Origin: a virus | Length of the DNA stretch: 36,435 bases | Virus record (IMG/VR): IMGVR_UViG_3300050821_023985 | Coordinates: 1-36,435 of that record | Direction: 5' to 3' (one strand) | In this document: positions 1 to 36,435 of the stretch, piece after piece | How the letters are laid out: the number at the start of each line of letters is the position of its first letter | Position numbering within the stretch: position 1 is the first letter of the stretch | Notes under the pieces: generated by a model | The model's database searches: none | Told to the model about the DNA's origin: nothing | What the model saw: the letters and a program-made list of their open reading frames with translations, nothing else | Program-made: the position numbers and the translations under genes

Positions 1-384
1 AAGCCAATTTTGATCTATAGAGTCAAATTGGTTCATGTCAGCTTTGAGAATCACGCACGTATGGCCTAGATATTGTGTAGTGTCTTGGTCATAACCATAA
101 GGCTCGCCAAACACCGCTACATCGCCTAACTGCGGTATAAATTCTGGTGTGTTGGCAATGCGCTCTATACTGGCAGGCAAATCCATTGACCAAAGGTCGA
201 TAGCATTACCGCTCGGCATCCAGCCAACCATAAAATTTAGATAACCATTAACAAAATCCTTACACTGGAAGCCATAGACTCCATCGGTATCGATACCCAA
301 CCGGCCTCGATCGTCGGTTTTTGCATACTGACTTTGTTTCCAGCCACCTTGCAACCAGTCCTGTATCTCTTGTGGGGTTTTCAT
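1..384 (-). CDS. CHAP-domain endolysin, N-terminal 128 residues (cut by window edge)
   Basis: An open frame runs from the ATG at 384 off the left edge with no stop. It lies right behind the 87-aa gene (TAA, one base, then ATG). The visible part has the CHAP cysteine context at residues 38-48 (YGFQCKDFVNG, catalytic Cys41 candidate) and the matching histidine in LGHTCVIL (His108). A Q-L-G-D-V-A-V-F strand sits between them, as in CHAP enzymes. CHAP domains cleave peptidoglycan as amidases or endopeptidases, and the position next to a holin-like gene fits host lysis. The C-terminal part, probably a wall-binding domain, is outside the window, so the exact bond cut cannot be told. Confidence 0.85.
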   Translation of the reverse strand, partial: MKTPQEIQDWLQGGWKQSQYAKTDDRGRLGIDTDGVYGFQCKDFVNGYLNFMVGWMPSGNAIDLWSMDLPASIERIANTPEFIPQLGDVAVFGEPYGYDQDTTQYLGHTCVILKADMNQFDSIDQNWL

Positions 385-385
385 A

Positions 386-649
386 TTATCCCTTCGCATT
401 TCTAGCTGCTTGGTGCACAGCTCTCATTCGCTCTGAAGCTCTTGCGCGAGACTGAGGTGATCGGTTGCGTTCTGACATTCTTGCAGATGCTGCCGCACGA
501 GCTTTTGGGCTAACAACGTGGCCTTGCTTAAAACCAGCATGGCTGCCCGGCTTTCTACCACTCCCTGGGCCACCTTTTTCAACGTCTTCAGGCGCAATAT
601 TGGCTATCATCTCAGGGTCATAGCGGCCTAGATTGATTGGGTACTCCAT
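386..649 (-). CDS. Small basic protein with GGPGSGRKPG motif, lysis region
   Basis: This is an 87-aa protein whose ATG overlaps the holin-like gene's stop (TAATG). Residues 26-36 read KGGPGSGRKPG, a Gly/Pro/Arg linker also known from phage head and morphogenesis proteins. Residues 47-87 are Arg/Ala/Ser-rich with a twofold pattern (SPKARAAASARMSERNR then SPQSRARASERMRAVH). That pattern is loosely like a NUMOD3 DNA-binding motif, but the match is weak. There is no membrane segment or signal peptide. It sits between holin and endolysin, where lysis accessory genes occur, but I see nothing that shows a lysis function. Function unknown. Confidence 0.65.
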   Translation of the reverse strand: MEYPINLGRYDPEMIANIAPEDVEKGGPGSGRKPGSHAGFKQGHVVSPKARAAASARMSERNRSPQSRARASERMRAVHQAARNAKG

Positions 650-921
650 TATTTAGCATCCTTTTGTGTTTCGTTGGGTTTAAAAGCAGCTTCGGCTGCA
701 CTGACGGCGCCATAATCGGTTGCGAAATTAGCATATAGAGACACGAGCACTAGGTACAGGACGCTGGCCTGTTGCCAAAACGGCTGCGCAAATATGAAGA
801 CTGAGACAGCAACTACCATGTTCACTAGCCAAATGTAGGTAAAGAACATATGAATCTTATATTGCAACTCTGGGTTTGACTCAAAGTCATGTATGAAGTG
901 TTTGATCCAACCGTGCCGCAT
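649..921 (-). CDS. Putative holin, two membrane segments
   Basis: This is a 90-aa protein with two hydrophobic stretches (about residues 24-46 and 51-66). The N-terminus is charged and the C-terminal tail polar (FKPNETQKDAK). Size, two-helix topology and position directly before the endolysin gene fit a holin that permeabilises the inner membrane to release the CHAP enzyme. The stretch SLYANFATDYGAVSAAEAA resembles a signature seen in small phage membrane proteins from lysis regions, recalled from family knowledge and not searched. The gene follows the bipartite element at 931-979 and has an AAAGAAG ribosome site 8 bases before ATG. Holin families share little sequence, so the role rests mainly on context. 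Confidence 0.65.
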   Translation of the reverse strand: MRHGWIKHFIHDFESNPELQYKIHMFFTYIWLVNMVVAVSVFIFAQPFWQQASVLYLVLVSLYANFATDYGAVSAAEAAFKPNETQKDAK

Positions 922-930
922 AATTTATTC

Positions 931-979
931 TTCTTTCTACTCTAATTTTAAGTAGAAAGCAGAGAAATTATTACTTACA
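931..979 (-). promoter_or_regulatory. Bipartite repeated element, copy A (before lysis genes)
   Basis: On the minus strand the element reads TAAGTAATAATTT (977-965), 19 bases, TTAGAGTAGAAA (945-934). The whole 49 bases are identical to the copy at 15077-15125. Within it CTTTCTACT and AGTAGAAAG form a perfect 9-bp stem with a 9-base loop. It fills the gap between the tail hub stop (990) and the holin start (921). It may be a phage promoter (TAATAAT as a -10 candidate, no good -35) or an mRNA leader. Transcription activity is inferred, not shown. Confidence 0.6.
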
Positions 980-989
980 GTGACAATAT

Positions 990-2186
990 CTAAGAATAGG
1001 TGGCTATTCCATTTGTGCCAAGTGCCCTGTTAGCAACATTGTAGGCGTTCAAAGTTTGACGGGCAGCCGAATCCGTTAACTGCTCAACTTCAATATCTGC
1101 ATAGTCAGCTGAATAATCAACAGACACGATCTGCATGTTGTTATTGAAGTTTTGGGAGGTAATGGCATTGAAGCCTTTGAACTGGCAAGTATCGCCGGGC
1201 TGGATAAGCTCAATGTTGTAACCAATCTTCTGATCGATATTGTTATCAACAATCCTAGCTGTTATACGCTTGAATGGGTTTTTAACGTTAGTAATGTAGG
1301 CATTACCAAAGTTATCAGCGGCTTGTTGGCTAGAGATGCGTGTATCCCTAAAGGTAATCCATCTATCATCGAGACTATTGATGCTGGCTTGGTCATAGTA
1401 ACGCTTAAGTATGGTTAAACTAGCATGGCCATCTTGAAATAACAGATTATTGAATACACTATCAGCATTGTTCAGAATGGTCAGCTTGGTGAAGTCTTTG
1501 CCAAAAGTGAAGGTGTGGCGAGGCGTGGTGGCTTTATTCTGGAATTTGATAAGGTTTGTTTCGGGGACGTACCAATACCAGCCAGCAGGGGCTAAATCTT
1601 TACATAGGTTCAACGCATCAGTTATGAAATCCTTGTCATGGGTATAAGTCATCATCTGGTTTGGTGCAGCAATGTCTGAAGCATTATATTGCACCATGGC
1701 AACAGTAGAGTTAGCGTTGTACTGATCTAGGATGCTCTTAAAATTAGTGTCGATGTTTGAGGCAGTAGCCGGTGCTGTGGCCGTCAAGCCTGTTGGGCTG
1801 GTGTACAAGATAACTGTATTACCACTTCTCAAGATGGCAGTAGCCATTTTGGTGACGTTACCATAACATCGGACAGTTACACTTTCTTTTGCCCCATCTA
1901 TGGTGGTTTCAATGGCATATATCCAGCCACTATAGATGAGCTGACCTAGTGGGCCAGTCTCGAAATCCGTTACATACATCTTGACTTGATTATTGTGGGC
2001 AATTAAATTACCTTGGCCGAAGTTATCAAACGGTTTTGATAACGTAAAACTGAAATCGCCCAAACCACCATTAATCTGTTTCCTAAAGCTATCCCACTTA
2101 AAATCATAGATAGTATCAATAAGTTTACCGTTAGTTCCGCTACGGTATACCTTTATGTAATAGTCTTTGTTATTTATCAGTGGCAT
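990..2186 (-). CDS. Minor tail protein, probable tail hub / baseplate protein
   Basis: This is a 398-aa protein. The N-terminus (YYIKVYRSGTNG, then FKWDSFRKQINGGLGDFSF) looks like the first beta-barrel of siphovirus hub proteins of the Gp37/Tal type, which form the ring below Dit and hold the fibre or cell-puncturing parts. Its place as the last large tail gene, straight after the Dit-like gene (TAATG overlap), supports this. No peptidase or lysozyme motif was found, and at 398 residues it is about the size of a hub domain without a long C-terminal extension. Receptor contact may instead come from the Dit-like protein. Confidence 0.7.
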   Translation of the reverse strand: MPLINNKDYYIKVYRSGTNGKLIDTIYDFKWDSFRKQINGGLGDFSFTLSKPFDNFGQGNLIAHNNQVKMYVTDFETGPLGQLIYSGWIYAIETTIDGAKESVTVRCYGNVTKMATAILRSGNTVILYTSPTGLTATAPATASNIDTNFKSILDQYNANSTVAMVQYNASDIAAPNQMMTYTHDKDFITDALNLCKDLAPAGWYWYVPETNLIKFQNKATTPRHTFTFGKDFTKLTILNNADSVFNNLLFQDGHASLTILKRYYDQASINSLDDRWITFRDTRISSQQAADNFGNAYITNVKNPFKRITARIVDNNIDQKIGYNIELIQPGDTCQFKGFNAITSQNFNNNMQIVSVDYSADYADIEVEQLTDSAARQTLNAYNVANRALGTNGIATYS

Positions 2187-4972
2187 TAGAGATATCTCTT
2201 GGTGTAATCGATACTGGCATTGGCCGAGAATAGGCCACCGGCTGAAGTCATAAATAGTTGAAACATCATGGTTTCGTTGTTGGTAGTAATCAGAGTATAG
2301 GTACTACCAGAGTTTGTGGATTTGGCCATTGATCCAGCCGGGTATCGGTTATTGTTGGCTCGCAGCAGCCATTTGTTGGTAGTGTTTAGGGTTGCGGCCG
2401 CATTGCAAACAATCCAGTATTTAGTTGCCGCGTTTAATGTAAAGGCTGCGGGGAAATTAAAACTCAACCAGCCCCATGAACCAGCGGCTGGCGGGGCGAC
2501 GGTAATAGTGGCATTAGCGTTGACTAGTGTGCCGGAGGGAGCATTTGAAGCATCTGTCTCAATCCTAAGTGTCATACTGCCTGGCACACCTACAATATAT
2601 GGATAAATATCACAGCGCTGTACGCTGTTGGTAGCGACTGGTACGACAGCCTGGGCTCCTCGTATAGCTGTACCATCCACAGAGATGCCATAGACCCAGT
2701 TAGATAGTATTCTGGTAGTAGTTGGCGTGGCAGCAAAAGTGCCTGTTAATAGGGCATTCCAACGAGGTGATGTTCCAATAGTGTTTACGGGCGTCCAGCT
2801 GCTTTCGCTAAAACTGCCTACAGGCGTTAAGGTCTGGAAAGTAGTGCCATCACCAGAAAATTTATAAGCAACTGCGGTTGAGCCTGGTGTGGTATCAGCC
2901 TTTTTTATCTGAGCGGCCAAACCGTCTGCATTACTTGTGAGTAAAGCTAGAGATTGTCCGATGTTCTTGGTAGAGTCATATCCCGCCTTAAAAGTGGCTA
3001 TGACTGATATTGCGTTACTATTGGCACCGGTAAACGTAGCGTTGTAGGTTCCAGTTGTTGAGACCACTTTGCTCTCTGTGGCACCATTAATATTAAACCC
3101 ACCAGAATCGGCAACGAGGGTATCAAAATTGGAGTAACCAGTTCCAGCAGCTAGAGCAGCTTTGTTGAGGCAAGAGCCTATTACAAGTTCGCCAGCTTGG
3201 GTGGTAGTAGGCGTAGCAGTTGAATCAAGTGAAGATATCGCCATGGCAGTTTGGTCAAGAGGTGAGCTTATGCTTATATTTGTAAATTCCTGGGCTATTA
3301 TAAGAAGCCGTACAGTAGTTCCAGAGGTATTATGAGTGAATGTATGGCTGGCGCCACCAATTATATTAGTCGCAAAATAGATAGATACCTCATCAGTGCC
3401 ATCTTGACGACTAACGGCCTTAGTCCAGGTGTTGTTATAGCTGTCCGTAATAGTTGAGTTTGCAGGATTATTACTAACAGCGGTTATTGCTATAAAGTTC
3501 CCCGTTGTAGTCGTTATCCCGGGAGTGGTTATACTGCTGGCACCGACCGCAGTCGCGGCGTGAGCAGTCTGTATGTATGGCGTAGCCGGCGGTGCGGCTA
3601 AAGGTAACTGTAATCGATTATTGGTAGTATCCCAGTTAGCTGTGGTAGTACCTCCATCTCTGTAGGTTGTGTTGGCAAATGTTTCAGTATTCGCGCCATA
3701 ATCAATAGTGGTATTGGTATCAGTGCTAGTAACACTCTTATAAGTTTTAAACATTAAGCTAGCATTATTGGGTGAAGCAACGTCAGTATATGTAGCTCCA
3801 GAGTTGATAGATGTTCTAAACTTACCAGAAGCATAGTTGTTAGGAGTATTGTAATAGACCAGAACATAATTCTTTTGATCATTCGATGTGGGGGTTAAGA
3901 CAATCCAATAGGTCGTACCAGCTGACACGGTAACATTGGGGGAAAGGGCTACATTGATCCAGTTGGCGATTGTCTGCATGTTAGCAGAGCTTATGGTCTG
4001 GGTACTATTAGCCAAGATCGTACCGGAGGACGCACCTCCCGAATCTGTCTGAATAGTAAGTTGCACATTTTGCCCAGTACCAACAGAGGCTAGTACTAGA
4101 CCCAACCTAGTTATGTTGCCACCACCAGGCACAAAACTCTGGGCATAGCGATTAGTGCCAAGTAATACTGCGTAGCTACCAGCTGATTGTAATTGGAATT
4201 GATCTAGCGTCTCACCAGAGGTAGTATAAAAGTTAAAACCGTATTGATTGTTTGATCCCGCTTGCCATTGAGGAAATTGACCAACAAAGTCCAGTGGCAC
4301 ATTATTCTGTGTCACTCTAAAGTTGGTTGAGTCAGCCACAACAATATCATTATTCTGCCAATTACCAGAGACGGTGAGAGTTCGGCCACCGACGACATCG
4401 ACAATATCAAAAGCATTCAGTGATCCAGAAGTAGCGATTGTCACAGTCGTTTTGACATCTGGAAGTGCAGAGCCAGAAAAACTTAATGTACCGGTATAGT
4501 TTGAACTGTTCATGCCGGATAACGTCAAGGCATTAACTACATTAGCCGTTGCAGCTCCTTGCACAGCCTCCAGCCCAAACGGTGGATCATCTGCTTCAAA
4601 GGTTATTTCCCAGTGTGCTAGTGTCACTGAAAATGCTTCTCGCGGTACTAACCATGGCCCACTACTCGATACGATGAACCGTCTATTAACGATCCCGTCG
4701 TTAATATCTAAGTTGAGCTGCGTACCACTGGTATTGTACTTAAAAGTGTCTAACTTATTTTGCACATCATCTAAGGATGTGCCAGTTATCGTGCCGGAGA
4801 GTTTTATAGGGCGCGCCTGATAGACGGCGGATATTACTTTAGCCCCTGGACGCCTAGCAACGGGTAAAGTATTCAGCCTTAATTCTGTACCATCATCATA
4901 ATTGATCCCAGCAACCGTAATATTATTGGTCGCATCTAAAGTAAAGCTGCCAATTTGAAAAGTAAGCGCCAT
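2186..4972 (-). CDS. Distal tail (Dit-like) protein with added beta-sandwich domains
   Basis: This is a 928-aa protein. Residues 1-135 look like a Dit N-terminal domain (LTFQIGSFTLDATNNITVAG, ending in ITFEADDPPFG), which builds the hexameric ring at the tail tip. Two related domains follow at about 274-409 and 774-905. Both share a YWIV core and end in ASGKFRTSINSG or PAGSMAKSTNSG, resembling the choice-of-anchor or sugar-binding domains used in phage adhesins. Between them, residues 465-662 are homologous to the 237-aa protein encoded at 15380-16093 (shared SPLDQTA and ATFK). Typical Dit proteins are about 250-300 aa, so this is an evolved Dit with likely carbohydrate-binding domains. The gene begins one base after the tape measure stop. 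Confidence 0.75.
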   Translation of the reverse strand: MALTFQIGSFTLDATNNITVAGINYDDGTELRLNTLPVARRPGAKVISAVYQARPIKLSGTITGTSLDDVQNKLDTFKYNTSGTQLNLDINDGIVNRRFIVSSSGPWLVPREAFSVTLAHWEITFEADDPPFGLEAVQGAATANVVNALTLSGMNSSNYTGTLSFSGSALPDVKTTVTIATSGSLNAFDIVDVVGGRTLTVSGNWQNNDIVVADSTNFRVTQNNVPLDFVGQFPQWQAGSNNQYGFNFYTTSGETLDQFQLQSAGSYAVLLGTNRYAQSFVPGGGNITRLGLVLASVGTGQNVQLTIQTDSGGASSGTILANSTQTISSANMQTIANWINVALSPNVTVSAGTTYWIVLTPTSNDQKNYVLVYYNTPNNYASGKFRTSINSGATYTDVASPNNASLMFKTYKSVTSTDTNTTIDYGANTETFANTTYRDGGTTTANWDTTNNRLQLPLAAPPATPYIQTAHAATAVGASSITTPGITTTTGNFIAITAVSNNPANSTITDSYNNTWTKAVSRQDGTDEVSIYFATNIIGGASHTFTHNTSGTTVRLLIIAQEFTNISISSPLDQTAMAISSLDSTATPTTTQAGELVIGSCLNKAALAAGTGYSNFDTLVADSGGFNINGATESKVVSTTGTYNATFTGANSNAISVIATFKAGYDSTKNIGQSLALLTSNADGLAAQIKKADTTPGSTAVAYKFSGDGTTFQTLTPVGSFSESSWTPVNTIGTSPRWNALLTGTFAATPTTTRILSNWVYGISVDGTAIRGAQAVVPVATNSVQRCDIYPYIVGVPGSMTLRIETDASNAPSGTLVNANATITVAPPAAGSWGWLSFNFPAAFTLNAATKYWIVCNAAATLNTTNKWLLRANNNRYPAGSMAKSTNSGSTYTLITTNNETMMFQLFMTSAGGLFSANASIDYTKRYL

Positions 4973-4973
4973 T

Positions 4974-7496
4974 TTAGTAAGCTCCGTTCAGGGCATTGCG
5001 GTTCAAACGACCGATTTCATCTGATATCGTACGAGCCATACTACGAACGTCTACATTGTTCGAAAGAGGACCAGTAGTGATGTTGATAGTAATATTTTGG
5101 CTGCCAGTACCTACTTTGTTGGCCGGGACTATCGTACCGCTCTGATTCGGAACAAATAATTCGCGCCCAACCTCACCAACGATATATGGCATTCCAGCCT
5201 GTACTGATCCACCACTAGCTCGATGTTGGGGGTTAAATCCACCTTGCAAGCTAGAACCAGCACTCTGCAAACCCGTATTTAGTTTGGTAGATTGTGTCTG
5301 AAGGTCGCTGAGCTTAGCCGTCGTTATACCTATTAACTGGTCAGCTGTTCCTACTGCGTTTTGTATTGTCGCATTTATACCGCTAGCATTTTTTATGAGC
5401 GTTCCGACATGAATGCTTAAATCGTCTACTTTGCCTATCTGGCCTGCGGCAGTAGGTCCGATTTTACCAATTATGTTAACTGTTGTATCTATCCCTTTGT
5501 TATAAATATCTTGCATTTGAGCGCTAAGCTTGGTGGCTAAGGCTAGTTCTTCTTTTGCCTTTGCCTCTTTAGCTTGTTGAATCTGAAGATCTAGATTGGC
5601 CTGCCAAGTATTATGCAGTGATAAATTGTAGTCATCATTGGAACCTTTTAGGTTATCTGTAGCCTTTTGCCATTCTGGAGACTTGTCCCCATATTTTTTA
5701 AGCGCATCATTAACGGCAAGTTGTTTATCACTTACATCCTTAATTGAGACCTTAAAGATATCACTTGCCGCAGTCGCCTTATCTACAATTCCCTTATGGT
5801 CGGCAGTAAGTTTATTCACTGCATCCTGGGCTGCAGCTTGCCTATCCTGAAATGTTTTCAGCATATCTACAGAACTACCATATTTATCAGTAAAGGCAGT
5901 GGCTTCCTGAGTAGCTTGGATATTCTTGGTAGTGGAATCGTAGACTTTATCTATGATCAGTTTCTCAGCCGTAAGCCCGACCACTAACGCACCAACTGCA
6001 AGACCAAGCGGCAGCAGTACCCCGCTTGAAGCCATTACCACAGGTACTAATGCTCCAAAAGCAGGGACAAGCATCTTTACAAGATTTAAGAGAGGCATTA
6101 TCTGAGCAATAACAGGCAGGAATTTAGTGCCGATATCGACACTGATCACTTGGATCTTTTCTTTAAATTCTGCTAATTGTTGATTGAATGTGCCTTGTAT
6201 TAATGACCAGTGCTTGACGTCAGAGCCAGCGTTATTAGCCGAATCAGCTATGGCTTTCACGTTATCATTAAAGGTACCGGCATTCTTGCCAGTAAGCATG
6301 AAGGCTGCGTTAGCGGCGTTAGTCTGGCCAAGCAATGATGATAATTCAGAATAAAACGTCTTAGATGCTTCAGTGCCATTACGGAGTTCTTTATTAAAAG
6401 AGTTTGCCTTGTCAGCAGTAACTGCGAATTGAGTCATCATAGCTGCTTGTGTGGGGGTGAGTGCCTGAAGTGACTTATGCCAGTCTTTAGAGGTTATAGT
6501 ACCGTCTAGAAACGATTTAGCGAGATCCTGTAGCTTAGGTGGCATAGCTGCAATTTCTGTCTGAGCATCCTTAGATGCTAGAGTAGCATCTTGCAATGTA
6601 CCTTGTAGCACGAGACCGTCAGGACCCATGTGTTTAATAATGGCATCGCTAATCTGGGCTAAGGTGCCAGTTAAGCCCTTTGCGCCTAAGTTTTTTGACA
6701 AGTCTAGTGAGCTCAAGCCCATCTGCATCATTGCATTAGTCTGTTGCAGAGTAGGCTTTTCGAGCGCGCGAATCACAGCATTAAGATCCTGAGTAGCCTG
6801 ATTAGCTGAAACACCACCAGCTGTTAGAGTGGCTTCTGCGCCAGCAATCTGAGCAAACGATAACCCTACGTCGTTAGCAGCAGGCAGCACAGTAGATAGA
6901 CTGCTGGCAAAATCCTGCATGTGCATTTTACCGGCAGCAACAGCTGTGACCATTTCATTAGTAACAGATACTGCATCTGAGGCGGGCAATTTGTAGTTAT
7001 GTAGAATCGTAGTAAGTGCATCTGCAACAACATTAAGATCGGCACCATCGGCCTTTGCACCTTCTGCAGCGGCTTTCAACACATTAAGACCTTCGGCACC
7101 ATGGAAACCGGCCGATTCGATCATGTACATACCTTTACCGAGCTGCTCTAGAGTGGTGCCAGTACTGATGGCTATTTCCTTCATGCCTTTGCCAACCAGC
7201 TCGATGTTGGATTCGCTTTCTCCGGCACCTGTGACTAACTGGGTCAGTGATGCTTGAAAATCACCAGCACTTATAACGGCGCCTTGTATGCTATTTGAGA
7301 TAGCATGATAGCTGCTTTTAAGTGCATCATAAGCAGCCTGACCGACAGTTACGGCAGAAGCAGTCTCTTTAAAGCTTTTACCGAGTTTATCAACCGCTGC
7401 TCCAGATTCTTGAGACTTAGATTTAACAGCCTCCATTCCTTTTTCGAACTTGGCTGTATTAGCAGTGACCTCTACCTCTAGTTTTCGTTGTTCCAT
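4974..7496 (-). CDS. Tail tape measure protein
   Basis: This is an 840-aa protein with long helical and coiled-coil regions, a TP901-like N-terminal domain (GDFQASLTQLVTGAGESE near residue 80) and a hydrophobic stretch around residues 475-510. A C-terminal segment reads MPYIVGEVGRELFVPNQSG, a signature common near the end of tape measure proteins. It sets tail length and is ejected with the DNA. At about 0.15 nm per residue the tail would be roughly 125 nm (inference). Its ATG lies inside the end of the frameshifted chaperone frame, which is the standard arrangement. No lytic transglycosylase or peptidase domain is apparent. Confidence 0.93.
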   Translation of the reverse strand: MEQRKLEVEVTANTAKFEKGMEAVKSKSQESGAAVDKLGKSFKETASAVTVGQAAYDALKSSYHAISNSIQGAVISAGDFQASLTQLVTGAGESESNIELVGKGMKEIAISTGTTLEQLGKGMYMIESAGFHGAEGLNVLKAAAEGAKADGADLNVVADALTTILHNYKLPASDAVSVTNEMVTAVAAGKMHMQDFASSLSTVLPAANDVGLSFAQIAGAEATLTAGGVSANQATQDLNAVIRALEKPTLQQTNAMMQMGLSSLDLSKNLGAKGLTGTLAQISDAIIKHMGPDGLVLQGTLQDATLASKDAQTEIAAMPPKLQDLAKSFLDGTITSKDWHKSLQALTPTQAAMMTQFAVTADKANSFNKELRNGTEASKTFYSELSSLLGQTNAANAAFMLTGKNAGTFNDNVKAIADSANNAGSDVKHWSLIQGTFNQQLAEFKEKIQVISVDIGTKFLPVIAQIMPLLNLVKMLVPAFGALVPVVMASSGVLLPLGLAVGALVVGLTAEKLIIDKVYDSTTKNIQATQEATAFTDKYGSSVDMLKTFQDRQAAAQDAVNKLTADHKGIVDKATAASDIFKVSIKDVSDKQLAVNDALKKYGDKSPEWQKATDNLKGSNDDYNLSLHNTWQANLDLQIQQAKEAKAKEELALATKLSAQMQDIYNKGIDTTVNIIGKIGPTAAGQIGKVDDLSIHVGTLIKNASGINATIQNAVGTADQLIGITTAKLSDLQTQSTKLNTGLQSAGSSLQGGFNPQHRASGGSVQAGMPYIVGEVGRELFVPNQSGTIVPANKVGTGSQNITINITTGPLSNNVDVRSMARTISDEIGRLNRNALNGAY

Positions 7497-8001
7497 GATG
7501 GCTGAGATGACGACCTGTCAAATTCCTGTTTTTTAGCCTTTTGATACATAATTATGATAAATTTCTCCACAATATCTGCGGGTGTAAGGAGCAATTCATC
7601 GTAAGTCCAACCAAATTGTTCACAAAGCCTGTACTCAACCATTTCGGGTGGCACAGACTTTGCATTATCAAATAGTACCCGTATTACTGATTCGGTGAAT
7701 CTTTTTTTTCATTGCGAGATAGCACCTCCGAAACGGCATTGATTAGAGCAGTAGAGTCAATGTTATCTAAACGATCAATATTCTCGTCATTGATGTCTAG
7801 CTTATTGCCATTCTCGTCATCTAGATTCCAGTCGCAAATCATAGCCTTTAGAATGGCATCTCCAACCTCGGTGTTATCACCCAATCTGCGCACTCTTTTG
7901 CTTTCACCGTAGGTGTATCTTTTGTAGTACTTAATCCAGTAGTTGTTATCACTGGGCAGATTTAGAATTTCTGTCTCTAGAACGGTATTTAAATAACCCA
8001 T
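7478..8001 (-). CDS. Tail assembly chaperone, -1 frameshift product (GT-like)
   Basis: The 105-aa upstream frame contains GAA AAA AAA GAT at 7710-7699, a run of eight A residues. A -1 slip there continues without a stop for 74 codons to TAG at 7480-7478, giving a 174-aa fusion. The added part contains FTESVIRVLFDNAKSVPPEM and RLCEQFGWTYDELLLTPADI, a helical pattern typical of T-type extensions. It has no start codon of its own and fills the otherwise empty gap before the tape measure gene. In lambda-type systems G and GT bind the tape measure protein and recruit tube subunits. The open frame is direct evidence; slippage frequency is inferred. Confidence 0.85.
7684..8001 (-). CDS. Tail assembly chaperone, unshifted product (G-like)
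   Basis: This is a 105-aa acidic protein beginning at ATG 8001 behind an AGGAG site 5 bases upstream. It lies between the tail tube and tape measure genes, the invariant place of the G-type chaperone, and ends five codons after the A8 slippery run. The sequence is rich in Asp/Asn/Glu (DWNLDDENGNKLDINDEN). It is expected to be the abundant form that coats the tape measure protein, while the frameshifted form brings in tube protein. Primary sequence alone would not identify it; order and frameshift make the call strong. Confidence 0.85.
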   Translation of the reverse strand: MGYLNTVLETEILNLPSDNNYWIKYYKRYTYGESKRVRRLGDNTEVGDAILKAMICDWNLDDENGNKLDINDENIDRLDNIDSTALINAVSEVLSRNEKKDSPNQ

Positions 8002-8009
8002 AGTATCTC

Positions 8010-8972
8010 CTAATAGTTGCTATTGCGGTTTTGAATTGTGCCATCAATTGTTTTAGCACTCGCACTGTTATATTCACCTATAAAGTTGACTTTTTCTGCG
8101 TAGAAGGCATCAATGCCTGTTTCTATTACGAAAGCATCCAGACGCACCTGGTAAAGGTTGAGCACGATACTTTCATTGAACCCGGCGCCAATACCATTTC
8201 CCGTAGCCGTAAACACGAGAGCGTTCTTTGTCAAGTTATAGTAGGTATTCTTATCTGTGGTGTTCTCAAAGAATACAGTGTATGAGCCGCCAACATTGAA
8301 GTCTTTAACATCGATAGTAGCTGGCTCATTAGCCCCACTTCTAAAGGTGGGTTCTACGTTGTTATTTATCTTTAAACTGAAATCAGACATCTTAGTGGCT
8401 GCATTTCCGGTTGCGGCAGCTACAGTTACACCAAACTGCGTAGTATATTGTGCCCATGTTAAGAGCGTGCCCGAGACCGTAGTGCCCGTACCAGATACCG
8501 ATGTCTGTGGGAAGAATCCCTTCATAGTGGCCTTGGCATCAATCCACTGGTCTGCTGCCTTAAACTCAAGTGAGTCGACTACGCAACCTCTAAAATACTC
8601 TTGGTCAACAACGCGAGAGTTCGTGAGGGTTAATGCGAGAGGCTGATTAGCGTTATTGCGGCTAATTGCATGTGAGAATACTCCACCACCTAGAGCACTC
8701 TGTGCATTTGTGCCGAGGGCGGCTCCCAAGAAGTATCCAGAGATTGATGGGTCAAGATGGAAATCAATATCTCCCTCAGACCATTTCTTACCCAAGACCG
8801 AGTTGTATTGCTGATCACGAATTCCTCGAGCAGTAACATCATCTATCGGTTTTTGCATGCCGTGCATGGTGTTAGATGTAAATGCCAAATAATCTGTTGG
8901 CGAGACAGGAACACCAGGGGTTGGTTCATAGGCTAACCCAAGCCATCCTTTTCTACCTACGTTTGTTGCCAT
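8010..8972 (-). CDS. Major tail tube protein
   Basis: This is a 320-aa beta-rich protein with a start typical of tail tube proteins (GRKGWLGLAYEPTPGVPVSP then DYLAFTSNTMHGM). An insertion-rich middle follows, and a C-terminal strand set ends in IDGTIQNRNSNY. It polymerises around the tape measure protein to form the tube. It is placed between the terminator gene and the chaperone pair, as expected for the major tail protein. An AAAGGA site lies 8 bases before ATG. The length is ordinary for a tube protein and no extra Ig-like domain is obvious. Confidence 0.88.
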   Translation of the reverse strand: MATNVGRKGWLGLAYEPTPGVPVSPTDYLAFTSNTMHGMQKPIDDVTARGIRDQQYNSVLGKKWSEGDIDFHLDPSISGYFLGAALGTNAQSALGGGVFSHAISRNNANQPLALTLTNSRVVDQEYFRGCVVDSLEFKAADQWIDAKATMKGFFPQTSVSGTGTTVSGTLLTWAQYTTQFGVTVAAATGNAATKMSDFSLKINNNVEPTFRSGANEPATIDVKDFNVGGSYTVFFENTTDKNTYYNLTKNALVFTATGNGIGAGFNESIVLNLYQVRLDAFVIETGIDAFYAEKVNFIGEYNSASAKTIDGTIQNRNSNY

Positions 8973-9011
8973 TGCATGTGTCCTTTCCTATTAATTATGA
9001 GACAAAACGGG

Positions 9012-9434
9012 TCATTGTATTACATAGGCGTTAAATATTAGTTCGATCATGCGTTCTTCTATGTTGGGGCCTTTGGTCCAAACAGTTTTGCCATCCTCAG
9101 TACGTGAGTAACCATTAGTCAGAGTTGTGCCGAGCTGTGGATCAGCGTTAAATAAAGTTATGAGTTCGTCGGTAGTTGTCCTAAGATTGGTCTCGGCAGT
9201 TTGTGCTGTTTGCTCTGTGAATTCGTTGTAGACTTTGACGCTGAACATGTAATGCTCTTCCATACGAGCAGTGTCGGCAAACTTTTGCGTTAAATCTTTT
9301 AGGGTTATAGTCACAGCTGGATAACCAGAAAAGCCGCCTTGTGGCTCATATTGGTAGATATTTTGAGGTTGCACATTAACTGACTGAGCAACTTTATTTG
9401 CCAAAGCTTGAGAGATACTTACAGTACTTGCCAT
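9012..9434 (-). CDS. Tail terminator protein
   Basis: This is a 140-aa protein with the alpha/beta pattern of gpU-like or Gp17-like tail terminators. A helix with ISQALANKVAQSV leads to a strand with YPAVTITLKD, then a helix TAETNLRTTTDELITLF and a last strand MIELIFNAYVIQ. These proteins form a hexamer that caps the tube and joins the head. Its position between the gp10-like gene (TAATG overlap) and the tube protein gene supports this. Assigned by order and pattern, not by a unique motif. Confidence 0.75.
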   Translation of the reverse strand: MASTVSISQALANKVAQSVNVQPQNIYQYEPQGGFSGYPAVTITLKDLTQKFADTARMEEHYMFSVKVYNEFTEQTAQTAETNLRTTTDELITLFNADPQLGTTLTNGYSRTEDGKTVWTKGPNIEERMIELIFNAYVIQ

Positions 9435-9925
9435 TATGCTTTACCCCTTATACGCAAGAATAATCTATCGGCAACGAGTCTCATTTCTCTGTCGATGAGG
9501 GGCACTGATTGTTCAATACCAGGCTTCCAGAATGGTTGGGCTTTTGTACCTCTCTTTGAGATAGCTCGGGCTATTAAGAAAGGAGTGCTGCCTTTTCCTG
9601 TAGCCCTGTAGCCTTTAGCATCTCCTATGCCTTTCTTAGCAGCCCATGCTGCAATCGCCCCTATCGGCGGCCAATGTGGGCGTGTACCGTTCTCTACATA
9701 GCTGCCATATGGAGCATTAACTTTAACGCGTGCAACAGGGTAATTACGCTCGGGCATAATAGAACGTTGCAATGTGCCTGTGGCGTGCGGCGCAAGTTTC
9801 CTAGTGCGAGCGGTTATCTCGCTAACTGAATTATTCAGCATGCCTCTCATGAGGGGTTTAACTTCAAGACCGGCGTTAGTTGCATCTTTTACTAGCTCAT
9901 CGAGACCGTGTATTATTATGTTCAT
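9434..9925 (-). CDS. HK97 gp10-like head-tail/tail completion protein
   Basis: This is a 163-aa protein with the usual gp10 features: the N-terminal GLDELVKDA helix, ITARTRKLAPHATGTLQRSI at about 36-55, and APYGSYVENGTRPHWPPIGA at about 70-89. A C-terminal PFWKPGIEQS stretch comes before the last helix. HK97 gp10-like proteins act in connecting or completing the tail top. It is packed between the stopper (9927) and the terminator (9434). Confidence 0.88.
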   Translation of the reverse strand: MNIIIHGLDELVKDATNAGLEVKPLMRGMLNNSVSEITARTRKLAPHATGTLQRSIMPERNYPVARVKVNAPYGSYVENGTRPHWPPIGAIAAWAAKKGIGDAKGYRATGKGSTPFLIARAISKRGTKAQPFWKPGIEQSVPLIDREMRLVADRLFLRIRGKA

Positions 9926-9926
9926 T

Positions 9927-10259
9927 TCACTGTGGTCCTCTCGTAGCTTTAACTAGTGCCAGCTCATAGTGCCTACCAACACCGTAGTTAAATGCCTCGC
10001 GGCCTTGGACAATGTAGGTTTCGTTTGTGCCGGATACTACAACCCTATATCCTTCAACAACACCGGAGTTTGTAGTAAACGCCTTATAGGTCTTAAAGAA
10101 CTGACCATCCGCCTGCATGGTGAATTCTGGGCTTGCAGGTTGGATATTCATTTGCACACCATTAGGCAAAAATCCAGAGTGGGTTACGTAAGTCTCCTGT
10201 GTAGCGGATCCGGTAGTAGGGATCAGTTTTTGTATAGTAACGCGCTTATCTAATATCAT
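9927..10259 (-). CDS. Head completion / stopper protein (SPP1 gp16-like)
   Basis: This is a 110-aa beta-barrel protein that starts MILDKRVTIQKL and has VVEGYRVVVSGTNETYIVQGRE near the C-terminus. This is the pattern of head closure proteins that plug the connector and dock the tail. It stands in the standard slot between the connector adaptor and the gp10-like gene, with two bases separating it from the connector stop. The call depends mainly on size and gene order. Confidence 0.72.
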   Translation of the reverse strand: MILDKRVTIQKLIPTTGSATQETYVTHSGFLPNGVQMNIQPASPEFTMQADGQFFKTYKAFTTNSGVVEGYRVVVSGTNETYIVQGREAFNYGVGRHYELALVKATRGPQ

Positions 10260-10261
10260 GA

Positions 10262-10936
10262 TTAGAATTGGCTAACACGACGGTAGCCACCCTGATTAAG
10301 TAGGCGTTTGGCCTGTTTTAAAAACCTGGAGTCAGGATCTGCGCCAAAGCTAGATGAATATGAACCCTGGCTAAAATTAGAAGCCCCAGTGTTATTGAAC
10401 TGCCATGCTAGGATATCCCTTACCCATAAGACACAGGCTAGCTTGAGGTCGGCAGGGATACCGGCCGAATAACCACCTCTATAAGTAACCGAGGTGAAAA
10501 CATCAGCTCCATGCATTGTCACCAGCTGCGTAGACCCGCCCAGTATCAAGGTGCCAGCAGAAGCTAAGTAAGATGATGGAAAATACATACGCTGCCCCGG
10601 ATAGGGTATTTGATATAGCACATTACCACCCGAATCGGCTAATGTAAGAGTTGTAGTAAACCCACCTTTCTTGAGCTGGATGCTCGTAATATCTCCCACA
10701 GCCACAGGCCTACGATGGAAAGCGACCATTAATTCACCCATGGGCGACAGAGCAGCCCTATCAACTTCTGCGGTCTCAGCCTGATAGTCAAAACCAGTAA
10801 CGGCACAATAATTGACAATCTGTTGTGAGGCCTGACTAATAACGCCAGATAATGTTGCCACTGGGAACAGAGTTAGATCAACATCTGGCGCATAGGTAGT
10901 AAAGTCTGTAACATCTATTAAATTCGCATTTGCCAT
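10262..10936 (-). CDS. Head-tail connector (adaptor) protein
   Basis: The start is set at ATG 10936, which has AAAGGAG five bases upstream. A longer reading from a TTG at 10978 would run through a hairpin and lacks a ribosome site. The 224-aa product begins MANANLIDVTDF and has helices typical of gp15/gp6-like adaptors: SGVISQASQQIVNYCAV, a core RRPVAVGDITSIQL, and the late helix LKLACVLWVRDILAWQF. The adaptor ring sits under the portal. It lies directly behind the capsid gene, as in HK97-like phages. Confidence 0.78.
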   Translation of the reverse strand: MANANLIDVTDFTTYAPDVDLTLFPVATLSGVISQASQQIVNYCAVTGFDYQAETAEVDRAALSPMGELMVAFHRRPVAVGDITSIQLKKGGFTTTLTLADSGGNVLYQIPYPGQRMYFPSSYLASAGTLILGGSTQLVTMHGADVFTSVTYRGGYSAGIPADLKLACVLWVRDILAWQFNNTGASNFSQGSYSSSFGADPDSRFLKQAKRLLNQGGYRRVSQF

Positions 10937-10954
10937 TCTAACTCCTTTAAGCCA

Positions 10955-10991
10955 GACTCCTGCCCTCTGGGGGGACAAAGAGCAGGGTGTC
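10955..10991 (-). other. Imperfect hairpin between capsid and connector genes
   Basis: On the minus strand GACACCCTGCTCT pairs imperfectly with AGAGGGCAGGAGTC around a C-rich loop, about 11 pairs with small bulges. It follows the capsid stop by a few bases and is not followed by a T run. It is therefore not a typical intrinsic terminator; it may protect the 3' end of capsid mRNA or lower read-through. The structure was seen by eye only. Confidence 0.35.
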
Positions 10992-10995
10992 CAAC

Positions 10996-11982
10996 TTAAG
11001 TCAGGCTAAGCCCTGAAATTTTTTGCTGGAATGGCTCACCGATCACCTTCAACACCGTAGTCTCAAAGATACGGGATTGAATAGCGTGATTGGTGTCTGG
11101 CACGTCGTAGATACTGAGCTGATCCAAGTCCTCCATCTCAATCCAGTTTTCGCCCGCAGGTGAAGTTACTGTCAAGAGGTGGGAGTAAGAACCGATATAG
11201 CGGCTAACGACAATATCGATCAAGTTACCCGTTACTGGGTTAACCACCTTCGATACATGTACACCACCAACACCAGCACCCTGATCATCAACAACTACAC
11301 GCTGGATTGAACCACTACCCTGTAAGTCATCCGCAAGCGCACGAACCTGGCGAGGGAAGGTTACAATATGGGTCGGGTAATCAGCGCCATAACCGAATAG
11401 GTTTTGCGCAAAGATACCAATACCAGAAGCTGACAGGTAAGTCGCCGAACCTGAGTTAGTGGTAATTGTCTTGGCTAGACCATCAAAGGCGGTAACGTCT
11501 GCAGCTGAGTCGCCATTCAAGATCATATCTTCCTCACCAAGCAAAACCTCAGTGATTTTAATATTCTCGAGTTTGGCACGCATGTCCTCAATCGAACCAC
11601 CACGGTTACTGGCGAGTGCCTGGCGACCCATTTCAACGTCACGCCCCAAGTTCTTGTAAGGAACGGAGACAAAAACGGTTGTTTGGGTGGTCTGCTTTGG
11701 CGCACCAGCATCAGCAAAGCCGACTGAAGTTCCAGTCGATCCTGCTTGTGGGTCGAGTTTAGACGTGATCTTGTTCCAGTTAGCGGCCTGACCAAAACCT
11801 TCTACACGTGGTAGAATGCGTCGGACTGGCGCAGTAATCGGGACTAGGATCTTTACTACAGGGTCAAGGTTCTCGGGCGCGAATATCGAACGAGATGGTG
11901 GAGCTTGCGTGTAAGTAGTATTAGTTACAGCAACCTTCTTAATCTCATCGAGATAAGTCGCTACAATTTCTTCGGGATTCAT
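10996..11982 (-). CDS. Major capsid protein, HK97 fold
   Basis: This is a 328-aa protein. The N-terminal arm holds ILVPITAPVRRILPRVEG, followed by an E-loop-like region (TTQTTVFVSVPYKNLGRDVE). A spine-helix region (SIEDMRAKLENIKITEVLLGEEDMILNG, residues roughly 125-155) and a P/A-domain core follow, with SYSHLLTVTSPAGENWIEME near the C-terminus. This is the layout of HK97-fold capsids without a large N-terminal delta domain; scaffolding probably comes from the protease-scaffold gene just upstream. It has a strong AGAAGGA site 5 bases before ATG, fitting high expression. Confidence 0.88.
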   Translation of the reverse strand: MNPEEIVATYLDEIKKVAVTNTTYTQAPPSRSIFAPENLDPVVKILVPITAPVRRILPRVEGFGQAANWNKITSKLDPQAGSTGTSVGFADAGAPKQTTQTTVFVSVPYKNLGRDVEMGRQALASNRGGSIEDMRAKLENIKITEVLLGEEDMILNGDSAADVTAFDGLAKTITTNSGSATYLSASGIGIFAQNLFGYGADYPTHIVTFPRQVRALADDLQGSGSIQRVVVDDQGAGVGGVHVSKVVNPVTGNLIDIVVSRYIGSYSHLLTVTSPAGENWIEMEDLDQLSIYDVPDTNHAIQSRIFETTVLKVIGEPFQQKISGLSLT

Positions 11983-11998
11983 ATACTTCCTTCTAAAT

Positions 11999-13417
11999 TT
12001 ATCGCGCTACAGCATTTTTAGCTTTGCGCAGTTTTGCCATTAACTGCTGCCTCTCTGTCATCGTCATGCTATTTGATAGAAAGGCTTCATCAGCGGCTTT
12101 CAATAGCGTTGCATATTCAGTTTCGGCATCCGTTTTCTCTACTGATTTGTCTACTGTTACAAAATCACCCTTGCGTGCGGTGGTAGCTGCCGGTCGTAAT
12201 GACAGCTTCTCAACTAACTCTTTTAGAGATTTAACCTCTGATTTCAGAGTCTCTACTTCAGTTAGCCTATCGTCAAAGGCTTTTAAGATATCAGTTTGGT
12301 CAGTAGACGTTGTTTCAGATTTGCGTAGTTCAGCGGCTACGGCTTTTGCAAAATCGACAGGTGCTGAATTAACGAGTTTGGGGATTCCACCGCTCATAAC
12401 ACGAGCGCGTTGCTCATAACCACGGCTACGGTCACGACTAACCAGTTCCAGTAGGCGGCTTAACAATGTTTCAAGTTCTGAACTTTCCTCGCCGTCATGT
12501 GGGTCGGAAAGGGCTGTATTCTCAGCTATTTCATGCTCGGGAGTTGAATGGCGCAGTTCGTTTTGTGCAGCCTCACCATCAGTAGCACGTACATCATACA
12601 TGGACTGGAGATCTTCACCTTCAGTATTGCGTGCAGGCGATGGCTTGAAAGCGTTGTTGCCACGGCCACCACCGTCGCTAGCATCGTTCATCTCGCCACG
12701 CTCTTTTAGCTGAGTACCTTGACCTTGCTCGACATCCTCTTGTGCTGAGCTGTTGGCGCTACGACGACCGTACATGTCCTTTTTAACTTCTTCTTTTTCT
12801 TTGCTCATCTCATTTGACCTTTCTAAATTAGTTTCCCGCTTTTTTATTGCCTGCTTCGGTTCTATCTGGTAATACTTTGTCCACCAGATTTCAGGCCAAG
12901 GGTCTCTGGCACGTTGTAATACTTCGGCTTCATATAGTTTTCCTCCCATACTTTTTACTACCTGCAAGGTTGCGGAAGGAGCAGCAGGGTTATCAACAAT
13001 GGATAGCTCAGATAGTGCATAGTCCGTAATTCTATTAACTTCTCTTTCGCCTGATGCATCTTTAGTCACCTCCTTGGCAAAATTAATCACCTTGCCGCCG
13101 ATACTAAAACCCGTGAGCACTCCCTCTTTGATCTTCTGCCAAGCATTATCGCCATCGGCGCTTCGTGAGATCTTAGCTCCAACCCAGACGCCTTTATTAG
13201 CATCGTCAAAACTTACTTCGATTTTCTTTCCGATCGCACGTGTTGGGTCGTGCATCTCTCGAATATTGCCAGGCCAATCAGCAAAGGCTTTTTTGCTGGC
13301 TTCGTAGTCAACAATCTCGCCTTGTTTGTCCAGTTCTTCAACGGTGCCATAACCCCAGACAGTGCGCTGCTCCTCATCTACTTTGGATATTGGTATGGAT
13401 AAATGTAGTGACTTCAT
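11999..13417 (-). CDS. Prohead protease (XkdF / S78_2-like) with C-terminal coiled-coil scaffold region
   Basis: This is a 472-aa protein. Residues 1-155 match the XkdF-like serine protease pattern: WGYGTVEELDKQGEIVD, REMHDP with His56, DAWQKIKEGV-like text (NAWQKIKEGV) and LTGFSIGG with Ser105, then LSELSIVDNPAAPSAT. These proteases mature the prohead. Residues 200-320 are low-complexity and acidic, and about 365-410 form a coiled coil (DDRLTEVETLKSEVKSLKEL). That suggests an internal scaffold fused to the protease, which fits the lack of a separate scaffold gene before the capsid. Its ATG overlaps the 549-aa gene's TGA (ATGA). Confidence 0.82.
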   Translation of the reverse strand: MKSLHLSIPISKVDEEQRTVWGYGTVEELDKQGEIVDYEASKKAFADWPGNIREMHDPTRAIGKKIEVSFDDANKGVWVGAKISRSADGDNAWQKIKEGVLTGFSIGGKVINFAKEVTKDASGEREVNRITDYALSELSIVDNPAAPSATLQVVKSMGGKLYEAEVLQRARDPWPEIWWTKYYQIEPKQAIKKRETNLERSNEMSKEKEEVKKDMYGRRSANSSAQEDVEQGQGTQLKERGEMNDASDGGGRGNNAFKPSPARNTEGEDLQSMYDVRATDGEAAQNELRHSTPEHEIAENTALSDPHDGEESSELETLLSRLLELVSRDRSRGYEQRARVMSGGIPKLVNSAPVDFAKAVAAELRKSETTSTDQTDILKAFDDRLTEVETLKSEVKSLKELVEKLSLRPAATTARKGDFVTVDKSVEKTDAETEYATLLKAADEAFLSNSMTMTERQQLMAKLRKAKNAVAR

Positions 13418-15063
13418 ACAAGTAAACTTGCTCCTATGGTGTAAGTTGCGCTATTAGCATTACCGGCAGTGACTTTGACACGCCAGGTGCGGGGAAGGAT
13501 TGTACTAGCCGAAACATTGGCAGCCACGGTATTGCCAGGATAAATAGTCAGTGAAGTTGTGCCTACGGCAGTTTGTTGTACGCCAGTTAACAGAGCGACG
13601 TACTTTCCAGATACCGGATCTTTATAGTCAATCTCAAGGGTAAGCAAAAGAGTTGTTCCGGCGGTAATATCGAAGGTGACTATTACGCCACGAGCATTGT
13701 AATTGGTTTGATCTGTACCAGTTTGCGTAGTTGTAAAGGTTCCAGATAATAGAGAGATATTATCCAGATTGCCACGTTGGCGATCCATAGCTGTGCCATT
13801 CCAGAGTGCGACGCTTTCTAGCACAACGTTGGCAGCGGCTACGCCGTCTTGCGTTGCTGAGCGCTCGATATAGAACTTGCCATCAACAGGGTTATACAAA
13901 GCCTCTTCTTCGATCCCGATGCCAGTGGCCAGAAAGCCGTTTAATCCAGGTCCGTTAGGCGTGTATGTGTCCCATGAAGCATTCGTGTGTGAATTTATTA
14001 GCGCTGTCTGCAAATAAACTGGGTTAGTCCCAGGTGCATACGTTGGAACCGTATAGGCAACTTCTTGAGTACCCGAAACAGTGATATCAAAGTATATGGG
14101 AGCGCCTGCCTGTAGTCCGGTAGCGGCTAACAGCGTGACAGCAGTCGAACCCGCCCCACCACCAGCAGTTATGTTGGATGAGGTAAAGCCTTTACCAGAT
14201 AGATTTCTAGCTCGGTCAAAGTTATTTACACCACTTTGTGACACAGCGGTTCCTGGACCACCTCCATTAAATTCATACTCAGCTGCGACAGCCGTGCCTT
14301 GACCAGAAGCCCCATCAAGCTCGCCATTAGCAGAACGATCATACTCAAATACCTGCTTTGCACTATTAAATAAATAGGTGGCAGACGGTGACAAGCCCGA
14401 AGCTGTAATAAGATCACCAGTACTAGCGTCGCGGGCTTGGTTGTACCAAAATGTAAGAGTTGGGATACCGGGACCAGTGTGGGAATTAACGAACGTAGCC
14501 GTGAAAGTTGTTAAAGTTGTGGCTGTTACAACAACTGTTTCCTGGGCTGTACCGGAGTCTACCAAGACCTGAGACCCAACTTTTATGCCACTCATATTGG
14601 CAGGTGTGACGATACGATTTGCACCGGCAGTTATATTCGCAACCACACTTGAATTAAATGGCACTGCTAGTTGCTGTGAACCGGCCGGTAAACCTACAGC
14701 TGCTACTTGATCGATACCTGTTTCACGAGCACGATCAAGTGTGCCCGGCTGATTAACTATCTGGGCGACACCACCTGTGTAAAGTCCATTACCACTGCCT
14801 AAGGCTTGATTGTCTGAGGCGTGGAACTGCGTAATAGTCGCTAGCGTGCCACTGGTACCATCTTCTAATCGCACATAATCAGGCGTTTGAGGCGTGGTGC
14901 CAGCGCCAGAGACGGTAATATTAGTACCAATAGGACTACCATCAATATTAGCGACGGTCATAGCCACACCACTAGCGGCTAGATTAGTTGGAGCGTTCAT
15001 AGCAGCCTGTATGAATTTCGCTGCTTCGTTTGCGCCCTGGAATGGGCTTAATGGTTGTCCCAT
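13414..15063 (-). CDS. Structural protein with repeated beta domains (head decoration or fibre candidate)
   Basis: This is a 549-aa beta-rich, Thr/Ala/Gly-rich protein without a recognised enzyme motif. Two related segments are visible. Residues roughly 110-225 contain LDRARETG, ITAG, GSQVLVDSGTAQETV and ATFVNSHTGP. Residues roughly 280-375 contain FDRARNLSG, ITAG, APIYFDITVSGTQEV and ALINSHTN. Such domains occur in phage structural proteins. It is the first gene after bipartite element copy B and overlaps the protease gene by 4 bases, so a capsid role is likely. It could decorate the head or form a fibre. AGAGGT lies 5 bases before ATG. Confidence 0.6.
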   Translation of the reverse strand: MGQPLSPFQGANEAAKFIQAAMNAPTNLAASGVAMTVANIDGSPIGTNITVSGAGTTPQTPDYVRLEDGTSGTLATITQFHASDNQALGSGNGLYTGGVAQIVNQPGTLDRARETGIDQVAAVGLPAGSQQLAVPFNSSVVANITAGANRIVTPANMSGIKVGSQVLVDSGTAQETVVVTATTLTTFTATFVNSHTGPGIPTLTFWYNQARDASTGDLITASGLSPSATYLFNSAKQVFEYDRSANGELDGASGQGTAVAAEYEFNGGGPGTAVSQSGVNNFDRARNLSGKGFTSSNITAGGGAGSTAVTLLAATGLQAGAPIYFDITVSGTQEVAYTVPTYAPGTNPVYLQTALINSHTNASWDTYTPNGPGLNGFLATGIGIEEEALYNPVDGKFYIERSATQDGVAAANVVLESVALWNGTAMDRQRGNLDNISLLSGTFTTTQTGTDQTNYNARGVIVTFDITAGTTLLLTLEIDYKDPVSGKYVALLTGVQQTAVGTTSLTIYPGNTVAANVSASTILPRTWRVKVTAGNANSATYTIGASLLV

Positions 15064-15076
15064 GTAATACCTCTGG

Positions 15077-15125
15077 TTCTTTCTACTCTAATTTTAAGTA
15101 GAAAGCAGAGAAATTATTACTTACA
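15077..15125 (-). promoter_or_regulatory. Bipartite repeated element, copy B (before structural/protease/capsid genes)
   Basis: This copy is identical over 49 bases to 931-979. Minus-strand boxes TAAGTAATAATTT and TTAGAGTAGAAA are 19 bases apart, with the 9-bp hairpin CTTTCTACT/AGTAGAAAG. It lies 14 bases upstream of the 549-aa gene. The start of the element overlaps the stop of the small Cys4 ORF (AAG TAA TAA). It is probably the promoter or leader of the head block. Confidence 0.62.
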
Positions 15126-15197
15126 CTTACAATATATCTTTAGTTTGGATTCTTTTTTGATACGTTTGTGGCATTTTAGGCATAAGCGCTCGATCAT
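15117..15197 (-). CDS. Tiny Cys4 (zinc-binding-like) peptide, 26 aa
   Basis: A 26-codon ORF starts at ATG 15197, with AGAAG six bases upstream, and ends TAA TAA. It contains LCLKCHKR near the start and YCKCK at the end, so two cysteine pairs (CxxC and CxC) flank a Lys-rich core (Lys/Arg make up about 40 percent). It is small enough to be chance. The ribosome site, paired cysteines and same strand as its neighbours favour a real gene. No function is assigned; a zinc-knuckle nucleic-acid binder is possible. Confidence 0.42.
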   Translation of the reverse strand: MIERLCLKCHKRIKKESKLKIYCKCK

Positions 15198-15242
15198 ATT
15201 ATTCTTCTATATTAACTGCAAAATTTATGTTATCTTCATTCT

Positions 15243-15374
15243 ATGAGATACATAGAAGGCTTGTGGTTTAAAATAAAAACATGGTACAACCCCAGATGTG
15301 GATGCGGATCGAGAGAGCGAGAGACACCTGGGTGGACAATATGTTACAACTGCGGAAGGGCTCGTAAGTGGTAA
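15243..15374 (+). CDS. Small Cys4 zinc-ribbon-like protein on the plus strand, 43 aa
   Basis: This ORF has 43 codons, ATG 15243 to TAA 15374. Residues 18-43 contain RCGCGSRERETPGW and ICYNCGRARKW, a CxC/CxxC arrangement typical of short zinc ribbons. It is the only plausible gene in the window on the plus strand, and ends 5 bases short of the convergent 237-aa gene. No clear Shine-Dalgarno site is visible (upstream TTATCTTCATTCT), which lowers confidence. Trp-rich, basic content and ordered cysteines are unusual for a chance frame. Function unknown. Confidence 0.45.
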   Translation: MRYIEGLWFKIKTWYNPRCGCGSRERETPGWTICYNCGRARKW

Positions 15375-15379
15375 TCCAG

Positions 15380-16093
15380 CTAGTTGCCCATACCCATCAT
15401 CATTAATTGTGGAGAGGTAGTAGTTGCGCCTGCTGCTGCCCCTTTAAATGTAGCAGTGAATCCAGCGGTCCCGTTACCAGCTGCATTGTTGTCTGTTGCT
15501 GTTGCATTGGCCGTACCCGTAGCAGATACGGTCTGATAGGCAGTCGCAATAGCCGTATCAGTATTACCGCCAGCCAGACTGCTATTAGCAGCTTGATCAC
15601 TAGTCCAAGGCGAAGATATCGCCGTTACTGATGGCAACCCGCCAGCTCCGGATGAACAACACATAAATACCGCCCACCAGAATTCGACGGTTTGTGTAGT
15701 TGTAGCGGTTGTTCCAGTCGTTCCAGTAGATGTCGAGAAGGCGGTTTGATCGAGAGGAGAGGTTGCATTAGCACCACTCACTTCTGTTATAACAAGCGTC
15801 CATTGCCCTGCACCAGAGGCGCGCGATGCTGTAATACTTGTTGTTCCGCTAGCACAGTTTTTGACATACCAAGCGTCTAGTTGCCCAGTACCACCATTAT
15901 TGATGTCATTTGCCATATTAACGAAGGTTTGTGCTGTTCCAGCAGCAACTGAAACAGATATTACCTGCGTACTGTTTGAACAGACAGCTGCGATTAGTAG
16001 TAGGTTGCCACTACCAGTTGATGATATGGTTTTTGTAATCGAGCCAGCCGAAGTTGCTGTTGCTGAAACTGATTGGACTATTGAGAATGCCAT
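15380..16093 (-). CDS. Beta-sandwich surface protein, homologous to the Dit internal domain
   Basis: This is a 237-aa Thr/Ala/Ser-rich protein that appears to be a single beta-sandwich domain. It aligns over its length with residues 465-662 of the Dit-like protein: both start with a IVQSVSATATSAGSIT-like strand, have GNLLLIAAV or GNFIAITAV, share SPLDQTA followed by a TTTQ stretch, and end in ATFKGA or ATFKAG. It is translationally coupled to the 889-aa repeat protein (TAATG). The C-terminus ends QLMMMGMGN. A role as a head or tail surface, possibly sugar-binding, protein is inferred from the shared domain. Confidence 0.65.
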   Translation of the reverse strand: MAFSIVQSVSATATSAGSITKTISSTGSGNLLLIAAVCSNSTQVISVSVAAGTAQTFVNMANDINNGGTGQLDAWYVKNCASGTTSITASRASGAGQWTLVITEVSGANATSPLDQTAFSTSTGTTGTTATTTQTVEFWWAVFMCCSSGAGGLPSVTAISSPWTSDQAANSSLAGGNTDTAIATAYQTVSATGTANATATDNNAAGNGTAGFTATFKGAAAGATTTSPQLMMMGMGN

Positions 16094-18762
16094 TAGCTTG
16101 AATCATCTTGCCAATAAGCAATATTATAGGTAACAGCTTGCGCTGCTGATAGGTTTGCAGATATACCGGCACCAGGACTGGACTTAAATATATATGCGGG
16201 TGGGGTGACAGTCGCATTGGAGCCAAAGTTAGTAGCGGCTATGGCCTGCAATGGAGTCTGCCACAACAATGTGGCGTCCGTACCCCTAAAATCAGCGGTT
16301 ACAGCTGTAGAAGATGGCGTCACGACGGAGAACGCATAAACTTTCGTCACTCTGTTGGCTACACCCGATACTAGCAGCGTCATACCCGTGGTATTAGCGA
16401 TACCTACGGCTGTCTTTAGATTCCGATAGTTCCACCCGAAATCTGAGGTCGGTAAGGGATTGCTACCAGATATTGTTGTAGTCCCTACTGCTTGAGTCGA
16501 CAGGATGGTTGGGAAGTTGTCCACCACCGCATGCTGGCTACCGCTGACCGAGATAACACTTTGAGTAGTAGGGAAATTGTCTACAATTGCATGCTGTGTA
16601 CCCGAAATACTTACGGTAGTAACAGTGCCATTGATCGTACCAGAGGTAGCTATGGTGTTGCCCGGAACATTGCTAAATGTACCCGAGACCGTCCACGGGC
16701 TGGTGCCCTGCACCACTGTCTGTGTTGTTGGATAGTTATCAACGTGGGCATTGAACGTGCCACTGGCTGATGTAACATTGGGCATTGTACCAATATTGAC
16801 CAACTGCGATGGGTTAAACTGAACGGTTTGGACTGTCGGAAAGTTATCTATATGCGAAAAGTTTGTTCCTGAAGCGGTTGTACCAGGAGTTGTGCTAACA
16901 TTCCCGATCACCTGAACAGTCTGTACGGTTGGATAATTGTCGACATGTACGTTATTGACGCCAGAGGCTGCAACTACACCATTGATTGTGCCGCTAACCG
17001 CTATAGGCTGACCTGGGGTATTAGATATAGTTCCTGAAACTGTCCATGGCACGTTGCCTTGCGTAACTGTGGTTGTGTTCGGAAAATTATCTATTACCGA
17101 ATGAAAGCTGCCTGACACAGAGACAACCGATTGCGTAGTTGGATAATTCCCAATATTGATATTGCTGGTGCCTGAAGCAACTGTTATGGCACTGGGTGTT
17201 TCGTTGCTGATAGTAAAAGTCGTTGGAAAGTTATCTACGACAGCATGCAGGCTACCTGATACTGATGTAACAGTTGTCGTTGTAGGAAAATTATCTACCA
17301 CAGCATGTTGCGTGCCAGAAGTGCTGATAGTAGTGACATTACCGTTGATGGTGCCCGAAGTTGCTAGGGTATTGCCAGGACTATTAGCAATAGTGCCGCT
17401 AATGCTAGTTATTCCAGTAGCGATAGTAGTCTGGACTGAGGGAAAATTATCAACATTGACATTATTCACACCCGAAGCTGTCATCTGTACAGATACCGTC
17501 CCCACGGGCACAACTTTTATTTGCCCGAAATTATCCATTAGTGGCATTGACATCTGACCGTCAGTCAGGTTACCAGCTGGAGCCGCCAAATAGCGTCCTA
17601 ATATTGCTGTTCCAACACCCGGTTTGTTGGTCGACAGTTCAGGATAAGATACAAAGTTGGAAATTGTACCAGATATGCTGGTTATCCCAACGGCCTGCGT
17701 GGTTTGCACGGATGGGAAATTGTCTATTGCGGAGTGTACACTACCAGAGGTAGAGATCACTGTTTGGGTAGTTGGATAATTATCAATATGCGACCAGTTA
17801 GTGCCAGAAGTTGTCACACCTGGCGTGGTGCTAACGCTCCCTATAACCTGCACAGTCTGGACAGTAGGAAAGTTATCAACGTGAGCGTTGAGAGTGCCCG
17901 ACGCTGAAGTTACTGTGCCCGATACGGCAATTGTATTCCCTGGGACATTGCTAAATGTACCAGAGGTCGTCCATGGGGACGTACCCTGTGTCACCGTGGT
18001 TGTGTTAGGAAACGGAACGTTCACCCAGTTTTGGCTGCCTGACACGGTTGGGCTAACCGTAATACCAGGCATACTTTGTACCACAACAGTCTGAACGGTT
18101 GGATAATTATCGATATGAGCGTTTAGTGTCCCGCTAGCAGAGGTGACTGTACCTGAAGTAGACAATACAGTATTAGCAAATGACACTGGTACCTGGCCGC
18201 CCGCTGTTAACTGAACCTGAACAGTATTGCCGTTAACATCCTTATACGCCGCGATTCCTTCGGTAACTGAAGCAATCGCGCGGCGAATGGCATTGTAGAA
18301 CTCTTGGCCATCAGTAAGACGCACGTTCACATAATCAGTTGGATCGTTAGGATTTGTGGGTTTTTTGTTGAGCGTGACTAGATTTTGTAATGTTTTCGCC
18401 AAGATAGTGCGCAGCTCTTCCAAGCCCTCAACTCGCAAACGGTTTTTCTCTAGATTACCTAGGCGCAATGAGTTGTTATCAGTGGCGCTTACGAGACGAG
18501 TAATGGCATTATCCACTTTACTGAAGTCGATAGAAGCAATGATTTTTTCAGGTGGGCGGCTATCTAATATAGCCTCGCCCATTGTTTCGATAGATTTAGC
18601 TATCAGGGCAATGTCGTTACGCATGGACACCATGAAACTACGGTAATCCTCTTTGCTCATGGCCATAACAGTTAAATTACCGTCGGGTATTAGCTCCTGT
18701 AAGAGGGGTGCGATGGCTTTGCGCAATTTGGCTATATCTTCAAATGGTTTTTTAGTTTCCAT
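16093..18762 (-). CDS. Long repeat protein with DNFP repeats (fibre or head-surface protein candidate)
   Basis: This is an 889-aa protein. Residues 1-150 are helical (KPFEDIAKLRKAIAPLLQE) and may anchor it to the virion. From about 190 to 750 there are fourteen [DG]N[FY]P units such as HVDNFPTVQTV, spaced by SGT-rich beta strands. A higher-order unit (VTQG or VVQG, then PWT, then SGTFSNVPGNTIA or a variant) appears three times. A distinct C-terminal domain of about 125 residues starts at SDFGWNYRNLKTAVG and ends NIAYWQDDSS. Repeats of this kind build elongated beta-helical shafts. The gene sits between the MuF and 237-aa genes in the head block, so a head fibre is as likely as a tail fibre. 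TAGGAG precedes ATG. Confidence 0.65.
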   Translation of the reverse strand: METKKPFEDIAKLRKAIAPLLQELIPDGNLTVMAMSKEDYRSFMVSMRNDIALIAKSIETMGEAILDSRPPEKIIASIDFSKVDNAITRLVSATDNNSLRLGNLEKNRLRVEGLEELRTILAKTLQNLVTLNKKPTNPNDPTDYVNVRLTDGQEFYNAIRRAIASVTEGIAAYKDVNGNTVQVQLTAGGQVPVSFANTVLSTSGTVTSASGTLNAHIDNYPTVQTVVVQSMPGITVSPTVSGSQNWVNVPFPNTTTVTQGTSPWTTSGTFSNVPGNTIAVSGTVTSASGTLNAHVDNFPTVQTVQVIGSVSTTPGVTTSGTNWSHIDNYPTTQTVISTSGSVHSAIDNFPSVQTTQAVGITSISGTISNFVSYPELSTNKPGVGTAILGRYLAAPAGNLTDGQMSMPLMDNFGQIKVVPVGTVSVQMTASGVNNVNVDNFPSVQTTIATGITSISGTIANSPGNTLATSGTINGNVTTISTSGTQHAVVDNFPTTTTVTSVSGSLHAVVDNFPTTFTISNETPSAITVASGTSNINIGNYPTTQSVVSVSGSFHSVIDNFPNTTTVTQGNVPWTVSGTISNTPGQPIAVSGTINGVVAASGVNNVHVDNYPTVQTVQVIGNVSTTPGTTASGTNFSHIDNFPTVQTVQFNPSQLVNIGTMPNVTSASGTFNAHVDNYPTTQTVVQGTSPWTVSGTFSNVPGNTIATSGTINGTVTTVSISGTQHAIVDNFPTTQSVISVSGSQHAVVDNFPTILSTQAVGTTTISGSNPLPTSDFGWNYRNLKTAVGIANTTGMTLLVSGVANRVTKVYAFSVVTPSSTAVTADFRGTDATLLWQTPLQAIAATNFGSNATVTPPAYIFKSSPGAGISANLSAAQAVTYNIAYWQDDSS
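16490..18180 (-). repeat. Degenerate tandem repeat region encoding DNFP units
   Basis: The DNA codes for the fourteen DNFP-type units of the 889-aa protein. Plus-strand text such as GGAAAATTATC, GGAAAGTTATC and GGATAATTATC recurs at uneven spacing. Codons vary between units while the amino acids are kept, so the repeat is old and under protein-level selection and is not a recent slippage product. Confidence 0.7.
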
Positions 18763-19606
18763 CCCACAAATCTCCTATTGGTATGTCTGATAAATTAGTT
18801 TTAACCGAGTTGACATAACATTCGCAGTTAGGATGTGCGGGAACAGCAATGTGCCCAGATTGGAATTCTTGATTAACTGGTATCGGACCTTGCGCAGCGT
18901 TATCTCTACATATAGGGCATATATTTTTACCAGCAGTTACCCATTCTTTTTCATGTATTCCGTTTTCTTTCATCCAAGCTTGCTGAGCTTTGCCCATGGC
19001 ATTCGCTGTTTCGGTATTAGCTATAAGAAGCGCGCGACTGCCTGAGATCATATCTATATTCTCCGTGATTGTCACGGATACTTCATAAGGTGTAAGGCCA
19101 TCAGTTAAGCCCTCGTATATTATTTCAAATAAAGCATCGAATGTTGTGCTGTCTATGCTAGATTTATTCAGCAGATAACCTGCCTGATCAGCTATTTCCT
19201 GAAGATAGAAGTCATTCGTTAGGTTAAACTTAACCTGACTTTTAACCAGAATGCCTTGTTGTAAATATGACGTCTTGGCAGAATATTCAAATACATTTGT
19301 TAAATAAGATTCTACGTCTGCCTTAGGCACTCGAGTACCTAAGCCCCGAAAATTCTTATGCATCCAACTGCCTAAGTAAGTTTTAAAATCAGGATTCGTC
19401 GGTTTAAGTCGACTATCTTTTACATGTGCAAAGTTGTCAGCAATGTCGCTCATCTGATCAGATAAGCCATCTTTGAGCAAATTCGTAAATTGCTGGAACT
19501 GTTTTTCGGTTTTCCAGTAATCTAGTGGCTGATTGCGACGGTTGACCTTATTCAGGTATCGACCTACAGCCGCATTAATCTGGCGGATTTTATAATCAAG
19601 TGACAT
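18752..19606 (-). CDS. MuF-like minor head protein (SPP1 gp7 family)
   Basis: The start is ATG 19606, with GGAG six bases upstream, overlapping the portal end by 11 bases. A GTG at 19651 is a weaker choice. The 284-aa product has the phage Mu F-like C-terminal signature: ICPICRDNAAQGPIPV at about 229-244 (Cys230, Cys233), SGHIAVPAHPNCECYV with His252, His258, Cys261 and Cys263. These proteins bind the portal, enter the prohead in few copies and affect DNA ejection. Position right after portal is classical. No toxin or ADP-ribosyltransferase extension is present. Confidence 0.92.
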   Translation of the reverse strand: MSLDYKIRQINAAVGRYLNKVNRRNQPLDYWKTEKQFQQFTNLLKDGLSDQMSDIADNFAHVKDSRLKPTNPDFKTYLGSWMHKNFRGLGTRVPKADVESYLTNVFEYSAKTSYLQQGILVKSQVKFNLTNDFYLQEIADQAGYLLNKSSIDSTTFDALFEIIYEGLTDGLTPYEVSVTITENIDMISGSRALLIANTETANAMGKAQQAWMKENGIHEKEWVTAGKNICPICRDNAAQGPIPVNQEFQSGHIAVPAHPNCECYVNSVKTNLSDIPIGDLWDGN

Positions 19607-21467
19607 TGAGTGCTCCAGTGATGGCTTGTTTGAGCGCCAGATCCTCGTCACTTTGCCCGGCTATCTTGGCTAACGTCTCTTTTAACTCAAGCATGGCTAC
19701 TTGCTTGTCCAGGTCGATCTCTTTTTTATATTCGCTTATTATCTCTCTGACCTCTGAGATGTCTTTGGCTTTTAACACCTGTGAGTTGAGGTCATTAAGC
19801 ACGCTAGGCTCAATAAGATCAGATTTAAACATGCGTGGGCTCTTGCCATCTTTAAGCCGCTTAATGGTCAGCATCTGGAATTTGCGTAGCTCATTCATCA
19901 GATCTATCGCCGTAGCTTTTTGGCTAGAATCGGTCGAATCGCTTTGTTGGGCAGGGTCTTGAGAGTTAGCGCTTCCGCTATCCGGCGCATCGGCCGTACC
20001 GTCATCATTGGCTGTTGAACCAGCTGGTGTAGTCGGCTCACCGGTCGGATTCTCTGCCATTTCCTTTTCGGATACCATTGCTGACTTCAAAAAACTGGGG
20101 TTACCGACAACAAACGGCTCATTTATGCCAAGTGGATCTAGCCCCTCATCAGATCGAGCTTCATCGATAGTCTTAAAACCAGTGAATATATCTACCTGAC
20201 GAGCCTCTGCCTCCATAAGCATGTCTCTATCTTCCATACCACGAAAAGCGTAGTCTAAGTGTGGCATGCCCAAATCTTTGTGGATTATGTCCCTAAAGAT
20301 CTCTCGTATGACATTGGTAGTCGGCAAAATACCGCGCCTGGTCTGTATATTGCCTTGCTCGGAAGCGTTAGCCTTAGTGGAGTGATGCAAGGTAAAGCCA
20401 ATTTCCTGAGGCTGGACGTCAAACATAGCGCATGTGCAAAGCATTAGCCATTGCTGAAACTCACCAAAAGCCATCTCGTCACGCTTTTTGGTAGGCGTAT
20501 AACCAACACCGGGGCCACCAGGCGTAAAACGTAATCTAGAGCCTGCTCGAGCGTCGCCAGCGATATAAGCATCCCATACCTCCTGGTACTCTTTTATCTG
20601 AGTCATTGACCAATCTGCGGGCATACTCATAAGGCCTTCAGGAACATTACCATCAGTCAGATAGTTGAGGTTGAACAGATTACCACGTAAGGCAGAGCTA
20701 ATCACAATTATCAGGCTTTCGAGCGGTGCCAGACCATAAGGCGTAGAGCTGCGAGGATTCATCATATCGTAAATAAGCTCATCCGTAGTCATCTCGGCAG
20801 TGACAGCACCCCGAATAACCTGTTTGTAAGCAGGGTTTGGCGGTTCTGGCGTATTGCCAAACTCATCTACAACTAATTTGATAGTAGCTGCGTCTAGAGG
20901 GCTAAGATACATAAGATCACCACCGACGGTCTGTTTTCTTAATAGAGCAACAGCATCTAGTACTAGCAGATCTTCAACGATCATATCTAGCAAGCTACGA
21001 AAACGCACTCCAGGCCCACCGAGCTCATTAAAAAACTGACTAACCAGAGTGATATCACTAGAATACTTTTTAGTATTCTGAGCCATAGTGTTTTCACTGG
21101 ACATATCGTCCATTGGTACAATTTCCCACTCGAGTGAAGTGATCTGACGCTTTCTGGCATTTATGCAAGCACGAGCGACTTCATAACTCGTACTGAACTC
21201 GCGTAATATCTGAAACGAGATATTGGAATTGGGCTTACGGCGCATCTGAGTGCCCTGATGGTTGTAATCGAACTGATAGCGCTGTGCGCCCATCGGTTTG
21301 CCCGTAGCCGTGGCGTAAGGGTATCCCTGCAACGTATCTTTACGCAATTCACCATTGGCGGCAGATTTTGCTACTTCCTCTTTTATGCCAGTGATAATTG
21401 GGGCTTGTACACGCGAAGCAACTTTATTTGCTAACGGTGTCCATAAGAGCTTTTCTGCTAAATTCAT
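19596..21467 (-). CDS. Portal protein
   Basis: This is a 623-aa protein. The core resembles the HK97/SPP1 portal superfamily: YEVARACINARKRQITSLEW, DELIYDMMNPRSSTPYGLAP, SPLESLI-like helix (APLESLIIVISSALRGN) and the PGGPGVGYTPTKKRDEMAFG region. The dodecameric portal is the entry and exit point for DNA. The C-terminal 170 residues hold a low-complexity acidic stretch (PTTPAGSTANDDGTADAPDS) and a helical tail. AGAAGGA stands 7 bases before ATG. The gene starts a new block after the large terminase and a 61-base gap. Confidence 0.92.
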   Translation of the reverse strand: MNLAEKLLWTPLANKVASRVQAPIITGIKEEVAKSAANGELRKDTLQGYPYATATGKPMGAQRYQFDYNHQGTQMRRKPNSNISFQILREFSTSYEVARACINARKRQITSLEWEIVPMDDMSSENTMAQNTKKYSSDITLVSQFFNELGGPGVRFRSLLDMIVEDLLVLDAVALLRKQTVGGDLMYLSPLDAATIKLVVDEFGNTPEPPNPAYKQVIRGAVTAEMTTDELIYDMMNPRSSTPYGLAPLESLIIVISSALRGNLFNLNYLTDGNVPEGLMSMPADWSMTQIKEYQEVWDAYIAGDARAGSRLRFTPGGPGVGYTPTKKRDEMAFGEFQQWLMLCTCAMFDVQPQEIGFTLHHSTKANASEQGNIQTRRGILPTTNVIREIFRDIIHKDLGMPHLDYAFRGMEDRDMLMEAEARQVDIFTGFKTIDEARSDEGLDPLGINEPFVVGNPSFLKSAMVSEKEMAENPTGEPTTPAGSTANDDGTADAPDSGSANSQDPAQQSDSTDSSQKATAIDLMNELRKFQMLTIKRLKDGKSPRMFKSDLIEPSVLNDLNSQVLKAKDISEVREIISEYKKEIDLDKQVAMLELKETLAKIAGQSDEDLALKQAITGALNVT

Positions 21468-21484
21468 AGATTGATCCTTCTAAA

Positions 21485-21520
21485 TATATTGTAGAGAGAA
21501 AAGAGTGGTTTTATTACTTC
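21485..21520 (-). promoter_or_regulatory. Degenerate bipartite element, copy D (before portal)
   Basis: In the 61-base gap before the portal gene the minus strand has AAGTAATAA (21519-21511) followed by a CT-rich run and ATATTTAGAAGG. The first box agrees with TAAGTAATAATTT of copies A-C; the second is only partly like TTAGAGTAGAAA and its spacing differs. It may be a diverged promoter or leader of the portal-MuF block. Confidence 0.35.
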
Positions 21521-21528
21521 GACAGCTT

Positions 21529-23076
21529 TTACCCCCATAGACTGACCTCTCTAGATTCACCCGTTGCTGATGGCATGGGTAGGTTTTTAACTTGCTCTTT
21601 GTAAAAGCTCATGATGCCGCTGCCCTTATTGTGTTGATCGCAGGCATAGTTCATGAGCGCCAGACTGTCCGTATGGTCGTCGTGAGCATCTTTAATGTCT
21701 GGGTGATGCACGCTGAGATAATTCTGTTTATACTCCTTAACCAAAGCCAGCATTTCGTGGTCGCACTCCTTAGAGTGATTGGAGCCATCATGAAAATAAC
21801 GAAATTTATCATTAGCTATGCGCTGGTACAAACCTTTATAGATAACGTCCTTGCTCATAAGGCTAAATTTGACTCGATCAATGGAATGTCTAGAGTTGCG
21901 CTCAAATAGGTCTGGCATAAAATCGCCTTGACCTGTTGAATCTATGGCTCCTCGCATAATCTTGAAGTTTTGCAATACGTTTAAGATTATGTGGAACTGA
22001 TCCTCGTAGTTGATACCACGCATACCCATTGAATAAACGCACGTTAGTCTATCATCGATAAGCCTACCTATTTTGAGTATGGTTTGGTCAGCCTCCTTGG
22101 CAGTATCAAGGCCGAAGTAGTGATCGGATGCTTGATTGCCCGATTCGTATGGCTGATACAGCGCACAGGTCTCCCACTGTGGCCTGGTGACAAACATACC
22201 CACTTCTAGAAGCCAGCGCAGTTTGAACGGTCTATCAAAATCATCATGACCAACACCTAGCCGCTCACGCTCTGATGACACATATTGTTCATATATCAGA
22301 TGTCTAGGATCTTTGGTCTGTTCAAAGACAACACGTCTGTCTTTTACGACTAGGTCGCAATCAAGCACCAGAGCATTTTTGCTATTAACCTTATTATAGA
22401 AATAACACACCTGTGTGCCCGCTGTGCCAATAAATATTCTGGGAGCGTTTGTTGCTGCACCCATCGGAAAGATGCTCTGGGTTAGGATAGTTTCTCGTGG
22501 TCCCACCATATCCTGACACTCTTCTATGATGATAAGATCAAGTGTTTCGCCTTCTGGTGAGCTGGTAGGCGAAACAGGGTAAACAAGGCACCTAGCGCCA
22601 TTTTCTAATACCAACGTCTTGGCGTTTTCTTCTTCTTTGACTTTCCAGGTTTGCTCTTTTAAATCTTCCTGACTGATGCTGCCAATCACAAGATCTTTGC
22701 GGGTTTTTCTGAGGGCACCACGTAAGCGATCAAAGTCGATTTTGTATTGGCGTTGCAATGGAGCGAATATCCCAATACTGATTGGCCTATCAAAGATTAC
22801 AGGAAACCAGATCATAATAAATTCAACAGTCAACACAATAGCGCTGGTCTTACCAGCTTGTCGGCTAATCTCAATCGTTATTTCTTCTGGACGTAGCTGT
22901 TTTACCGTCTCTTCGGTAGCCTCCGATGTAATCGCCATGTTAAGGAGAACAGCCGCAAGTATACGATCAGATATGGTCTCTTGGTATTTATAAAAAATAA
23001 CATTGTGATTATTCGCCAGATGCGATTTTCTTAAGTGCCGCAATCTGTCCAGTAAGGGGCTCCCTGAGCTTTCCAT
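21529..23076 (-). CDS. Terminase large subunit
   Basis: This is a 515-aa protein. The ATPase part has SRQAGKTS (71-78, Walker A) and LIIIEECQD (181-189, Walker B with catalytic Glu). The C-terminal RNase H-like nuclease has the acidic triad in FGLDTAKE (Asp324), GAIDSTGQGD (Asp379) and DAHDDHTDSL (Asp466/467/470). The protein cuts and pumps DNA through the portal. It overlaps the small subunit gene by 68 bases. The ATG at 23076 is the first in frame, and AAAAGAAG directly abuts it, so the exact start is somewhat uncertain. Confidence 0.95.
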   Translation of the reverse strand: MESSGSPLLDRLRHLRKSHLANNHNVIFYKYQETISDRILAAVLLNMAITSEATEETVKQLRPEEITIEISRQAGKTSAIVLTVEFIMIWFPVIFDRPISIGIFAPLQRQYKIDFDRLRGALRKTRKDLVIGSISQEDLKEQTWKVKEEENAKTLVLENGARCLVYPVSPTSSPEGETLDLIIIEECQDMVGPRETILTQSIFPMGAATNAPRIFIGTAGTQVCYFYNKVNSKNALVLDCDLVVKDRRVVFEQTKDPRHLIYEQYVSSERERLGVGHDDFDRPFKLRWLLEVGMFVTRPQWETCALYQPYESGNQASDHYFGLDTAKEADQTILKIGRLIDDRLTCVYSMGMRGINYEDQFHIILNVLQNFKIMRGAIDSTGQGDFMPDLFERNSRHSIDRVKFSLMSKDVIYKGLYQRIANDKFRYFHDGSNHSKECDHEMLALVKEYKQNYLSVHHPDIKDAHDDHTDSLALMNYACDQHNKGSGIMSFYKEQVKNLPMPSATGESREVSLWG

Positions 23077-23425
23077 CTTCTTTTATCCCATATGCCACTA
23101 ATATTTTGTTAACGTGCGTGACTTCGACCTTTTCTTCACTCTCAATCTTGGTTGCAGGATTGACGCCGAGCATTCTCAATCTGCTTTCCCACATACGCCA
23201 GTCCTTAGCGCCCGCCTTTTCCATTTCACTGACGGCGCGGGTAATACCTTTGGCTAATGCCGCCTGGGCGGCAGGCGTTTTCTTCCATTTAGTAATGGTT
23301 TCTGGGTCAACACCCAATGCTTGAGCGACCATAAGCCATGTCTCCTGATTGCCGACTTCGATCAGTTTGATGAACTTGGCATACTCAGCTTCTTTATACG
23401 GTCTGTTCTTGATCAGTTTGGTCAT
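23009..23425 (-). CDS. Terminase small subunit
   Basis: The start is chosen at ATG 23425 (MTKLIKNRP). The longer frame from TTG 23503 overlaps the helix-turn-helix gene. The 138-aa product has a helix-turn-helix at about 20-50 (NQETWLMVAQALGVDPETITKW) and a long helical region, followed by KVEVTHVNKILVAYG, a C-terminal part that would contact the large subunit. It recognises the packaging site and loads the motor. No good ribosome site precedes 23425, so it may depend on coupling to the gene before it. Confidence 0.78.
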   Translation of the reverse strand: MTKLIKNRPYKEAEYAKFIKLIEVGNQETWLMVAQALGVDPETITKWKKTPAAQAALAKGITRAVSEMEKAGAKDWRMWESRLRMLGVNPATKIESEEKVEVTHVNKILVAYGIKEDGKLREPLTGQIAALKKIASGE

Positions 23426-23447
23426 AATCGTCGGGTTTTTCGGGCTT

Positions 23448-23732
23448 TTAAAAGGAGCTGGTGTTATTGATATTAGTCTCACGATAGTACTGTCTGGCTT
23501 CAAGCACCCGCTTAAGCTTGCTCTCCGCTAGTTTGATCGATATACGCCTAATTGAACGGGCGATTCCGGGCTGAGACATACGCAACACATCCGCAATAGC
23601 ATTTTGTGTCCAACCTGTGATGACTAGATCAACAATGACTTGCTCGTTGAGGCTCAGTCTATCGTAGGCGTCTTCGGCGACTTCATCGCCAACAATTCTT
23701 TCGAGTGGTGTTTTACCGCTTGCCTGTGGCAT
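23448..23732 (-). CDS. Helix-turn-helix protein, sigma region 4 / LuxR-like
   Basis: This is a 94-aa protein. Residues 25-65 read LSLNEQVIVDLVITGWTQNA then IADVLRMSQPGIARSIRRI, the pattern of sigma-70 region 4 and related tetrahelical DNA-binding domains. No sigma region 2 is present. It overlaps the zinc ribbon gene by 20 bases and precedes the terminase genes. It could be a transcription factor that turns on late genes, or a DNA-recognition protein that helps terminase. Both are inferences. It is the only clear transcription-regulator candidate in the window. Confidence 0.7.
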   Translation of the reverse strand: MPQASGKTPLERIVGDEVAEDAYDRLSLNEQVIVDLVITGWTQNAIADVLRMSQPGIARSIRRISIKLAESKLKRVLEARQYYRETNINNTSSF

Positions 23733-23919
23733 TGTCCGACCTCATAATTCCAATGACTTGATCCTTCTCTTTGAAAGTGACTGATTTATCCCTTATCTGC
23801 CTCGCCAATATGCCTTTGGAGCAATTAACGCATTTGAGAATCTTGGTATCTTTATCCTCTTTAAGATATTGCTCAAAATCCTTATTGCCACACGAACATG
23901 AATATCTATACACCGGCAT
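23713..23919 (-). CDS. FmdB-like small zinc ribbon protein
   Basis: This is a 68-aa protein starting MPVYRYSCSCGNKDFEQ with a second pair in ILKCVNCSKGILARQI. This is the CxC/CxxC form of the FmdB-type zinc ribbon found in bacteria and phages. Such proteins are thought to bind nucleic acid or act as regulators. It overlaps both neighbours in the operon (14 and 20 bases). The C-terminal half is basic and polar. Confidence 0.75.
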   Translation of the reverse strand: MPVYRYSCSCGNKDFEQYLKEDKDTKILKCVNCSKGILARQIRDKSVTFKEKDQVIGIMRSDNATGKR

Positions 23920-25231
23920 AGCTTAACCTCTGATTCTGGAGCTTTCTGTTAGCCCTCCTTTGTTCACGATTGAGTTTTGGCTCACGATCCTCTTGAGCGG
24001 CACTAGCAGCTTTCTCTATAACCTTTATCCATTGCTCAGTAATGGAAGCCCAACTATGTTGCTTAGCCCATGCGTAGGCGGCATTAACGTCAGGTCCGAC
24101 ACCGTTGATCAAACCTTCGATTAAATCAGCTGCTTTCTCGACATCGGCCAATGGACGTACACGCTCGTTGTCTGACTCCTTAGTTATCCACAGGCTTTTG
24201 CCACCACAGGGGATGAGTAGTCCACGATGTTCTGCAAGGATTTCCGCTACTGATGTATTATCTGGTGCAATGACGGGAGTACGTGTGGCCATTCCCTCAG
24301 TTATGGACAACCCCCAGCCTTCACCGAGCGTAGTCGAAAGTACGCAATTTGATACGTTGTAGATCATATTTATGATATCTACTGACAAGCCCTTATCTGG
24401 TGAGAAAGCGTTAGGGGCTGGGAACATAAAATCTGTGCCAAACTTAAGATCCCAGTTATCTGCCATAACTAGCAGATTACCACCGACATCGTTGTGAGCC
24501 ATATGCATATAGAGCATCACGTTGTCGTGGCCTCTATCTTTTAATTCACGTAGGATGGCAAAATTACGAGCTATGTCTTTGCGAGATTGATTGCGATTAA
24601 CATTGGTGATCAGGAATTTGCCATCAGCTTTGAAGTTAAAATATTGCTCTCTGAATGCTTTCTTCTGGGCGATGTTATCTATTGGGTAGAAGTCTGCAGT
24701 ATTTGTACCGTGGTAAATGACTTTTATTTTATCCTTCAGCTCTGGTTTAAACTTAAGGCATTCTTGTTTGGCATAATTGGTATAAGTCACAGGGAAATCT
24801 ATTTTGGCTACTACATCTTCTATCCAATCGTGCTTCGGCTCAGCATCAATAGGAAAGTAGTAGACCAATTTTGGCTTGGATGGATTGCCTGCTATCTGAT
24901 CGAGCAGCTGTTTCATGAATTGCTGGACAATGAATGTATCCTGCAAAGCAAATATTACGTCATAGGGCTTGGAGGCTATTCGATCAAGTAGCACCTGACG
25001 ACCAAACACATCGCCATATACCCCACCATTGCGGATACCGCTCAATGCTGGCCACACATTACCAGGAAAGCGATCTCTATCATACGGGCCACCATCATAG
25101 TTGATGCCCACCACATCGATTTCATATCTGCCAGTTGCTTCTAGGTTGCGCATAATCTCGCTCATGACCTTAGCGAAGCCAGTAGCACATGCATAATCAC
25201 CCCAAGCAAGAATACGAGTCTTAGCCTGCAT
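23906..25231 (-). CDS. GT4-family glycosyltransferase (GT-B fold)
   Basis: This is a 441-aa protein. The N-terminal Rossmann domain has a GT-B glycine loop (WGDYACATGFAKVMSEIMRN). The C-terminal domain has the retaining EX7E motif in LGEGWGLSITEGMATRTPVI and DNTSVAEIL, binding the nucleotide sugar. It likely transfers a hexose from a nucleotide-sugar donor. It ends in a basic tail (LNREQRRANRKLQNQR). It is part of a set with two GT2 enzymes and two methyltransferases, so it probably extends a sugar chain on a virion, cell-surface or DNA target; the acceptor cannot be seen. Confidence 0.88.
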   Translation of the reverse strand: MQAKTRILAWGDYACATGFAKVMSEIMRNLEATGRYEIDVVGINYDGGPYDRDRFPGNVWPALSGIRNGGVYGDVFGRQVLLDRIASKPYDVIFALQDTFIVQQFMKQLLDQIAGNPSKPKLVYYFPIDAEPKHDWIEDVVAKIDFPVTYTNYAKQECLKFKPELKDKIKVIYHGTNTADFYPIDNIAQKKAFREQYFNFKADGKFLITNVNRNQSRKDIARNFAILRELKDRGHDNVMLYMHMAHNDVGGNLLVMADNWDLKFGTDFMFPAPNAFSPDKGLSVDIINMIYNVSNCVLSTTLGEGWGLSITEGMATRTPVIAPDNTSVAEILAEHRGLLIPCGGKSLWITKESDNERVRPLADVEKAADLIEGLINGVGPDVNAAYAWAKQHSWASITEQWIKVIEKAASAAQEDREPKLNREQRRANRKLQNQRLSYAGV

Positions 25232-25955
25232 AGTTCGGTATCCAGTCTTTAGCAGTTAACTCAGGGTTATTGTACGGATGATCGTAGGCCTCTTTGCCAC
25301 CATGACCCTCGGGCATACCACCCCATTTCATCGCGTAATATTGCCTAGACTTTTCACTAGACGGGTTGCTCATCAATGCAGTAGATACACCTCCAAAATG
25401 CACACAGCTGCTAGCAGTAGTACAGATAGCCCGATACCCAAGCATCTCAATGCGACGATGACTATCGTTGTCCTCAAACCAAGCTGGCTTAAAGTTTTCA
25501 TCAAATCTACCTACCTTTTCCATAAAGTTTCTTTTGACCATGAAGCAAGAATAGTTAGGATGGTCTGCGACACTGGCAGGAGCCACATAGGGTTGTTGGT
25601 GCGCCAGAACATGATAAGGGTCAGAAAGTTCACCGATGATATTATTGCTGCTAACAAGTACCACATTATCTTTCTCCAATCTATCCATCTCTTTGACTAA
25701 GTTATCCACGCCGTCCTGATCAAACAAAATATCGTCGTTGATAATAAAAATATACTCACATCCACCGGCTACCGCTCTATCAAAGCCGTCATTCCAGGCT
25801 TGTGACAGTGGCTTATTAGCGCGCCATTGTTCCTCTAAATAGACTTCAAACTGATGCTCTGTTTTAATGCTAGCTATGGCCTCGACACAGCCTTTAAAAT
25901 TGTTGAGAACAGGGATAGTGAAACCTATTTTTGGTAGCTGTGGTTTGGAATTCAT
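25221..25955 (-). CDS. GT2-family glycosyltransferase
   Basis: This is a 244-aa protein with a GT-A fold. The beta-strand start is KIGFTIPVLN-like (PKIGFTIPVLNNFKGCVEAI), there is a LSQAWNDGFDRAV helix, and the metal-binding DxD-type motif is YIFIINDDILFD (about residues 88-99). SCFMVKRNFMEKVGRFDENF and WFEDNDSHRRIEMLGYRAIC follow, as in rhamnosyl- and related GT2 enzymes. It is coupled to the 54-aa gene by TAATG and overlaps the GT4 gene by 11 bases. Substrate unknown. Confidence 0.87.
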   Translation of the reverse strand: MNSKPQLPKIGFTIPVLNNFKGCVEAIASIKTEHQFEVYLEEQWRANKPLSQAWNDGFDRAVAGGCEYIFIINDDILFDQDGVDNLVKEMDRLEKDNVVLVSSNNIIGELSDPYHVLAHQQPYVAPASVADHPNYSCFMVKRNFMEKVGRFDENFKPAWFEDNDSHRRIEMLGYRAICTTASSCVHFGGVSTALMSNPSSEKSRQYYAMKWGGMPEGHGGKEAYDHPYNNPELTAKDWIPNYAG

Positions 25956-26119
25956 TATTTTTCCTCCTTTTTAAAGCCTGCTTGTTCTTTTGTCTCTATT
26001 TGTTGGTTAAAGAGATAGTTACTCAATGCAGAACAGAGCACCTTAACACTCTGTTCTGGTGCCATTTGTCCAATGGCTTCTATCCTAGCTATCGTCTTAA
26101 CAATCTCAGGAGAGTTCAT
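25955..26119 (-). CDS. Small protein of the modification operon, 54 aa
   Basis: The frame runs from ATG 26119 (MNSPEIVKTIARIEAIGQ) to TAA 25957-25955. It overlaps the methyltransferase end by 14 bases and the GT2 ATG by one base (TAATG). It is mostly helical with a Lys/Glu-rich end (KEQAGFKKEEK) that includes the GT2 ribosome site AAGGAGG. No family recognised. The exact fit between two overlapping genes makes it a real gene. Confidence 0.7.
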   Translation of the reverse strand: MNSPEIVKTIARIEAIGQMAPEQSVKVLCSALSNYLFNQQIETKEQAGFKKEEK

Positions 26120-26693
26120 ATGGTGGCTCCGCTGGTTTCACAGCTCTTAAAGTTAAAAATATATGCCCATTCTCAAATCGTTGATCGACTCGTTTAAACT
26201 TCGAAGTGTGACCATAATCATCGTGCTGTCCTACATAATCACCACTAAAATGATTAACTGTTGCCGGTGTCCAAACAAAGCAATGGGTGGGATCTGACCA
26301 GACTGCTTCATTGTTCCAGTTAGGCAAGTAGCTAGGCGTCTGCATGTAGAATTCGCCGTCATGCTTAAGCACGCGATAGATCTCGTTAAAGAGTTCGATC
26401 ATGCAGTTGCGTTTCATAAGTACTAACTTGGGAACATTACCAACCAGTGCAAGCTCTTTCACATAAAGGACTGACGGTATATGTTCCAAGAAATCATAGG
26501 CAGTCACAAGATCAAACATGTCTGACTCATATGGGATATCTTCTATAGCTAAATCAGCCGCCTTATTCTCTTTGAGCCATGGCCGCTCAGTGCCAACAAT
26601 ATCTACGCCATAGCCTTCATAGTCCTCGGTACCTTTGTAACCTTTGCGGATTCTGTCAGCACCACCAACGCCTAGATCGAGTTGTTTACGCAT
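26106..26693 (-). CDS. SAM-dependent methyltransferase, class I
   Basis: This is a 195-aa protein. It opens with motif I, LDLGVGGADRIRKG (residues 5-18), then YGVDIVG for motif II. MFDLVTAYDFLEHIP marks the post-II region of Methyltransf_11-like enzymes, and IYRVLKHDGEFYMQTP corresponds to motif III. It lacks a long C-terminal domain. In sugar clusters such enzymes often O-methylate glycans, and it sits between an FkbM enzyme and two glycosyltransferases. The acceptor is not known. Confidence 0.85.
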   Translation of the reverse strand: MRKQLDLGVGGADRIRKGYKGTEDYEGYGVDIVGTERPWLKENKAADLAIEDIPYESDMFDLVTAYDFLEHIPSVLYVKELALVGNVPKLVLMKRNCMIELFNEIYRVLKHDGEFYMQTPSYLPNWNNEAVWSDPTHCFVWTPATVNHFSGDYVGQHDDYGHTSKFKRVDQRFENGHIFLTLRAVKPAEPPYELS

Positions 26694-26907
26694 TTTTTAT
26701 ATCTATCTCTCCGTCATGCAGATCTATATACTTGCCGTCTTCCCAGACTTCACGGACTCTGCCATAACTATTGACTATCTTTACCCCTTTGACGATTTTG
26801 ATGATCCCATCGTCCTGATAGAATTTAGATATCTTGTCTAGTTCGAACCATGTTTCATGGTTAATATATGCTGGCGTCGAACTATAGTATGCTTTAGGCG
26901 AGTCCAT
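26686..26907 (-). CDS. Hypothetical protein, 73 aa, modification operon
   Basis: This protein is small, beta-rich and charged, with DKISKFYQDDGIIKIVKG and GRVREVWEDGKYIDLHDGEI. It overlaps FkbM by 14 bases and the methyltransferase by 8. No membrane segment, cysteine or known motif is visible. Strand-turn-strand repeats with aromatic residues may form a small beta barrel. Function unknown. Confidence 0.65.
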   Translation of the reverse strand: MDSPKAYYSSTPAYINHETWFELDKISKFYQDDGIIKIVKGVKIVNSYGRVREVWEDGKYIDLHDGEIDIKNA

Positions 26908-27568
26908 AGTAGGTCAACTCACTTTCCACTTTAATATCGCTTCTAATGAAGAAAACATCGTTGTGTGATTGCAGTGGCGTGTCCTGGGTGAAGCCTTGTT
27001 TAACGAGCCAATCAATTACTTCTTGGCCAGGGTGTTCGCCTTCGTAGACAGGCGTTTCACTAAGCTCAACCGAGATGTATTTGAAACCTCGGAGTAAAGA
27101 CCCACAGCCGTGCAATACTTCCCATTCATTGCCCTGAGTGTCTAAGACTAGACAATCGTAGTCACTAGTGTTGAAATCTGGGTGGTTGTATCGAAAAAAA
27201 TCGTCTAATCGAGTTAAGGTGACCGTTTCTGTGCCCACTACTACAGCGTTATCTGTCCAGTTCTTTTGCACTTCTGGGTGATTGATAATCGGTTCTAGGA
27301 GAGATGATCCTTGGCCATCACCTTTCGTAATGAGTAATTGTGCTCTACCGTGCCGGTCGCTTAATGCAGTGCCATAGCATGGAACATCTGGGTAGCTTTC
27401 TTCGAACTTTCTTCGGGCGCTAAGCAGAGGCTCAAAACATAGAATATTTTCAATACCTAATTCCTGGTAGCTAGGTATTTCTTCACCGTCACTAGCGCCA
27501 CCATGTATAAGACCCTTAAGCTTATAGCCCTGTTGGGTGAAATGCGTGACTTTGGCTGGTTGTATCAT
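26894..27568 (-). CDS. FkbM-family methyltransferase
   Basis: The start at ATG 27568 overlaps the GT2 stop as ATGA and has GGAAAG four bases upstream; ATG 27580 is also possible. The ~224-aa product shows GLIHGGASDGEEIPSYQELG (SAM site), ILCFEPLLSARRKFEE, TVTLTRLDDFF and YDCLVLDTQGNEWEVLHG with YISVELS, the order seen in FkbM enzymes. FkbM proteins O-methylate sugars or secondary metabolites. It likely caps or marks glycans made by the neighbouring glycosyltransferases. Confidence 0.87.
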   Translation of the reverse strand: MIQPAKVTHFTQQGYKLKGLIHGGASDGEEIPSYQELGIENILCFEPLLSARRKFEESYPDVPCYGTALSDRHGRAQLLITKGDGQGSSLLEPIINHPEVQKNWTDNAVVVGTETVTLTRLDDFFRYNHPDFNTSDYDCLVLDTQGNEWEVLHGCGSLLRGFKYISVELSETPVYEGEHPGQEVIDWLVKQGFTQDTPLQSHNDVFFIRSDIKVESELTYYGLA

Positions 27569-28470
27569 AGCGCTTTCCATGTATAGTTACCTTGCATGTC
27601 GACTTTTAAAGGTAGCAGATCGTTAGTCTCTGTACGCCATTGGCTCTCAGCTAACCAATAAATGGTATCGTCTATGCCAGTTGCGTTTACTGTGTGTCCG
27701 TGTGATTCAAGCCAGTTCTTGCCAAAATCGGCATATTTCTGAGAATGATTGGCGGTAGCACCGCTATAGTGATCGAACTTAATACCGATCATCTTCATAT
27801 GGTGGCCACGAGCCGCAACTTTTACGGACATAATCCGGTCATAAAAGTGATGAGGCGCTCGCCAATCAGCAAAAAGATCAGTATGATCGGCAAGATCTTG
27901 CAAAACTGTGCGGCGAAAGAATAGGCCAACTCCGTCAAAAACTGCGGCAGCCATTTCCCCTGTATGTAATTCACCGTGATGTAATGCAGCCGGACTATGA
28001 CATTCACATTTTCCCCATTCTTGCCCAAGCATGTGCGACATTGAACCTTCACGGCCACCATCATGATTAACACCCCTTGCCCCGAACAATCCGGCTAGCC
28101 CAAGTTGTGGATCGTCGTTAAAAGCTTTCACGATTCGTTCATTCCAACCCGGCTCGTGAATTAGCACATCGTTATGAATGTAGACCAATACTTTGCCTTT
28201 AGATTCCTCAAGCCCTTGCTTGAAGGTCGGCAGTACACCTATGTTGAGTTCATTGCGCACATACTTCAGATGCAAATGCGACCCGAGTGTGGCCTCTTTG
28301 GCTTTAGCTCTATAGTTTTCATCGGAGCCGTTATCTATCAGAACCAACTCTGTGGGCTGTGTTGTGTAGTGTACGAGCTTACTGAGGCAATTCGCTGTGA
28401 TATCCCAATTGTCTATGAAAGGGATGATTAGCGATATCTCAAAGTTTTTCGCTGGTGTCTGTGGTTTCAA
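27565..28470 (-). CDS. GT2-family glycosyltransferase, TTG start
   Basis: This is a 301-aa protein. ISLIIPFIDNWDITANCLSK starts the GT-A fold, TELVLIDNGSDENYR binds the nucleotide, and VLVYIHNDVLIHEPGW carries the DxD-like HND motif. FDGVGLFFRRTVLQDL and a region with DHYSGATANHSQ follow. The start is TTG 28470, inside the groEL end, with GGAGGG 8 bases upstream; no ATG lies nearby in frame. It overlaps groEL by 32 bases, so the chaperonin and sugar genes are translated from one message. Confidence 0.86.
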   Translation of the reverse strand: MKPQTPAKNFEISLIIPFIDNWDITANCLSKLVHYTTQPTELVLIDNGSDENYRAKAKEATLGSHLHLKYVRNELNIGVLPTFKQGLEESKGKVLVYIHNDVLIHEPGWNERIVKAFNDDPQLGLAGLFGARGVNHDGGREGSMSHMLGQEWGKCECHSPAALHHGELHTGEMAAAVFDGVGLFFRRTVLQDLADHTDLFADWRAPHHFYDRIMSVKVAARGHHMKMIGIKFDHYSGATANHSQKYADFGKNWLESHGHTVNATGIDDTIYWLAESQWRTETNDLLPLKVDMQGNYTWKAL

Positions 28471-29986
28471 TTACACATCCCTCCGAGGTTAAGAATGAAG
28501 CAGCTGTTTTTGCTGCATTCTGTATTGCATTGATAACAACATTCAGCGGGTCAATCACTCCACCCGTATAAGCATTAATAACTTCGCCAGAGTTGAAGTT
28601 GATAGTGAGATTACTATCAGTTATCAGCTTATTAAGATCACCCCTATCTAGCTCTACGCCTGAATTGCTAGCAATCAATCTTAGCGGTACTTCGCAGGCC
28701 TTTTGCAAAATGTAGTGCTTGGCTGCTGAAGCTGCTCGATAAAGAGCTGCGCCACCACCAGCTACTACGCCATTGGCTAAAGCTGCTCTCGTAGCGTTGA
28801 TAGCATCCTCGGCGCGCAATCGGATCTCCTCGCGCTCCGCATCAACTACTGAGCCGACTTTCACGACGCAGACGGCAGAATGCATCTTGGCAATTCGCTC
28901 TTTAAGAGCCTCGGCTGAGAAATCTTTGGCGTTCGATAACTGGCCTTGTAGCTCTTGTACTCGTGCTTCTTTGTCGCCATCACCGCCGATGATCAGGACG
29001 TCGCTTAAGGTAGCAACGACTTTATCTACATGTCCAAACTCGGTCTCAGTGAAATCCATAACCTTACGGCCGTCTTTGGGTGTTATGAAGGTTGCGCCGG
29101 CTACGGCACACACATCACGCAAGAAACCCTCAGCATGTTCGCCAAAGCCAACCACTTTTACAGGCATGACATTGAAGACTTGCTGATTGCGATTCAGTAC
29201 AGCCACAGATAAAGCGCTACCTGTAATATCATTAGCTATAATCACGCACTTCTTATGACCTTTTTGATTGGCGGCCTGCATGATACGGAGCATTTCCTCG
29301 CCTAAAGTCAGGCTTTGGTCGGTCACGAAAATCATGGTGTCATCATAAATTGCTTGTTGCAGGGTGGGGTTAGTGATGAAGTACTGCGAGATAAGGCCAC
29401 CTCTTAACTTTAGACCCTCAGATTTCTCTGACACCGTCTCGGATGACACATTATCCTCAATGGTCACTAGGCCATCTACACCAACCTGGTGAATAGCGTC
29501 AGCTATCACTGCGCCAAGTTTAGGATTTCCGCAGGATATGGTAGCAACGTTGGTAAGCGCCTCTATGCTATCTGCTTGTTGCTTTTGTGCTTGTAGGGCT
29601 AGTAAAACACTATCGAGATCAGTATCTATTTCTTCGCGAACAGCTACCGCATCCTTGCCACTTGCGAGCTGCTGCATTCCATATTCGACAATAGCAGCCG
29701 TTAATACTGCCGTGGTTGTAGTGCCATCACCCGCGAGATCGTTGGTCTTTTCGGCCGCGCTACGAACAATCTTAATACCATTACTGATAAAAGGATCAGA
29801 ATCTTTTAGCTCCCGCAGTATTTTTACGCCATCGTTAATGATGCGCACTTCTGATGAGTATGGGTTAGTGTCTAAATTTACATTGCGGCCACGTGGACCG
29901 ATTGTACCGCCAACCAGCTTAGCGGCTAGATCGATACCTCTTTTGACTTTTAGTCGTGAATCACTACCAGTCTCGATTATTCTCAT
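28439..29986 (-). CDS. groEL: Phage-encoded GroEL-like chaperonin (Cpn60)
   Basis: This is a 515-aa group I chaperonin. ATPase residues are kept: GTIGPRGRNV (27-36), Asp52 in IINDGVKI, LAGDGTTTTAVL with Asp87, Asp394 in RAEDAINATR and NGVVAGGGAAL (405-415). DPLNVVINAIQNAAKTAASFL (479-499) matches the C-terminal equatorial part. The apical domain keeps YFITNP (202-207). It is shorter than E. coli GroEL (548) and ends ETTDTSEKL without a GGM tail. The intact sites argue for an active folding machine. It is coupled to groES by ATGA. In known phages such proteins assist capsid folding; here that is inferred. Confidence 0.95.
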   Translation of the reverse strand: MRIIETGSDSRLKVKRGIDLAAKLVGGTIGPRGRNVNLDTNPYSSEVRIINDGVKILRELKDSDPFISNGIKIVRSAAEKTNDLAGDGTTTTAVLTAAIVEYGMQQLASGKDAVAVREEIDTDLDSVLLALQAQKQQADSIEALTNVATISCGNPKLGAVIADAIHQVGVDGLVTIEDNVSSETVSEKSEGLKLRGGLISQYFITNPTLQQAIYDDTMIFVTDQSLTLGEEMLRIMQAANQKGHKKCVIIANDITGSALSVAVLNRNQQVFNVMPVKVVGFGEHAEGFLRDVCAVAGATFITPKDGRKVMDFTETEFGHVDKVVATLSDVLIIGGDGDKEARVQELQGQLSNAKDFSAEALKERIAKMHSAVCVVKVGSVVDAEREEIRLRAEDAINATRAALANGVVAGGGAALYRAASAAKHYILQKACEVPLRLIASNSGVELDRGDLNKLITDSNLTINFNSGEVINAYTGGVIDPLNVVINAIQNAAKTAASFLTSEGCVIETTDTSEKL

Positions 29987-30228
29987 TTTACAACCTCGGC
30001 AAGGATCGCCTCTTCCTTAATAATCCAATAAGCCTGACCCTCGATAGTGACGGGTGCGTCTGCATAACAAACAACAATGTCACCAACTGAATAGCCGGTA
30101 ACATTGCTCCCCATGCTTACGATTTTGTACCTCATCTCTGAGACTGCACCCGCTGGAACCTGGAGACCTCCGAAGTCCTCGTTGTACTGGTCTAAAAAGA
30201 TATAATCACCCCTAGCTTGTAGTGTCAT
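29983..30228 (-). CDS. groES: Phage-encoded GroES-like co-chaperonin (Cpn10)
   Basis: This is an 81-aa protein, shorter than the usual 95-97. The start (LQARGDYIFLDQYNEDFGG) matches the first Cpn10 strand and mobile loop; the loop core is GGLQVPAG instead of the cellular GGIVL. RYKIVSMGSNVTGYSVGDIV replaces the roof-loop region with a short turn, and YWIIKEEAILAEV matches the last strand (VLIMSESDILAIV in E. coli). It lies directly before groEL with ATGA overlap. The ribosome site TAGGGGG is five bases before ATG. It probably caps the phage GroEL, and perhaps the host one. Confidence 0.88.
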   Translation of the reverse strand: MTLQARGDYIFLDQYNEDFGGLQVPAGAVSEMRYKIVSMGSNVTGYSVGDIVVCYADAPVTIEGQAYWIIKEEAILAEVVK

Positions 30229-30238
30229 ATATGCCCCC

Positions 30239-30263
30239 TATATACACATGTTATGTGTATATA
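30239..30263. promoter_or_regulatory. 25-bp perfect palindrome over the groES transcription start (operator candidate)
   Basis: Arms TATATACACAT and ATGTGTATATA flank a 3-base centre. The palindrome covers the predicted +1 and three bases of the -10 box. This is where a dimeric repressor would block transcription. It is not a CIRCE element (TTAGCACTC-N9-GAGTGCTAA), so HrcA control is unlikely. In RNA it could also fold as an 11-bp hairpin just before the ribosome site. Confidence 0.65.
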
Positions 30264-30289
30264 GTACAGAGGCCATGAGATTTTGTCAA
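30261..30289 (-). promoter_or_regulatory. Sigma-70-like promoter of the groES-groEL operon
   Basis: On the minus strand TTGACA (30289-30284) is followed by a 17-base spacer and TACTAT (30266-30261). The -35 box is a perfect match and the -10 has five of six bases (TATAAT). Predicted start about 30254, roughly 26 bases before the groES ATG. It would be read by the unmodified host polymerase and probably feeds the whole overlapping chain to the terminase genes. Confidence 0.8.
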
Positions 30290-30319
30290 CAAGGTTAATT
30301 AAAACGTTGATGCTTATTC

Positions 30320-30661
30320 TTAGTGGGCTTTGGTATCCATTATCATCTTTATGAAAAACTCCAAAACTCCTACAACAATTACGCCAGCAGCAACGTAACC
30401 AGCCAAAGCCTTTTTGTGTATCTTAAGATCGGCTTTCAATTTGAAAAGATCTTTTTTAATAAATTCCTGAGCCGTAGCTAATTTCATAGTCTGCTCGCTG
30501 AGTGGTTGTATGAGCTTTGTAAAATTGCTCATATGCCTATCGATGGTGCGATCCAAATCTTGGGATATTTCCTTATTATTTTTTAAAAGAGCGATCTCCA
30601 TTTCCTTTTGCAACAACAAGATCTCTGGGTTAGAAATCTCTTCGCTATTTGATTTAGACAT
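30320..30661 (-). CDS. Coiled-coil protein with C-terminal membrane anchor
   Basis: This is a 113-aa protein. Residues 1-85 are charged and helical (NPEILLLQKEMEIALLKNNK, and TAQEFIKKDLFKLKADLK). A single membrane segment, GYVAAGVIVVGVLEFFIKMI, spans about 88-107. The N-helix plus C-anchor plan resembles XhlA-type lysis accessory proteins, but the gene is far from the lysis genes and near early genes. AAAGGTGG lies four bases before ATG, and bipartite element copy C precedes it. Function uncertain. Confidence 0.65.
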   Translation of the reverse strand: MSKSNSEEISNPEILLLQKEMEIALLKNNKEISQDLDRTIDRHMSNFTKLIQPLSEQTMKLATAQEFIKKDLFKLKADLKIHKKALAGYVAAGVIVVGVLEFFIKMIMDTKAH

Positions 30662-30691
30662 TAATCCACCTTTAAAAGCTTAGCAGTACTG

Positions 30692-30735
30692 TTTCTACTC
30701 TAAGTTTAGATGGCATGTGGATAAATTATTACTTA
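30692..30735 (-). promoter_or_regulatory. Bipartite repeated element, copy C (before 113-aa gene)
   Basis: Minus strand: TAAGTAATAATTT (30735-30723), 19 unlike bases, TTAGAGTAGAAA (30703-30692). Both boxes and their spacing equal copies A and B, while the 19-base spacer differs completely and the 9-bp hairpin is lost. That means the two boxes, not the stem, are what is conserved. It lies in the 95-base gap before the 113-aa gene. Confidence 0.6.
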
Positions 30736-30756
30736 ACTCTAGGCTAGTAGTTTGGA

Positions 30757-31101
30757 TCATGATTTAGGCTCCTGCTTAAGGGTAGCTTCAAGCTCCCTAA
30801 TACGTTCGCCAACTGCGAGATATAGGTCTGCTACATCGTTCTTTGTCATCTTACCAAAGGGTTTGAATTCTCCGTTAGGCTCATTCTGTTGATTATAGAT
30901 GCCTATTAGATTATCGAGTTCACTTATCCGTGCCTTACGGTCTACTTCTTCGAGGAGGTAAAGAAGTTTATCACGTTGTCCGTGTTTAAAGCAGCGTGAA
31001 AAAGTAGCACATTTTAGATCATCATGATAAATACTTGTCTCAACCAAGTTATCAAGAATTTTATCTATTCTCTCCTGCATATCTTTTGGTAGGTTGCTCA
31101 T
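30757..31101 (-). CDS. Hypothetical protein, 114 aa
   Basis: A helical, charged protein (KDMQERIDKILDNLVETSIY; VGERIRELEATLKQ at the end) with two cysteines (CATFSRC). ATGA overlap with the gene before it and AGGAG 8 bases before the start. Its repeated helical pattern suggests a small coiled-coil or DNA-associated protein. No known family recognised. Confidence 0.65.
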   Translation of the reverse strand: MSNLPKDMQERIDKILDNLVETSIYHDDLKCATFSRCFKHGQRDKLLYLLEEVDRKARISELDNLIGIYNQQNEPNGEFKPFGKMTKNDVADLYLAVGERIRELEATLKQEPKS

Positions 31102-31385
31102 GATTTACACTCCTGTTTAAAGGCAGGATCAAGGTCTTGTTTGCTAATCATGAATGTGTAGCCTGGGTTATCGACCTTGTCATATTCAGGGAATAGGTCA
31201 CGCTTTAGCTGTTTTCGTGCCTTAGTGAGTTCAGCCCGTATGGCTTTCTTGGCTTCAATGAAGGCGAAGTCATAGTAAACATTGCCGTGCTTGTCTTCGA
31301 CGTTCTTGGGAGATGTATACTTCTTTAGGATGTCATCTAACCAATCAGGTTCTATCCTCTCTCCGTCATTGGTAGGGGTAGTCAT
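31098..31385 (-). CDS. Hypothetical protein, 95 aa, DWLDDIL family
   Basis: The start is ATG 31385, which overlaps the preceding TGA (ATGA) and has GAAGGAG five bases upstream; an upstream TTG at 31403 is unlikely. The N-terminus EPDWLDDILKKYT resembles YDWMDDILTKLT of the next gene. FIEAKKAIRAELTKARKQL also has a counterpart (FYEQQAKKSIIKKL). The two appear to be diverged duplicates. Function unknown. Confidence 0.66.
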   Translation of the reverse strand: MTTPTNDGERIEPDWLDDILKKYTSPKNVEDKHGNVYYDFAFIEAKKAIRAELTKARKQLKRDLFPEYDKVDNPGYTFMISKQDLDPAFKQECKS

Positions 31386-31633
31386 GATTGCTCCTTCGGG
31401 CAAATATGCATTATAGAATTACAGCGAAGACAACAACCAGGACAGTGGCCTACCCAATAGGCGCTAGTATTATCTAACTTTTTGATAATGGATTTCTTCG
31501 CTTGCTGCTCGTAGAATTTCATACGCGCATCCGTAGTTTTAAAGTCCTGCCTATCTGTATGAAGTAAATGGTACTCTTCCCCACACTCAGCAGTTAGCTT
31601 TGTTAATATATCGTCCATCCAGTCGTATTTCAT
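31382..31633 (-). CDS. Hypothetical protein, 83 aa, DWMDDIL family with cysteine cluster
   Basis: This is the partner of the 95-aa protein at its N-terminus (DWMDDIL). It adds a cysteine-rich end (HCPGCCLRCNSIMHICP) that could bind zinc. It overlaps the HNH gene by 4 bases. The pair is found next to the homing-type endonuclease, but a link is not shown. Function unknown. Confidence 0.66.
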   Translation of the reverse strand: MKYDWMDDILTKLTAECGEEYHLLHTDRQDFKTTDARMKFYEQQAKKSIIKKLDNTSAYWVGHCPGCCLRCNSIMHICPKEQS

Positions 31634-32139
31634 TTCTTTCCCTCCTCTATTGTCCCGAGTAGTTCGGGGTTTTCGTATCTCTTAAACTCCCCAAATGCGA
31701 GCTCAGCTTCCCTCTCATAGACCCTATGAGCCTCTTGCTCGCTATCAAATATCCCTAAATATTTTCTATTACAATAGGCCTGCCATTTATTAATCTGTTT
31801 ATGGTAGGTAACCCCCTTGTATCGGCTAGTACCTTGTTTGTGCTTACCGCGATTCATACTATTCTGAGCGGCTGTTACTACACGTAGGTTCGCGCGCTGG
31901 TTGTTTGAGGGGTTACCATCAATATGATCGACCATACATTTGTTAGTTGTGTCTAAACCTAGTATTTGTCTGGCCATATGGATATGTCGAGATTCCATTT
32001 TGCCATTAATCTTGCCCAGGTAGTTATTGCGTACTGCATATCCATGGCCATCTAAGCGCCAAGTAAATAGAGATAGATCAGGATAATCACTATCATCTAC
32101 CCATATTTCCTGACCTTTAGATGTGAATATAGTAGTCAT
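31630..32139 (-). CDS. HNH endonuclease with AP2 DNA-binding domain
   Basis: This is a 169-aa protein. The HNH region is HIHMARQILGLDTTNKCMVD then HIDGNPSNNQRANLRVV (about residues 53-90), with catalytic-type His-Asn residues intact. The C-terminal part SRYKGVTYHKQINKWQAYCN and YLGIFDSEQEAHRVYE is an AP2 domain that reads DNA. Such stand-alone phage enzymes usually are homing endonucleases that spread by gene conversion. It sits among small overlapping genes without an intron or disturbed neighbours. Confidence 0.9.
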   Translation of the reverse strand: MTTIFTSKGQEIWVDDSDYPDLSLFTWRLDGHGYAVRNNYLGKINGKMESRHIHMARQILGLDTTNKCMVDHIDGNPSNNQRANLRVVTAAQNSMNRGKHKQGTSRYKGVTYHKQINKWQAYCNRKYLGIFDSEQEAHRVYEREAELAFGEFKRYENPELLGTIEEGKK

Positions 32140-32140
32140 T

Positions 32141-32386
32141 CTACAGCTCTTTTACCCTTTCCCTAAGATCCTTTATGGCAGCCCTATACCCGTTGCCCCA
32201 ATCATTGATATGTTCTGTTTCCGCCCATATAACGCTGTCTGGGTCTCCATCAATCAGCTCAAGGAATAAAGATTTGATTTGTTGCTTAACAGCAACACTA
32301 GCAAAGTTTACATCTCCAAAGTTTTTACCACATTCGGAACACCGTAGGTTCCTATGTATCAATAATATTTCATCTAGTTTAGTCAT
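32141..32386 (-). CDS. Hypothetical protein, 81 aa, CxxC motif
   Basis: Starts MTKLDEILLIHRNLRCSECG, with a single CxxC pair near residues 16-19 and an acidic/aromatic middle (DGDPDSVIWAETEHINDWGN). The end is helical (YRAAIKDLRERVKEL). One CxxC might bind metal as a dimer. It is packed between the HNH gene and a membrane protein gene. Family not recognised. Confidence 0.62.
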   Translation of the reverse strand: MTKLDEILLIHRNLRCSECGKNFGDVNFASVAVKQQIKSLFLELIDGDPDSVIWAETEHINDWGNGYRAAIKDLRERVKEL

Positions 32387-32601
32387 GGCCTACCCCCACA
32401 AGTCCAATCTCTAGGGTTATCTGACCCGACATTCACGGCCGCATCATCACATGACCGGCTGTATGTATCCTTAGCGTTCTGCAAGGGTGTAATTGGATGT
32501 GTTGCAACCCAGCCTATCCAGAATATTGACAGGCAAGCTACAAATATCAATACGGCTAGTAAGATCCAATTACCAGGTTCCCAACGTGACCAACTACTCA
32601 T
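32383..32601 (-). CDS. Small membrane protein, 72 aa
   Basis: The start is ATG 32601, overlapping the preceding TGA (ATGA); a GTG at 32625 is less likely. One membrane segment, NWILLAVLIFVACLSIFWIG (about 11-30), is followed by a polar tail with two cysteines (RSCDDAAVN, WTCGG). The stretch FVACLS looks faintly like a lipobox, but position -3 is Phe and no clear signal peptide precedes it. Function unknown. Confidence 0.6.
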   Translation of the reverse strand: MSSWSRWEPGNWILLAVLIFVACLSIFWIGWVATHPITPLQNAKDTYSRSCDDAAVNVGSDNPRDWTCGGRP

Positions 32602-32783
32602 AATTCTTCGATCCTCTCTCCACAAGCATTTTTATGCACCAATCTTGTAAGAGGCTCCCACAATGACCAAATGCGCCAAGTATTAGTATGTTCGGCTACC
32701 AACCAGACAGCACGCCACGAAGACCACTCATAGTCATCATAATAAGCTCTACTGCGAAGTATGACTCTTCTCATCTCACCCAT
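32598..32783 (-). CDS. Hypothetical Trp-rich protein, 61 aa
   Basis: Starts at ATG 32783 behind AGGAGG eight bases upstream. Seven Trp are present, in EWSSWRAVWLVAEHTNTWRI and SLWEP, and the protein is basic at the start. It overlaps the Ser/Thr/Arg repeat gene by 13 bases. Aromatic and amphipathic content suggests interaction with a membrane or sugar, but there is no typical membrane helix. Family not recognised. Confidence 0.55.
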   Translation of the reverse strand: MGEMRRVILRSRAYYDDYEWSSWRAVWLVAEHTNTWRIWSLWEPLTRLVHKNACGERIEEL

Positions 32784-33361
32784 AACATGTGCCTCCTAAT
32801 CATGCGCACAATCCACCAACCCATAGCTATAAACCCAATAAGCAACACCAACATAAAGCCTGTACCAATCCAGGAATTGTCTTGTACGACTGCTACTTGG
32901 CCATTCTGGCTTTGAGCCTGAACAATCTGTTGATTAGTGTTGTATTGTGGCCTATCAAACAGATACATCCACATCCAGAAATTACCACCGCCATAGCCCC
33001 AACCAAAGGGGTGGAACATAGAGTTGTACCACATGTGATCATGATAATAGTTGTTGACCACCGTTGTGCGTTGGCTAGAGCTAGTCACCTGGTTGATATT
33101 TGAGCGGGTGACTGGTATGGTTCTTGTGGATGTATATCTGCTAGACGTGGATGGGGTAGATGTACGAGTGGAGGTGTAACTACTAGAGGTAGACGGGGTA
33201 CTCGTTCTTGTCGAACTATAGCTTTTAGAGGTTGACGGGCTACTTGTGCGTGTAGAGCTATAGCCGCTAGATGACGGAGAGCTTGTTCTTGTGGAACTAT
33301 ACGAACTACCTGATGATGAGCTACGCGTAGAACTATAACTTGCTGCAAAGTCCTCTGACAT
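32771..33361 (-). CDS. Ser/Thr/Arg/Pro-rich repeat protein with C-terminal membrane helix
   Basis: This is a 196-aa protein. Residues 8-85 hold six units of 12-14 residues around SYSSTRTSTPSTS. An aromatic patch (NNYYHDHMWYNSMFHPFGWG and NFWMWMYLFDRP) follows. A membrane segment, WIGTGFMLVLLIGFIAMGWW (about 164-183), precedes RMIRRH, so the short C-terminus is probably inside. No signal peptide is seen. The repeats could be a glycosylation target or a flexible rod on the envelope. Not recognised as any named family. Confidence 0.68.
   Translation of the reverse strand: MSEDFAASYSSTRSSSSGSSYSSTRTSSPSSSGYSSTRTSSPSTSKSYSSTRTSTPSTSSSYTSTRTSTPSTSSRYTSTRTIPVTRSNINQVTSSSQRTTVVNNYYHDHMWYNSMFHPFGWGYGGGNFWMWMYLFDRPQYNTNQQIVQAQSQNGQVAVVQDNSWIGTGFMLVLLIGFIAMGWWIVRMIRRHMLWVR
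33110..33340 (-). repeat. Tandem repeat coding for STRTS-type units
   Basis: About six units of 36-42 bases, seen on the plus strand as recurring GAACTATA(G/C), GTTCTTGT and GTAGA(C/T)GGGG text. Codons differ between units, but lengths differ by whole codons only (12, 13, 14, 14, 14 residues), so the reading frame is maintained while unit number may vary. Confidence 0.6.
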
Positions 33362-33363
33362 GG

Positions 33364-33558
33364 CTACGCACCATATTCTTCGGCTACTGCTATGTAGAGA
33401 CCTTTGAGGAACGCGATTATATCATCCTCGTCAGCCTTGAGTGTACCCTTAAGATATTTAGCAGCATTTAAAAACTCTAACTCTGTGCTGTTTTTCTCGA
33501 ACTCACCATCTAGTGGCACTTCGTTTCGTATACGATTAACAAATTTAGCGCTTAACAT
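33364..33558 (-). CDS. Hypothetical protein, 64 aa
   Basis: Start ATG 33558 is preferred: AAAGGAG lies seven bases upstream, while the longer frame needs a TTG. The product begins MLSAKFVNRIRNEVPLDGEF and is acidic and helical (LKADEDDIIAFLKGLYIAV). No membrane segment or cysteines. Lies between the coiled-coil recombination accessory gene and the repeat membrane protein. Function unknown. Confidence 0.62.
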   Translation of the reverse strand: MLSAKFVNRIRNEVPLDGEFEKNSTELEFLNAAKYLKGTLKADEDDIIAFLKGLYIAVAEEYGA

Positions 33559-33587
33559 TTCCCTACTCCTTTTATTGGTTACTGCGT

Positions 33588-34577
33588 TCAAAGACCTTTA
33601 ACATTGCCACGAATATACGTCGAAACTTCGATTAGTAGTTTTTCAACGCGGTTCAGAACAGATTGAGCATTTTTACTAGCAAGCGCCGGCAACTCTGTGG
33701 CCTCAACAGTAGCAGCGAGTGTGAGTAGTTTTTCTTTATCGGGTGCTAACAAGGACTGGCGTTTTTCTTCATCTTGACGTTGCCTTTCGGCCTCAACCTT
33801 TGCAAGTTCTGCACGTTGCTCGGCCTCTAAAGCTTCCCGTTTCTTGCGTTCGTCATCTAATTTAGCTTGGGCTATTTTCTGCTCAGCCTCTCGCACAGCA
33901 CGCTCTTTAGCGGCCTCAGCCTCACGTTGTAAATGCTCCTCGGCTTCGCGCATTTCACGATCTTCGGCTTCTTTTTTAAGTTTGATGTTCTCAAGCCGAA
34001 TACGATGCTGTTCTTTGGCTTCGGCTTTTTCTTTTGCAAGACGTTCTTTCTCAAGTAATCTTTGCTCAGCAATTTTAGCTTCACATTGTGATTTAAGTGT
34101 TAAGCGCAATATATTGAACTGCTCATCGGTCATGGCATCCATGTTGTAGAGCGAAAGATCATTAGTGTATTGCATGAGCTTTTCAATGCGCTCAGCCTTA
34201 AGTTTTGCAGCTCGCTCAGCTTGTCGAATCTCTGCAAACTTCTCTTGAGTCTCTAAGTATTTTTCGGCTGGCTCAATAATCTCTTTAACAAAAGTAGCCA
34301 CCTTATCAATAGCCCGACCCGTTCGCAAACTATCCTCTTTTAACTCCTTACGCTTTTTTTCAACATCCACACGAATGTTTCTAAGGGCTAGGCGTTTGCT
34401 GCGAGCACTTGCCATTAAGTCAAACTGATCCTCTTCGGTAACGACTATAGTTTGATATTCGGCTAGGATCTTGCCAGCTTCTTCAAAGGGTGCACCAAAA
34501 GCTTCAATGAGTTGCTTGGCATTTTCTTTAGCAACATTCTGCTCAACTAATATCACCTGTAATTGGCTGTCTGCCAT
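33588..34577 (-). CDS. Coiled-coil protein of the recombination module (DUF1351-like)
   Basis: This is a 329-aa protein. Its N-terminal third has KRLALRNIRVDVEKKRKELK and RTGRAIDKVATFVKEIIEPA followed by QEKFAEIRQ, the pattern of DUF1351-like proteins that phages carry next to ERF or RecT annealing proteins. Residues about 170-290 form a long Arg/Glu/Lys coiled coil. Its role may be to assist the annealing protein or hold replication proteins. It is in the same transcription unit as the ERF gene. No nuclease or ATPase motif was found. Confidence 0.7.
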   Translation of the reverse strand: MADSQLQVILVEQNVAKENAKQLIEAFGAPFEEAGKILAEYQTIVVTEEDQFDLMASARSKRLALRNIRVDVEKKRKELKEDSLRTGRAIDKVATFVKEIIEPAEKYLETQEKFAEIRQAERAAKLKAERIEKLMQYTNDLSLYNMDAMTDEQFNILRLTLKSQCEAKIAEQRLLEKERLAKEKAEAKEQHRIRLENIKLKKEAEDREMREAEEHLQREAEAAKERAVREAEQKIAQAKLDDERKKREALEAEQRAELAKVEAERQRQDEEKRQSLLAPDKEKLLTLAATVEATELPALASKNAQSVLNRVEKLLIEVSTYIRGNVKGL

Positions 34578-34713
34578 TTTTCTTCCTTCTTTCAGAGTTA
34601 GCCTTGCCCACCATCCCGAGTAATATCCCTATAAGGACGAGCGACATTATCGCCACAGTTATCTCAGGGTATAGTCCGAATGCGTACACGACTGTATTGT
34701 TGATAAAAGTCAT
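34543..34713 (-). CDS. Small membrane protein, 56 aa
   Basis: Start ATG 34713 is chosen over TTG 34734. It has a hydrophobic stretch (VYAFGLYPEITVAIMSLVLI then GILLGMVG) that could make one or two membrane passes, and a basic tail (SERRKKNGRQ). It overlaps the coiled-coil gene by 35 bases and follows a 28-aa membrane peptide by one base. Function unknown; could be a small holin-like or anti-defence membrane protein. Confidence 0.55.
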   Translation of the reverse strand: MTFINNTVVYAFGLYPEITVAIMSLVLIGILLGMVGKANSERRKKNGRQPITGDIS

Positions 34714-34714
34714 C

Positions 34715-34801
34715 TTAAAACCTGCTCTTTGCAAAATAGAGCGCCAGAATCACAAGGAATGCCACGACCATAGCAATGAAAGAGGCCTCTAGGTTGCTCA
34801 C
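34715..34801 (-). CDS. Very small membrane peptide, 28 aa
   Basis: A 28-codon frame from GTG 34801, which overlaps the preceding TAG by one base, to TAA 34717-34715. The product has one membrane helix (FIAMVVAFLVILALYFA) and a basic end (KSRF). It fills the gap exactly between two genes. The ribosome site is weak, so translation may depend on coupling. An overlapping 61-codon frame (34710-34895) was judged less likely. Confidence 0.45.
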   Translation of the reverse strand: MSNLEASFIAMVVAFLVILALYFAKSRF

Positions 34802-35226
34802 TAGATGTCGTCTCGTACTGCTTTATATGCTGTGATAGCTGGAGTGTCCAGGTCCTCAATGCCGACATCCTCGGCTGGATCTTGTATATACTCAAACAAC
34901 GCCCTCACAGCCCTAGCCACTGCCTCAGCCTGTGCCTCAGTGCGGAAGTAGTTACCGAGTTCATATAGCTCACCATCTAGATCGTACCGGTCATCACGCA
35001 AGTAATCTACCGTACCGTTTTGATCCACAAACCAATAGCGCTGACCATCTTCTGCTCTCCACCTCTTAGGCTTCTCTGGCTTGTCTGGTACTGGCTCGAA
35101 CCAGTCTTTGTCCAATATGGTTATCCGGCCTGTTATGCCTACTGCGTAGGGATCACCAAGACCGAGTGTCGCTATTATTTCACCGGCTTTATATGTGCCA
35201 AAATCTTTTTTTAGCTTGTATTTCAT
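34801..35226 (-). CDS. Hypothetical phage protein, 141 aa
   Basis: Two parts are visible. An N-terminal beta segment (KLKKDFGTYKAGEIIATLG) looks like a small SH3-like strand set. The second part has RYWFVDQNGTVDYLRDD and ELYELGNYFRTEAQAEAVAR, a tyrosine-rich pattern that recurs in many phage and plasmid proteins of unknown role (the sequence type ending in GNYFKTEEEAE). It is in the early-gene group after the ERF gene. No enzyme motif. Confidence 0.7.
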   Translation of the reverse strand: MKYKLKKDFGTYKAGEIIATLGLGDPYAVGITGRITILDKDWFEPVPDKPEKPKRWRAEDGQRYWFVDQNGTVDYLRDDRYDLDGELYELGNYFRTEAQAEAVARAVRALFEYIQDPAEDVGIEDLDTPAITAYKAVRDDI

Positions 35227-35417
35227 TTCTTTGCCTTTCCGCGTCTACTTTTACTGCCGCCTTTTGCACCAGCCACACGTGCTAATCCATTAATTGTGAA
35301 ACCCGAGTTAAGCCTTTTACCACCTCCTTTTTTGCCAAGTCTGGAATAAAAATCATCTCCGTGTCTCAGCCGGTTTGTCTTTGCTGCTTTGACCCCTCCC
35401 TCTTTTGTCCCTGGCAC
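35223..35417 (-). CDS. Small basic KGG-motif protein, GTG start
   Basis: This is a 64-aa protein that starts at GTG 35417 with AAGGAG eight bases upstream. It is Gly/Lys/Arg-rich with KEGGVKAAKTNRLRHGDDFY, LGKKGGGKR and GAKGGSKSRRGK. KGG-type repeats of this kind occur in stress proteins and small phage proteins and suggest nucleic-acid binding. It overlaps the next gene by 4 bases. Confidence 0.66.
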   Translation of the reverse strand: MPGTKEGGVKAAKTNRLRHGDDFYSRLGKKGGGKRLNSGFTINGLARVAGAKGGSKSRRGKAKK

Positions 35418-35491
35418 GTTTGGTTCTCCTTTTAAAACTTATCTTTAATTTGGTCTTTTCATATTTCATTGTGTAAAGAGTCAGGAGACTG

Positions 35492-35701
35492 TTATTGCCA
35501 ATCGGATGTAATCTCATGGCTCTCGTCATCTAGTGGCTCGAACAGGTTACAAAATGTATCGTAATCTGGTGCCTCTAGAACCTCTTTTACATGTTCAGGC
35601 TCCAACTCGTGGAGACTGGCAGAATAGTGGAGCGAATGCCCCACCTTAGCCTCATGTCTTAAAAGTTTAAAAAGTTCGATATCTACAACATCTATGACCA
35701 T
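35492..35701 (-). CDS. Hypothetical acidic protein, 69 aa
   Basis: Mostly helical, acidic C-terminus (CNLFEPLDDESHEITSDW) and a His-rich middle (GHSLHYSASLHELEPEHVKE). GGGGGG about 7-8 bases before the ATG acts as ribosome site. It directly follows the ERF gene. The 74 bases after its end (35418-35491) hold no further gene that I can support. Family not recognised. Confidence 0.6.
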   Translation of the reverse strand: MVIDVVDIELFKLLRHEAKVGHSLHYSASLHELEPEHVKEVLEAPDYDTFCNLFEPLDDESHEITSDWQ

Positions 35702-35724
35702 TCCGGTGCCCCCCTAGTTTGTTG

Positions 35725-36435
35725 TTAATTAGATATGTAATCTATTGGTTCTGTTTCGTCGAAGCTGTTCACATCCTCCTGCATTTTCTTATCTTCAACC
35801 TTCTTCTCGAGCTGATTTATAAGGTCTTCAGCTTTTGAGTAGCTTGTAACCTTGGCTATGTATGCGTCTCGGACGTCCTGTTCGACACCACACTTATGAA
35901 ATAAGCCTTTTATCTTGATCATCTGAGCACCTGTAGGGCTGTTGATCTTCTTTTTAGGTGTCGGAGTGGCTGCAGGCTGTCTCATAGATGCTTTATTTCC
36001 GTCGTCATCTTCGTCGGCGACAATGCCCAGAACAGACATGAATGAGTAGCGGCGTGCATATGTTATGGCCGAACCCTGACCTTGAGGATCTTGCTTGGCC
36101 AATAGCAGTGGCATTACGTCTTCAATGTACTGGCCGCTCTCGTGCATCAAGATGGTGCGCAGAGCCGAGCCACCCTCTAGGTGTGTTATAAACTGAGTGA
36201 CAGCTAGTTTATGAGCTGCAAGTATTGGCTGTACTGCCGACATCACTGTTGGCAAATCAGCATATTTGCTCTTAAAGAATGGATTGGTCGAACTCTTTTC
36301 TACGGGTATAAGATCGCCCTGGAAGGCGACGAGTGCAGGCGCTAGCTTGTCTATCACTCCGCTCCCCTTAACGATCTGCTGAGAGCCGACAGGAAATCCT
36401 ACGTAATTCAAGGAATCGGTGACTTTTTCATTCAT
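35725..36435 (-). CDS. ERF-family single-strand annealing protein
   Basis: This is a 236-aa protein. The ERF core is seen as FKSKYADLPTVMSAVQPILA (about 54-73), LRTILMHESGQYIEDVMPL, and QGQGSAITYARRYSFMSVLG then IVADEDDDGN (about 118-147). The C-terminal third is a Lys/Thr/Pro linker and a short helical domain (GLFHKCGVEQDVRDAY). ERF proteins pair complementary single strands in phage recombination and replication restart. The start codon is at the last bases of the window, so an upstream start cannot be excluded. Confidence 0.88.
   Translation of the reverse strand: MNEKVTDSLNYVGFPVGSQQIVKGSGVIDKLAPALVAFQGDLIPVEKSSTNPFFKSKYADLPTVMSAVQPILAAHKLAVTQFITHLEGGSALRTILMHESGQYIEDVMPLLLAKQDPQGQGSAITYARRYSFMSVLGIVADEDDDGNKASMRQPAATPTPKKKINSPTGAQMIKIKGLFHKCGVEQDVRDAYIAKVTSYSKAEDLINQLEKKVEDKKMQEDVNSFDETEPIDYISN

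Follow-up and report, generated by a model that had tools for sequence, protein, structure and literature searches.

Background

Several described phage systems share features with the element reported here. At the middle promoters of phage T4, a MotA box with the sequence (a/t)(a/t)(a/t)TGCTTtA is located 12+/-1 bases from the -10 element, and transcription proceeds by sigma appropriation (PMC2988021). The RinA, ArpU and Ltr proteins of Gram-positive phages control packaging, capsid and lysis genes via a promoter with a -10 element, and act on repeats upstream of that one promoter, at -107 to -42 in phi13 (PMC13123087). In T4 gene e, the promoter is situated in the 5' arm of a hairpin, and the ribosome-binding site of this lysis gene is hidden in read-through RNA (PMC3014915). 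Finally, cluster K mycobacteriophages carry the SAS/ESAS elements, with GGGATAGGAGCCC near start codons and a 17-bp inverted repeat pair (PMC3203893).

The element analyzed here occurs at four sites (A to D, Table 1) and has points in common with each of these systems. As at T4 middle promoters, a host-type -10 is retained and a phage box takes the place of the -35 element; however, the box is AAGTAATAA(TTT) rather than a MotA box, it is 14-17 bases from the -10, the genes served are late ones, and neither Pfam nor PHROGs named a MotA or AsiA relative among the proteins scanned in this contig fragment. As in the RinA/ArpU/Ltr systems, a small phage protein gene (encoding 94 amino acids) is found directly before terS, and the genes for packaging, capsid and lysis are predicted to be controlled from -10-containing promoters. 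Unlike those systems, each of the four predicted promoters has a single box, which overlaps the position of the -35, and the 94-aa protein has no match to the RinA, ArpU or Ltr families in Pfam, NCBIfam or PHROGs, matching sigma-region-4 and generic regulator families instead. Membership in the T4 middle or the Ltr/RinA systems is not supported; the box sequence is new, but the kind of element is familiar from both. Site A resembles T4 gene e in having a predicted promoter-in-hairpin at a lysis gene, and site B is similar, whereas the promoter is not of the T4 late type and sites C and D do not share the hairpin. Like SAS/ESAS, these are two-part repeated non-coding elements before selected genes, but the sequence is another one (GGGATAGGAGCCC is absent from the four sites), there is no 17-bp inverted repeat pair, and a -10 is present.

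Sequence record and gene arrangement

The window analyzed is an entire virus record (IMGVR_UViG_3300050821_023985), linear and 36,435 bases in length, with cut genes at both ends, so that the contig is a fragment. Practically all genes are carried on the minus strand, and the shared orientation of the sites therefore carries no information. Non-coding DNA makes up 3.4% of the window, and placements mostly in gaps are 2.5% of those possible.

Site A precedes a holin-like gene and then a CHAP lysin (the lysis block), and site B precedes the gene of a 549-aa protein, followed by a head protease/major head-like protein (the capsid, or capsid-tail, block). Site D falls within the 61 bases that separate the terminase gene from the portal gene and precedes the latter, and site C precedes a block running into groES-like, groEL, glycosyltransferase and terminase genes. 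The earlier observation that copies stand in gaps before gene blocks holds for all four sites. These are spaced about 6 to 14 kb apart, the genes 3' of them are late-type (CHAP lysin, head protease/major head-like protein, portal, groEL), and their placement is that of a late-promoter layout; no site was found in the replication-side part of the window (30757-36435).

An ordinary promoter pair, TTGACA-17-TACTAT, is present in the gap before groES/groEL. It follows that a second, sigma-70-like class exists in this phage and that box 1 belongs to a separate class, and the groES/groEL promoter provides a clear control. Within this gap (30229-30319, minus strand), after the pair, comes an inverted repeat with perfect 12-bp arms, CTATATACACAT-AAC-ATGTGTATATAG; it overlaps the -10 and is likely a repressor operator. 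The short groES-like gene (29983-30228) stands before the phage GroEL gene (28439-29986), whose product is about 38% identical at best to the phage records compared, and a block of glycosyltransferase and methyltransferase genes (23906-28470) separates groEL from the regulator and terS genes.

Copies of the element

The first-pass annotation described two boxes, TAAGTAATAATTT and TTAGAGTAGAAA, always 19 bases apart, at three locations, and proposed a motif search for the two boxes. A search of the whole record for TAAGTAATAATTT-N19-TTAGAGTAGAAA recovered exactly these three (977-934, 15123-15080 and 30735-30692, minus strand, all in gaps), with the same coordinates and fixed spacing, and no further match at <=3 mismatches in the 36,435 bases. 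The identity of copies A and B over 49 bases was likewise borne out and is part of a longer block with 57 of 59 positions identical; A and B appear to be a recent copy of this one 59-bp block and are counted as one, leaving effectively three independent sites. Between copies A and C, 35 of 44 bases are identical, 25 of 25 in the boxes versus 10 of 19 in the spacer, which argues that the boxes are held by selection and not by mere recent copying. That copy C keeps only the boxes was nearly right, except that TAAA directly 5' of box 2 is also kept. The boxes are not two separate signals flanking an inert spacer.

The weak copy noted at 21511-21519, which lies before the portal gene, is a real fourth site, ranked top by a matrix in whose construction it had no part. 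This matrix was derived from A and C alone and 72,784 placements were scored; site D scored 15.0, above every placement other than A, B and C themselves and a pair of A/B echoes on the opposite strand, and the next placement scored 8.1. Given box 1, a plain match count over the remainder of site D is merely suggestive (0.04), and a -10 hexamer and TAGAA both in register arise in about 1 of 100,000 shuffles, by criteria that were chosen post hoc. AAGTAATAA is found four times in the window, each time on the minus strand and in a gap. The pattern AAGTAATAA-N17-TAMAMT-N5-TAGAA, derived from the four sites themselves by aligning on site D, has four matches in the window, which are the four sites, and none in 100 shuffles. 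AGTAATAA has one further copy, within a gene at 3475, and there only 1 of 6 bases of the -10 is present at the corresponding place.

Beyond this record, the exact element had no match in viral contigs, and its DNA had none in the phages and plasmids searched. The looser pattern given above for the four sites, searched in 2.9 million viral contigs (IMG/VR), returned one unrelated sequence, in four records, where it overlaps the start codon of a tail-sheath-like gene. The comparison with relatives, also proposed earlier, was carried out as well. The sole close relative found, L004 (7.5 kb, with portal and terminase 58-70% identical), has no such site, nor does any of about 45 contigs related by a distant terminase only (26-50% identity), and no relatives via the 549-aa protein or GroEL were confirmed in viral contigs. 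Hence there is no cross-species conservation to use, which is the main weakness of the analysis.

Two side observations concern these regions. A 26-codon reading frame, MIERLCLKCHKRIKKESKLKIYCKCK (window about 15111-15190, minus strand), terminates within box 1 of site B, and its last codons together with the element are also present at site A; there, no gene preserves the frame. An 889-aa protein (16093-18762) has many degenerate repeats, is without a PHROGs family, and is in part common to L004.

Table 1. Positions of the predicted promoter elements, predicted hairpins and candidate regulator gene in the window
Feature	Position	Strand	Remarks
Site A box 1, TAAGTAATAATTT	965..977	-	-39 to -27; phage-specific, replaces the -35 element
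Site A -10 hexamer, TAAAAT (5/6)	945..950	-	
Site A box 2, TTAGAGTAGAAA	934..945	-	last -10 base, discriminator, predicted start (+1 = A938)
Site A leader, 17 nt	predicted start A938 to ATG at 921	-	holin-like gene
Site A RNA hairpin (predicted)	928..963	-	10 continuous pairs plus 3 below a 1x1 mismatch; covers ribosome-binding site in read-through RNA only
Site B box 1	15111..15123	-	
Site B -10 hexamer, TAAAAT (5/6)	15091..15096	-	
Site B box 2	15080..15091	-	predicted start A15084; 21-nt leader, ATG at 15063 (549-aa protein)
Site B hairpin, same kind (predicted)	15070..15111	-	UCUCUG also pairs with CAGAGG at ribosome-binding site
Site D box 1 core, AAGTAATAA	21511..21519	-	
Site D -10 hexamer, TACAAT (5/6)	21488..21493	-	in register
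Site D TAGAA start region	21478..21482	-	in register; predicted start A21481; 14-nt leader before portal gene
Site C box 1	30723..30735	-	
Site C -10 hexamer, TAAACT (4/6)	30703..30708	-	
Site C box 2	30692..30703	-	predicted start A30696; 35-nt leader, ATG at 30661 (first gene of the groEL-containing block)
94-aa protein gene	23448..23732	-	sigma-region-4/LuxR-type helix-turn-helix; just upstream of terS; candidate box 1 reader

Organization of the probable promoters

If the A of TAGAA is numbered +1, box 1 extends from -39 to -27 and a -10 hexamer from -12 to -7, 17 bases 3' of AAGTAATAA at each site. Compared with the TATAAT of sigma-70 promoters, the hexamers of A, B, C and D agree at 5, 5, 4 and 5 of 6 bases, and the lower value of site C is a point against the promoter reading. 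A TTGACA-like -35 reached at most 3 of 6 bases at any spacing of 15-19 bases at the four sites. The first-pass view that no standard -35/-10 pair fits was therefore correct as to TTGACA but not as to the -10, which is in exact register at all four sites. Box 2 spans the last base of the -10 through the predicted start (AGAA), and the two boxes are best interpreted as conserved end segments of a single promoter. The predicted leaders (Table 1) would each retain the ribosome-binding site. Reading box 1 itself as the -10 (AATAAT, 5 of 6 in A-C) was tried and rejected, as a -35 never rose above 3 of 6 and box 2 was left without a role.

The common register, placement and uniqueness of the sites, all seen in the DNA itself, lend good support to the earlier suggestion of a phage-specific promoter or activator site, and the element is taken, with a probability of roughly three in four, to be a class of phage-specific late promoter. 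Transcription from the four promoters would be by a multi-subunit (host) RNA polymerase, with sigma region 2 reading the -10 hexamer TAMAMT and box 1 filling the -35 region; since box 1 is not a sigma-70 -35 hexamer, its reader is probably a phage factor. The RNA would start at AGAA within box 2, 14 to 35 nt 5' of each start codon, and the promoters would serve the groEL/packaging, portal, capsid-tail and lysis blocks, presumably late in infection. For a phage with almost no known relatives, this amounts to a testable transcription plan having four starts predicted to the base and one candidate factor.

A complete alternative sigma factor, from phage or host, or a phage RNA polymerase might instead read both boxes, with box 2, and not a host-type -10, as the second element. 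Box 2 is invariant at all of its 12 positions among A, B and C; this exceeds what a -10 plus start would need and is consistent with such a reader, whose gene could lie outside a contig fragment with cut ends. However, site D has the -10 and TAGAA without TTAGAG, and the scan of the encoded proteins, as far as it extended, turned up neither a region-2 sigma factor nor a polymerase. Single-subunit polymerase promoters are compact, and the variable 17-19-base stretch between the boxes is unlike them. Overall, a reader of this kind is distinctly improbable.

A candidate factor

For the proposed phage-specific late promoter, a candidate reader of box 1 is the 94-aa protein, whose gene is flanked by a zinc-ribbon gene and the terS-like gene, in an order identical in L004, where the counterpart is 42% identical. 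The protein matches the sigma-factor family TIGR02937 at region 4 (3.5e-4, below the curated cut-off) and the phrog_6831 transcriptional regulator (2e-5), its PHROGs matches being of the sigma/transcriptional-regulator type. Its predicted model (pLDDT 83) resembles the -35-binding domains of SigD, SigE and SigA region 4 (Z about 8, rmsd 1.2-3) and also aligns to LuxR-type domains, with Z 8-9 across the sigma and LuxR-type matches. Against the assignment, the fold is common to LuxR-type regulators and the Z values are middling. Among distant terminase relatives, the regulator was absent from the eleven records searched whole. That the 94-aa protein reads box 1 as a promoter factor is plausible but tentative, and less likely than not; if it does so, it would represent a minimal route for redirecting the host RNA polymerase.

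Predicted RNA hairpins

In the predicted RNA folds of sites A and B, box 2 and bases beyond it form pairs with the promoter spacer (z -4.5 and -4.1). When the cost of opening the ribosome-binding site was computed in read-through RNA, A, B and C ranked 1, 2 and 4 of 38 genes, rank 1 being the least accessible. These values were evaluated by shuffling the upstream part only, with 500 shuffles per site. Opening at site A costs 13.3 kcal/mol in read-through RNA versus 0.05 in RNA from the predicted start, and 1 of 500 shuffles was as good, a clear effect; the corresponding values are 5.1 versus 2.3 kcal/mol for site B (44 of 500, a modest effect) and 7.1 versus 5.5 kcal/mol for site C (45 of 500, weak), which folds differently. 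Site D had no hairpin effect (455 of 500 upstream shuffles).

At A and B, then, read-through RNA would hide the ribosome-binding site and promoter-begun RNA would expose it. That this arrangement works in the phage is possible, at somewhat less than even odds, and if true, the lysis-gene hairpin would extend the logic of T4 gene e to a second phage, unrelated to T4. A two-layer late switch, in which a stand-alone sigma-region-4-like phage protein replaces the host -35 reader at the four promoters and the lysis/capsid hairpin silences read-through mRNA, so that lysis and capsid proteins are made only from late starts, is unlikely.

The stable A/B hairpins over the ribosome site, together with the accessibility ranks of A, B and C, could also be taken to indicate an RNA leader or an element that controls processing or translation, in which case the boxes would work at the RNA level. 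Box 1, however, is outside any shared structure, C folds otherwise, D is without such a hairpin, and there was no Rfam family match. The processing leader offered by the first-pass annotation is not favored because no RNA structure is common to all copies, and a transcript-level role for the boxes appears very improbable. What unites the four sites is not the hairpin, which is an extra feature of A and perhaps of B.

Least probable of all is a DNA-binding repeat with another job (a repressor operator, a site for replication or packaging, or a recombination linker that has spread): the near-perfect palindrome TTTCTACTTAAAATTAGAGTAGAAA in A/B, the recently copied look of the 59-bp A/B block and the AGTA(A/G)(T/A)AA common to box 1 and box 2 would suit it, but the palindrome is lost in C and D, and every site is 9-30 bases from a start codon with the -10 in register.

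Other features of the window

A 196-aa protein (32771-33361) contains Ser/Thr repeats (SSTRTSSPS) and a membrane stretch at its C-terminus. The 19-base start region AGGGAAAGAAATGAAATAC is near-identical in two genes, at 31625-31643 and 35218-35236 (minus strand).

Follow-up and report, generated by a model that had tools for sequence, protein, structure and literature searches.

Why would a phage place genes for a chaperonin and its co-chaperonin directly in front of genes that modify sugars and package DNA? The question is raised by 36,435 nucleotides of virus DNA (IMG/VR record IMGVR_UViG_3300050821_023985; hereafter the window), in which groES and groEL stand at the head of such a gene run. 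A preliminary description proposed that the pair shares a message with glycan-modifying enzymes, and that the phage chaperonin folds either the glycosyltransferases or a modified virion protein. Phage-encoded GroELs were reportedly described by Marine et al. in 2017. Three papers also deal with them (PMC5332604, PMC8390657 and PMC7185714), the first of which lists 7 genomes with chaperonins among 2,429 viral reference genomes. In Pseudomonas phage EL, gp146 is reportedly a phage-encoded group I chaperonin too (PMC7185714); relative to that system, the window phage adds an adjoining groES, sugar genes alongside, a genome of about 36–43 kb and a GroEL branch made up of its own protein and those of its relatives. 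The titles and abstract openings searched contain no report of a fixed order of groESL, glycan and packaging genes within one clade; most subscription papers lie outside that scope.

Gene order and junctions

All genes named in the preliminary description are found in the ORF listing, on the minus strand and at the places implied, and its account of their overlaps also holds: every junction from groES to TerL overlaps, except for a 22-base gap before TerS (Table 1). The overlap between groES and groEL is 4 bases (ATGA), and groEL overlaps GT2a, which begins with TTG, by 32 bases. Overlaps of 16 (GT2a/FkbM), 14 (FkbM/p73), 8 (p73/MT), 14 (MT/p54), 1 (p54/GT2b), 11 (GT2b/GT4), 14 (GT4/zinc ribbon) and 20 bases (zinc ribbon/HTH) follow. 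The gap before TerS is measured to an ATG start at 23425, and TerS overlaps TerL by 68 bases. Beyond TerL, the run continues with portal, protease, capsid and tail genes.

Family searches (Pfam and PHROG) gave strong labels to GroEL, GT2a, FkbM, GT2b, GT4, TerL and portal, and weak labels to GroES, the zinc ribbon, HTH and TerS. The 73- and 54-residue ORFs matched no Pfam or PHROG family, nor any ORF of the relatives at E 1e-3. The cassette enzymes span 195–441 residues; glycosyltransferases stand beside enzymes that modify sugars, and the set is linked to virion genes.

Table 1. Features of the window, with positions counted from its first nucleotide.
Feature	Coordinates	Strand	Basis or remark
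Promoter-like site TTGACA-17-TACTAT, upstream of groES	30261..30289	-	Consensus match only, 10/12
27-bp perfect palindrome (12-3-12), putative operator	30238..30264	.	Overlaps -10 and expected start site
groES-like co-chaperonin, 81 aa	29983..30228	-	PHROG groES 3e-6; model; Foldseek; VIA-align
groEL, group I chaperonin, 515 aa	28439..29986	-	Pfam Cpn60 5e-35; PHROG groEL 3e-95; model
GT2 glycosyltransferase a (GT2a), TTG start	27565..28470	-	Pfam 1.3e-14
FkbM-type methyltransferase	26894..27580	-	Pfam PF05050 1.1e-13
73-aa ORF (p73)	26686..26907	-	ORF listing; no family match
Class I methyltransferase (MT; Methyltransf_11)	26106..26693	-	Pfam 1.5e-7
54-aa ORF (p54)	25955..26119	-	ORF listing; no family match
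GT2-like glycosyltransferase b (GT2b)	25221..25955	-	PHROG 1.1e-13
GT4 glycosyltransferase (phrog_2170)	23906..25231	-	PHROG 2e-42; present in 9/9 clade phages
Zinc-ribbon protein	23713..23919	-	Pfam 2e-5, under Pfam cut-off
HTH protein, sigma-factor-like	23448..23732	-	PHROG regulator 2e-5; no Pfam match
Terminase small subunit (TerS), ATG start assumed	23009..23425	-	PHROG 6e-4, for longer ORF 23009-23503
Terminase large subunit (TerL)	21529..23076	-	PHROG 4e-10
Major capsid protein (MCP), basis for defining the clade	10996..11982	-	PHROG major head protein 3e-6

The chaperonin pair

The Cpn60_TCP1 match spans GroEL residues 22–503, covering the family at full length, and a profile of the clade GroELs matched solved GroELs at 3e-150. 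Residues G86-D87-G88-T89-T90-T91 (GDGTTT), which we take to be the ATPase motif, and G410–G412 (GGG), presumably the C-terminal ATP-site motif, are invariant in the clade GroELs. Hydrophobic residues of the apical groove (EML, SAL and YF) are also kept in the alignment, at positions where E. coli GroEL presumably binds substrate and GroES. The structural model (pLDDT 85.9) matched GroEL in Foldseek at E 2.8e-48, with TM-scores of 0.87–0.89 (query length) to several solved GroELs, and predicts a three-domain fold that includes the apical domain. The C-terminal stretch is acidic and devoid of the Gly-Met repeat in all nine clade GroELs. Outside the clade, aligned viral and bacterial GroELs are 31–39% identical to the window protein.

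The groES label is real, and the protein is very diverged. Pfam gave sub-threshold matches only, to the ADH_N 'GroES-like' family (0.027) and to Cpn10 (0.064), beside the PHROG groES match in Table 1. A model built from a three-sequence alignment (pLDDT 80.5) matched GroES/Cpn10 structures in Foldseek (best 4pj1_U, E 5.5e-5). In VIA-align it reached Z 9.9 with Cpn10 over 73 residues (rmsd 3.6) and Z 7.6–7.8 with phage T4 gp31 (solved as 1g31 and 2cgt), with other proteins from Z 6.9 downward; the predicted fold is that of Cpn10, and it is common to the 81-residue model and gp31. The mobile loop of Cpn10/GroES proteins typically carries a hydrophobic tripeptide of the IVL type. The window protein has a loop that aligns with the mobile loop of the E. 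coli protein and lacks IVL, in an uncertain alignment (pLDDT 51 for residues 21–30); by the same uncertain alignment, the site is F or W in eight of nine clade proteins and L in the window. T4 gp31 works with host GroEL, whereas the window supplies a phage GroEL too, and its GroES loop, in that uncertain alignment, lacks IVL.

The pair is under selection, because even with GroEL identity down to about 46% the junctions are still tight and the catalytic motifs intact.

Conserved order and a modular cassette

Relatives were found by profile scans with GroEL, GT4 and TerL, and chiefly by a scan with the capsid protein; single-sequence scans returned no locus for GroEL and one each for TerL and GT4. 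Among 50,697 phage records, the capsid protein had no match at E 1e-5. The resulting clade of uncultured, tailed phages of about 36–43 kb includes the window, G001, G002, G062, G065, G066, G073, G074 and contig C8 of a Patescibacteria metagenome-assembled genome (MAG; G098). Their proteins have diverged greatly under a layout that has stayed: clade GroELs are only 43–47% identical to that of the window, and the MCPs of G001 and G002 are 60–61% identical to the window MCP.

Absence of the order from all relatives would have refuted the preliminary description, and the relatives show otherwise: in all nine clade phages covering that point, groES-groEL is followed by a sugar cassette and then by GT4 and HTH. 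Seven are contiguous from groES to HTH (G065 through two overlapping loci). In G066 and G074 the chaperonin genes are contiguous with the start of the cassette, and the remaining cassette lies at the opposite contig end, so their order assumes a circularly permuted record. The zinc ribbon is present in all nine, in a position seen in all but G065 and G066, and G062 has an unmatched 64-residue ORF between groEL and GT2a. By the starts chosen, the groES/groEL and groEL/next-gene junctions overlap or lie at most 2 bases apart in 9/9, which leaves no intergenic room for a terminator after groEL in any of them. Given this and the conserved order, the proposed message shared with the sugar genes is likely, as judged from sequence.

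The cassette is modular, with GT2a type, FkbM and MT swapped while groESL stays. The window, G002, G062 and G074 carry GT2a, FkbM, MT, GT2b and GT4, to which G002 adds an RmlB-like dehydratase. G001, G065, G066 and G073 carry a DegT aminotransferase, GT2a, a GNAT acetyltransferase, FkbM (not seen in the G073 cassette), GT2b, an RmlB-like gene and GT4; their GT2a is only 26–30% identical to that of the window. The G098 cassette is reduced to one methyltransferase and GT4. Pfam confirms DegT in G001, GNAT in G001, G065 and G073, and the epimerase/dehydratase family in G002, and the 'RmlB-like' label, together with the G001 and G066 copies, rests on similarity to these confirmed members. From pathway knowledge, the DegT/GNAT/RmlB-like set would suggest that the product is an N-acetylated amino-deoxy sugar.

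One deposited phage already shows sugar genes ahead of terminase. Upstream of its TerL and portal genes, Tetrasphaera phage TJE1 (HQ225832) encodes a GT4 that is 38–41% identical, along with genes for nucleotidyltransferase, epimerase and methyltransferase; in contrast to the window, its record, deposited as complete, contains no Cpn60. A likeness at the level of description extends to mycobacteriophages, whose glycosyltransferases are thought to act on a virion or capsid protein according to the accessible part of PMC11256854, a description in which no chaperonin link appears.

Chaperonin-free relatives

Of the 41 capsid-scan records, 9 carry Cpn60 and most of the others are fragments; beside the eight clade relatives, the ninth is G081, a distant 103-kb record whose GroEL is a separate lineage. 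Cpn60 is absent from all 12 records to which GT4 or TerL led, most of which are fragments. Eight capsid-scan records of at least 30 kb lack Cpn60, and the cassette was looked for in five of these (G067, G078, G079, G094 and G096; G084, G087 and G089 were left out). A GT2/GT4/methyltransferase cassette lies near terminase or portal in G078, G079, G094 and G096, all outside the clade and each at least 36 kb, which argues that such glycosyltransferases generally do not need a phage chaperonin; Cpn60-free records may be incomplete, and all clade relatives are metagenomic. The MCP of G096 is 56% identical to that of the window. The same capsid family therefore works without phage GroEL in G096, so the MCP does not strictly need it, and co-occurrence alone names no client.

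A general linkage of groEL to glycosyltransferases among viral chaperonins was also considered and was rejected on 49 records (at least 10 kb, and judged non-isolate by record id) from the best 80 loci of at least 600 stretches in the GroEL scan. PF00535 occurs in 12 and PF13692 in 13 of the 49, and 5 of 47 non-clade records (G007, G018, G023, G027 and G030) have a glycosyltransferase match within 10 kb of groEL, none within 3 kb.

The region upstream of groES

The preliminary description had drawn the chaperonin interval to 30290, which takes in a promoter-like site and a palindrome 5′ of groES. A promoter scan of the whole window showed no enrichment (23 sites found, 25.0 expected), so the groES-proximal site rests on its position in the 91-nt gap, where a match of 10/12 or better has P of about 0.008 in random sequence. 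No other palindrome in the window combines arms of at least 10 with a loop of at most 4; arms of 12 arose in none of 20 random sequences, and the core has no second occurrence even with 3 mismatches allowed. As RNA, the segment running from the palindrome into groES folds at z -2.4. An operator is preferred to an RNA element because the expected start site would sit inside the palindrome.

The palindrome sequence was not found 5′ of groES in the eight relatives, two of which (L162 and L164) have other inverted repeats 130–174 nt upstream of groES, and promoter matches of at least 9/12 occur there in only three of the eight. Both observations count against the explanation preferred below.

Divergence and origin of groESL

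A GroEL tree of 57 rows took in 41 of the best 80 scan loci, two of which are clade members, along with the seven remaining clade GroELs, L147, L148 and seven named records from phages or bacteria. In it, the nine clade GroELs group on a single long-stemmed branch (100/100), separate from the 48 other viral and bacterial GroELs, which gives GroEL one origin in the clade. The midpoint-rooted capsid tree comprised 35 of 41 scan loci (without L119, L122, L136, L138, L141 and L145) and the window. In it the GroEL-bearing phages fall in one branch (98/95) of 18 rows, nine of which are fragments without a judgeable groEL; three of these fragments (G061, G067 and G069) end inside the cassette. Among phages seen to be without Cpn60, the closest is G096, just outside this branch. 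Adjacency of groESL and the sugar genes is a real feature, and an old one. The simplest history would be that the clade ancestor gained groESL once, next to a cassette older than the pair; as the capsid tree root is a midpoint, loss outside the clade is also possible.

Between pairs of clade members, the median identity is 46% for GroEL, 19% for GroES, 60% for MCP and 52% for GT4. Divergence of GroEL beyond that of the capsid protein is the opposite of the expectation for cellular GroEL. It is odd for a general folding machine and counts against the preferred explanation below; it suggests a specialised client.

Mirror-tree correlations with GroEL divergence were 0.93 for MCP, 0.94 for portal, 0.95 for GT4, 0.90 for FkbM, 0.69 for GT2a and 0.72 for GT2b. 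GroEL tracks MCP and portal as well as GT4 and FkbM, a co-divergence that does not single out the glycosyltransferases. As a partner test the mirror-tree was set aside, as it does not separate head proteins from GT4.

A putative host

The only match to the capsid protein in genome_contigs is the 43-kb contig of the Patescibacteria MAG. Among 379 genomes of Patescibacteria, this MAG gave the only strong match, beside weak ones in G403 (1.3e-7) and G367 (9.8e-4); among 294 genomes of its order, a sample that overlaps the first, only this MAG and G367 matched. A Patescibacteria host is a lead only, and a binning error is possible. Recent capture of groEL from this putative host was rejected, since L148, the GroEL that belongs to the MAG itself, falls among bacterial GroELs (a weakly supported placement) and outside the phage clade.

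What the chaperonin may fold

The locus is probably a late morphogenesis operon in which a once-acquired, fast-diverging GroES/GroEL pair comes first, a virion-glycosylation cassette lies inside, and the chaperonin serves virion proteins, by analogy with T4 gp31. In this siphovirus-like phage, the phage-owned pair would form the first two genes of a late transcription unit, and the modular cassette would build a methylated sugar and attach it, most likely to a virion protein, ahead of terminase, portal, protease, capsid and tail genes. A cassette near packaging and head genes would be the older arrangement, at whose upstream edge the clade ancestor may have acquired groESL once, the pair having since been inherited with the head genes. 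A regulated promoter just 5′ of groES could cause the chaperonin to be made first; it would then fold late products, most likely head proteins, and so make the phage independent of host GroEL. The T4 precedent for such a role is gp31/gp23.

The preliminary description's other proposal, that the chaperonin folds the glycosyltransferases, has been weakened. A pair dedicated to the cassette's own enzymes would account for its position at their head; direct adjacency with tight junctions in 9/9, the co-divergence of the ever-present GT4 with GroEL and enzyme sizes that would fit the GroEL cavity all agree with it. However, homologous cassettes do without Cpn60 in G078, G079, G094, G096 and TJE1, and the variable enzymes are exchanged or lost where groESL persists, down to the two enzymes of G098, making this dedication distinctly unlikely. 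Slightly more improbable is a linkage without functional meaning, in which groESL arrived at this site a single time and persists through inheritance of the late block as a unit. The single GroEL branch, its agreement with the capsid tree and the swapping of cassette genes within fixed ends are what such a history would leave; selection on the pair speaks against it, although what it denies is only the link to the sugar genes.

Rather unlikely, yet deserving some weight, is a chaperonin that serves one particular virion protein to which the glycan is also attached, with folding coupled to glycosylation; a candidate would be a Ser/Thr-rich protein whose gene lies between those for MuF and protease. 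Three proteins (g889, g237 and g549) contain 21–30% Ser+Thr, against 12–17% in MCP, portal, TerL, protease and tail tube, and the MuF–protease region holds other, unmatched proteins in two relatives (L105 and L168). Nevertheless, the tail protein g928 has a similar 24% Ser+Thr, and g889, at 889 residues, is above the size usually encapsulated by GroEL. There is also a small chance that a specialised chaperonin, with an atypical GroES loop and a GroEL without the Gly-Met tail, holds or folds a virion protein while enzymes from the same message glycosylate it, so that the two would be coupled steps of head assembly.

Significance

A clade in which GroES and GroEL are fixed beside swappable glycan enzymes, and which has chaperonin-free sisters, offers a natural comparison for the clients of phage chaperonins. 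The same comparison bears on why a phage would carry a chaperonin at all.

GroEL genes in other viral records

Among the best 80 loci of the GroEL scan, eight (L014–L017, L019, L020, L028 and L032) lie on records with one end only a few bases ahead of the groEL match, which runs from locus bases 13–28 onwards. The records seem to derive from isolate genomes, and they end as if prophages had been trimmed at, or adjoined, the host groEL gene. Two further records filed as phages, CAKLQH020000021.1 (L009) and OR846590.1 (L006), carry bacterial GroELs that group with other bacterial GroELs in the GroEL tree, and housekeeping genes flank the GroEL locus in the former. Four viral loci outside the clade (L033, L045, L051 and L063), also from the best 80, encode a GT4 or GT2 glycosyltransferase 3–6 kb downstream of groEL, rather than adjoining it.

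Late-block proteins and possible regulation

The late-block proteins g889, g237 and g549 have a combined serine and threonine content of 21–30% and gave no match in a PHROG search; they are candidate glycan acceptors. The HNH endonuclease is possibly a homing endonuclease.

Additional features of the window
Feature	Position	Location	Character
g889, g237, g549	within 13414–18762	between MuF and protease	Ser/Thr-rich
HNH endonuclease	31630–32139	upstream of groES	AP2 match, sub-threshold
Palindrome	30238–30264	overlaps the −10 element and expected start of the predicted groES promoter	perfect, 27 bp

The window contains no second palindrome of such size, and this one is likely to be an operator. 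As a putative operator, it raises the possibility that the late block is repressed, which may occur early or in lysogeny.

A clade phage in a Patescibacteria MAG

A Patescibacteria MAG bin (G098, contig C8; L146, JARXKN010000005.1, and L168) includes a clade phage with its own groESL. The phage has a G+C content of 0.49–0.50, the same as the 0.50 at the groEL locus of the MAG. This MAG gave the only strong match in a search of 379 genomes of the phylum Patescibacteria. Ultra-small bacteria are a lead as hosts of the groESL phage clade.
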